A DNA stretch of 64,000 nucleotides from Voacanga thouarsii (Eukaryota; Streptophyta; Magnoliopsida; Gentianales; Apocynaceae): NCBI GenBank assembly GCA_026120185.1, contig JANUWF010002061.1, positions 3,162,001-3,226,000 of the forward strand, given 5' to 3'. The notes under the pieces are model-generated. The model ran no database searches, had not been told where the DNA came from, and saw only the letters and a program-made list of their open reading frames with translations. Shown in pieces: positions 1 through 64,000 of the stretch. The position numbers and the translations under genes are program-made. Within the stretch, counting starts at the first letter, position 1; the number at the start of each line of letters is the position of its first letter.

Positions 1-25
1 GGGAGGTTGACATGATAAAAAAATA

Positions 26-320
26 TTTGCAGCAATTAAAGCCGCCTGAATAGGAAAAATAAAGAGAAAATGACAGCAATGAAGGCTGCCCGGAAGAGAA
101 GACTGCTTGAAAGCGAAGAGAAAATAACAGCAGTGAAGGTTGCTCGGTACAAATCAGTATCAAAACAAGTGGAAACAACACAAGCAATAAAAGCTGGCTA
201 TACAACACCTACGAGGAAGAAAAATAGAGGAGAAATACCAGCAATTAAGGCTGGTTGATCGTACGAATTAGGATGAACGAAACACCATCAGCAATTAAGG
301 CTGGCCGGCAGAAGAAGAAG
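26..320. repeat. Degenerate tandem motif in the copia leader (core CAGCAATTAAGGCTGG)
   Basis: A core close to CAGCAATTAAGGCTGG recurs six times at roughly 45-60 base spacing (near 31, 75, 128, 183, 238 and 288). The same core recurs three or four times in opposite orientation in the leader of copia C (about 26840-26970). It is therefore a property of this retroelement leader and not of the host gene. Function unknown. Confidence 0.7.
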
Positions 321-380
321 CAAAGAATAGGTGCAAGCAGAAAAATTAGAAGTAGACCAGGATGAACAGCTCTGATACCA

Positions 381-655
381 TAAGAAATTGAGAGAGAATA
401 ATCTCTTTTCATATATTTCTCAAAGATTACAATGAGCTGATTACACACAAGCTGCCTAAGACATAAATATAGCAACTACCCTAATAAATTGATTCACAAA
501 ATTTCCTAATCAATTCCCTAATTACTACCCACAAAATATCGTAATCACTGATTACAAAATCTCCTAATTTAAGGGTCAAACTTCTCTAATTCTAGTGTTA
601 CAATATTTACAGCTTTATTTTCCTAAAATACACTCTTTAGCCATATTTTCCCACA
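381..655 (-). repeat. 5' LTR of the left-edge copia element
   Basis: Reverse-orientation match to the LTRs of copia C, sharing the runs of short TAATTAGGGGATT-like and CTAATTTAAGGG-like blocks. The outer end reads TGTGGGAAAATATGGC on the minus strand, against TGTAGGAAAATATTGC in copia C. Confidence 0.85.
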
Positions 656-1588
656 TCTTTCCCCTCTTCTAGGTATTAAATTTTCTCTACCCTTTTCCTG
701 CCTAGTTTTCTTTGAATTAAGGAGATCTTATTTATTTGCCATCTGCTAAGCCCCTCTGTTAATAGTGCTGCTTGTAATTTACTACTAAATCCATCGTTGT
801 AGTTAAGGCATCATGCACACATGCTGGCACTAGGTTTGACTATATTATTTTATGCATTATTGGATTGCATGTTGTGAACATTGCTGAAATTACTTAAAGC
901 TTTGAGAATATTTCAGAAAAGATATATCTTTCTTTGCACTAAAATACAACTAAATCGTTTTCCATGAAAATCACAAGAAACCTCTGTTTAGAATGGATTT
1001 CAACTCTATCTTTCATGTGAGCTTTGGAGAAGTTGTTCTGTGTAGTATTTCCTTTTGTGGTTCACTGGTATGAGCATGAAAGGTGTTCAAGTATCAGCTT
1101 TCATTTCATGAGTGCTAAAATTATTGTTGGAGGGAGGAATAATAGAAATATATAAGAATATGGAATACATATTTCTGTGAGTGTTTTGTTACCTTATTGA
1201 AGGATCTTTCCTAAATTTGTGGTTAAGACAGAAAATATAATTCGCTTTAAAAGCATTCAGAACCATTCTTTTCCTTTTCTGATATGAGTATAAACTTTTT
1301 TTATTCTTTGTATGTTCTCCACGACCGGCTTTCTAATATTGCTAATTGCATTGAATTCTACTGGCTTCCTGCCTTAATTGTTACTAATTTATCATAAATT
1401 TTGTTTTCTGAGTCATGCATACTTTGCATTATATACTTTTTAAAAAGTATTATATTGTTTGTGCCATGCTCTTGTTTTTTCCTTTTTTGGCACCCATTGT
1501 ACTTTGAGATTGTGTACTGTGCACTGTAGTAAATCTTTTTATTTCCTTTAAAATATTATGCCACTGAACTAACTTCATGGTTTGTCAG
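656..1588 (+). other. Probable GMI1-A intron or upstream sequence, no gene seen
   Basis: AT-rich non-coding sequence between the copia LTR and the first recognisable GMI1 exon. It ends with a plausible acceptor (TTTGTCAG, to 1588). I see no exon or other element in it. Confidence 0.5.
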
Positions 1589-4500
1589 AGTTGGTTTGCG
1601 TTTCCCATCAATGTCGATTGCATGCTATGATAGATATTCCAATCGTATCCCATTTCCTTCTGATACCAAGGCGATGATCAAGTTAAATGCAAGTGAAGAA
1701 TTTACAGCTCAGTTAACCAATATGAAGCAGTCAATGTCCTCCAATAATTTTGTTTTGACAATTAAGGTATTGGTATAGTTGGTGTTGATCTAAAAAGATA
1801 TCCTTTTACATGTTCAGGATGAGACAGGGATTGCTGAAAATTGTTTAACTTACAGAATGTGCAGGTAGAAAGCTGTGAACTGGATAAGATTCGGCCAAGC
1901 TATACAGCAAAGTTTTTTATATTTCCACTTGATGAATCTTTAATTGTGGAAATTCCTTGTCAAGGTCCTTTTTTTTTTTTTTTAAGCCAATCTTCCTGGA
2001 TGCCTTATTTTTTGCTCTCATTTTGAATGGGATAAATCAGAAACACCCAATGCTTGTTATAGAAGCCACTTGAGAATTTCTTAACAAGGTTTCCCTATTT
2101 ACTATTTTTCTTTAGTTTTTCCTGGAGTTCCGCAACAAGTCTCCGTTCAGTCACCAAAGCTTGGAAAGCAATTGGTTCCAGGACAGATAATTACAGACCT
2201 TATGTTGGAGGTGTGCAAGCTATTATTTTCCTTTGCAATGGCCTATATCTCCTTGGCTTGATTAATTGACTTCTTCCAATATATATGTGCGTGTGATTGA
2301 AAACTTGACTTTAGCTACATCAAATTGTAGAAATTGGATTTGCATAAAAATACCTTGAGCTTGACTCAACTTGACTGACTTACTTGTTGACAAATTCCTA
2401 AATAAGCTGCATTTTCACCCCTTTTTTTAATATTAATCAGAACAGTCATGTTTATGTTCATTCTTTTATCCCCTTCAAACATTAGTGAACCAGCTTTTAA
2501 AATAAAAGAGATTAAGAAAAAGTAGGTAAACTAAAGATGTTGAAGACTTGCTCTATCTCGCAAAACCTTAACTCTAAAGACTTTGTCAATAGAATGGAAA
2601 TTATGAAAGGCGGAAAATTCAAAAGATATTGGTGCATTTTGTGATTTACAAGCGCAATCCAATGAGATGGTAGCAGGGCCTATGAGATTGGAATCCTTAG
2701 TGGACCACCAACAGTATTAATCAATTTCAATAAGAGGTTATTGCCATTGAAATAAAGAACATTAAGGAGTCAAAATACCGAATTTTAGGAGATGATGCAA
2801 TTTATTTGACATGTTTATCCTACGACAAATTTTACATGTTGAAGAATCTTCATTGGTAGTGACAGTTAGTAGTAGAGTGTTGGTTATAAGCAACACTGTG
2901 TACTTGAGAGTTTTCCATTAGATTGCATGTATGAGAATTTTGGGTTCTTGGCTTTGTTAAAATAGTTGTTTCAAGTATAACACCTAACCATAGTATTAGT
3001 GACGAGCAAATTCATAATGAAGGAAACTATCTAGATATGTGGAATCCCTATTCAATGGCATTCTTCTGATTTTCTTTTTGAGTAGAATTGTAATTGCGGT
3101 TTTGCTAGTATTTATAACACCGTAAGTGGAGTTTTGCACTATTGTAATCTAATAATGGAATTATACAACTGATATTGCTGATTATTTTTGAAATGATCAT
3201 GAATTTTTTGTAATTTTTTTGTTACTGCAATATAAGCAGCAAAATTCACGTCAAAATACTACATATCATAGTAATTCCACTTTTTGGCTTAACAAAAAGA
3301 ACACTAGTGGCAATCAAAGGGTAGTTTGCTCATCAGCACTAGCAGTATAGCCCTTGTTTGGAAATGATTGAATTGAATTCTACCTTTAGTTTCAGTAAAA
3401 TTCCCAGCTTAGTTCAGCCAAAGGGTAACTCTCACTTGGTAAGGATTGAGATGATTCTAGCATTAACCCGGGCAATAAACTAGCACATTTTTTGATGGCC
3501 AAGATTTGTAACTTCAGATGTGGCAACTCATTGCAGATATGTTGCAAATTGTTTTTTTAGATGGATAAGTAATACTGACTATGCATTTGCATTGTTATAG
3601 ATCACTCATGTTGATTTCCAATCAAACGACCTCTTTGTTTGGTTAAAAATGTGTTCCAAATATGTGCACCAAAATCATCCCTGCTTTGCTCTTGTTTTAT
3701 CTTTTTGTATTTACATTTAATTGTATACACGTGTTTTGGATCTGGTTCTGAACACTTTCTTATGGTAAGGAATACATGGAAATTTTATTCTGGTAATATT
3801 GTTCTGCCTACTACAGATAAATGACTACTGATTTTACTACAGATGTTTGATGCATATGGCAATCATGTCAGAGAAAATGAGACCGTCATTTTAAAAGTAG
3901 ATGGATTTTCTGTTGAGAAAAGTGATTCAGTCTTTAAGGTTGGTATATCAATTTGGCAAATGTTGCTCTTGAATCTTCTTATTTCAAGCGTTTAATAATG
4001 TCTGGCAAAATGGGCAAGAGCTCTTCTCTAAATGTTGAGAATATTGAATTTCACAATGTTGCCTTCAGGAAAATATTTATAAATATCCTATCATTTTCTG
4101 ACTAAAGATGGGTTGATAAATTTGGATTGCAAGTGTGGCTCTCCTAATTGGTAGGAATGCCAGCTACATTAACAAAAAGGTTTGCATTTGAGACCAAAAT
4201 GTGAACACTTAGGTTTTAGTATTTCTCTCTTTCCCTGAATTCATTTTATTTATCTTTTAAGTAATAAACATCACTATAGCAGGTTATGTCTGTAGTTTCT
4301 TTTTTGTTTTATTGTTGTTTTTCCCATAGGGCATATCTGGTCATTTGAACTCAAATCCAGGATGACAAATTCGTGGAATTCTGTAGCATTTAATATCTCC
4401 AGACGTGGACAATGAACATTTTGTTAAATTCCTCATTTACATATTTTCCCCTCCTAAATTAGGAATTTATTAAAGGCACAAATGGAATTGTTCCTCTATT

Positions 4501-7500
4501 CTTCTATGTTTCATTTCGTTGACAACTACCATTGTCCTTGCAGGTGGATCAGACTGGGCGTCTTAACCTCAGTGGTCTTCTAAAAGTTGAGAAGGGATAT
4601 GGTAAAACTGGTATGCTTCTCCATTTCGAATAAAGGACAAAATACTTACAATGGGTTTAGTTCAGTCTACATAATGGGAACAGAATTAGAATGATGGACT
4701 ACGGGATCATAATCAATTAGGACAGAAATTTTCTACACGTACGTTTAGTGAATTTTCTCAACTTGCGTTTGGTTTGAAATTGATGTTTAATTTAAAAAAA
4801 AAAAAATATTTTTCTTCTTTTCCTCCTTTCTTCATTTCCTTTTTATAAAACAATATTCTGTTTCTACAGTTTCCTTTTCTGTGTTGTCATATGATCGTGT
4901 GCTTTTCAAGGAGGTGTTTCAAACAGAAAGAAGGGAGCTGCGGGCTGCATTTGAAGTATAATATTTGTCTTTTAAGTTGCTTTTGTATGTCTTTAAACTT
5001 CTGAATTGGCATTACCACTTTACTTTCTCAATGTCAGGTGCCAGTATTTTGTGCTGCTGGTAGTCAATTGGAGAATTTGATCTTTGAAGTCATAAATACT
5101 GAGGAAGAAGTGGACAAAAACATCCACAACGAAGATAAAACTGGTCAATCACATACTCTTATGTTAAGATCAAATTCACTCAAGGTAGATGAGTCACTAC
5201 GATACAGCTTCAGTTATGGCCGCTGCTGTGTTCGAACTATTCCTCTTCCTGAAACTGAAGGAATTTTCTGCTTTGAAGCTACTCACTCCTATCATCCCGA
5301 GCTTCACTTGCGCTTAGAGGTTATAAAGTTTTAATTTTAATTTCAAATTAATGTTACTATCATGTTACTGATAATGATTGTAAATTTCTCATATAGGTGC
5401 ACGTTGAGCAAGCACTGAAACAGGAGCGCAAAAACCTTCTAACTCGAAGTTTAGATTGGAAGGTTGTTCCTTTCCAGGGATCCTCTGGTATAGAGTCTTC
5501 AAAACTGGACCATGTTGATATGCAATATCAGACTTCAGATGAGAGCTTGCCCCTTATGGGAGGCTTAGTAGAATCCATAAGAGATGATGCAATGGTAGAG
5601 TCATAAAGTTCTCCAGTTCTTTTTAAACCACAATAAACTTGAGAACATTAGAATACTAATATATCGTTAAGTAAAACTAGTTGAAATTTTGTATTTTGCA
5701 TTTTACAAGCTTGCAATACCAGCTTTAGATTCTGAAATGATGTCTTTGAGCCCATAGGTTCTTGAGGACGATCTTCGCAGGATAGGTTTGTTCATCAAAC
5801 AGCTTGAAGAGAATATTGATTGTCTTGAGCATCAGCAGTCTATAATTGAGGACGGGATTTGCAAATTGCGAGGTTTACAACTGTACCTTCTTTATTGACG
5901 TTAACTGTTATAAATCATTCATCCTTTTGCATCAGAAAGTAGTAATATGCAATTTTCTTTCTGCTGGTGCCTTTGTAAAAATTTACTGTCATCAACTGAT
6001 CTTTCTTTGTATGAGAGTTTTGAAAGTCACAATTCTCTGCTTCAGAGATTTGTACCATTAAAATATCCAACATTTCTTCAAGAAGTTTAGCTTTCACTGT
6101 CTCACAATTGCTCTTATGTCTTTGATCACATTTCTACTTATAATTATGTTTATCAGAGTGGTTCTGTTTTTCTGATAATGTTTCTGCTGCTAGTCACAAT
6201 GCTACATACTATTTTTCTACTAATATCATTCATATATTATTGAAACAAATAGAATTCACAAGCAGAACAAGATGGTAATTGTTTACATTCATAGTGTTTA
6301 TGTGATAGTTGTTTAGTACACTTCTTTTTCCCCTTCTCCATGTAAGATTTCTTGTAGTCTTTAATGAACCAAATTTGTGGATCTACACAAAGTTTGAAGC
6401 ATCTTTCCCATTAATTGTAGTGGGCGAAGAAAAATGAAGCATGAACTATTTCATGACCAGTAGAGCTTTACTCATCTGTCAGGTATTTTGATTAGCTGGA
6501 TGGTGGGGGGAAGAAAAAGGGTAATTGGTGTCTTCTTATTGTACTAATTATAGATGGTTGGCTTCCTATATTTTTTTAACTCAAAAGTTTTGATGATTCC
6601 TTCTCTCTCTAAAAGACCTGAATCTAGTTATGCTAAGGTGTTCTTTCTGCACAGGAGACTACTATTGTTCCTTTGTAGTGAAGGGTCTTATCTTCTTTTA
6701 TTTTTTTTGGGTGGTAATTATTATCGTTCAAACCGTCTTAAGCTGTGGTCTCAGTTTTTGCCCAAATGGATTTCACATTGAAATGTTTCTCTCTTATGTT
6801 GCAGCTGGCCTGGATCTTGATTATTCCCATGATCGGGAATGTGCATCTGAAAAGGATCTAGTTATGGAACAGATTGCTTGCAAGAGTGGCTCCGCAGCTG
6901 CTGTTATCTGTAGAAAATTTCAAGAAATAGATAAAGCGCACTTGGAGCAAGATAATAATTTTGCAGATAACATTCTAGGTGTGGTTGCATGTCTAGGAGT
7001 AGTGCAGACAAATGATCTTAGCAGGTATGTGCTCCAGTGTTGCCTTTGTAACATGCAGTATTATTCATTTGTGAACTGGGGTTTACTTTATTATTAAGTA
7101 CAAAAAGGGAAATAGAGCGTGAATACTTTGGTTTTGTTTTGATGTAGGATACTTGCAAACTATCTTGGTGAGAATCAAATGCTTGCCATTGTTTGCAAAT
7201 CCCGGGCATATGCCTCCAATCTTGTTAAGTATGAACGTGATGGGCAAGTAAATAGTGCTTATGGTCTTCATGCATTGTCAGCTGAACTTGGACTGCCCAT
7301 AAATAGAGAATATGTTCTCATATGCCTTGACAACCTAAGGTACTAGTGAGAGCTTCCAGCTTCAGTTTTTAGATATGAATTATAGTTGCTTAGAATATGA
7401 TAATAATGTTTCATGTGGTTGATCTTTCAATGTTCAGCAGAAACATTATAAGCCAATTATGGCGAGTATCTATTTTGTTCAAAGAGAGAAAATTTATTGA

Positions 7501-8286
7501 AAAAATTCCATAATTGTATGTTTGTAAGGGCATATGCAGGGGAGATTTGCAGCGATTCCCAGAGGAAACTTGCTTTGGCAGACCCTATTTTATCAAATGG
7601 AAAGCCTCCGCCAGGTTATTTGGGTTATGCCGTAAATTTGATAGACCCAGATGTTAATCATTCAAATTGGAAGACTCCTTCGGGTCATGGTCTTCGGGAG
7701 ACATTATTTTATTGCCTATTTGGTGAGCTTCAAGTCTATGAAAATAGAGAAAACATGAATAAGGCTAGTTCTTGCATAAGAGAAGGTGCTGTATCACTTG
7801 ATGGAGGTATAATAATGAGAAGTGGAGCATTCACCATCGGACACTGGTAAGTCCACCAGCCATGTGAAAGCAGTTGTTACAATACATGATCACTCATTCT
7901 TGCTTGTCTCAAGTTAATTGAGAAAAATTTCTACCATATTAGTTTTTGAAATAAATTTTCACATGGTTAATAAAAGTAGTCAAATGAAATACCTTCTTGT
8001 TTGCATGAATACTTAGGCTTATTTCATTTTCTGCAGCGAGCCAGATATTCGGTTTCCAGTTTTCTGTTCACAGACTCGGGGGCATTTTTCGGGCCACAGT
8101 GTTGAAATTATGAAGCAGGTTGAAGAGAAGAAACAACAGCACCAAGAGACAGCTGGTCAGCTGGAAAAAGCGCAGAAAACACTCAAAAAGCTCAAGAAGA
8201 AGTGCAGGAAAAAATGTGACAGGTTTGAGAACTTCTTGCAAAAGAAGGGACCCTGGCTATCTTGGCCGATTGATAAACCAAAATAA
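1589..8286 (+). CDS. GMI1: GMI1-like SMC-hinge protein, copy A, 3' thirteen exons (5' part outside window)
   Basis: Thirteen exons join in one open frame of about 734 codons: 1589-1766, 1856-1964, 2116-2210, 3843-3938, 4544-4610, 4870-4955, 5038-5319, 5397-5594, 5758-5872, 6805-7024, 7148-7339, 7529-7846 and 8037-8286 (stop TAA). All introns are GT-AG and the phases match. The early exons are a beta-rich region (e.g. VESCELDKIRPSY, GLLKVEKGYG). Exon 9 is a probable coiled coil, exons 10-11 the SMC-hinge-like fold ([22 protein letters not shown]), exon 12 the conserved [10 protein letters not shown] and [10 protein letters not shown] block, and exon 13 a Lys/Glu-rich coiled coil. In Arabidopsis GMI1 acts in the nucleus in DNA-damage-linked homologous recombination; DMS3, a silencing factor, shares the hinge and C-terminal block. 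Length and upstream exons favour GMI1. The ATPase half expected upstream is not in view, so a 5' truncation cannot be excluded. Confidence 0.85.
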
Positions 8287-8948
8287 CTCTGCTTATTGAT
8301 GTCTCTTCAAACACCTTCTGTGTGTAAACTATTCAAACACCTACTGTGCGTAAACTATCTTTCCATATTGTTCTATAATTCTGCTGGCAATGCAGTACTG
8401 TGCTTCTTTCTGCATACTTTCTTTTAAGAGCATTTCTAGCTTCAATGTCTAGTCTTTTGCTTTCAGCAACGCCATGGTCCTGGAAAGGCAAACCAGCTCT
8501 TCCAGTCATTTCCAAATGTGAAACGAGATTGTGTTATATAAATGTCATGGAATGTAGCAGCTGCAATGCTTCTGTTGTCCGTTTTTTTTTTTTTCCTGGT
8601 TTGGGTTGGGGGGGGGGGTGGATTTTCAAGGCGTATTAGGACAACCTCTGCTTGAGATATGAAAGGGAAATTTCCTGTATTTTAGAAAAAAATTAAGCAA
8701 TAAACAATCTTGACAGGATTTAAAATGTTTGCATAATAATATATAATTTGATGCCATAAAAAAGAAAATGTAAATTGAAGTTGGTATTCAAAACTATAGC
8801 TTTTTTTTAAAAATTTGAGTACTTTTTTAAAAAAAAAACTTTTTATGTATATTTTTGCTACAGCTAGAAAAGTGTAAAAAGAATAATTCAACTTTATAAA
8901 GATTAATCAGTAACAAATGTTAAAAACAAATTTCAAAAAGGATATAAA
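8287..8948 (+). other. 3' flank of GMI1-A
   Basis: Presumed 3' UTR and spacer of GMI1-A with T- and G-rich simple stretches (8581-8625). The equivalent spacer in unit B (42051-42640) is about as long, so this looks like the ancestral spacer before copia A inserted. No gene seen. Confidence 0.5.
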
Positions 8949-9287
8949 TGTTATGAATTATTGGAATCTCCATTAATTAATGGAGGCTCCACTAATTATG
9001 GATTTATGTGAATTATTAGAAGATTTTTATGGATGTCCACCATTTAGTGGAGACACCATTAATTGAGATTAGTTGAAGATGATGTATGCCATGATGTATT
9101 TCACTAATTAGAGCTCTATAAATAGAGCTATTCTCTAAGTTTGTAATACACCATCATTTTGTGAAATAAAGAATTGTGAGAGAAAGAAAGAGAAGTTTGA
9201 AGAGAAATTTTTGTGCAAAGAATAGTTAGAATTTTCTTAGTGTGTAGTGTGTAGATTTTATTCTAACACTACCCTAATTTTATAACA
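8949..9287 (+). repeat. Copia A 5' LTR
   Basis: 339 bp, TG...CA ends, near-identical to 14153-14493. Contains a TATA-type promoter at 9110-9129. Confidence 0.95.
9110..9129 (+). promoter_or_regulatory. TATA box of copia A LTR inside a near-palindrome
   Basis: AGAGCTCTATAAATAGAGCT carries a canonical CTATAAATA box flanked by inverted AGAGCT/AGCTCT. The same sequence is kept in all copia A and B LTRs, consistent with the core promoter of the element. Confidence 0.65.
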
Positions 9288-9302
9288 CGTTATCAGCACG
9301 AG
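9288..9302 (+). promoter_or_regulatory. Copia A primer binding site (atypical)
   Basis: CGTTATCAGCACGAG directly follows the LTR. It shares only the TATCAG core with the usual TGGTATCAGAGC site. Copia B has CGTTATTAGCACGAG at the same place, so the site is a feature of the family. Which tRNA region pairs here is unclear. Confidence 0.55.
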
Positions 9303-9388
9303 TCTCTACCGGTACAAAAGCCAGAAAACTAAGCACGAGTTTCTGCCGTTATCAAAGCCATAAGACAGGTACGCATTTATTGATCTCT

Positions 9389-10243
9389 ATGGCTAATCTC
9401 GCTAAACTCGAATTTGTAGCCCTTGATATTTCTGGAAAAAATTATATGTCATGGGTTCTCGATGCAGAAATGCATCTAAATGCTGAAGGCCTTAGTGAAA
9501 CTATTCAAGCACATAATAGTGCATCTGCACAACACAAGGCTAAAGCTTTGATTTTTATTCGTCGTCATCTCGATGAAAATTTAAAAATAGAATATCTTAC
9601 CGAAAAAGATCCATATGGCCTGTGGGTAAATTTAAAAGAAAGATTTGACCACCTGAAGATGGTCGTACTACCCAAAGGTATGAATGGTTGCACCTGAGGT
9701 TGCAAGATTTTAAAACCGTGAATGAATATAGTTCCGCAATGTATAAAATTACATCTCAATTAAAATTATGCGGAGAAAAAGTGACTGATGAAGATATGTT
9801 GGAGAAGACATTCTCCACCTTTCATGCCTCGAATATTGTCCTGCAGCAACAATATCGAGAAAAGAGGTATACAAAATTTACAGATTTAATTACTGCCCTC
9901 CTCATTGCAGAAAAAAATAATGAGTTATTATTGAGAAATCATGAAGCCAGACCAACTGGCTCTACAGCACTCCCAGAAGTGAATGCTGTTGGCTCCAGTA
10001 GAAGCCATCGTTATAGTTGTGGTCGTGGCCGTGGCCGTGACCGTGGTCGTGGTTATGGTCGTAGACACGCTCGATATTTTCCTTATCACAATTATAATCA
10101 AACTGTGAGAAATACTGGCCACCTTGAAGTGGAACAGAAAAGATCAAAAGGGAAAAGAAAAAGAAATTGAAGAAAAGTATGAGGATATATGTTATAGATG
10201 TGGCATGAAAGGTCATTGGTCACGAAACTGTCAGTACGGCTAA
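9389..10243 (+). pseudogene. Copia A gag, frameshifted
   Basis: Encodes a retrotransposon capsid (UBN2-type gag) from ATG 9389 (start MANLAKLEF). A frameshift near 9685 moves the reading frame, which continues through an Arg/Gly-rich stretch (GRGRGRDRGRGYGRR). After a stop at about 10170 a zinc knuckle CYRCGMKGHWSRNC follows in another frame (10190-10231). Capsid and nucleocapsid would package element RNA in virus-like particles; this copy cannot make an intact one. Confidence 0.85.
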
Positions 10244-10539
10244 GCATTTAGTTGAATTGTATCAAGCTTCATTGAAAAATAAAAATGTGGAAGCAAATTT
10301 TTCTCAACATCCAATAAATAATGTCGAGAATGACGATAGTGATCCCGAAGATCTTAATATCAATATTACCCATATGGATGTATCGAATTTTTTGAACACC
10401 CGGACGGTAGGATAGACCATTTAATTGGTGATGGCGAGTGTCCAAAAGAACTAAAGCCTCACCTCGATATTTTTGTATTTTCATTTTCATTCTATTCTAA
10501 TAATATTTACGTTTACATATATATATTTGTGTTCGGATA

Positions 10540-13500
10540 GGTCGTTATTAATGATGATGTATGCATTATTGATAGTGGAACTACACACACCATACTAAAA
10601 AATGAGAAATATTTTTCCGATCTCAAAATGGGAGAAATAAATATTTATACGATAAACGGTAGTGCAAATGTAATTGAGGGCTCCGGAAGAGCTAGTATAT
10701 TGTTGCCTAAAGGAACAACAATTATTATTGATAAGGCACTATTTTCCTCAAAATCCGGAAGAAATTTATTGAGTTTTAAAGATATCCGCAGAAATGGGTA
10801 TCATGTTGAAACAAATGAGGAAAATGGGATTGAGCATCTTTTTATTACTCAAATGCATTTGGGTAAGAAATCGGTATTAGAAAAGCTGCCGTCTTTTTCT
10901 ATTGGTCTATATTTTTTAAAAATACGTACAATTGAAATTCATCATCTAGTAAACCGAAGTTTACTGATCCTATTACTTTTAGCATTTGGCATGACCGGTT
11001 GGGTCATCCAGGATCTACCATGATGAGAAGAATCATTGAGAATACACATGGTCATCCTTTAAAAAATAAAAGGATATTAACATCGAAAAATTCGCATGTA
11101 CTTGCATGTTCCCTAGGAAAATTAATTGTTAAACCATCACCAGTAAAAGTAGGAGCTGAAAGTCCTACATTTCTCGAACGGATTCACGGAGATATTTGTG
11201 GACCTATTGATCCACCATGTGGACCGTTCAAATATTTTATGGTCTTAATTGATGCATCATCCCGATGGTCACATGTATGTTTATTATCTACTCGCAACCT
11301 AGCGTTTGTGAGATTACTTGCTCAAATAATTAAATTACGAGCACAATTTCCGGACCATCACATTAAAAATATCCGTTTGGATAATGTCGGTGAATTTTCA
11401 TCACATGCTTTTGATGCATATTGCATGTCAATTGGGATTAATGTTGAACATCCTGTAACTCATGTTCACACACGTAATGGTCTTGCTTGAATCTTTGATT
11501 AAACGATTACAATTAATTGCTAGACCATTATTAATGAAAACAAATCTCCCAACATCTCGCTTGGGGACATGTTATTCTACATGCTGCAACACTTGTACGT
11601 ATAAGACCGACTAGTTATCATAAATTCTCTCCTTTGCAATTGGCTTTTGGGTCGGAACCAAATATTGCTCATTTAAGATTTTTGGGTGTCTTGTATATAT
11701 TCCAATTGCACCAAACCAACGTACAAAGATGGGTCCTCAAAGAAGAAAGGGGATATACGTTGGATATGATTCTCCCTCTATTATCGGGTATGTTGAACCC
11801 CGACGAGAGATGTATTCACGAGCAAGATTTGTCGATTGTCATTTTGATGAATCATTATTCCCTAAATTAGGGGAGAACCAAAATAGCATAAAAAGGATCT
11901 TGCTTGGACAACATCATTAAATTATCTTGATCCGCGCACAAGCGCATGTGAACTGGAAGTTCAAAAGATAATTCATTTGCAAAGCATTGCAAATCAAATG
12001 CCAGACAGCTTTTGTTGACTCGGAAGAGTTACAAAATCGCATATTCCGACTATAAATGCTCCTATTCGAATTGAAGTTCCAGTGAGAACAAAATATTATA
12101 CCTATAGTCGCTGAGTCAAAAACACGCCGAAGCGTGGCCGACCTCTTGGTTCTAAAGATAAAAATCCTCGAAAGAAAAGAGGATTAAATGATCCAGAAGA
12201 TCATATTGAAGAAGAGAATGATAAAGACCAAGAGAGAACTGATGACAAAGAACCGAAGTTGATGAAAGTAACACCGAAATTTCTATCAATTATACCACTT
12301 CAGGTAGAAGTTGGAATCGGATAGAAAGCTGTTATTGATAATATATTTGCATACAATATATCTCTTGATGTTACACAGGATAATGATGATCCCGAACCAA
12401 TATCGATTGATGAATGTCGGCATAGAAAAGATTGGTCGCAATGGAAAGATGCGATTCAATCGGAGTTAAATGCATCGATAAAACGTGAAGTCTTCGGACC
12501 TGCAGTCCGAACACCGGAAGGTGTAAAACCCGTTGGCTACAAATGGATATTTGTGCGAAAGCACAATGAAAAGAGTGAAATCGTTCGATATAAAGCGCGA
12601 TTAGTAGCCCAAGGTTTTTCACAAAGACCAGGTATTGATTATGATGAAACTTATTCTCCTGTTGTTGATGCTATTACACTCCGATATCTTATCGGTTTAG
12701 CGATACATGAAAAGATAGATATGCGCCTATTAGATGTTGTCACTCGCTTACTTGTATGGAAATTTAGAAAATGATGTTTACATGAAAATCCTCGAAGGAT
12801 TTCATATGCTCAAGCATATAAACATTATCCTCGTGAAAATTACTCCATCAAGTTGCAGAAATCATTATATGGCTCGAAGCAATCTGAGCGCATGTGGTTC
12901 ACACGTCTTAGTTAATATTTATTGAAAGCGGGATTTAAAAATGACCAGGTATGTCCATGTATTTTTATTAAGAAATCTGGTTCTAAATTTGTGATATTAG
13001 CTATATATGTTGATGATATTAATCTTATTGGAACTTCTGAAGAGCTCCAAGAAACAATTGATTATTTAAAAAGAGAATTCGAAATCAAGGATTTTGGTAA
13101 AACCAAATTTTGCCTTGGTTTACAAATTGAACATTTGGAGAGTGGAACATTTATTCATCAATCAACATATACAGTAAAAGTGCTAAAAAGATTTTACATG
13201 GACAAAGCACATCCATTGAGTATTCCAATGATCGTTCGATCATTAAATGTGGATAAAGATCCTTTCCGACCTCAAGAAAATGATGAAGAACTCCTTGGTC
13301 CTGAAGTACCATATCTCAGTACAATTGGTGCACTGATGTATCTTGCTAATAATACAAGACCTGATATTGATTTTGCTGTCAATTTATTAGCAAGATTTAG
13401 TTCTTCACCAACACGACGACATTGAAATGGAATTAAACAAGTCATTCGATATCTCCAAGGTACAATTGATCTCGGATTATTTTATTCAAATAAAACCAGC

Positions 13501-14028
13501 CCAACATTGATTGGTTATGCAGATGCTGGTTATTTATCTGATGCACATAAAGCACGTTCTCAAACGGGCTATCTATTTACATGTGAAAATACTGCTATAT
13601 CATGGCGTTCTACGAAACAATCTATAGCAGCTACTTCTTCAAATCATGCTGAAATTATAGTCATTCATGAAGCAAGTCGAGAATGTGTATGGCTAAGATC
13701 CATGATTCATTATATCCGAGAAAGTTGTGGATTATCATCAATCAAAAGTATTCCAACTCCTCTTTATGAAGACAATGCAGCTTGCATAGCTCAATTACGA
13801 GGAGGATATATTAAAGGAGATCGGACAAAATATATTTCACCAAAATTCTTCTTTACTCATGAACTCCAGAAGAAAAGTGAAATTGATGTGCTACAAATTC
13901 GGTCATGTGACAACCTCGCAGATATTTTCACGAAGACTTTACCGACTGCAATATTTGAGAAGTTGAGATATAAAATCAGTATGCGTCGATTTAAAGATTT
14001 AAAAGAATCATCTTATCAGGGGGAGTAA
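10540..14028 (+). pseudogene. Copia A pol: protease, integrase, reverse transcriptase, RNase H
   Basis: Protease begins near 10560 with the aspartic motif DSGTTHT. The pre-integrase and integrase core follow at about 10990-11500 (HGDICGPI, LDNVGEFSS). Reverse transcriptase lies at about 12480-13425, with KWIFVRK near its start and catalytic YVDD at 13006-13017. RNase H is at 13507-14028 (GYADAGYLSD, ADIFTKTLP). The reading frame is broken near 10990, 11490, 11870, 12774 and 12915, and by a Trp-to-stop change near 13425. The domain order is copia. No intact polyprotein remains. Confidence 0.9.
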
Positions 14029-14140
14029 TAAACAGACATATAGAATAGTGTACTCTTTTTCCTTCACTAGATTTTTTTTCCCACTGGGTTTTTATCTTGT
14101 AAGGTTTTAACGAGACATATTCTTTATGTATGGATGAACA

Positions 14141-14152
14141 TCCAAAGGGGAC
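14141..14152 (+). promoter_or_regulatory. Copia A polypurine tract
   Basis: TCCAAAGGGGAC immediately before the 3' LTR, the expected plus-strand priming site. Confidence 0.7.
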
Positions 14153-14493
14153 TGTTATGAATTATTGGAATCTCCATTAATTAGTGGAGGCTCCACTAAT
14201 TATGGATTTATGTGAATTATTAGAAGATTTTTATGGATGTCCACCATTTAGTGGAGACACCATTAATTGAAATTAGTTGAAGATGATGTATGCCATGATG
14301 TATTTCACTAATTAGAGCTCTATAAATAGAGCTATTCTCTAAGCTTGTAATACACCATCGTTTTGTGAAAGAAAGAATTGTGAGAGAAAGAAAGAGAGAA
14401 GTTTGAAGAGAAATTTTTGTGCAAAGAATAGTTAGAATTTTCTTAGTGTGTAGTGTGTAGATTTTATTCTAACACTACCCTAATTTTATAACA
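14153..14493 (+). repeat. Copia A 3' LTR
   Basis: 341 bp, same ends as the 5' LTR, followed by target duplication ATAAA. Confidence 0.95.
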
Positions 14494-14814
14494 ATAAAGA
14501 AATATTTTTGAGTTTATCCTCAAATTTTTTTTTTTTCTTTGGGGCGGGGCCGGGGTGGGGCGCGGTGTGTGTGGAGAAAATGGAACAAAGGAGCCTTTTT
14601 AGGACATGAAGTTCGTTGCAGCAGCAGTTGTGTTGTGACTTTTGCCCCGTCAACTCGCTGTGTATCGGAAAATTCTTGGATATGGATCATAGGTCGGGTC
14701 AGCTCGCTGTGTATTGGGAAATTTTTGCATGTATTCAGTTATATTGTATAAAGTATAATTTTTAATGCACGTTGATCTATATAAACGGTGTGTCAGAATT
14801 TTTTGCTGTGTATC

Positions 14815-15120
14815 GGGCTGGCCAGAGGCCTTGTGAATGCTGCCGTCAATAAGCATTTGCTGTCTCTGCAATGGGGCAGTGGTGGTTTATGGGCTGTTTA
14901 TTTCACTTTCCCTACAGAGGGCAAAAGGAAATTTACTCCCCGGAAATGGTCATTTTTCACTCAAGAATTGCTCTGTTGCTACAAATACCCAGCCAGCAGA
15001 AGGTACGGAGGAACTTGAAGCTTCGTCAGGCTTGTCTATCTTCGTCTGAGCGAGCAGAGGGAGCTTAATGGTTTATCGAGGTTTGGCACTGAGGTCAGAA
15101 GGAACTTTCTTCTTTAAAGA
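14815..15120 (+). repeat. NMNAT 5' non-coding block, copy 1 of 3
   Basis: Homologous to 42660-42990 and about 60590-60960 (shared pattern ending near GGAACTTGA, TTCGTC, GGCTTGTC, TCTTCGTC). In NMNAT-C it lies upstream of the start codon, so it is a 5' UTR or intron segment carried along in the segmental duplications. Confidence 0.75.
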
Positions 15121-17542
15121 TAGTAAAAGGAGCCATTGTCCCCTTATTTCTGCACTCTTTTACTTTTGCTTCTGATGCATAGCTACAGCCGACACGTATA
15201 CCCATATATTCAATGTTTCCATCGGCTGAAGTTTTACCACAGAAACTTTGATTGCTAACTAGGTTCCCATTTTTCGGCTAACTTGATGAAGTCAGAGGTG
15301 GGGAAACATTCAGCTGCTTGCTGGTCTTCTGATTTTGAATGTTAGAAGTTGTTGTTTTCTTTTACTGAATAGAATATTATGGAAAGACAGTATTTTTATA
15401 AGAAGTTCAGATATTCTACCGGGAAGATACGGACTCAATTATTTTTATTGTACTATAGTAATGTTTTAAGCTTTAGTTGACGAGGGTCTACTGCGCTTTT
15501 TTGCTGCTGTTTGTTAGAATTTATTATGGGTGGATTATTGTCTAAATTTTAAGTTTGTTCTGTGATCATTTCCTCATCAAAAGAAAAAAATCACACTGAC
15601 TTAGGCTGAATGATATTTTTATTGTTGTTATGTATGTCATAGCCTAAAGTTGCATTTTTCTTTTAAGCTAAGCTGATTTACTTTATTTTCATGCTTAGAG
15701 GTGGCAAGAGATGCACTACATTCAGACGGGTTTGGTGTAATAGGAGGTTACCACCTGTAAATGATGCATATGAGGAAAAGGTATATGGTATGCCTGTAGG
15801 CAACACATTGGACTGGCTTGGTATTTAGAGCCAGGATAATCAACCACACTCATTCAGTTCCTCTCAAGAATGGTAAAGAGATGCACTTAAGAAACCAGAT
15901 CACTAGGTTATCAATAGGCACTGTATGGAATGAAAGAGCAAAATATTTCTTATTTGAGTAAAGTAATATTGTTTCTGCCTTTTACTGATCTCAAACAGAA
16001 TAAGAATAACTGATTACTTTTTAATTTGAAAAAGTTAGCAGTTATCTGCCCCTTCAGAAGCTAGATAGGTCTACTTGATATTAGTTTAACATTATAACTA
16101 GTGTCTCCCTCCCCAAAAAGGAAGAAAAAATTTGGGTAATTTCCATTTTTAAAATTCCATTTGTTTATGTCATACACAATTTTTCAGTGCTGCATCATGT
16201 TTTCCCTCCTAATTTTTGATGCCCAGTCATTTGACCGGTCATTTCTTTCCCGAGGAGAAGTAGGTGTCAGGGCCAAATTGATGTCCATTCTTTTTCTGTG
16301 TCGTGTTGCAGTGGGTTATCTGGCTTGCAGAAGTTCTGAATTTGTGATGGTTGACATCTGGGAGCTAACAAATACAGTAAGTTATGTACTAGAAGTTTAA
16401 AGTTATATGTAATGTGTGTGTATGTGTATTTATTAGTGTGCAGTTTGGTTCTAACTTCATGGCCTTCATACTATCATTTAGCATCTCTTCAATATATTTT
16501 ATGGGCGAGTCAGAGTTTTCATGCACATTGACAGTTTGCCCAGAACTAACCTTTTTTAATCAGAGATAACTTTGGTAGTCTGGATTCACTTAGTTTCTTG
16601 CCAGGATATTTTCCTTCATGACAAATTTAATTTCATCAATCTTGATACTTTTATGGTGAGGATTATCTGAATCCTTGCATAACATAGAAACTCAGCATAC
16701 TTCTATCTAATCAACATTGTCCAATGCATGAGCAATTGAATTTTACACAGGATAGAACTGGTGTCCATTATACTGCTTAAGATTGCAAGTTTTTGATTTG
16801 ATGTTATTCCGTTTGTTGGTTAAGGTCATGCTTGTATTTGATTCTGACCTGCTGTGCCGTTCTGAAGTCCTGGAGCTTGGATTGTTGATCAGGTAATGTG
16901 TTGTTGTACATCTTACGTATTGCAAAAGTAATTCAAAACGTCAGAACTAATGCAGTACAGTGTATTTTGCAGTTCCCTAATAATATCCAATATCCATCCG
17001 TATAAATGGGTTGTTGAGCTCAACCTGTCAAAGCCTTGTCCAATTGGCATGTGAATCCTGTGAGGTAGTTTTGCCACCATGGTGAGTGTTATGATGATAA
17101 AATCATTTTTCCTTGAAGTTGTACGTTGCTGCTATTTGCTAATAACTAAGAGAAACATAAAAGTGACAGGACAATCTTAAAGTCTCGTAAGTTCCATTGA
17201 TAATGGTCTAGAATTAGTTTTTCAGAAGAAGGTAAATGCATTTTCCTGTAAATTCACAGGATTAACACCGGTCAAAATTTTGTTCTCAGGAATGCAATCT
17301 TACAGTCACTTTATTTTTAGTTCAGGAAAACATATGGAGACTTTGTTTGAGCTGTACATTCGCAGAGGTGGTCAGGATGTTGAGAAGATTATTTGTACCT
17401 GAAATTCTGAATGAACACGTGGAGAGGAAATACGCACTTCCAAGTTCGTATCACTTTTTCTAAAAGTGTTCCAATGTCTATTAAACGTATGGATTGTGCA
17501 TATTTCTTCTACTTCTATCAGTCTACAAAAGTTGTCATGACT

Positions 17543-17781
17543 TGAATTTTGGGATTTTCTTGTATTTAATTAATGGAATGCAACCACTATCTATGTACAA
17601 TTGCGAACATCTGAAAAAGAAAAAAAACACCTAATCTATAGCCTAAAAATCAGTTAGAGATTACATATCAATTAGGATATCTACAAAACAAGAAACCTCC
17701 TAATTAATTTACACAAAACCAAATGAAATAAAATCTTCCCATAATTTGACAGAATCAATAAAATCTTTTCATAATTCAACA
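17543..17781 (-). repeat. Copia D 3' LTR (left)
   Basis: Matches 19489-19702, with a small internal duplication of an AATAAAATCTT-containing block near 17735-17770. Ends in CAACA at 17781. Confidence 0.7.
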
Positions 17782-18129
17782 CTCCCCTCAAGCTGGTGAA
17801 TGAATATCCTTCATTCCAAGCTTGCTAACATTATATTGAAACACAGTACTTTGTAGATTCTTCGTGAGAATGTCTGCTAATCAACACTTAGTAGACACGA
17901 ATAGAGTACAAATCTGTTCGCTATCAAGCTTTTCCTTGATAAAATGCCTGTCCGCTTCAATATGCTTCGTTCGATCATGCTGCACTAGGTTATGGGTAAA
18001 GCTGATGGCCGACTTGTTATCACAGTGTATAACCTCATTAAACTTTCCCGTTTTATATTGAAATCATCAAGGATTATCTTCAACCTTAACAACTCGTAGA
18101 TTCCCATTTCCATTGATCTAAGCTCGGAT

Positions 18130-19290
18130 TCAACACGACCTCGCTACCACATTCTGCTTTTGATTCCTCCATGTTACTAGATTTTCTCCTAGAAATGTAC
18201 AGTAGCTTGAAGTAGATCTTCTATCATCTAGCGATCCTACATAGTCAACATCAGTGTATACTTCCAATGCCATTTCCTCTCCTTTTCTGAACAAAATTCT
18301 TTTTCCAGGGTTCCCCTTCGAATATTGCAAGATCCTCTGAACAGCCTTCAGATGTGCTTCTTTAGGATTGTGCATAAACCTACTAACAATACTAACTGCA
18401 AATGCTATATCTGGTATTGTATGCGTCAAATAGATCAACCTTCCAACAAGCCACCGGTACAACCCACTATCTACCACCCGATCTTCTAACGAATCCCACA
18501 ACCCATAATTGAACTTAAAAGGAGTGTCAATTGGCTTGCACCCTAACTTCCCTGTCACTTTTACAAATCAAGCACATATTTCTGTTGTGAAATGAAGATT
18601 CCTTGTCTTGACTGAGCTACTTCAATGCCTAGAAAGTGCTTCAATCTTCCAAGCTCCTTGATGTAAAATTCTTCTAGGAGACGTCTTTTTAGATTGAGTA
18701 GTCCCTCTGTATCATTCATTGTCACTATAATATCATCCACGTAAACTAGCAATGCTGTCACTCTGCCTGAATTTGAGTGTCTCACAAACAAAGAATGGTC
18801 ACCTTGACTCTGTTTATATCTCAAGGATTTCATAATTTTGGTAAATCTTCCAAACCAAGCTCTTGGCGACTATTTTAGGCCATAAAAAGCCTTTTTTAGC
18901 CTACAAACCATTCCTTCTTTAGACTCAAAACCTGGAGGGACTTCCATGTAAATTTCTTCTACTAGGTCACCATGGAGAAAAGCATTATGAACGTTGAACT
19001 GTTGTAGATTCCATCCAAAATTGGTAGCTAGAGACAACATTACACGGATAGTGTTCATTATTGCAACATGAGTGAACATCTCTAAGTAATCTATGCCGTA
19101 GGTCTGTGTATCCTTTGGCTACTAGTCTTTTCTTGTATCTCTCAACTGATCCATCAGACTTATACTTCACTATAAAAATCCATCTGCACTCTATCGGTTT
19201 CTTCCCTTTCGGTAGCTTCACCATCTCCTATATCTTGTTCTTTTCAAGAGCTTCCATTTCCACCTTCATAATATCCTCTCATTTCTTGTT
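18130..19290 (-). pseudogene. Copia D reverse transcriptase and RNase H remnant
   Basis: Minus-strand segments at 19224-18985, 19079-18870, 18833-18561 and 18558-18130 give RT motifs in order: ECRWIFIVKYKSDGS, FNVHNAFLHGDLVEE, catalytic [10 protein letters not shown], then the RNase H start (VYTDVDYVGSLDD). Frame changes and a stop near 18560 separate them. Copia-type pol, non-functional, with the 3' end of RNase H missing. Confidence 0.85.
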
Positions 19291-19488
19291 CCCTAATGCC
19301 TCAGATAGATTTCTCGGAATGGGAATTGTGTGAAGGTTGCTTAAGAATGCTATGTGGGTTTGGGAAAGATTTTGATAGGTCATGAACAGATATAAGGGGT
19401 GTCTGGATTATTGGAGATGAAAAAGAAAAGAATTCAGCCTGAAGAAAATCAGAGTTCCAGGGCAAAGCTGACAGCTCGAATACCACCT

Positions 19489-19702
19489 TGAGTGCTGGGA
19501 TGATTTTCTTGTATTGAATCAATGGAATACAGCCACTATTTATGTACAATTGTAGACATCTAAAAAAGGAAAAAATTTTACCTAGTCAATCTCCTACAAA
19601 TCAGTTAGAGATTATATATCAATTATGGTCTTTACAAAACAGGAAATCTCCTAATTAATTTACACAACATCGAATCAAATAAAATCTTTCAATAATTCAA
19701 CA
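19489..19702 (-). repeat. Copia D 5' LTR (right)
   Basis: Matches 17543-17781 and ends CAACA at 19702. The boundary at 19489 is inferred from the nearby primer-site-like sequence. Confidence 0.65.
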
Positions 19703-20099
19703 TCGTGCATTTGTGCTATTTGAGTGTTGAATACCACTTTAAAAACATTTTTATAATGCACAACTGGGTCTTTGTAGTTGAAGTGACTAGTTTGATGGTG
19801 ATGAAATGGTCCGAGTACATAATTTTAAGGAGCTTTATGAAGTAGTTTGTCTTTTCCTCTCTCTATGTCCCATCTGCACGGTTGAGGGCTTACCAGGGCA
19901 TTCCAATGAACACAAACAGATATGGTTTCTTATTAACTTTTGGATTATTAATTAACCGTCGGTTTGTACAATTTGAGAGCAATATCAGAGTGGTGGATGA
20001 AGTAGTACCAAAAAGTATCAGTTCAATAGGATGAGGTAAAACCTCTTTCTTTTTTGCATATTAAATAGGGAGACTGCTAACTGTGTATTATGCTGTAAA

Positions 20100-23000
20100 A
20101 GAAAGATTTTTTTTTCCTTTTTGACCCAGGGAACGCAAAATGGGTAGCAAACTTCAACACAAAAGATAACATCCCATATTCCTATATCCATTTTTTACCT
20201 CAAAAAAGAGCAACACCTTGTTGCATCTGGAGGGTAGTTCCACCTTCAGCACCAGCCATATAGTCCTTGCCTTAGCCTTGATCCAATTGAATTCTACGTT
20301 AGGTTTCGGTAAAGTTGCACATTAGTTCAGCGAATCAGTAGCTTCCACATGGTAAGGAGCTAGATGAGCCTCTATCGTAGCATTAACCCAAGAATAAGCT
20401 AGCATAGCCTTTTATAGTCTACATTATGATCACTGTGGGACCCCCAAATGTGATGTTTCATACCTGAGATGGCCCATATAGCCATGTGGCCTATTTCTTC
20501 ATTTTGGATGGGGAAACCCTCTGCTATATCCATTGCAAATTGTTTTTACTTGGATATGTACTACTCTCAATGCTTTTGCATTTTGATAGACCACTCATGT
20601 TGAGCGTCAACAGAACAGGCCTTTTGTTTGGTTAAAAATGTATTCCAAATGTGTGACAGAAAATCAGCTCGTTTTGCTCTTGTTTTATCCTTTCCTATTT
20701 ATATCCATGTGCATTGGATTTGTCAATAGTTCTAAATGCATGGATGAACTTTTTCTGGTAATATTGGTCTGGCTTGCATACAATAATCCTGTCAGAGAAG
20801 ATGAGAGAATCATTAGACGTAGATGGATTTTGAGTTCAAAAAAGAAATTCAGCCTTTTTAGTTTGTATTTCAAGTTCTTAAACATTGCCCTCAAATCTTT
20901 TCTTTTTCAGGCACCTAATGATGATGGGCTAATGGGTAAGAGCCCTTCTCTAAATGTTGAGTTTGTTGTCTATAGTAATATTGTCTGCAGCAAAATAGTT
21001 ATGAATTTCCTATTATTTTCTAATTAAAGGTGTGTTGGTAAATTTGGACTGCAAGTCTTGCACTCTAGTTGTGTAGTAATGACAGCTACATTAAAAAAAG
21101 GGGTTCATATTATAGACAAAAATATCGAGAACTCAGTTTCGTATTTTTCTCTTTTTTCCTAAATTGATTTTATTTATCTTTTCAGTAATGAAGATTGCTA
21201 TAGCTGGCACAAAAATTGTTGAGTGGGTGCATGTTGTTTCTTTTTTGTCCTATTGTTGTTTTTACTGTAGGCCATAGTGGGCCTGTTGAACTGAAATTGA
21301 GGATGATGGTTTGGTGGAATTGAGTTGATTTGCTTTCTCCATATGACGTTGAGCCCAACATTTTATTAAATTCCACATTTACATCATTTTGGCCTCTCCT
21401 ACATTTGGAATTATTAAAGCCTCTCTCTATCTCTTGTGGTACCTGTGGACTTGTGAAACCACTCTTCCATCCTTCGGCATTTCAATTCCTTTGTTCATTT
21501 CCTATCAACTAACCGGTGGATCAGATTGGGTGCCCAGATTTCAGTGGCATTCTAAAAGTTGAGGGATACGGTAAAAGAGGTATATGTTTCTCCTTTATCA
21601 ATTGAAGTGAAAAGAGTCAAATTGTGCTTGCTTCAATTTAGAAAATGAGGAATGGAATTTGAGAGATAGACTCGAAAAGATTGTTGAGATGTTATGTAGG
21701 GAGGAGGTTGAGGGAGCTCTGCAGATGCGAGACGGAGATAGATGGGGGAAAAACTGTAGGGTCCCTTTTCTTTATATTCTGTATATATATAGATTAGGGT
21801 TCCATTGAATCAATTTTGAACCCCTGAATTCAATCTTGATTTGCCCAAATTTTGGGTTTTCAAAACTTTTAGCCTGATTCCAATGGGGACATGCCAAACA
21901 AAATCAATGGAAATCATAACTAGTGATTCCCATTCCTTACTCTAGAAACACACAATCAAACGTCTGGGCCATTTGGATTGGATGGAGATTTTCGTATATC
22001 ATGATAAAAGGTCTTAGTGATTATTGTTTCCTTAGTTACCCGAAGTCTAATATTTGTAAATCTTGTGATGTTTCAATGACGCATCACCAGATGCTAAATT
22101 GTTTAGTTGCCTAAGTCTTGGAAGAGAAATATCTACTGGGCCTTGTGGTACTTGGTTCTGATTTTAGTTTGTTCTGCTCTTTCTGTTACCAAAAGTGTCA
22201 TTGCTATTACCTGGATTAAATTTCTTTTAAAAAACATGCATTTTTCTGTACAGGTAGCTATGCCTCATGCCAGAAGTACTTGAAATCTTCAAAAATAAGA
22301 AAGCTACTAGATAGTTGTAGAAGTCTTATTCACTGATCTGGATTATCTTATGATTTTATTGGTGTTTCTAAATGTTTCTTTGTACACATTGTGGGACTGA
22401 CAGCATGTACTGCTCTTGTGCCCCCCTACAAATAAGAAGTTTGCTGCTGCGAAAATTATGTCTTTCTTTTAAGGAATAATTATTCCACACTTTGCAATGA
22501 ATACCAAGACAATCAAAACAAGGTCTCTTTTGTAGGATATGGACAACTTTTTTCAATTTATGCCATGCCTCTGGCTGGTAGCTATTCCTGCTTGATAAGC
22601 TGAGTTGGTCCAATATGCAACTGAGAACAAGAAATGAAGATTCAGAAGTATGTTTACTCATCTCATGTTTAACAGTGAAAAGAATCTCTTAAGAGAAAAG
22701 AATGATTAAAACAGAAATAATCGGGTTTTCTCATTCTTCTGCTCACAGCTGCAGTGAGCAGTCCCTCCAGTCACTCTTACTCGGGACCTATTAGAAAGCA
22801 ACTTAAATTTTAGCTTATTTTATTGTGGGTTCACTTATATGTTTCCAAGCTCTTGGAGTCAAAAAGAAACAACTCTTATTTGATACTTTTTGGTAGTACA
22901 TGATAGACTGTATTGCTCAAGCAACTTATTTCCATACAAACATAATATATTTCAAATGATCATGTGATTTTCAAGGAGGTTTTTCAATCAGAAAGAAGGG

Positions 23001-23757
23001 AGCTGCAAGCCGCATTTGAAGTATAATATTTGTCTTTTAGGTCACTCTTTTGTGCAGTTCAATTTCTGAATTGGTGTTTCCATTGCTCTTCTTTCTCAAT
23101 TTCAGCTCCCAATACTTTGTGCTGCTGGTACTCAACTGGAGAAGTTGATCTTTGAAGTTTTAAATACTGAGGGAGAAGAAGATAAGAATATCCACAAACA
23201 GATAAAACTGGTCAATCCTATACTCTCACAGGAAGATCAGATTCACTTAAGATCAATTATTTCACTGTGATACAGCTTCAATTACAGGTGCTGCACTGCT
23301 CGAACTATTCATCTTCCTGTAACTGAATGAATTTCTACTCAGAAGCTACTCACTCTTCTTATCCAGAGTTTCACTCGAGCATAGAGGTTTTCATCTTTTA
23401 TTTTCAATTTCAATTCAGTATTATTTTCAGATTCCTGATCACAATTGATCTCAATCTTCTGGTTTAGAGTCTTTGAAACCAGAATGTGTTGATATGCATC
23501 ACCAAATTTCAGATGAGAGGTTGCCCTTTCCAAACATGACTGTGCCCTCATATGTGGGAGGCTTGGTCCAATCCATAATAAATGATCAAAAGGTATACTG
23601 ATGAAGTCCTCCAGTTTTTATGGGAAAGCAACGAAGTTGAGCAATGTTTACTAATATCTGGATAAGTAGAACTTGCTGAAAATTTGTCCTCTGCAATTTT
23701 TCTAGCTTTCAATACCCGACTTAAATTCTGAAAAAAATTATTTCTCTGAGCCCACAG
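20100..23757 (+). pseudogene. GMI1: GMI1-B 5' part, decayed exons
   Basis: Homology to GMI1-A starts in the intron before its fourth exon (20250-20410 resembles 3340-3490) and runs on in order. Decayed counterparts are seen of GMI1-A exon 4 (20780-20860), exon 5 (21513-21580, with a small deletion), exon 6 (about 22965-23020), exon 7 (about 23106-23390, frameshifted after about 40 codons) and exon 8 (about 23470-23592, shortened). This part cannot be translated as GMI1. The first three exons of GMI1-A have no counterpart here, so unit B was copied from a break inside the gene. Confidence 0.8.
21600..22940 (+). repeat. Insert shared by GMI1-B and GMI1-C but absent from GMI1-A
   Basis: The intron is only 259 bp in GMI1-A (4611-4869). 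GMI1-B and GMI1-C (about 44900-46340) both carry about 1.3-1.4 kb of related non-coding sequence here (shared stretches include AGATAGATGGGGG and CTAGTGATTCCCATTCCTTA). This indicates that B and C are the closer relatives. I do not recognise the inserted sequence. Confidence 0.65.
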
Positions 23758-26700
23758 TTTCTTGAGGAAGATCTTTGCCAATGTGGTTTGTGCATCAATC
23801 GGCTTGAAGAGAATATTGAGTGGCTTGGGCATGAGCAGTCTAAAACTACGAAAGAGATATCTGAATTGCAAGGTTTACAACTATACCTTCTTTACCGTCG
23901 CCTGTGTTTACTTAGCTGTATCCTATATTGTAAATAAGTCATCCTTTTGCATCAGATGTATGTTGTGCAATTTTCCTTCTGCTAGTGCTGTCATAGAAAA
24001 TACTGTTAGCAGCTCATTTTTCTTAGCACAAGAATTTGGGAAGGTTACAGTTCTCTGTTTCAGATATTTGTGCAATTAAAATACCAAACATTTCTTCAAT
24101 GGAGTATTGGCTCTCACCATCGCATATGCATATTTTCTTTTATGTCTTTGATCAAGTTTCTTCTTGGAATTATGTTTGTCATGGTGCTCCCCCCTCCCCC
24201 CCACATTAAAAAAAAAAATCCCTGCTGCTACCCCAGTGCAAGATATGCATTCCTATTGACATAGTTCATATTTTGTTGAAATATATAGTGTAGGAAAATA
24301 TTGCTAAAGGGTGTATTTTAGGAAAGTAATGCTGTAAATATTGTAGCACTAGAATTAGGGAAGTTTGACCCTTAAATTAGGGGATTTTGTAATCAGTGAT
24401 TAGGAGATTTTGTGGGCAGTAATTAGGGGATTGATTAGGAAATTTTGTGAATCAATTTGTGAGGGTAGTTGCCATATTTGTGCCTTAGGCAGCTTGTATA
24501 TAATCAGCTTATTGTAATCTTTAAAATATTATGAAAAGAGATTATTCTCTCCCAATTTCTTACATGGTATTGAGTTGTTCATCTGTGTGGATTGCAGACA
24601 TTGTTTTTGGTACGAAAAGCTGTTTTCATGAATTCGTGTTTGTCTTTGTTCGCTGTGAAAACTGTTTTCACTCGAGCCAAAATTGTTTCGAGCATTGTGG
24701 GTTGGTCCGTAGCACAATATGATTGTGTAAAAGTTACAGCATATTTCGAAAGATGCTTTCTTTATGTGCTGCAAGTTTTTTGCAGAAAAAAGTTTCCAGA
24801 ACATGGTTGATTGCCTTCCGTTTCATCCTAGTTTTTGAAAACGTTTTTCTGCAAAAAAACTTGCAGCACATAAAGAAAGCATCTTTCGAAATATGTTGTA
24901 ACTTTTACACAATCATATTGTGCTACGGACCAACCCACAATGCTCGAAACAATTTCGGCTCAAGTGAAAACAGTTTTCACAACGAACAAAAACAAACATG
25001 AATTCATGAAAACAACTTTTCATGCCAAAAACAATGTCTGCAATCCACACATAGCATGGCTCTGATGCCGCTGTTGGGTATCTCACGCATATCATATATG
25101 GTGCAGCTGAAAAATAAAATGAGATACCATCCCAGAATCCGCATATGTGTGGAAAACAAGACATATAGAGAGCAAAGGTAACAACTTTACCTTTCTTTAT
25201 GCGTCTAGAAAACAAAATTTTTCTTCTTCAAGTCGAGGCGCGATCTAGCAATCCTCTTGATCAACCACTACAAGAGTTGAATATCCAACTACTATAATCA
25301 CAGTGTGTGATTATCTCTAACAGAAATCCACACGGAGGATCACACTCAAGCACCAAGATATTTATATGCTAGCATGAACAAGATGGCGGCTAGGGTTTTT
25401 CTTTGTTGCTTAAGAACCACAAGAGAGAGAGAAGAAGAAGGTTTTTGGAAGCTATTTCGTGTCTCACACCTTAGGAATTTCGTGCATATCCTATATGTCA
25501 CGAAAATATTACCAAAAACTGAGAATTCTAAAACAATTAGAATTTTCTAATTGTTATTGGAAACATCAAGTTCTCATAATTATAATTTGACCCATAAATT
25601 ATAACTAATTATAATTTGGCCATAACAACTTCTCTTTCTCGCAATTAACCCCGCTATGTTATCAAATAACATCTTGAGTATATAATCCTCTATTGTGTGT
25701 GACCTATTAGGTTTTCCAGTCAATTGGTAGCGAACATAAATTAATCCAAACGTCTTTGAGATTAATAATCCATAATTAATTAGAATTAATCATTGTGATT
25801 CTAATCAGGATTGATTTATTAATTCATCAATCAATAAACCTATATTCCCAAATCATGAACGGTATTTAGCAACATATCATGACCACCCAAGAGTTTAGGA
25901 AGTCAAGTGGCTTGACATGAACCCTTTAATAACAAACTACAGTGCAATTAACTCCTTTCACCATATAATATCTCATTCGGTTTGGAGTACGAAATTAGTG
26001 CCAACTCCCTCCAGAATATATTAATTCTGGCTCGAATACAATAGTACTTGTACTAGGAACCCACTACTCTAGATATGTCTCAATTGGAACTATTTCCAAT
26101 ACACAATCACCTTGGCCAAGGACTTCTCAAGTAATAATTCCTACAAGTGGCCGTGAGATATTCGCCCCTACTATTAAGAGTGGTGAATCCTTTATTGGCC
26201 ATCTCAACTACTTTCGTTTACCTCACAATGTGCCCAATATCCATCCTATAGGCGGTCCTCGATCTGGCTCCAGAGATTGGAATCAAAGCACAAAGCTCAG
26301 CAAATAAAGTACCTTGGAGATCTCAAATCTAAGGATACTTGCACGTTTACTATATTGTGATTATATCACTGGCACTAAATAGTTATCTATGTGATTATCT
26401 CATAGCTATGTCATCTAATGAACTTGTTCCATTAACAAGCATCCATGTGTTAACTTTGAATATCTCAATACTCACGGATATGAGAACCACCGCCTGATCA
26501 AATTAAAAAGTCTAACACATGCTAGTTTTAACGCATTAATGATGTCCTGTCTCATTAATACTACGACTAGGGACTATTTAAGTACTAACACTATACAGTG
26601 TAGTAGGAATTTATATCACGATCTCTATCATGATTTCCTTAACACAGTGTTGTACTAGGGACTTTATTTAACAGTTATTTTACACAAAAGTAAACATAAG

Positions 26701-29700
26701 AAACTGTAAGATAAATAATGCTTTTTTAATTTAAAATAAAAATGTGTCATATACAATTTATAAGTGGTTGCCTCTAGGGCATAACCCTAACAGACTGCTT
26801 CTGATTTTTTTGCTTGCGCCTACACTTTGCTTCTTCTTCTTCTGCCGGCCGGCCTTAATTGCTGGTGGTGTTTGTTTCATTCTAATTCCTCCGACCAACT
26901 AGCCTTCATTGCTAGTATTTCTCCTCTATTTTTCTTTCTCATAGGTGCTATATAGCCGGCCTTTATTGCTGGTGTTGTTTCCAATTGGTTGATACTGATT
27001 TGTATCAAGTAGCATGTCAAAGATTATGGAGACCATGAAGACAAGAGGCTCTAGGGACTCAAGACCGAGACAAGTTATGGTGCACATATTGCAAGAAGCA
27101 GCGGTACACTCGTGAGTGTTGTTGGAAGCTTCATGGGAAGCCACTCAGCCGAGAATGGGAACAAAACACGGGACAATCCAAAAGTAGACAAGTCAATGTA
27201 GTGGTTGGCCAAATTGTTGAGCCACCAAAATTAGAAATTGTTGGTCTCAACCAAGATGAATTGGAAAGGCTGAGAGCACTCATCAGCAGTCTAGACAAGC
27301 TCTCAGGTACTTGTTTTGTGACATATTCAAGTAAGCTTTCACTTTTTATTAGATTAAATGTTTCGGATACAACCCTTTCCACCTCTTGGATCATGGATTT
27401 TGGAGCTACCGACCAAATATCTTCACCACCTATTTCCCGCGCCCGAGTAGTAGAAAAATAGCCATTGCAGATGGTTCTTTAACTACCGTGGTAGGAATTG
27501 GAAGTGTCCAAACTACCCCATTGTTAACCTTGAAAAATGTTCTCCATGTCCCTAAGCTAGCTACCAATCTGATGTTTATCCAAAAACTTGCCCATGACTT
27601 ACAATGTGTGGTGGTTTTTCATCATAATGGTTGTGTATTTCAGGAAAATAGTTCGGGAACAACGATTGGACATGCTAGAGAACTGGTTGGCCTCTACTTC
27701 CTTGAAGCAAGTCAACCAGCCATCACTAAGGGTAAACAGTTAGTGTCATTTGTTTCCAAGTCTTTGTCATCCAATAAGGAGAAAATTTAGCTCCATCATC
27801 GCCGACTTGGACATTCATCATTTCGAGTTATAAAACTCTTGTTTCCATCTTTGTTTCAACACTTAGATATTGAGTCTTTTCATTGTGAAAAATATAAACT
27901 TGCCAAATACAAACATGTAACCTTTCTAGTGAGTAATAACAGAAGTTCCATTAGTAATACCCCGTTTAACATCACCTTTATTATATGGGGAAAGTCATGC
28001 ATTGCATAACATTTATATGACATTTGATAACTTGAACCTTTTTCATGGATATATGTGATTTATGAATTGGTTAGTTCATGAATTTATTTACTTTTGTATA
28101 CTTGTTGGATTTATAAGTTGGTTAGTTCATGAATTTAGTTACTTTGATATTCTTGTTGGAGGGCTAATTAAACAAGAGTGGGAGTTAATTTGTTAGTTTC
28201 TTGGTGGACTTGAGCTTTTGTGTTATGAGTATTATTAGATGAGTATGATTGATTAGACGTGAAATTGAGTTAATTTGTTAGTTTCTTGGTGGACTTTTGT
28301 TTTATGAGTATTATTAGATGAGTATTAGTAGAAGGAACAAGAGGTGTTGTGGTTTAGTGATTAAAATAAGAGTTGTTGTGGTTTAGTGGTTGAAACAAGA
28401 GTTATTGTGGTTGAGTGGAGTGGTTAAAGCTAGAGTTGTAGTGGTTGAAGCTTGGTGTTTAATAATTGGAGACTTGAGTTTAAATCCCAACTCTTGCAAA
28501 CCTTTCCATTCTTATTTCTCAAAGTTCTCCTAAGCTAAATAAAAACCAGTTACACGCACACTCACAAAAATTCTAGCTTCCCTTATTCTCAAATTTCCCT
28601 CTGGTTTTAAGCAAAAATCACAGTACAAGACCTTAAGTTTTCTTCCCCTATTTCTGCCCAAAGCTGAACAAAAAATCAGCCTATACTTTTCTCCTTTTCC
28701 TCCTCCTATTCACTGCAATTTCAGCCAAACCAAGAAGAGTGAAAGCTGCCATTTTTCCCTTGTTTGTTCAAGAGTCCAAAACAAGGTGTAGTCCTACCAA
28801 ACAGCAAAACACCTAAACCTAACCTATAATAGCCACCAATCACACCCTAAACCTCTCGTCTACAAAACAAAAACAGCCCCCTTTTCCTTCCAAGATATCG
28901 ACCATTACAACTCCAATCACCACCAAAATCGAGACGACTAGTAGAGGTCCTTGTATTGATGATGAGGTTCGATTATATGCATGCCATGATGATGAGAGGA
29001 TTCATATCTAGCTTCTAATCATAGAAACATTGATTAAGGAAGAAAGTGAAAAAGAGATCAAGCATTGCTTTGGTTGATTATTGAGAAGAGAATATCCAAG
29101 TAAGTTCCTGCATAACTGTTTTGCTAAATATTACATGTTTGCAAATATTTTTGTACAATAATATTTGAAATGGTGTTAATATGATGATTGGAACGTTGGT
29201 TGAATATGATGAATTGTACTATGGTATTTTGATACTTGGTTTGAGAACGTGGTTATTTTATTCTCTAAATGAGTTTGTCAAATTTCAACTTTTAAACTGA
29301 AAAACGATTTCTTTTCTTTATCACTAAACGTTTTAGCAAACTTATTGTGAAAAGCCACGTTTTACAAAGATAAGGTAATCAACGATTGTGAAAACAAGGG
29401 AAATGATTCTGCCCCTAAATGGGGAGCGTTGAGTACTCAGCGGGGATAGGTTAGTGATACTAGTCTTGAAGAGCTAAAGTGAGTCTTCTGGCAGAAGGCT
29501 ACCTCCAGAAGATGAACTCAACTTAGAGAGGCGACATGACTACTTAGTCAGGCCAGTCCGAGCTAGCATATAGGTCCATGTAGACTTTATTTATCCGGAT
29601 TGGACAACCGGTGTATTGGGTGTAGAGATGGAGGAGTATATCACCCTAGTGGGAGGATCCCCCACTGCCCATTGTTGAAAGGTTACATTAGAACGCTATC

Positions 29701-32700
29701 ATGGTGGTAACCATGATATGGATTGTTATACTATTGTTTGAATCATTGCTAATCCTTACATAATAAACTTATGATTATGATGAGATGATGATTTATTGAA
29801 AACTACTTTGGATATGATGAGCAATGCTCCTTTGAATAATTGTATTGATGAAAAGTCTTGCAAACATGATTTTGTGGTTTTAATAAACCTGCATGCACGA
29901 AATGTTTATATAGAATATTTGCACACACAGGACTTATTGAGATGCCAATCTCACACTATTTTACATCATGTTTTCAGGGAAGTGCTTTTATTGAGAAGGT
30001 TGAAGACATAAGAGATGACCTTTAGTTTATTTATTTCTGCTTTGTATTTCTTTCGAGAGATGATTGTTAGTTTTAAATTCTCAGCCTTGTATAAATTTTA
30101 ACTTTGGTTGTAATAAGATTATTGAGAATTTTATCTAGTCATTTTCGTCTTTTTGTACCTCGTTATAAAGACCCCTAGTCCTTTGGAGTGGGCGACATCC
30201 CGCTTATTTGGGTACATAGGTAGTAGGGTGTTACACCATTCTTTTTCATTTAATCTATAGTGATGTCTGGGGTCCATCTACTATTGCTAATATCTCTAGG
30301 GGACGATTGTTTGTTTCCTTTATTGATGACTGTACTCGAGTTTGCTAGGTCTTACGTCTTAAACAAAAATCTGATGTCAATATTATTTTTTCAAATTTCT
30401 GCTCCATGATTAACCAGTTTGGAGTGACCATCAAGAGCGTTAGGTCTGACAATGCACGAGACTATTTCAATCAAAATCTAAGTCTATATTTTCAAAAGTA
30501 AGGGATAATCCATGAGTCATCTTGTGTGAATACCCCGTAGCAAAATGGAGTTGTAGAGAGGAAAAATAGAGATCTACTTGAAAAAACTTGAGCATTGTTA
30601 TTTGAACATCATGTACCTAAACCCTTTTGGGGGAAGGCTGTTCTTACAGCAACACATCTCATAAAACCGATTGCCATCTAGAGTCCTAGGATTTTAGAGT
30701 CTAGTGGATGTATTGTCCACCTTCTATCCTAACTTTCACACCACAGCTAATCTTGTTCCTAGAGTGTTTGGATGTACATCCTTTGTATATGTTCACAGTC
30801 ACAACTAAGGGAAATTGAATCCTAGAGCTATAAAATGTGTTTTTGTGGGATATTCGTCAACCCAAAAAGGATATAAGTGCTATCATCCACCCTCTTGAAA
30901 AATCTTTGTTTCTATGGATGTTACTTTCAATGAACGTGAATCTTACTTTCTAAACTCTTTATCTTCAGGGGGAGAAGTTTGTGAGAGAAGATGAGAGTTT
31001 AGATTTTGACTTGTTATTGGATCTTTCAACTTCAAATCAGCATCCTACTTCCTCATCCAATAGTGATCCTATCATAGTTCACTTTGAGCTATCTAAGTTT
31101 GTTACAGTTTCCTCTGAACTTGTATTTACTCAATCTCACACTGAGTTTGTTCCCAAGGATATTAGATATGGCAAAAGCAAGATGTATGCAAGGAAGAAGA
31201 CAACTGCCACCAACCCTACGCAAGTCCAAGAGTCTGATCAAGTAATGACTTTTGAACCCATATTACAAATTGAAACAGAACCAGAGGTAGAGAGTGAGAT
31301 CCATAGAGATAGTAGTGGCGTAGACTTGCTCATTGCATTGAGAAAAAGTGCAAGAGAGTGCACTAAAAGACCTTTATACCCCCTTGCACACTTTCTGTCT
31401 TTTTAGCGTTTTTCTCCGTCACACAGAACCTTCCTCAGTAACCTAGAAACCATTACTATTCCTTCCAATCTATCCGAAGTTTTATCTAATGAAAAGTGGA
31501 AACAAGCTACGAATGTAGAAATGGAGACACTGGAAAGAACAAAACATGGGAGTTTGTGGAGTTACCAGCAGAGAAGAAACCAGTAGGGTGTAAATGGGTG
31601 TACACAGTGAAATATAGAGCTAATGGTTTAGTGGAAAGATACAAGACAAGGTTGGTTGTCAAGGGTTATACTCAGACGTATGGAGTAGACTATCTAGAGA
31701 CTTTTGCTCCAGTTGCAAAATTGAATGTTGTTAGAGTCTTATTATCTTTGGCAGCCAACTTTGGATGGGATTTACAACAGTTTGATGTCAAACATGCTTT
31801 CTTGCATGGAGATCTCTAGGAGGAGATATATATGGAGATACCACCAGGTAATGGAAAAGGAGTTGCTGGCCATACAGTCTGTAGGTTAAGGAAGGCATTG
31901 TATGAGTTTAAACAATCTCCTCGAGCATGGTTCGGTAGGTTTGCCAAAGTTATGGTGATGTTAGGATACAAGCAAAGTTAAAGAGATCATACTTTGTTCA
32001 TCAAGCATTCGTCTTCAGGGAGAGTCACGATTCTCTTAGTTTATGTGGATGACATAATTGTTACAGGAAGTGATGATGATGAGAGACGTTCTTTGAGTGA
32101 GTGCTTGGCAAAAGAATTCGAGATTAAGACACTTGGGAAGCTAAAGTATTTTATTGAAATTGAAGTGACACATTCAGAGAAGAGTATTTTTCTCTCTCAA
32201 CAGAAGTATAACAACAACAACAAAGCCTTAATCCCAAGTAACTTGGGGTCGGCTACATGAACCAACGTCAGGCAACGTGTGGTCATCCACATGAATCCTC
32301 TCTCGTCACTTTCTTCTATCGAACGTCATACTGTCATCCAAATCTAACAAAGACATATCTCTCTTAATTATCTCTATCCATGTCGTTTTAGGCCTACCTC
32401 TACCTTTCCCTCTGTCTAACCTATCCTGCCTCACTCTCTCCATCGCTCTAACAGGAGCATCCCTCGGTCTTCTCTGAACGTGTCCAAACCAACGCAGACG
32501 ACTTTCTCTCATCTTTTCCTCAATAGATGCCACACCCACCTTTTTCCTAATGATCTCATTTCTAACTCTATCATTCCTAGTATATCCACACATCCACCGT
32601 AACATACGCATCTCAGCTACTTTCATTTTTTGAATATAACACCTTTTAGCTGCCCAACATTCCGTACCATATAACAAAGCAGGTCGTACGACTGCCTTGT

Positions 32701-35700
32701 AAAACTTTCCCTTTAAATTCAACGGTGCATTACGATCACAAAGAATACCAGTCGCACTCCTCCATTTCAACCAACCCGCCTTAACTCGATGTGCAACGTC
32801 GCTATCGAGCTCTCCGTCTTTCTGAATAATAGATCCTAGATAGCGAAAACAATCAGCTAACGGTATATCTCTACCTTCCAAAGTTACACTCTGGGCTATG
32901 TTTCTGCTACCACTAAACTTGCATCCCATATACTCTGTTTTACTCCTACTAATTCTGAAACCCTTGGATTCCAATGTCTGCCGCCATAACTCCAATTTAG
33001 CATTTACACCGGCTCTAGTCTCATCAATTAATACAATATCATCCGCAAACAACATACACCATGGCACAGCCTCCTGTATAGTGCAGGTCAACTCATCCAT
33101 AACGGCTGCAAAGAGGAAAGGGCTAAGCGCTGATCCTTGATGCACCCCGATATTAATAGGGAATTCTGCAGTCACTCCGGCGCCAGTCCTTACACTTGTA
33201 CATGCTCCCTCATACATATCTTTAATGAGAGTAATATACTTTATTGATACACCTTTCTTGGCCAGCACCCACCAAACTACTTCTCTAGGAACCCTGTCAT
33301 AGGCTTTTTCCAGGTCAATAAATACCATATGTAAATCTTTCTTTCTTTCCCTATGATATTCAATCATCTGCCGTAATAAATGAATTGCCTCCGTAGTGGA
33401 ACGCCCAGGCATAAAACCAAACTGATTATCTGAAATTTGTATAATGCCCCGTAACCTCTGTTCAATCACTCTCTCCCAAAGCTTCATAGTATGACTCATG
33501 AGTTTAATCCCACGGTAATTGGCACAATCCTGGACATCTCCTTTATTCTTGTACAGAGGAATCAGAGTACTCTTCCTCCACTCTGTAGGCATCCTATTAA
33601 CTTTATATATCTTGTTGAACAGACTTGTCAGCCACGTAATACCTATATCTCCTAAACACTTCCAAACCTCGATCGGTATACCATCCGGTCCTACGAGCTT
33701 TTTTGGACTCATCCTTTTAAGCGCATCACGGATTTCATGCTTCTGAATACGACGAATCCATGCACGGTTAACCTCTTCGTTCGAAAGCGCCAGGCTACCT
33801 ACACTCGGAACTTGGACTTGACTCCCGTTGAATAACTTATCAAAATATGATCTCCATCTCTCCTTTATTTCTTCATCCTTAACTAAAACATTGTGGTTTT
33901 CGTCCTTTACACATTTCACTACACCTATATCCCTCGTCTTCTTCTCCTTGTAATGCGCCAGTCTATATATATTCTTCTCTCCGTCTTTGGTATCTAACTT
34001 TTCATATAAATCCTTGTAAACTATGGCTCTTGCGTTTCGACGACTTCTTTAGCTTTTCTTCTCGCGACCTTGTATTTCTCAAAATTTTCATCACTCCTAC
34101 ACCTTCCTAAGTTTCTATAGCACTCTCTTTTACTCCTTACGGCTTCTTTCACTTCGTTGTTCCACCACGACACATCCTTGTTAAGAGGTATTTTTCCTTT
34201 AGATTCCCCAAGCACTTCCTTAGCTACTCGTCCTAATACATTGAGCCATCTTTCTCCACATAGTATCCGGATCCGAATCCATATCGGAAGACCAATTATC
34301 CGCCTCAACTACCTTATTGACAAAGGCTATTCTTTCATCCCCCCGAAGCTTCCACCACCTAATCCTAGGGTCAACTCGAAAATTCTGCTTGCTTACTCTT
34401 TTTCCTAAAATTAAAATCGAGGACCAACGACTCGTGTTGCGTAACTACACTCTCACCGGAATAACTTTACAATCCGTACACCCACTACGAAACCTACGCC
34501 TCATAATAAAGAAGTCTATCCGATCGGCATTTAACCCGCTTCTAAAGGTCACTAAGTGAGAATCTCTCTTCTTAAACCAAGTATTTGCTATGGTCAAATC
34601 ATAGGCCAAGGCAAAATCAAGAATAGCAGTTCTCGCTTCGTTTTTAGCTCCGAAACCACGACCTCCATGAACACTCTCAAACCCGCTCTTATCGGTACCT
34701 ACATGTCCGTTTAGATCACCACCAATGAAAAGCTTTTCTACACACGGTACACTCGGACAATCTCATCTAAATCATCCCAGAACTGTTGCCTAACCGAATC
34801 ATCGAGTCCTACTTGCGGCGCATACGCACTAATAACAGTAGTAATCTCGCCGCCAATCATGATCTTGATGCTCAAAATCCTATCACTCTTCCTCTGTACT
34901 TCAATCACATCATCAATAAACTTACGATCAATAATAATTCCGACTCCATTTCTATTTCTAACTCTACCTGAATACCAAAGCTTATAACCCCATGGAGTGA
35001 CTACTCTCGCCTTCTCACCTACCCACTTGGTTTCCTGAAGAAACAAAATGCTAATCTTTCTCCTCCGCATTACCTCAACTAGCTCTGTCAATCTACCGGT
35101 CAAAGATCCTATATTCCTTGTAACTAGATGAATCCTATTCCTGTAGACTGTCTTTTTTACCCTACACCCTTGCATATTTGACACCGCATCTGGGGACCGA
35201 CACGGCGCGTTGCTTCCGGGCAACGACCTAGCAACCCTCGCATATTTGTCACTACACCCAGGTCTAGGAAGTGCAACGCGTTGCTGAGTAGGGAACGCCC
35301 CCACGAAGTCAATCGATTGGTTCATGTCATAGATGTGACTATGTTTTATGCTGGCCGTCACAAGCCTACCGCAACTCTCCTCCTTTATCCGGGCTTGAGA
35401 CCGGCAATGAACACCGCAGACAAAACCCGTGGAGCTCACCGTAGAAGTATGTAACTGATCTACTCAAGGAGACAGGAAAAACAACATGCAAACCAGGTGA
35501 GTACTCCAATAGATCCAAATATAAAGCTTGGACTAGCAGAGGAAGATGCTATGGTGGACAAATGGGTCTATCAAAGTTTGGTAGGAAAGCTCATTTATTT
35601 GTCCCACACACAACCGGATATAGCTTATGTTGTGAGTGTGATTAGTCAATTTATGCACAGTCCAAAAGAGGTTCATCTTCAAGCAGCACACAGGGTGTTG

Positions 35701-38700
35701 CAGTATTTTAAAGGTACACTAGGAAGAGAACTTCTTTTTAGGAGAAGTGGGGGCTTAATGCTTGAAGCCTATACAGATGCTGATTATGTTGGGTCATTGA
35801 TTGATAGAAGATCGACCACTGGATATTATACATTCCTTGGTGGGAATTTTGTGACATGGATGAGTAAAAAACAAAATGTAGTAGCATGGTCTAGTGCAGA
35901 GGCTGAGTTTCGAGTGATGGCTCAAGGAGTATGTGAGTTTCTTTGGTTAAAGATCATTCTACAAGGCATAAGGATCAAGTTGAAGGGCCCAGTGAAACTT
36001 TACTCCGATAATAAATTTGCAATTAGCATAGCTCACAATCCTGTGTAGCATGATCGGACAAAGCATATTGAAATTGACAGATTTTTTATCAAGGAGAAAT
36101 TAGAAAGTGGAATTGATTTGCACACCTTATGTGTCTACAAATAATTAGCTTGCTGATGTGTTAACCAAATATTAAGTGGTCCAATGTTTGAAAATATTGT
36201 ATCCAAGTTGGGAATGGAGTGTAATACCCCATATTAGACCACCTTTAGTAAGTGGGGGGAAAAGTCGTGCATGTGATATTGTTTTATACCACATTTGATT
36301 ATTTGAATTATTTCCATGAAAATATCAATTTGTTGTTGCATGAATTATTTTGTTCTTGAAGTGGTTGTGGTATTTGAGGTAGTTGAGTTTTATTTTATTG
36401 AAGAGAATTTATTAGAAAAGGGGATGGAGTAAGTGAGTAAGGGTTAAGGGAATTTATTAGGAGAATATTTGTCAGGAATCAATGTGGTTTAGCGGATAAA
36501 GCTTGGTATTTAATTCATGGTGAGCTTGGGTTCGAATCCTAGTTATCTCAAATCCTTTCCTTCCTTTTATTTTCCTTCTACCCTAATTTTCCCTAGCCTT
36601 GGCCAAAATCTTTAAGGTTTTAGAGACCAATTTCCTAAAAATTGGGGGTGTGCTTTATCTTGAAAATTATTTTATAAAATGAGTAAATTAAATTTTTGTT
36701 CCTAATATCCTATCATAATGTTTTAGAGAATTTTAAAGATTACTAATCTAGATTTTTAAAAGCTATATCCAAGTAATATATTAGGAGGTAAAATATAGGA
36801 GATTATATAGGTATTGTTTTCAAGGAGATAAATCCCCATATTTTAATCTTTTTCAAATAATATATATATTTTTTAAGAAAATAGAAGGCAAAGAGCTGGA
36901 TTTAAATGAGATGTTTGTCTCTTGGATTAAGCCAAGAGTTTCGAAAGTTTGAAGGGGGAAAAGGAAGGGGAAAATTCGGTAGCTTCAAGGATTAGGAAAC
37001 CAGAATTTTCCTTACCAAATAACTGTTTAATAACTATTTAAAAATTACTCAAATTAGTATAGGACATTAATTAAGCTACTCCCTAAATAAATGACCTAAT
37101 TCCTTTCTAGGGTTTTCTGGAAAATTTCCTCATAGCAGCCGCCACACATAGGTAAAGATAACTTAACAAAAAGCACTCCAAAACTTAGTTAGGGTTAACT
37201 AAGAAAACCCTAACCAATTAGGACTTGATTTCAGCCAAAAGAATACCATAATTTCAGCTCCATTGCCCTCAGAATTTCGGCCACCTTAAGCTCCCTTCTG
37301 CATGAAACTTCCAGCCAAAAACCTGCTCCAAAAACCCCTCTAGCTGTCAAGCAAAAACAGCTACACAAAACCCTAATCTTTCCTCCTCCCAATTTCGTCC
37401 AAGAGGAAGGCAGAAATCAACTTCTTTCATCTCTTTTTGCTCCCTTATTGTGGCAACAATAACAACTAGAAATCAGTCACAAAAGCCAGCCCTAAACCCC
37501 CTTAAACCTTGCTAGAATTCGGCTACAGCAATAGGGACAAAAGCTGTCACCTTTTCCTTCTTGTGATCAAGAGTCCAAAACAAGAAGAACCTCTCCCAAA
37601 CCCTAAAACACCTCAACCTAACCTATTCCCTTCATCAAACCAGCCACAATCAAACCCTAAACACCCTCTACTGCTCAAGAATTCCAGCTGCCACCCTCTC
37701 CAAGGATTTCGTCCTTAGCAACCTCCGAGCATCTCCAAACTTGAAATCTAAACCTAAGGTGAGTAACCCTTCAAACCCTTTCAACTTTCATTCAAATAAT
37801 CTTCTTCTTTTCTCCTCAATCTCAGTCATCAAGGGGCTGATCCTTGTCTCCTTTTATTGAAGATTTTTGAACAAGAAGGCCAAGAGCATTACAATCAACC
37901 TTTCTTCCTCAAGTGAACCCAAGCAACCACCAAAGGCGCCACCTTTGCACTTAGTGTGTGTGTCGTCAAAGGTATTCTTGGTCTCAATCCCTTTTTGCTT
38001 AAATAAGGTTGCTTTATGGTGATGTTGTTATGCATGGAGGCTAGATGAAAGTATGAATAGACTATATTGTTGAGTTTGAGGGTTCAATGGAATGAGCTAG
38101 GCATGTATGTATTTGATCATGATTGATTATTGCTGTGAAGGTCTAGATCTGCAGCATGATGATTAAAGATGAGATCTTTGAATGAAAATAGGGTTATTAT
38201 ATGAGGTTTGTGGTAGACGAACATTAGGGGTCCTTGTATTGATGATGAGATTTGTTTATATGCATGCCATGATGAGATGCATGATCTTGGGAAGCTATAG
38301 TGATGAGCTAATAAAACTAGTCTATTTAGATGCCATGGATGAATTAGATGATATGATTATAGGGATTCATGATGCATAAAAAGATAAGTGGATGCATATT
38401 TAGGTTCTAATCATAGAATCATTGGTTCTAGATAAGGAAGGAAGTGAAAAAGACATCAAGCATCACTTTGATTGATTATTGAGAATATCCAGGTAAGTCC
38501 TTGCATAACTGTTTTGATATAAGTTATATGTTTGCAAGCAATTTTTACAATGTTATTTGGAATTGATGTCAACATGATGTTTAGACACAAGGATTGAGAC
38601 TTGACCAAAAATGATGAGCTATACTGGATTGTTGTGATACTTGGATTGGTAACGTGGAGGTTTGCTTTCAAAACGAATTTACTAAATTTTAATTATTCAA

Positions 38701-41700
38701 ACTCAAAAACAATTTCTTACACTATTGTCAAACGATTTGAAAATGTTATTACAAAAAATCACGTTTTGCAATCAAATTAATTAAAGACTTTTGAAAAATG
38801 GAAAATGATTCTGTCCCTAACCGGGGAGCGTTGAGTACTCAGCGAAGGTAGGCTAGTAGTACTAGTTTCGAAGAGTAAGAGTGAGTCTTCTGACAGGTGG
38901 CCACCTCCAGAAGATAAACTCAACTTGGAGAGATGACAGTACCACTTAGTCAGGCCGTCCGCCCTAGCATATTGGTCCATGTGGACATTGTTGATCCGGA
39001 TTGGACAACCGGAATTTTAGGTGTAGAGATAGAGGAGTATCTCACCTAGTGGGTAAATCCCCCACTGCCCATTGTTGAAAGAATACATTGGGAAGCTATC
39101 TTGGTGGTAACCATGATATGGATTATGATACTGTTGTTTAGATCATTTGCTAATCTCTGCTTAATGAATTATGAATGTGATGAAACGGTGGTTTATTGTG
39201 AATTGTTTGGGATTTATTGAGCAAGACTCCTTTGTATGACTGTTATTGATAAGATTGACTTGCAAACACGATTTTTTGATTTTGATAAACCTGCATACAA
39301 GAAATGGTTATAATTAACACTTGCATCCATGGGACTTACTGAGATATCAATCTCACACCTTTTATATCATGATTTCAGGGGATTGCTTATTTTGAGCAGG
39401 GTGAAGCATTAGGAGATGAACTCCAGCTTATCTATTTATTTGTGTTTTGAATTTATTTCAAGAGACGTTTGTTAGTTTGATTTTCCAGACTTGTATAAGT
39501 TTTGCTTACGGATGTAATGAAATTATTCCTTTAATTTTATTTAGCAGTTTTTTTTTTTTTTATTTTGTACCTCTTAATAAAGACCCCTGGTCCTTTGGGA
39601 TGGGGAGACATCCTGCCCTATCTAGGTACCTAGGGTATGGGGTGTTACATGGAGAATATCTATTCACCAGCTTGAGGGGAAGTGTAGGAAAATATGGCTA
39701 AATGGTGTATTTTAGGAAAATAATGTTATAAATATTGTAACACTAGAATTAGGGTAGCTTAACCCTTAAATTAGGGGATTTTGTGGGTGGTAATTAGGGG
39801 ATTGTTTAGGAGATTTTGTGAATCAATTTGTGAGGGTAGTTGCCATATTTGTGCCTTAGGTAACTTGTATATAATCAGCTCATTGTAATCTTTAAAATAT
39901 TATAAAAAGATATTATTCTCTCCCAATTTCTGACATGTAGAATTCATAAGCAAATCAAGATGGTAGTTGTTTACACTAAGATGATGAATAACTATAGAAT
40001 ATTCATTTAGTCCACTTCTTTTTCCCCCTTTTCCATGTAAGATTGCTTGCAATTTTTAGCAAACCAAATTTGTGCTTGCAGACAATGTTGTTTGCAGTAT
40101 ATTCTCCCTTTATAAAAGTGGCACAAGAAATGAACCACAAATTGTCCTTGCTGATAGGGGTTTACTCACCTGTCAAGTATTCTAATTTGCCTGCCCATTT
40201 GTCTTGGCACTTAGATGACTGTCTTCTAGTTCACTATCTATTATAATTTCTTCAGAAAAGTCTTCAAGTGTAAGGGGTCCAAATAGGATAATAGGGAAGT
40301 GCAAAGGGAGAGTTGGAGTCTCAATATAAAGGTGGTAATGCATGGTTGACTTTAAATGGTTGGTTTCCTAGATTTTTTAGTCTTTTAAGTGATAATTCAT
40401 TATTTTTACTTTTGGTACCTGAATTGAATGATGCTGATGGTCCTTTTTTTATGAGAATATTATGCAAGAATGATCCCTTTTCGTGAAGGGTTTTACCCTT
40501 GTCTTTCTTTTAATTCTTTATTCAAACTGTCTTATGCCCCCGGATTAGTTTTGCACAAGCGGAACTTCACATTTTAAGTGTCCGTATTTTGAGTTGCAGC
40601 TTGTCTGGACCTTAATCCCCATTATCGGGAGTGTAGATCTGAAAAGGAACTAGTTATGGAGCAGATTGCTCGCAAGAGTGGTTCTGCAGCTGCTGCTATC
40701 TGCAGTATATTTCAATCAATGGGTAAAGAGGATGGTAATGACTTTGCAAATAACATTCTAGGTGTCGTTGCTTGTCTAGGAACAATTCAAACCACTGATC
40801 TTAGCTGGTATTTCCTCCAATTTTGTCTTTGTAAGCAGCTGTACAAATTCATTTGTGTACAAGAAGGAAAATAGAATGTGATTAATTAGGCCATGTCTTG
40901 ATGTAGGGTACTTGCAAAATATCTTGGTAAGGATCAATTGCTTGCCATTGTTTGCAAATCCTCTGCATATGCTTCCGATCTTGTTAAGTATGGACCTGAT
41001 GGACAAGTGAATACTGCTTATGGTCTCCATGCATTGGCAGCTAAACTTGGAATTCCTATATACAGACAATATCGTGTCATATGCCTTGAGAACATAAGGT
41101 ACTAGTAAGAGCTTTGAACTACAGTCTTTAGACATGAATCATACTTGGATATCAAATATGAAATATTGCTTCATGTGGATGATCTTTCAAATTTCAGCAG
41201 AAACTTCATAAGCCAACAACGGCAAAAATCTGCTTCAGTCAAATTGGCAGAAAAATTTATTGAGAAAATTTTGAAATCTATGTTTGCCAGGGCATATGCT
41301 GGGGAGATTTGCACTGGTTTCCAGAGGAAACTGGCTTTGCTAGATCCTACTTTATCGAACGGAAGGCCTCCGCCAGGTTATTTGGGTTATGCAGTTAATA
41401 TGATTGATCCAGATATTAGTCATTGGCATTGGAAGTCCCTGTCGGGTCATGGTCTTCGGGAGACATTATTTTATCACCTATTTTGTGAGCTTCAAGTCTA
41501 TGAGAATAGGGAATGCATGAATAAGGCTAGTAGTTGCATAACACAAGGAGCTGTATCCCTTGACGGAGGCATAATAAGGAGAAGTGGAGCTTCCAGCGTC
41601 AGATACTGGTAAGTCCACTGCAATGTGAAAGCAGTTCTCTACATGAGCGTGCATTCTAGCTAGTCTTATGTTAACAAAATTTGTCATATTAGATTCTGAA

Positions 41701-42050
41701 ATGAACTTCTACATGAATAATTGAGTGTCATCAAATGAACACCCCTGTATGCATGAATTCTTAGGCTGTGTTTCTTTCTTTTCAGGGAGCCAGATATCCA
41801 GTTTCCAGTATTTTGTTCGCCTAGCCCGATGCATTTCTCAGCAGACACTGTTGAAATTATGAAGCAGGTTCAAGAGAAGAAGCAAACACTCCAAGATATA
41901 ACTGATTGGCTGAACACACAGCGGGAAACACACACAGAGTTCGTGAATAAGTTCTGGAAAAGGCATGACAGGTACAAGAAGTTCTTGAATGAGAAGGCGC
42001 CAACACTGCTGAGTCAGTGTTTCAGGGACCTGGGCCTGACTCCTGACTAA
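23758..42050 (+). CDS. GMI1: GMI1-B 3' part: open coiled-coil, hinge and C-terminal exons split by a 15.6 kb insertion
   Basis: Five consecutive exons remain open: 23758-23872, 40600-40807, 40907-41098, 41291-41608 and 41786-42050 (stop TAA). Phases equal those of GMI1-A, and sizes match except for a 12 bp in-frame shortening of the second. They carry the hinge ([22 protein letters not shown]), the [13 protein letters not shown] and [10 protein letters not shown] blocks and a final charged coiled coil. The first intron holds copia C; without that insertion it would be about 1075 bp, close to the 932 bp in GMI1-A. With upstream exons dead, any product would be a hinge-only protein, similar in layout to DMS3. 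Whether it is transcribed is unknown; it could be a young pseudogene. Confidence 0.55.
24289..24564 (+). repeat. Copia C 5' LTR
   Basis: Begins TGTAGGAAAATATTGC and ends CAATTTCTTACA. Same family as 381-655 (reverse) and 39683-39935. Confidence 0.93.
24565..24576 (+). promoter_or_regulatory. Copia C primer binding site
   Basis: TGGTATTGAGTT directly follows the LTR, a mutated form of TGGTATCAGAGC, the initiator-methionine tRNA site that is intact in the left-edge copy (369-380). Confidence 0.75.
24584..25053. repeat. Large inverted repeat, about 212 bp arms and 46 bp spacer
   Basis: Left arm 24584-24795 begins TGTGTGGATTGCAGACATTG. The right arm (24842-25053) is its reverse complement with about a dozen mismatches by eye. 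The arms share blocks such as TCGAGCATTGTGGGTTGG and GATGCTTTCTTTATGTGCTG. A transcript across it would form a long hairpin. Confidence 0.9.
25072..26792 (-). repeat. Long copia-type LTR (1.7 kb)
   Basis: Terminal TG/CA and TGTTAGGG/CCCAACA ends, an adjoining primer-site-like sequence on the minus strand, and no coding capacity. No matching target duplication was found (GCCGC and GACTG flank it), as expected if the other end of the element is lost. Confidence 0.7.
26793..27952 (+). pseudogene. Copia C leader, gag end, protease and pre-integrase
   Basis: The leader with the GGCCTTAATTGCTGG motif is followed by a degenerate zinc knuckle at about 27078-27140 ([20 protein letters not shown]). 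Protease remnants follow ([12 protein letters not shown], with the catalytic serine position changed) and then the pre-integrase region (RRLGHSSF near 27800). Nearly all of capsid is absent. A solo LTR interrupts the sequence at 27953. Copia-type, non-functional. Confidence 0.8.
27953..30235 (+). mobile_element. Ty3/gypsy-type solo LTR, 2.3 kb, in copia C
   Basis: Starts AGTAATACCCCG (expected TGTAATACCCC, two changes) and ends GGGTGTTACA. Flanked by a perfect target duplication CCATT (27948-27952, 30236-30240). TGTAATACCCC...GGGTGTTACA ends are typical of large plant gypsy LTRs. No coding region. Integrase of copia C resumes directly after it. Related to 36220-39649. Confidence 0.85.
28340..28430 (+). 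repeat. Short tandem repeat in the solo LTR
   Basis: Three imperfect copies of a unit like GTTGTGGTTTAGTGGTTGAA(AC)AAGA. It precedes the degenerate counterpart of the tRNA-like stretch found at 36484-36550. Confidence 0.6.
30236..32209 (+). pseudogene. Copia C integrase and reverse transcriptase (first part)
   Basis: Integrase core ([39 protein letters not shown]) with stops at about 30490-30600. A Ser/Thr-rich linker follows (30981-31400), then RT from about 31530 ([28 protein letters not shown], catalytic [10 protein letters not shown] near 32040). Several in-frame stops. The LINE interrupts it at 32210. Confidence 0.85.
32306..33919 (-). pseudogene. LINE reverse transcriptase, long open segment (537 codons)
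   Basis: Non-LTR reverse transcriptase with motifs in order: [70 protein letters not shown] and catalytic [10 protein letters not shown], then a thumb and Cys-containing tail (WFGHVQRRP). It would copy the element RNA at a nicked target. This stretch is uninterrupted, but the upstream frame that should join it to the endonuclease is broken, so the whole protein is not intact. Confidence 0.85.
34021..35439 (-). pseudogene. LINE endonuclease and linker, frameshifted
   Basis: Minus-strand 35439-34738 encodes the start of an AP-like endonuclease ([36 protein letters not shown]). The rest, down to 34021, is in shifted frames ([16 protein letters not shown] near 34200). Similar plant proteins are often mislabelled craniofacial development protein 2; this is a retroelement endonuclease and not a host gene. 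Confidence 0.85.
35451..36219 (+). pseudogene. Copia C RT end and RNase H
   Basis: Continues RT after the LINE ([31 protein letters not shown]), then RNase H ([33 protein letters not shown]). A stop appears at about 36046 and the terminal ADVLTK block near 36150 is in decayed frame. The second solo LTR interrupts the 3' end at 36220. Confidence 0.85.
36220..39649 (+). mobile_element. Ty3/gypsy-type solo LTR, 3.4 kb, in copia C
   Basis: Starts TGTAATACCCCAT and ends GGGGTGTTACA. Flanked by a perfect target duplication TGGAG (36215-36219, 39650-39654). Same family as 27953-30235; both contain GGGGAGCGTTGAGTACTCAG and CCACTGCCCATTGTTGAAAG. No coding region found. A G/A-rich stretch and CT-rich stretches are typical of the LTR and not of genes. 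Confidence 0.87.
36484..36550 (+). other. tRNA-like A box and B box inside the gypsy-type LTR
   Basis: TGGTTTAGCGG (36485-36495) resembles an RNA polymerase III A box and GGTTCGAATCC (36529-36539) is an exact B box, about 35 bases later. A decayed version lies at about 28440-28495. It could be a tRNA-derived SINE head inside the LTR. A true tRNA is not claimed, since I did not obtain a cloverleaf. Confidence 0.5.
39671..39682 (+). promoter_or_regulatory. Copia C polypurine tract
   Basis: CTTGAGGGGAAG directly before the 3' LTR. Copia D has nearly the same tract. Confidence 0.7.
39683..39935 (+). repeat. Copia C 3' LTR
   Basis: 253 bp, begins TGTAGGAAAATATGGC and ends CAATTTCTGACA. About 23 bp shorter than the 5' LTR, including loss of one GTAATCAGTGATTAGGAG-like block. 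Confidence 0.92.
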
Positions 42051-42397
42051 CTCTGTACATCTTGGATGTGTAGTGTAAACAATCCTTTGATAGTGTTTTA
42101 TTGAATCTGCAACTGTAGTTACAATGCTGGCAATGCAGTCAATTAGCTAATCCAGTTGGGTATTTTATGACTTCTAAATTGTTTTTTTGAAACTCAATTG
42201 AATTCTGGTTATTGCATTTTCCCTTCATTTCTCATCGTTTGAGAACAGAAATCAGCTTTCCAATTCTCCCATGAAAATGGTAAAAATAAGAGAGGTAATA
42301 ACAATTCATTTTTGTTCTATTTTAGATTTTTTTTTTTTTTTTTGGTTCTATTATGGAAAAAGTTAGTTGTATATTGCTTTATTTTTGTTCGAAAAGA

Positions 42398-42429
<32 letters not shown>

Positions 42430-42640
42430 TGAATAACATTGTATAGCATTATTTTTTTACTTTATTTTCGAGGGGAAATTTTGAAAAAAGGCCTAGTGTG
42501 AGCTTCTTTCTTGGGAAATAAAGGGGAATTTGAAAAAAATTTCAATATAAGAATCAATAAATTATAAACAAAACTGAATATAAGAAAGTGTTGAAATTGC
42601 TTCCTACTAATTTAATTAGAAAATCTTTTAGTTGACAAGA
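42051..42640 (+). other. 3' flank of GMI1-B with (TA)n microsatellite
   Basis: Spacer of unit B. Includes a (TA) run at about 42401-42424 and T-rich tracts. No gene seen. Confidence 0.5.
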
Positions 42641-44340
42641 TGGAACGTCCATTCCGGGGAGGTGCTGGGGTGTGGCCGGCCGGCCGGAGCGGTGGCTTTT
42701 CGAACTCTTGTCGTCAACGAGCATTTTTCTTTTCCCTTCTGATAGCTCTCTCTGTTTTATCCCACTTTGTCAAAAGAGAACGAAAAGATTTTTTTTTTAT
42801 TTTTTATTTTGGTTGGGGAAGCAAACTACTAAATTTTCTCTTATGCTGCAAATACACAACCAACGGAAAAGTATGGCGGAACTTGATGTTTCGTCATGCT
42901 TGTCCATCTTCGTCGGAGTGAGCAGGAAGCTTGATGGTTTACGGAGGTTATGCAATGAGGTTAGAAGGGACTTCTAAATTGATATTGTTTTGCTGAGATC
43001 GTTCAAAGATACTGAAAGGAGCCATTTCCCCCTTAGTTCTGCACTATCTATTGTGTGCTTCTGATATTACGTGCATATGCACACGCATATCTCAAATGTG
43101 TTGCATTTCCTGAAGTTTTGCAGAGAAAACACTGGTTTTCTTAAGAGAATCACTGCAAACTTCGAATTTCTTTAGCAGGTTCCCCTTTTCCTGCCTAACT
43201 TCATCTAGTTAGGGGTGGAAATGTCTCCTTCAAGGTTGAAAGTTAAAGTTGGCGTAATTTTCTTTTACTGATCAGAAAACGATGGAAAGATGGAATTTTT
43301 ATAAGGAAAAAGTTCAAAAATTCTACCAGGTAGACAGGGATTCAATTATCTTGGTGTGCTACAGTAATTTTGAAAGCTTTAGTTGACTAGTGTCTACTGT
43401 GCTTTTCTGCTGTTGTTTGTTAAGGTTTGTTATAGATGCCTCTGTAACAACTTTCATGTCAAAAGGAGAGAGGGAAAAAAGAATGGTGGTTGGTTTTAAA
43501 CTAAGAGATTTTCTGGCTTTTTTTTTTTTCCGTAAATAATATAATAATATTTATAGATTTGGAATATGATTACAACATAAGCAAAGAATGTTTGCCAGAG
43601 AATATTTCTAAAATTTTGTACTTTTTTCTCTTTACAAAAGTAACATTTATTATATGCTGTATTTTGTTTTATTATTGTAGAGAATTCTTATTTAACTAGA
43701 TAGATGATTCTAAGGTCACAATTGATGATACCTTAAACTGCAATTTGGCAAGAAAAAATATTTATACTTGTAGTATCTGTTTGTGAGGAACCCTTGCTGA
43801 CACCTATATCCTTCATTTTTTATGCTCTGTTGCCACTCGCTTTATATATATCGAAGAAAGGGGTGCCCAAGAAACACGTTATACAATAAAGATTTGCGAT
43901 TTTGAGTCATGACTTTCCATCACGGCATATCCTCATTTAATCTTGCTTCATACTGAGATTGCCAACAAGTTGTTTCTTATATATCAATATGCATCCTTTG
44001 ACATAAGATATTGATTATTTGCAGTGACCTTCCAAATTAATATTATGTCCAGATGCTTAAAGTGATAAATTTATTTTATTTCAAACTTAAAGTTGGCAAG
44101 AGATGCACTACATTCAGAAGGAATTGAAGTAATAGGAATTTACATGCCACCTGTAAATGACACACAAGAAAAGGTAGGCACCAGGATTAAACTGATTGGG
44201 TATGTCTGACTCAGGATAGTCGTCCACAGTGATTTAGTTCTTCTGAAGAATCAAGAGCTGCATTTTAAAAACCTGGATTGAGAGATTATCACTAGGCACT
44301 ATGAGGAATGAGAGCACAAAATAGCTCTCATTTTAGGAAA
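42640..44340 (+). pseudogene. NMNAT: NMNAT-B fragment
   Basis: The 5' non-coding block (42660-42990) matches NMNAT-A and NMNAT-C. One exon, about 44091-44176, matches 62785-62870 in frame (ARDALHSEG, then a diverged IGIYMPPVND) and keeps a GT donor. Intron sequence after it (to about 44340) resembles 15800-15960 and 62880-63010. The copy then ends abruptly at the junction with unit C. The catalytic nucleotidyltransferase exon and all downstream exons are missing, so it is a dead fragment. Confidence 0.75.
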
Positions 44341-44359
44341 TTCATATGTTGCTGGTTAT

Positions 44360-44664
44360 TACTATTCCCTCTACTTCATTATATGTGTTGTTTAAGGTTT
44401 CGGCACATGGATCAAGGAGGCTATTAAATAGCCTCAATTGTAAGGGAAAAAGACTAAGAGTTGCCCTTTTCGACTCCTCAAAATTATTTTTTTCTTCTCA
44501 CGTACTACTTCATTTAGATTCATTTATTGCTGTCATTAATAGGTATTTGGAAAAATGTTAAAGGCTACTTTGAACTTGTTGAAACAACTTGAAAAAGATT
44601 GCACCATGGATACTAGTAGCTTGAAAGATTGAAAAACTATTTTTTATGGTGGCATAGAGGAGTA
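44360..44664. mobile_element. Possible Stowaway-like MITE at the B/C unit junction
   Basis: About 305 bp with roughly inverted ends: TACTATTCCCTCTACTTCAT on the left and, reversed, TTACTCCTCTATGCCACCAT on the right, similar to the CTCCCTC... ends of Stowaway elements, with TA on both sides. No coding capacity. Ends are imperfect, so the call is tentative. Confidence 0.45.
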
Positions 44665-44699
44665 ATAAAGGATAAGAGTAAAATTAAAAAAATAATAAT

Positions 44700-46692
44700 A
44701 AATAAATCGCTCATTTGCATATTTTTGGCATTTCCTGTGTTGGAAAGCCCCTCTCTTCTAGTCCCTGTGGGCTAGTGAAATCGTACTTCTGCTCTTTGGG
44801 GTTTTAGTTCCTGGTGGATCAGATTGGTGCCTTGATTTTAGCGGCATTCTAAAAGTTGAGGAATACAGTAACGGAGGTATGCTTCATCATTTTCAGTGGA
44901 AGGGAAAATACCCAAATTGTTTTTAGTTCTATTTAGAAATGAGGAAAGGAGTTCAAGTGATAGACTAGAGAAGCTTGATGAGATGTTATGTGAGGAGGAG
45001 GGTGAGAGAGCTCTGGAAATGGGAGACAGGGATAGATGGGGGAGAAACTGTAGGGTTCTTTTCTTTTGTATCTGTTTTTTTTTTTTTTTTTCTTAGAGAA
45101 TGGTCCTCTGATAGGATAGTGGGGAATCAATTTTGGAATCCCTCAATCCAATTTTGAATTGCTGTTTTCAAACTCATGGTTTTGGAAATCTTTAGCCTAA
45201 GTCTAATAGAGGCATGCAAAAACATAATCAATGGAAATCATAACTAGTGATTCCCATTCCTTACTCCTAAAACACACATCAAACATCTGCTCAATTTGGA
45301 ACAGGATCAAGATTATCTTATATTGTAATAAATAATGTCTTGTCATTACTGTTTCCCTTCATCATCCAAAATCTAAAATTTTTAAATCTTGGACTGTTTC
45401 AATTATGCATCATCACATTTCATGTTGATATGTTTTGTTATCCAAGTCTTGGAATAGAAATAGTTACTGATGCTTGTGGTACTTGGGGCCGACTTTGGTT
45501 TGTTTTTCTCTTTCTGTCATCATAAGTTCTCATTGCTGTTTCCTGGATTAGCCTCTTTTCTGAAATTTCTTCTGAAAATCCTTCATTGTTCCATACAGCC
45601 GCTAAAGCTTTGTGCCAGAAGTACTTGAGGGCATTGAAATAAGAAAGCCACTTAATACCTTTAAAAGTCTTAAACAACAACCTGAATTATTCCATGATTT
45701 TATTAGTGTTTCTACACGTTGTTCTGTACTGAGTATTGGATGTATAGCATGTGCTACTCTTATATGCCCTTTAATTCTACAAGGATTTAGTTTTTCTTTT
45801 GTGTTTTTCCTACAAGTAAGAAGTTTGTAGTTTTGAAAATTCTGTCTTTCCTTCAAGGAATATTTTTTCAACGTTTGGAAATGAATACCAATACAATCAG
45901 AACAGAGCCTCCTTTTTTAGGATATAGACAGTATTGCCAATTTATGCTACGCCTTAACCTAGTAGCTATTCTTGGTTCAGAAGACCAATTATGCAGCAGA
46001 ACAAGAAATGAAGATTCAGAGGTATGGTCATTTATCTCACTTTTGAGAGTGAACAAGACCTCTAAAGATAAAAGCATGAATAGAGGAGAAATGATCAATT
46101 GAATTTTCTTATTCTTCTGCTCACATTTGCAGCACCAATCACTCTCACCCAAGTAATACTAGAAAGCAATTTAAATTTGAGCTTTTCGATTTTGGGTCCA
46201 TTTGTGCATTTCCTTGCTGTCACAGTCAAAAGTAAACAAATGTTATTTGTTTTTTTTTTTTTTTTTGGTTGGTACATGATAGAGTGCATTGCTCACGCAA
46301 GTTACTTCCAACAATATTTTGTTTCTATAGTTTAATTTTCTCTGCTTTCTAATGATCTTGTGATTTTCAAGTTGGAGTTTCAGATAGAAAGAAGGGAGCT
46401 GCACGCTGCATTTGAAGCATAGTACTTGTCTTTTAGTTTACTTTTTAATGTACTTCAATATCTGAGTTGACACAGATCCATGTTGAGCATGCATTAAGAC
46501 AGTAGTGCGAAAAAATATTCTAACTCAAAGTTCAGAAAGAGAGGTTTTTCCTTTCCATGTACCTCTGGTTTAGAGTCTCCAAAACTGGAGCACATTGATA
46601 TGCATCACTCAGATACGAGGTTGCCGCTTCCAGACACATCTGTACCTTCATATGTTAGAGGCATAGTCGAATCCATTGAAAATGATCAAAAG
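44700..46692 (+). pseudogene. GMI1: GMI1-C 5' part, decayed exons
   Basis: Counterpart of GMI1-A exon 5 at 44815-44876 has lost its AG acceptor and one base. Exon 6 counterpart near 46365-46425 has GC in place of the GT donor. The large exon 7 (282 bp in copy A) is absent. Exon 8 (46476-46692) has an in-frame TAG ten codons in. The shared B/C insert lies at about 44900-46340. Homology begins only at about exon 5, so this unit starts later in the gene than unit B. Confidence 0.8.
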
Positions 46693-46834
46693 GTATTGTG
46701 ATAAAGTCCTCCAGCTTTTATGAAACAGGAACATTCTTGAGAAATGATAGGCTTGCTGAGACTTTGGATTATGCATTTTTCTAACTTTCAATATCAGCCT
46801 TGGATTCTGAAATGATATGCCTGTGAGCATGCAG

Positions 46835-47909
46835 GTTCTTGAGGAAGATCTTAGGCAGTGTAGTTTGGGCATGAAAGTGCTTGAAGGAAATGTGAATTTG
46901 CTTAATTTTCAAAAGGTTATGACTGAGGAAGACATTTGCAAATTGCAAGGTTTGTAACTACACCTTCTTTACTCTTGACTTTGTTTACTTATTTGTAACT
47001 TACATTATAAATCGAGTCATCCTTTTTGCATCTGAAAGTATTGTTAGTAAATTTTCTTTCTGGTAGTGCTTTTGTAATAATATACTGTCATCAACTGATC
47101 TTTCCTTGCATTAAATTTTCAAAAGTTACAATTCTCTGATGCAGATATTTGTGCTGTTAAAATATCCAAATATTTCTCCTATGAAGTATTGGCTTTCCCC
47201 ATCTTACATGCTTACTTTCATATTTTTTATCATGTTTCTACTTATAGCTATCTTTATCTATGTTGTTTCTTCTTTTCCATAAAATCTCTGCTACTATTTA
47301 CAATGCGAGCAACTGTGTTTGTTCTGACTTCATTCATATTTTGTTTTAACATATAGAATTCACAAGCAAATCAAAATGGTGGTTGTTTACATTAAGATGA
47401 TGAATGCTTATGCAGTATTGTTTAGTGCAGTACTTTTTCCCCCATTCCCATTTTAGATTGCTTGTAATCTTTAGCAAACAAGATTTGCGCATCTAGACAG
47501 AGTTCGTTTGAAGTTTATTCCCAACTGATAAAAGCAGGGAAGAAAAAGTTGAAGCTTAACCATATCATGCCTGGAAGTGGTTCACTGATCTGTCAAAGTA
47601 TTCTAATTAACTGTTCCTATCCATTTCGGCGCTTTGAAAAGGCCTTCAAGTTCACTATCTTTTTCTGCACAAGTTGAAAATAGAAAGGGGATGATAGGGA
47701 GGCAGTAAGGAAAATTTTGAGTCTTCATATAAATGTGGTAAAGCATAGTTGATTGTGTAGGGTATGTTTCCTGGATTTTAACTGAAGTGACAATTCATTC
47801 TCTTCCCTTGTGGTTTGTGAACTGAATGATGTTAATAATCTGTTGTTATACACACGTGTGCATGCGTGACTATCATGCAAGAATTGTCCTTCATAATGGA
47901 AGGTTTTAC

Positions 47910-47940
<31 letters not shown>

Positions 47941-49512
47941 TTATTATTATTTTTTTTTTTTGGCCCCTTTAAAGTTCTTTATTCAAAATGTCTTGTGCTC
48001 TTGTAGTACTTCTTGCACAGGAGGATTTTCATATTGAAGATTTGTCTTTGGTGTTCAGCTTGCCTGGGTTATGATTATTCCCATGATCAGAAATGTTTAT
48101 ATGAAAAGGAAGTAGTTATGGAACAGATTGCTCACAAGAGGGGTTCTGCAGCTGCTGCTCTCTGTACAATATTTCAATCAATGTGTAAAGGGCACCTGGA
48201 GCAGGGTAGGGATTTTGCAAATAACATGCTAGGAGTGGTTGCATGTCTAGGAATAGTTCAAACCAATGATCTTAGCAGGTATGCACTTCAGTGTTGCCTT
48301 TGTAATCTGCAGTACAATTCACTTGTGAACTGGCAGGTACTTTATTATCAATTACAAGAAGGAAAACAGGATACGATTGATTGTTTGTGCCTTGATGAAG
48401 GATACTTGCAAATTATCTTGGTGAGGATGCAATGCTTGCCATCGTTTGCAAATCCCATGCATATGCTTCCGATCTTGTTAAGTATGAACATGATGGACGA
48501 GTAAATAGTGCTTGTGGTCTTCATGCGCTGGCAGCTGAACTTGGAATTCCCATAAATAGAGATTTTGAGCTCATATGCCTTGACAATCTAAGGTACTGGT
48601 GAGAGCTTCCAACTTCAGATCTTAGACATGAATCACAGTTGCATACCTAATATGATAATTTTACTTGATGTTAATTATCTTTCTATGTTCAGCAGAAACT
48701 TTATAAGCCAATTATGGTGAGAACATGTTTTGTCAAAAGTGACCTAGAATTTATTATTTCATATTCTATGTCTGTCAGAGTATATGCGGGGGAGTTTTAC
48801 AGCGGTACCCAGCGGAAACTTGCATTGCCGGATCCTACCTTATCAAACGGAAAGCCACCTCCTGGTTATTTGGGTTTTGCAGTTAATATGATAGACCCAG
48901 GTGTTGGTTGCTGGCATTGGAAGACTAGTTCTGGTCATGGTCTTCGGGAGACATTATTTTATTGCCTATTTGGTGAGCTTCAAGTCTACGAGACTAGGGA
49001 AGACATGGATAAGGCGAGTTCTTGCATAACAGAAGGTGCAGTATCACTAGATGGAGGCATAACAATAAAGGAAGCTTTCACTGTTGGATGCTGGTAAGTC
49101 CACAGCAGTGTGAAAGAAGTTTGTTACTCTGCATTTTACACAATCCTTGTAGCAAGTCATAAGGGTAATTTAAACATTGTCAAATGAACACCACTGTGTT
49201 TCATGAACTCTTAGGCTGTGTTTCATTTTCTGCAGCGATCCAGATATTAAGTTTCCAGTAATTTGTTCGGAGACACGGAGGCATTTCTCAGCACGTAGTA
49301 TTCAAATCATGAAGCAAGTTGATGAGAAGAGACAACAGATTCGAGATCTGGTTGCGCGGTTAAAAAAGGAGGAGGAAAAGCTCGCAAAGGTGACAAAGAA
49401 GTTTAACAAATTGAAGGACAAGCATACAAAGTTTCTCCAGGAGAAGGGACCCTTACTGGAAGATTATTACAGTAAGAATCCAACATCAAGGGCAGCTAGT
49501 AACTTTCATTAG
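46835..49512 (+). CDS. GMI1: GMI1-C 3' part: open coiled-coil, hinge and C-terminal exons
   Basis: Exons 46835-46949, 48059-48278, 48401-48592, 48779-49093 and 49236-49512 (stop TAG) join in one frame with the same phases as GMI1-A. Content: coiled coil, hinge ([21 protein letters not shown]), [23 protein letters not shown], and a Lys/Glu-rich final coiled coil. One exon is 3 bp shorter, in frame. The acceptor before 48401 keeps AG but lacks a pyrimidine tract. Any product would be a hinge-only, DMS3-like protein of roughly 370 residues; a start codon and promoter are not evident. A young pseudogene remains possible. Confidence 0.55.
47911..47939. repeat. (CTT)n microsatellite in GMI1-C intron
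   Basis: About nine CTT units followed by ATT units and a poly(T) run. Confidence 0.9.
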
Positions 49513-51687
49513 TCTTTTGTTTTGAAAAGGTCATTGTGCTGGAAACTTGGGGTATTCGTATTTGGGCGGGCTGGAAAAATAGGACATTTGAAACTTGGTG
49601 GCCAATTTGTAAATGGACTTATTTCGAAAGGGGACTAAGTGAAGATTCTGTATTACTTGGGCAGCATAAACCCAGTTATGTTTTGGTTTCAAACATTGAA
49701 GAATTCAACTTTTGACCTTAATATTGTGGAAATTTTGCATTGACCCGAAAATAGTGAAAATGTTTTCAAATGAGTCCGTGTAATAATTCTTGCGAAGATA
49801 GTCTTCCATTTTGAAGTAATTGCAAAGTTACCTCAAAACTCGATATTTGCACTTTTTTGCACCTGAAACTGAAAGCACAACATATGGCTATGAAATAGGG
49901 GCTATTATAGGATTCCAAAATATTTTCCAGGTAAGTTTGACTTGGTTTTTGAACTCCTTTGCTTATAAGCTCTTGTCACATTTATGGGAAATAAAAATTA
50001 TTGCTTCCCTGCATAAAAGCAATGAACAAATTATTGTTTATTGGATATCTTTTTATTTTTTATTATTTTAAAATTAAACTATACACTTCTTTAAATCTCA
50101 AAAATTGAAATATCTTTCTCTTTAACCATTAGATGAATATTTTGATTGCAGAGTCGAAAATGTTATTTAATTAACAATGAAATTGTTTCCTTTAAGAACA
50201 TGTGAATTAAAAAACATTAATTTTCTATATTTTTCAATATTGAATAAAAAACTAAATGTAAAGTGTAAATTTTATGTTTTCTTCCCAAAATGAGTATGTT
50301 TATGTCTACAATAATACTTTATAGTTTACGTTATTATTTTATGCCATTATTACACTGTTAGTTATTGTAATTGGTTGTAGATAATTTTCTTAATATTTAT
50401 TGCCAATCAATTAACTTTTACCACAAAGATAACAAAATAGATTCATAAAAGTGTTGGTAAATTACTCTAATATTCTAATAATCTCAATAACTTTCCGTTA
50501 TATTGATTAATAAAAATCCACCAAATATAGGTATAGAAATGAATGAGAACAAAATTATATCTTTCAAAAACAAAATTACTATGTTGGCCATAAATATTTA
50601 ATACTTTCATATATATATATATATATATATCCACAAGTTTTAAAAAACAATAAATAAAAATTTTAATTTTCAATTCAGCCAATTTCCAAATAACCAAAAC
50701 CAATCTGTAGTATTAGAAATTTTGAAAATTAAACTCAACCGAATTAGTTCATAAACATTAAATTGGACATCAAAATTTAATATAGTTATAAGTTAAAAGT
50801 TAAACTAAACAATGGACACAAATATACTTGGATTGACTTCTTATACATTTATTTATGGAAATTATGTTGATTTTTAATTACTTTTGTTTAAATATGGGCC
50901 CAATGACTTTTTTTTTTTTTTTAGAATATATAGCTTTTAGAAAAACAAATCAATAACTTTAAGTTTTGTAGTTTGTTTACTTTGAAGTTAACCATTGATC
51001 AAAGTATCACCCCTATTGTGTATATATATTGGGAGAAAATTACAAAAAAATTATTATCAACAAAATTTTTGTTTGTAATTTTTAATCGAATTGCTAATTG
51101 AAAATTTTAATTGGTAATTACTAACCAAAATTATGCAATTTAATCTTTTATTCCATAATTAATTATCAACCTTTTTGGTAATTTCTCAACTAAATTTTGA
51201 TTAGTAATTATCAATGAATTCGAAAAAAAATTAATTGATAACAATTATCAATTGAGGTTTTATCAAATAATCAAAATCAATTGATGAATCATGATTACTA
51301 ACCAATTTAGTTATTAGCTTTTGTCTAGTATGTAGTATATATACAGATATATACACGTACATATATATACATATATACACACACCTTATTTTAGTTATTC
51401 TTTACCTCATTACATTCTCTATTTTGGTATCTCTTTAGAGAAAAATGGAAAAAAATAAAAATTATTATACATAAATTTACTAGATAGAATATTAATTAAT
51501 TAAATGCACTAAGTTTTGGTAGAATCTTCAATAAAATAAAATTAGGTATCAAAGAACGATATGATGCATCTTAATATTTTTATTTACTCTAAATCCTAAA
51601 CCTTAAACTCAAAATAAGAGAGATATATTTAATATATCATTTGACCCAGATCATACAAAATCCATCATATTATAAAAGTATATTGAG

Positions 51688-52005
51688 AAATTAGTTTATT
51701 TGGTCTTTAAATTTTGACACTTTTAATATGTTAGTCTGTAATAATTTTTTATGTCGTTATGATCCTTAATGAAATTATAATCTGTCAATTACTCATTGCA
51801 TGTAATTAACTAATATGCCTATTTTCACTTAAAAAAATAACATGTGTAATGAAAGTGATTTTTTTTTTTTGGCCGAAATTTATACCTAAAAAGAAAGTTA
51901 ACGATTACTTGTTATAATTTCATTAAAAACCATAACAGTAAAACAAAATTATTAAGGATTAAAATATTATAAGTTTCAAAGTTTAAAAATCAAATATACT
52001 AATTT
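51688..52005. repeat. Foldback (MITE-like) element 1
   Basis: About 318 bp whose two halves are inverted copies: AAATTAGTTTATTTGGTCTT at the left and the reverse complement of a similar string at the right (...CAAATATACTAATTT). Arms of about 100 bp with moderate identity. No target duplication recognised. Confidence 0.55.
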
Positions 52006-52091
52006 ATCAAGTGTCTTCTTAAAAATTTAAAATTAATCCAAATCTATAAGAAAGAGAAAGAATACAAAATAATAATTAATTATGAAAAAAT

Positions 52092-52330
52092 AGTTGATTT
52101 AATCCCTTAACTTTTATATTTTAGAGGTTTAGATCATTTTTTTTTTCAACGTTTAGGTCCTCTAACTATTATTCTGTACTATTTTAGTCTTTTTTTTAGG
52201 GTTACGTTGGTCAAACTGTCATCTGATTAACAGAACCCTAATAAAATAACCAAAACAGCATATAAATAATAATTATGGAATTTAACAAGTTGAAAGAAAA
52301 AGGAAAAAGGACCAAAGTCGTTAAAAATAA
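52092..52330. repeat. Foldback (MITE-like) element 2
   Basis: Central AGGGTTACGTTGGTCAAACT and AGAACCCT are inverted around TCATCTGATTAAC, and the flanks (GTACTATTTTAGTC versus the complement of ACCAAAACAGCAT) also pair. Same family as 53236-53480. Confidence 0.5.
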
Positions 52331-52518
52331 AAATTAAATGAGTAAATCTTTTTTTAAATAATAAAATAATTAAAAAATCTGCATTCAAATTTCGAACGAT
52401 TTTGAATGAATTTAAAATGAATTCTTGAAATTTTATTTTTAAACATAATAAAGTAAAAAGTATCCATTGCAAATTATCTAAAATATAATTAAAATTTGGA
52501 ACAAATTCGAAATAAATT

Positions 52519-52553
<35 letters not shown>

Positions 52554-53235
52554 TTTAATAAAAATTACAAATAAATTAATTAAAACACCGTTCCAAACTC
52601 TATCCCAATTTTGGGATGGATTTGACATGCAAAATTCTTATAGAGAGATCCATTCCAAGACAGTTAGTTAATGAAAAATTAATAAATGAATTATTCCTAA
52701 CTTTGAGAGGAATTGTGGATAGATTTTGTAAGAAAATTTATTATTTAACAAAAAATTAAAAGAAAAAATTAATAAAATGATCTAATGCAAATCTATCTCA
52801 ATTTTACGATAAATTTTGAAACATAATCTTTAAAAAAATTATTATTTAACGAACAATAAAAAAAACTAATAAATTAATCAAAAAATACTTTCTAAATTTA
52901 ATTAATTTATGTCGTTAATGTACTAATTTTGCTTTTAATTGATCCAATAGAACGGTTAGAATAATTATTTTATTAACATTTTTTCTTTTTTTAGTTTTTA
53001 GTATGTTACAATTAAATGAATAGATATATTATTAATTTGATATTTGATATATTTATAATTAAGCAAAAGTCACAATGTAATATTATTTAAATATTTTGAT
53101 AAAATGACAAATTATATCCAATGTGATTAAAATTTAATATATTTATTTTTTTAACTTTTATAGAAAAATCTAATAATTATATTATTAATTTGTGAAACTT
53201 ATATATACTTTATAAGTATGCTTATAAATTTAACA

Positions 53236-53480
53236 GAACTCAATCTTTTAACTTTTATTTTTGATAATTTTGGTCTCTTTTCTTTTTTCTTTTTTTAAAC
53301 TTAATAGATTCTCTAACTAATATTTTTGTGCCGTTTTGATTATTTTATTAGGGTTCTGTTAGTCAAATAACAGTTTGACTAACGAATTCCTAAAAATATT
53401 AGTAAAATTACACAAAAATTATAATTAAGGGATGTTTAAATTTTTTTAAAAAAAATTAAACATCTAAAATATAAAAATTC
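53236..53480. repeat. Foldback (MITE-like) element 3
   Basis: Shares with element 2 the core TTTTATTAGGGTTCTGTTAG followed by a TCAAATAACAGTTTGACTAA hairpin. The outer parts AACTTTTATTTTTGATAATT and the reversed right flank pair weakly. Confidence 0.5.
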
Positions 53481-53818
53481 TGAATCAGCTAAGTTTTCAT
53501 TAATTAGCATATGAGAGGGGAGTTTGGGAAGAGAGGGTAGGAGAAGACAGGGCAAAAATTCGTCAAGATCGCTTGTGACTGAGCTTCTTGCATCAAATGG
53601 AGGAAGCAGGTCTTTCTAGGCCCCATCTTCCCCCTTTTATTCTGTAAGATTATATATATATTTTTTAATACGAGTATAATTTTTAAATTTATAAACAATT
53701 TACAAACTTAAATATTAATACTATAATATGTTTAAATAAAATTGTCAAGATTTTTTATAAATAAAAAAAATTATATTAAAAAGTTTAAAGTAATATATTG
53801 TTTAAAAAAATTTCCATC

Positions 53819-54185
53819 TGTTATAAAATTAAGGTAGTGTTAGAATAAAATCTACACACTACACACTAAGAAAATTCTAACTATTCTTTGTACAAGAATT
53901 TCTCTTCAAACTTCTCTCTTTCTTTCTCTCACAATTCTTTCTCTAATCTTTCTTTCACTAATCTTTCTTTCACAAAATGATGGTGTATTACAAGCTTAGA
54001 GAATAGCTCTATTTATAGAGCTCTAATTAGTGGAATACATCATGGCATACATCATCTTCAACTAATCTCAATTAATGGTGTCTCCATTAAATGGTGGACA
54101 TCCATAAAAATCTTCTAATAATTCACATAAATCCATAATTAGTGGAGCCTCCACTAATTAATGGGGATTTCAATAATTCATAACA
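53819..54185 (-). repeat. Copia B 3' LTR
   Basis: 367 bp, TG...CA ends. Differs from the copia A LTR by an extra CACTAATCTTTCTTT-type duplication. Confidence 0.95.
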
Positions 54186-54196
54186 CTCCCCCTTGG
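54186..54196 (-). promoter_or_regulatory. Copia B polypurine tract
   Basis: Minus strand CCAAGGGGGAG directly before the 3' LTR. Confidence 0.75.
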
Positions 54197-54238
54197 ATGT
54201 CCATCCATACATAAAGAATATGCCTCGTTAAAACCTTA

Positions 54239-55852
54239 CTAGATAAAAACCCAGTGGGAAAAAAATCTAGTGAAGGAAAAAGCGTACACTATTCTATATG
54301 TCTGTTTATTACTCCACCGATGAGATGATTCCTTTAAATCTTTAAACCGACGCATACTGATTTTATATCTCAACTTCTCAAATGTTGCAGTCGGTAAAGT
54401 CTTCGTGAAAATATCTGCGAGGTTGTCACATGACCGAATTTGTAGCACATCAATTTCACATTTCTTCTGGAGTTCATGAGTAAAGAAGAATTTTGGTGGA
54501 ATATGTTTTATCCGATCTCCTTTAATATATCCTCCTCGTAATTGAGTTATGCAAGCTACATTGTCTTCATAAAGAGGAGTTGGAATATCTTTGATTGATG
54601 ATAATCCACAACTTTCTCGGATATAATGAATCGTGGATCTTAGCCATACACATTCTCGACTTGCTTCATGAATGGCTATAATTTCAGCATGATTTGAAGA
54701 AGTAGCTGCTATAGATTGTTTCGTAGAACGCCATGATATAGCAGTATTTCCACATGTAAATAGATAGCCCGTTTGAGAACGTGCTTTATGTGAATCAGAT
54801 AAATAACCAGCATGTGCATAACCTATCAATGTTGGACTGATTTTATTTAAATAAAATAATCCGAGATCAATTGTACCTTGGAGATATCGAAGGACTTGTT
54901 TAATTCCATTCCAATGTCGTCGTGTTGGTGAAGAACTAAATCTTGCTAATAAATTGACAGCAAAAGCAATATTATGTCTTGTATTATTAGCAAGATACAT
55001 CAATGCACCAATTGTACTGAGATATGGTACTTCAGGACCAAGGAGTTCTTCATCATTTTCTTGAGGTCGGAAAGGATCTTTATCCACATTTAATGATCGG
55101 ACGATCATTGGAATACTCATTGGATGTGCTTTGTCCATGTAAAATCTTTTTAGCACTTTTGCTGTATATGTTGATTGGTGAATAAATGTTCCATTCTCCA
55201 AATGTTCAATTTGTAAACCAAGGCAAAATTTAGTTTTACCAAAATCCTTGATTTCGAATTCTCTTTTTAAATAATCAATTGTTTATTGGAGCTCTTCAGG
55301 AGTTCCAATAAGATTAATATCATCAACATATATAGCTAATATCACAAATTTAGAACCAGATTTCTTAATAAAAACACATGGACATACCTGGTCATTTTTA
55401 AATCTCGCTTTCAATAAATATTCACTAAGACGTGTGAACCACATGCGCCCATATTGCTTCAGGCCATATAATGATTTCTGCAACTTGATGGAGTAATTTT
55501 CACGAGGATAATGTTTATATGCTTCGGGCATATGAAATCCTTCGAGGATTTTCATGTAAACATCATTTTCTAAATTTCCATACAAGTAAGCGATGACAAC
55601 ATCTAATAGGCGCATATCTATCTTTTCATGTCTTGCCAAATCGATAAGATATCGGAGTGTAATAGCATCAACAACAGGAGAATAAGTTTCATCATAGTCA
55701 ATACCTGGTCTTTGTGAAAAACATTGGGCTACTAATCGCGCTTTATGTCGAACGATTTCACTCTTTTCATTGCGCTTTCGCACAAATATCCATTTGTAGC
55801 CAACAGGTTTTACACCTTCTGGTGTTCGGACTGCAGGGTCCGAAGACTTCAC
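54239..55852 (-). pseudogene. Copia B reverse transcriptase and RNase H, one internal stop
   Basis: A single frame on the minus strand runs from 55852 to 54239, apart from one stop at about 55283 where copia A has a Glu codon. Motifs: VGYKWIFVRKRNEK, DVVIAYLYGNLENDVYMKIL, catalytic AIYVDDINLIG, then RNase H (GYAHAGYLSDSH, ADIFTKTLP). It is much less damaged than copia A pol. A +1 shift near 55845 separates it from the preceding linker (55850-56000). Confidence 0.88.
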
Positions 55853-56471
55853 GTTTTATCAGTGCATTTAACTCCGATTGAATCGCATCTTTCCATTGCA
55901 GCCAATCTTTTCTATACCGACATTCATCAACTGATATTGGTTCAGGATCATCACTATCCTGTATAACATCAAGAGATATTATATGCAAACATATGATCAA
56001 TAATTGTTTCTATCCGGTTCCAACTTCTACCGAAAGTAGTATAATTGATAGAAATTTCATTGTTACTTTCATCAACTTCTGGTTCTTTGTCATCAGTTCT
56101 CTCTTGGTCTTTCAATATGATCTTCTGGATCATTTAATCATCTTTTCTTTCGAGGATTTTTATCTTTAGAACCAAGAAGTCGGCCATGCTTCTGGCATAC
56201 TTTTGGCTCAACAGCTATATGTCAAAATTTTTGTTCTGCTGGAACTTTAATTAGAATAAGAGCATTTATAGCTGGCATATACGATTTTATTACTCTTCTG
56301 GAGTCAACAAAAGCGTCTGGCATTTGATTTGCAATACTTTGCAAATGAATTATCTTTTGAATGTCAAGTTCACACGCGCTTGTATGCGGATCAAGATAAT
56401 TTAATGATGTTGTTCAATCAAGATTTTCTTGTACTGTTTCTATTCTCCCCCTAATTTAGGGAATAATGATT
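55853..56471 (-). pseudogene. Copia B integrase-RT linker remnant
   Basis: Reverse-strand match to copia A 11850-12480 (e.g. DECRYRKDWLQWKDAIQSE, minus strand near 55925-55870), with frameshifts. Homology to copia A ends at about 56471, the left edge of the captured segment. Confidence 0.75.
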
Positions 56472-58115
56472 TCACAAGAGAATAAGAAAAGAAATATAAG
56501 AAAATGATGACAAGCAGGAAATGCCAAGAAAAATATCTCCTTTTTTTTTCACTCTTCCCGATACCGACTTTTCCTCTTCCTCTCTTATCTTTTCTTCTCC
56601 TTTGACCCTCTACCTACCATCTACCTCTTCTTCTTCCTCATACAGATATATATATATATATATATATGTATCGATATATATCTCAGTCATCAGTCATTAG
56701 TAAATATCAAAAACAAAAATCACAAAGCAGATATGGAGACTCGTAATTCATTTGAGACATGGTCAAATTTTGACTCGGTTTCTACTGCAGATTTTGATGT
56801 ATTTTCCTTTTCAAACCAACCGCTTCTGCCTAATTCGAACGCAGAAGATTTTGATATGTTTTCTTTTCCAAACCAACCGCTTCCTCCTAATTTCAGGTGA
56901 GATACCTTTGAGGGCTTCCATTTATTTTTAGTATGCTTAATAATGAAATTAAACTCTCTTTTGGTTTGTTTTTTATGTAAATCAGTGGAAGTTTTGAACA
57001 TACTGCTTTGGACTAAGTTGATCTGCCTCTACAAGAGACTACTTTTGATACTATTCCTCTTGATGCTATTCCTTTGAATGAGGATATACTTGTGCATGAT
57101 CCTTTCTACCCTCTAATGAATTTTAAACAAAGCCAGAATATGTTTCTAGGTTATTATACATTTAAACATGGATTTTGAATGGTATTACCTTTACTGATAT
57201 TATTTTCTTTTTCTAGGAGAAATAATGAGTGGTCTTGGCAACGAAGTCGGAGTAAGTACTCATGAAATGCATAATATCGAAATTCAAGATATTATTGCAG
57301 ACAAAATTCCTGGGGAGAAGAAGATGATTAAGAGGCAGAGAGAGAAGAAGGGCAATAACTCCCAAACACTATCAAGAGAAACAATTTCGCAGTACTTTTA
57401 CCTACCAATCAAGAGCGCAGCCAAAGAACTGAATATTGGCATAACCCGTCTCAAGAAAAGATGTAGGGAGTTAGGAATTCGTCGATGGCCTCACAGGAAA
57501 TTGGTGAGCTTGGAGACCATAATCAAGAATGTTCAGATTCTCTCTCATACATACTTATAATTTGCAAATATGAAACTATGAAAGATTTATAAGTAAATAA
57601 CCGATAATATTACTTCGATTTACAGGAGATGCAAAATAAAGAAGAAGGAGGACATATGACTGAGAAGAAGTTGAAAGAAGCCATTGCGATACTGGAATGT
57701 GAAAAATAGTTGGTGGAAGAAAGTCCTAATACGCAGTTAGATGATCAAACACAGAAATTGAGACAAGCATGCTTCAAGGCCAAATATAATAAAAAATTTA
57801 ATTATAATAAACTTAAGGAGATCATAAAATCTCAAGACTCATTTTGCAGTAATTTTACGGCTAATTCTGCTACTAGTCTCGATGCTGGCTCAAAGGGGAA
57901 AGAAAAGGAGGAGGATATCGAAAAAGAGGAGTTGAAGTCCATAATTACTAATTGTTTGTCTTCCTCTAATGTAAATATTGAAAAAGAACAATTACAAACC
58001 TTCATCTTACATTTGTCAGCTCAATTACAAAAGAGCAACTATAAGCATGTATCCTCAAGTTCATATGAACACTAGTGATATGAATAAAAGATGTGATGCT
58101 TATTATTAATAGAAA
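56472..58115 (+). other. Captured host segment inside copia B
   Basis: Both edges are defined by where alignment to copia A stops: the left one at about 56472 (after GGGAATAATGATT) and the right one at about 58115 (before the gag-like CTTTTTCCCTTAT). The segment starts about 260 bp upstream of the RKD start codon, with CT-rich and (TA)n sequence (56560-56670) that could be the gene's own leader or promoter. It ends about 40 bp after the RKD stop. No terminal repeats or target duplication were seen at its edges, which argues against an ordinary nested transposon. Confidence 0.8.
56733..58075 (+). pseudogene. RKD: RKD-type RWP-RK transcription factor gene, captured and damaged
   Basis: Exons 56733-56896, 56986-57149, 57217-57536 and 57626-58075 join in consistent phase (about 365 codons). 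An acidic N-terminal region (METRNSFETW; repeated SNQPLLPN/PNQPLPPN) leads to a complete RWP-RK domain in exon 3 (ISQYFYLPIKSAAKELNIG, then RWPHRKL), the DNA-binding helix and signature of RKD factors, which act in egg-cell identity and embryogenesis. Damage: in-frame TAA at 57014-57016, TAG at 57707-57709, and AT in place of the GT donor after exon 3 (57537). Introns 1 and 2 keep GT-AG. From ATG 57225 a 111-codon open frame holding the whole domain runs to 57560, so a domain-only peptide is possible. The gene is antisense to copia B, and its introns are retained. Confidence 0.85.
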
Positions 58116-58700
58116 TATCTTTTTCCCTTATTATCTTTTCTGTTCCACTTCAGGTGGCCAGTATTTCTCTGTGATAAAGGAAATATCGAGTGTGTCCATG
58201 ACCATAACCACGACCATCGCCACAACTACGACTATAACGATGAGCTTCTGCTGGAGCCAACAACATTCACTTCAGAGTCTTTGTTGAGCCAATTCATTTG
58301 GCTTCATGATTTCTCAATAATAACTCATGTTAAAGTTCGTCAATTTTGGATACCCTTTTTCTCGATATTATTATCGTAGGACATGAAAAGTGGAGAATGT
58401 CTTCTCCAATATAACTTCATCAATAACTTTTTCTCCGTAAAATTTTTAACTAAGATGTAATTTTATACATCACTGGAGTTCATGGTTTTACAATCTTGCA
58501 ACTTCGGTGCAATCATTCATACCGTACGATGGGTAGTACGACCATCTTCGAGTGGTCAAATCTTTCTTTTTATCCACATGACATATGGATCCCTTTTTTT
58601 TAGCATTTAGATGCATTTACGTATGACATATAAATTTTTTTTCGTAAATATCAAGGGTTACAAATTCGAATTTAGCGAGATCAATAAATACGTACCTATC
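58116..58700 (-). pseudogene. Copia B gag remnant
   Basis: Reverse-strand match to copia A gag in two pieces: the Arg/Gly/His-rich region (58140-58260) and a capsid part (58290-58560), plus the gag start near 58680 (KFEFVTLDI-like). A large deletion removed much of the first 100 codons. Frameshifts throughout. Confidence 0.75.
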
Positions 58701-58725
58701 TTCCGGCTTTAATAACGATGAGAGA

Positions 58726-58740
58726 CTCGTGCTAATAACG
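58726..58740 (-). promoter_or_regulatory. Copia B primer binding site
   Basis: Minus strand CGTTATTAGCACGAG next to the 5' LTR, as in copia A with one change. Confidence 0.55.
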
Positions 58741-59107
58741 TGTTATAAAATTAGGGTAGTGTTAGAATAAAATCTACACACTACACACTAAGAAAATTCT
58801 AACTATTCTTTGCACAAGAATTTCTCTTCAAACTTCTCTCTTTCTTTCTCTCACAATTCTTTCTCTAATCTTTCTTTCACTAATCTTTCTTTCACAAAAT
58901 GATGGTGTATTACAAGTTTAGAGAATAACTCTATTTATAGAGCTCTAATTAGTGGAATACATCATGGCATACATCATCTTTAACTAATCTCAATTAATGG
59001 TGTCTCAATTAAATGGTGGACATCCATAAAAATCTTCTAATAATTCACATAAATCCATAATTAGTGGAGCCTCCACTAATTAATGGAGATTCCAATAATT
59101 CATAACA
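58741..59107 (-). repeat. Copia B 5' LTR
   Basis: 367 bp, pairs with 53819-54185. The minus strand would drive the element and hence antisense RNA across the RKD copy. Confidence 0.95.
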
Positions 59108-59125
59108 CCATCAAAATTTTTGTTT

Positions 59126-59363
59126 TGTTATGAATATATTGTGAATGGAATTAGTAGAAGCTCTACTAATTATGAATTTTTATGGATGTTCACCGAGACA
59201 CTACTAATTAAGATTTGTGAAAGATAATGTATTCTACTAATTAAAAAATTGTGAGAGAAAAGAAAGAGAGAAGTTTGAAGAAATTTTTATGTAAAGAATA
59301 GTTAAAATTTTTTTAGTGTATAGTGTATAAATTTTATTTTAACATTATTTAAATTTTATAACA
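59126..59363 (+). repeat. Old solo LTR of the copia A/B family
   Basis: Degenerate 238 bp LTR on the + strand (TGTTATGAATATATTG ... TTTTATAACA) with internal deletions. Flanked by a perfect 5 bp duplication TGTTT (59121-59125, 59364-59368). Lies 13 bp past the copia B target duplication. Confidence 0.85.
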
Positions 59364-59589
59364 TGTTTTTGTTTTTTATAATTGAATTTTGTAACATCAA
59401 GCACTTTGAATGTTGAAAGTCTTTTCAATTCCTTTTTATTTTGAACAGTCAAAATAACCGTAATATTTTCAATTCTTTGTTCGTGTATAACGGGGTAATC
59501 TCTATTTTTTTTTAAATTTTTACACTTAAACTTTTGATTATCTTGGATAATATTATATTACATAAACATATGTATAAATCATCGAGTGT

Positions 59590-59705
59590 TCTTTACACAA
59601 TTTACCCTGTTTCTTTCCTCTGTTCACCCAAAATCTAGAGAATCCCCTGCTGAAACCAGTACCCCGCTGCAAAGTAGCTTTCAGTTCCGGACAGCTTCAT
59701 TACCA
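59590..59705 (+). other. Possible first (untranslated) exon of NMNAT-C
   Basis: A less AT-rich stretch with CT-rich upstream sequence ends at a good donor (CCA|GTAAGTTGC at 59706). Plant NMNAT genes often have a leader exon. No start codon in frame is evident. Inferred from position only. Confidence 0.35.
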
Positions 59706-60589
59706 GTAAGTTGCTATCTTTCTCTTTCGAATTTTCTTGAATTATAAGTAACAGGTGTGTAGTAATATGATAAGAGGGATGTTAGAGGAAGGATTCCATA
59801 GGAATAGTGAGTGATTTAAGGGGCTGAAAATACGTAGAAGTAAATAAAATGGACAATGAACAGATTTCATCCCCTTATGTACAAATTTTGAGTTATAGGT
59901 TTTAGATCCGTTTCATGTGTGGAATTAAGAGTTCTTGAAGTGAAAAGCTGAATCGATGTTGTTTTGGTGTGATTGTTTTGGTTATGCGAGGTAAAAAAAT
60001 GGAAGTAAAGTAGAGTTGTTGCAGATTATTACTAATTCGATCTTTTGCTTTTCGGCTTATTTTTAGTACTGGCATGCTCTGTTTCTGGCCAGTTCTTTAA
60101 GTGGCATTGATGGTATTGAAAGGGAATGATGTAGCAGGGAGTTGGATTGAGAGGGAATGTAGCAGACAGTTGGATTGTATTATATTCAAAAAAGAATTTA
60201 ATTTTTCTGCCAAGGTGAATTTTCAAACTAGGTTTTATTGAGAAGGGAAAAATGAGAGCAAGTGAAATTCAATTTCTCTCCCGGTTTATTATGTAGTTTA
60301 TCCTCCCCATTATTTTTTCTCATCACAGGAGCTCTTCCGTCTTGTTAGACGGACGGTGCCATAATATTGATTTAGGTTTTGGGGTCACCAATTTTATTGG
60401 TCTTTGTATGTGGACAACACAAACTTCTTGCACAAATGCCAATGTGGCAAGATTTATGTTTGACTTTGAGCTTGAGAATCATTTCTTTAGGTGAATGAAT
60501 ACTTTAGGAGGTTGCCATCTCTCTCTTCCAACCATTGTCCAAAAGGCTTCCTTTCTTCTGCACATTCCTAATTTTTGCAAAGCAAAAAG

Positions 60590-60960
60590 GCTTTCTAGTT
60601 TCAGGAGAGAAGCAGGGGTAGCCCGCCTGCTGGTCTGGTGGCTTTGTGAACTTAACTGTCAATTAGGATTTTTATTTATTTTTCTGTTGCTTCCTCCATA
60701 ACTGAACCCTCGATAGGTTGTATGTTTTATCGTTCCTTCTATATAACGAACGAAAAGAATTTGTTATTGCTAGGTAAAAATTATCATTTTTACTATTAAA
60801 TTTGTTCTTTGCTGCAAATATTCCCAGTGGATAGTAAGGTACAAGGGAACTTGAAATTTTGTCAGGCTTGTCCATCTTCATCTGAGTGAGCAACTGAGCA
60901 AGGAACTTGAAAAGTTGCCAAGCTTTGGCATTGAGGTGATAAGGAAATTCTATCTTTATG
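60590..60960 (+). repeat. NMNAT 5' non-coding block, copy 3 of 3
   Basis: Homologous to 14815-15120 and 42660-42990. Here it lies between the presumed leader exon and the first coding exon. Confidence 0.7.
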
Positions 60961-61720
60961 TGAATGGGTAGAAAAAAAGTTTGTCTATGAGTTTGAAAAT
61001 TTGCCCACCCCCCCACCCCCAAAAAAAAAAAAATGGTTTTGGATTTCATGAGAATCATTGCAAAGATTAAATTTGTCTACCATGTTCCCTCTTCTTGTCT
61101 GCTTAGCTTCGTCAACTCAGTTGGAAATGCAGAATTGTATGCTGGTCATTTAATAAGAATTTTAAAAGTGCATCGTTTTCTCCTTACAAAAGTAACGTTA
61201 CTGATAACTGGTATTATGTTTATTATGGAATTTTAAATTATTTATTTATTTATTTTTTTAATAACTTACATCCCAGCAACTCAAAACTGCAATTTAGCAA
61301 GAAAGCAAGCACATTTATCCCAAGGGAATCTGTTGTATGAGAAACCTTTGCTGATATATTGCCCTTCCATTGTTTATACTCTTTTACCAATCTGCTTTGT
61401 ACACTCAGGAATGGGGTCCTCAGAGGAGCAAATTCTATGTCAATGATTTTTTTTTTTTATCATAAGCCATGACTTTCATCGTGTCATATTTGTTTAGTCT
61501 TGCTTCATAGTGAGATTGCCAAGTAATTGTTTCTTATGTTTTCACCTGCACCCTTTCTCGTGTTCTACGTTATTGCTAATTTGCAATGACCTTACAAATT
61601 AAATACTTTGGTTTAAGGTTTGTAGAGTAGTGAATAGGACTTTTATCCTCCCTTTATCCTTAAGTGATGACTTGTAGATTTTGGATCCTATGTAATTTAT
61701 GTGAAATTTTGTATGTAGAT

Positions 61721-63788
61721 ATGGCATTGCCATTGGACAAGTTATCCCAAAGGTTAAATTATTTTGATGAACCACAAAGCCTTGGAACCAAGTAAGTTCT
61801 GCCTCTCTCTTTTTGAGTAGCCTTTCAATTATGTATGTTTTGTGTAGAGATATACTTATTTGACAGGTCAATGTTTGTCATTTTGCAAACTCATGATTTT
61901 GGAATTGAATGAATATGTTAAAACATCTTTATTGGCATTATTACTTTTCTTCTGTGGGAATGGCTCTAAAATCAGAAGAAATGTCGCCATTTTTGAAAGA
62001 TGTGAATGATTAAGGTGGTGTGAACTTTCAAAGTAAAAAGACCTCTGATTCTGATGCCATATTAATTTAAAATAAAGTGGAAACAACAGCTTTGTCAATT
62101 TTTTTATTTACATTAGAGAATTATATGACTGGTTTAATGCCACAAAGTCCACTTGCATGGGCTGCCATCCTGGATGGATGGGAAGAACTAGATATGCTCG
62201 TAGTGTTTCTTTGCTGGCAATATGACAGCTCCTAGCTCATTTCTATAGTTTATCATTGTGCACTTACATTACAGTTCTCAGAAGGAAAAAGTAATGATTT
62301 GATTTCTATTGCACAAAAAGTACTATATTAGTGTTGTTGCGATGGGATGGGTTTTGCCCTTTTCCTGTTTATAGTTACTATTATTTTGAAACAATTTCCT
62401 CTCTTTAAACTCCACTTCGTTTCTCTTCTAGGAAAGAGTATGTGGTTTTAGTATCAACTGGAAGCTTTAATCCTCCTACTTACATGCACTTACGATGTTT
62501 CGGTCAGTAGTTCTTTACTTTTGTAATTCTTTGAGATATGTTTCATTTTCTTTACTTGTCAAGGAAGAAGAAAAACTATGGTACCATTGCAATAATAAAT
62601 CAGACTATGAACTTGGTATGGTTATTCTGTGTCCTCAAGCTAATCTGCTAACTGAGTTGACATATATTTATAGTAATATTAATAGATTTATGCTGAATGA
62701 ATATGTGCTAATTGTTTCATTTATTATCACTTAAAATTACATTTTCCTATAAATTATACTGATTTACTTTGTTTTCCTGCTTAGAGTTGGCAAGAGATGC
62801 ACTACATTCAGAAGGGTTTTGTGTAATTGGAGGTTACATATCACCAGTAAATGATGCATACAAGAAAAAGGTATGTAGTATGCCTCTGTCCACCAGATTG
62901 GACTGAGTTGGTATGTCAAACCTCAGATTGTCATCCACACTGAGTCAGAAATAGTAAAGGCCCACATTTTAAGAACTGGATCAATAGGTTATATTGTGAA
63001 TGATAAAAGAACAAAATCACTCTTATTTTGGGGTAGTTGAAAGGGTTCATGGTTATTACTGATCTCGCACAGAAAATTAATGATTTCTTGTTTCTCTTGT
63101 AGGGGGAGGTGCGCCCCAGGGGGGGTTGTGGGGGGTGTGGGAAGTAGTTGGGGAGTCAGCAGTGGTATGCCCTTCAGTAGCATCATAGGGTCTGCTTAAT
63201 AGTCCCCTGCGCCTGCAGGGCCCTCACAAATCCTCAACACTAAGTAGAAAAGGAAAAAAATTTAATGCATTGTCATTTGCATCCTTCCCTTTGACATTTC
63301 ATGCGACTAGTTACTTGTTACCCAAGGAGGAGTAGGTATCAAGGTCAAACGTATGTCCCTTCTTGTTTTATAATCTTTTTACATTGTCAAACCAAGGTGT
63401 TCTAGCTGAAGAGTATTTTTTCTACCCTGATCAAAATAGGGTCTTATATCAGCTAAGCATCGCGTCGCAATGTGTAATCTGGCTTGCAAAAGTTCCGAAT
63501 TTGTGATGGTGGATTCCTGGGAGGTCTCACTCTCTCTCTCTCACATGACATAGAAGTTATTTACATGCTTAGTGAGGTTTGGATATTCCGCATGTATCAC
63601 TGTTACTGTTACAATATTTTTCTCTTCGCTAGTGGGCTACACTTGGGTTCTACTTCATCACCCCGTAAAATCTTTTACGATCTCTCCAATATGAATTTTA
63701 CAGGCAAGTCAAAGCTCTTACCAACGGTCGTTAACAGTTTTATCCAGAATTAGAACTTTGTTATCTGAGAGTGGCCTGGTATCCAGCG
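61721..63788 (+). CDS. NMNAT: Nicotinamide/nicotinate mononucleotide adenylyltransferase, 5' five coding exons (NMNAT-C)
   Basis: Coding exons 61721-61791, 62432-62502, 62785-62870, 63440-63523 and 63704-63788 join in frame with GT-AG introns; the gene runs past the window end. Start ATG 61721 (MALPLDKLSQRL) follows an acceptor. Exon 2 has the nucleotidyltransferase motif GSFNPPTYMHLR, which binds ATP phosphates. Exon 3 gives GGYISPVNDAYKKK, exon 4 LACKSSEFVMVDSWE and exon 5 SSYQRSLTVLSRIRTLL, all as in plant NMNAT. The enzyme joins ATP with nicotinate or nicotinamide mononucleotide in NAD synthesis, in cytosol or nucleus. No stops or frameshifts are seen. The C-terminal nucleotide-binding part is outside the window. 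It is the only one of three copies that looks functional. Confidence 0.9.
63102..63142 (+). repeat. G-rich run in NMNAT-C intron 3
   Basis: Four G-runs (GGGGG, GGGGGGG, GGGGGG and GGG) within 41 bases, compatible with a G-quadruplex on the + (coding) strand. Confidence 0.5.
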
Positions 63789-64000
63789 GTGAGTTTGCCA
63801 TCCTGCTTCACATTCTCTGTTTTGGGTCCAAAATGCAACTTTGTTTAGAGCCCCAAATTCTTAACTTGGGCTGGCCAAATGAATTCTGGCCCAAAAATAA
63901 TCCTTGAGTTGCAAAATTACAATTATAATTGCAATCCAAAGAGGACTTTAATTCCTTTCCTGAATCACAAATTTAAGTTCAGGTATCCTTTGATATTTCC

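Follow-up and report, generated by a model that had tools for sequence, protein, structure and literature searches.

Within the 64-kb stretch of Voacanga thouarsii DNA that we analyzed (hereafter, the window), which contains no undetermined bases (N), we found a Ty1/copia retrotransposon, copia B, that carries an RKD (RWP-RK) gene of the host between its LTRs (Table 1). The element is bounded by two LTRs of 367 bp each with TG..CA ends and is flanked on both sides by the same 5-bp target-site duplication; at the base composition of the window, a 5-base match has a chance of 0.0015. The LTRs are identical at 359 of 367 positions, with 8 mismatches and no indel, and in comparison to both LTRs of a second element of the same family, copia A, 26 columns and 3 sites are common to both LTRs of copia B. 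Their divergence (K = 0.022, or 0.011 per lineage) corresponds to an age of 0.85-1.6 Myr at substitution rates that we take to be 1.3e-8 and 7e-9. Directly beyond the right end of copia B, at 59243-59363, we also observed an inverted piece of the same LTR (85% identical).

Coding remnants are retained on both sides of the internal region of copia B. A copia-type reverse transcriptase (RVT_2, Pfam) is present as two open pieces, of which 55286-55855 matches at 4.8e-45, and 54242-55282 matches at 7.4e-07 with 29.4 bits, below the Pfam curated cut-off of 31.6 bits. A protein search with the latter piece recovered 1,696 relatives, which are general copia relatives, with a highest identity of 80% among the best 120. 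The gag side is degenerate and was recognized by alignment to copia A; Pfam gave no match for its two gag pieces. Elsewhere in the window, 32309-35463 (minus strand) contains a LINE-like reverse transcriptase together with an endonuclease-like piece whose match is just below the cut-off. Both appear to sit inside a copia reverse transcriptase region (31493-31816 and 35455-36045, plus strand), the second part of which has no Pfam match.

Comparison to copia A identifies what copia B has lost. By BLAST, copia B matches copia A through gag up to A position 10156 and again, from the integrase end to the 3' LTR, from A position 11850. No match to the intervening 10157-11849 was found in copia B, which has 56472-58115 in its place. 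The stretch present only in copia A has Pfam matches to a zinc knuckle (with a lengthened query), Pol_BBD, GAG-pre-integrase and rve, and it includes what we take, from its position and DSG motif, to be the protease. The integrase lies upstream of the reverse transcriptase in copia A, and copia B retains only the integrase end. The B-to-A matches stop at 56471 and 58121, which places the junction on the integrase side at 56471/56472 and that on the gag side at about 58116-58122. When we searched the window for other occurrences of 56472-58115, we found, copia edges aside, only AT repeats and one 51-bp AT-rich stretch (4794-4841, 80%).

Table 1. Features of copia B, its RKD segment and the related element copia A (positions in the window).
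Feature	Position	Strand	Basis or remark
Copia A, same family as B	8949-14493	plus	target duplication ATAAA; protease and integrase pieces kept
Copia A stretch absent from B (zinc knuckle, protease, most of integrase)	10157-11849	plus	BLAST, Pfam
Target-site duplication CCATC, left	53814-53818		identical 5 bases at right
Copia B	53819-59107	minus	LTR pair and target duplication
3' LTR, copia B	53819-54185	minus	LTR comparison
Putative polypurine tract AAGGGGGAG	54186-54194	minus (read on minus)	adjoins 3' LTR; assigned by position
RT/RNase H remnant, copia B	54242-55855	minus	RVT_2 matches; one stop separates two open pieces
Integrase end and linker, copia B	56177-56471	minus	~80% identity to copia A
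Host segment with RKD gene	56472-58115	plus	BLAST against copia A; replaces zinc knuckle, protease, most of integrase
RKD exon 1	56733-56896	plus	gene model
RKD exon 2	56986-57149	plus	gene model; TAA stop at 57014 (codon 65)
RKD exon 3	57217-57536	plus	open RWP-RK domain; inferred end CAG, then AT, not GT
RKD exon 4	57626-58075	plus	gene model; TAG stop at 57707 (codon 244)
AATAAA, possible RKD polyadenylation signal	58083-58088	plus	begins 8 bases past stop
Degenerate leader and gag remnant, copia B	58116-58740	minus	alignment to copia A, 16 indels
5' LTR, copia B	58741-59107	minus	LTR comparison
Target-site duplication CCATC, right	59108-59112		identical 5 bases at left

The RKD gene lies antisense to copia B and has four exons and three introns. 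Introns 1 and 2 begin with GT and end with AG, and intron 3 also ends in AG; the start codon is preceded by 261 bp of the segment, a TATA-rich stretch included, and ~40 bp follow the stop codon. The joined exons (with X at the stops) match the RWP-RK domain at E = 3.3e-22, far past chance, and the best protein matches are plant RKD proteins. A preliminary description of this locus had reported a copia element with both LTRs and a clean target duplication, with gag and RT/RNase H remnants, and with a four-exon, intron-containing antisense RKD gene between gag and the integrase-RT linker, all of which we recovered. It had also described the protease/integrase region as swapped; relative to copia A that region is absent, but the integrase end was kept and the zinc knuckle was lost as well.

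A protein search with the RKD copy (E ≤ 1e-3) recovered 464 relatives. Among the best 120 of these, the top-scoring relative (Fraxinus) had 45% identity over 90% of the query, matches restricted to roughly the domain reached at most 65% identity, the Catharanthus RKD was the 18th match by score (41% identity), and there was no close donor protein. In a tree of the copy and 36 of these 120 relatives, chosen mainly from asterids, the copy joined the Catharanthus RKD with support of 99/95, on long branches of 0.76 and 0.61. As the copy groups with Catharanthus and the NMNAT host gene of the window is also nearest to Catharanthus (81% identity, then 76% to Cinchona, in the best 120 of 452), the RKD segment probably derives from the host lineage. 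By the same evidence alone, the host would most likely be a Gentianales plant, with Apocynaceae nearest among the best matches. The copy extends ~32 residues beyond the ends of 7 aligned relatives (57977-58072) and, by eye, has a tandem-like repeat in exon 1; both features may belong to the donor. An NMNAT exon occurs in three copies in the window (15656-15751, 44048-44143 and 62742-62837). A second gene is likewise repeated (about 6.8-8.2, 40.6-42.0 and 48.1-49.4 kb), which we take to resemble GMI1/SMC-hinge proteins and for which we found no Pfam or NCBIfam match. These repeats suggest that a gene pair was duplicated locally.

The RKD copy is a pseudogene. Its reading frame is interrupted by two stops, which oppose Q and K in the 7 aligned relatives (the second was codon 233 in our first gene model), and the CAG at the putative end of exon 3 (57534-57536) is followed by AT. 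This exon end was placed from the alignment; an alternative GT at 57504, 33 bases earlier, would remain in frame. No frameshift is evident across the 1,098 joined coding bases, the last third of which aligns poorly. RKD proteins are tied to egg-cell identity and apomixis, and the wider RWP-RK family is reported to have a role in gametophyte development. The term master regulator, used in the preliminary description, suits the RKD family and not the broken copy in copia B. The element is now decaying and most likely has no coding role.

We compared these lesions with a simulation of stop codons over 1,107 bases, a model in which exon 3 is four codons longer. At 0.011 substitutions per site, the simulation gave a mean of 0.45 stops and a probability of 0.076 for at least two; the mean rose to 1.95 at 0.05, and the probability to 0.22 at 0.022. 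The two stops observed, without an evident frameshift, are compatible with 0.01-0.05 substitutions per site after capture, which would put the capture near, or somewhat before, the insertion dated by the LTRs at 0.011 per lineage. We rejected the idea that the RKD copy is an ancient, long-carried passenger; it has too few lesions, even though the gag beside it is old debris. Because the copy is fresher than gag, it has not been carried for long.

The gag side of copia B aligns to copia A with 84% identity over 609 bases and 16 indels, 13 of which are stretches absent from B, and the RT side has 9 indels over 1,985 aligned bases. Of the 136-residue gag frame of copia A, copia B retains only fragments that are spread over three frames and contain stops. 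Given these many indels in gag versus none between the LTRs of copia B, gag was probably broken before the last insertion, so that copia B, if mobile at all, would have moved with proteins supplied in trans. Identity to copia A is 80% over about 56472-56174 and 96% over 56173-54186 (one 150-column window within the latter falls to 89%), and a single change point at 56177 has a likelihood ratio of 89.6, in comparison to at most 16.3 in 300 shuffles. Such a mosaic with two divergence levels is the pattern that template switching would give, and one of the two elements, B or A, probably arose by recombination between two copia lineages; as the comparison takes in two elements, neither the indels nor the mosaic is assignable to the A or the B lineage. 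The dS of 0.041 and dN/dS of 0.79 between the RT pieces of A and B (520 codons) are uninformative for timing. Recombination between copia lineages has been reported for Onsen bursts (PMC5668417).

The best explanation of these data, which as a whole we consider slightly better than an even bet, is that copia B is one non-autonomous copia element in which a genomic RKD copy, in antisense, would have replaced the zinc knuckle, the protease and most of the integrase. We also lean toward capture of RKD before the last jump of copia B, rather than later filling, because the element bears a further mark of template switching and because the RKD lesions slightly exceed what is expected after insertion. 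These grounds, the mosaic and the P = 0.076 for at least two stops, are weak. The exchange could have occurred by template switching of reverse transcriptase onto an RKD RNA, or a single RNA could have started in a 5' LTR, crossed an RKD locus flanked by two truncated copia copies and ended in a 3' LTR. By either route, the introns would be antisense in the element RNA, which would hold only the complement of the RKD splice sites, and they would be kept because they could not be spliced; the retained introns, presented in the preliminary description as a puzzle of their own, were in this respect overstated as a difficulty. The proteins of intact copies would then have copied and inserted the chimera in trans.

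Template switching, read-through of RKD between truncated copies and filling by repair all fit the structure of copia B. In the last case, an ordinary but already defective copia would have inserted, and a later double-strand break within it would have been sealed by copying in the RKD locus, with the loss of ~1.69 kb, so that the chimera never moved. This sequence of events would yield an identical anatomy, and in its favor the RKD gene is far less decayed than the adjoining gag. The mosaic and the dead gag would likewise be seen had the element inserted before it gained RKD. The time available can also accommodate the two stops, which need little of it by the simulated probabilities given above, although two is rather many for the period since insertion. 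However, such repair requires the 1.69-kb loss and the gain of a near-complete gene as filler in a single event, and we regard it as a doubtful, if real, possibility.

That RKD reached a pol-deleted copia as cargo of a nested DNA transposon or of a Helitron appears improbable. An 8-bp direct repeat, AGAAATAT, is present near both segment ends (56490-56497 and 58111-58118), as this reading would have it, but direct repeats of at least 8 bp were reached by 50 of 1,000 random same-distance position pairs in the window, so the repeat is possibly due to chance. In addition, its left copy sits 18 bp within the segment, and a separate 1.69-kb deletion would be required. We rejected cargo of a DNA transposon because the ends of the segment lack terminal inverted repeats, the longest exact inverted match being 6 bp; Helitron ends were inspected by eye only. 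An assembly artifact joining a native RKD locus to copia pieces on each side is very improbable, as the two misjoins would have to give equal 5-bp duplications, equal LTR lengths and collinear orientation in a window that contains no N. The near-complete RKD gene with its introns could also be the native locus, flanked by copia pieces that inserted independently of each other, a case that the preliminary description had itself raised against its reading. The equal 5-bp duplications and the pairing of the LTRs through shared columns and sites argue against it, and the copia pieces share one orientation, follow the order of copia A and do not overlap; we consider it extremely unlikely.

As the preliminary description had said, capture of host genes by plant LTR elements is known, with cases in maize, rice, sorghum and tomato (PMC2774510, PMC3726574, PMC6762207), and a review of gene capture names template switching as one mechanism (PMC13317346). 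In tomato, the copia element Rider moved SUN with more than 20 kb as a hybrid retroelement (PMC6762207, PMC4034497). The parallel with copia B is the carriage of a host locus by a copia element; as described, however, the Rider event dates to the last 200-500 years and led to overexpression and a fruit phenotype, whereas the copia B segment is 1.6 kb, internal, antisense and broken. In maize, 425 intact LTR elements with gene fragments, representing at least 189 captures, are reported, 36 of them copia elements, in 15 families (PMC2774510). These also hold host gene DNA inside an LTR element, but they are described as gene fragments, in contrast to a near-complete gene with introns that replaces protease and integrase. 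Maize Bs1, an LTR element, likewise encloses host segments, which are reported to derive from three genes without containing a full ORF of any of them. Full-length LTR elements are reported to contain 672 captured host genes in rice and 1,343 in sorghum, many of the rice ones being considered pseudogenes by the authors (PMC3726574); the words intron, antisense and orientation are absent from the main text of that paper.

With regard to orientation, Grande, RIRE2 and Retand resemble copia B in having an antisense coding segment in an LTR element, but their antisense ORFs are described as family-wide and located between pol and the 3' LTR, whereas copia B has an internal antisense host gene in one known copy (PMC7264820). 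According to the same review, transduced genes are usually in sense relative to gag-pol. Our literature search on RWP-RK/RKD and retrotransposons, which covered titles and the openings of abstracts, found no report of an LTR element with an RKD gene, and we located no publication on Apocynaceae RWP-RK genes with a genome assembly. Thus, gene capture by LTR elements is known by the hundreds, and copia B is unusual in its orientation, position, cargo and near-completeness.

If other copies of copia B exist, they would constitute a mobile antisense RKD cassette; otherwise, copia B would be a further decayed case of gene capture. We consider it a long shot that there is a small mobile family in which LTR-driven antisense RKD transcripts give rise to small RNAs acting against the parental RKD in trans, or that the uninterrupted exon 3 frame (57198-57557) yields a short protein with only an RWP-RK domain that competes with full RKD. 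If true, the small-RNA reading would make a retrotransposon a trans-acting tuner of an egg-cell/embryo regulator. Copia B provides a clean, datable example of a near-complete antisense host gene with introns, with a relative in the same window that shows the replaced part, and it could help to distinguish template switching from transcription that runs through paired truncated elements.
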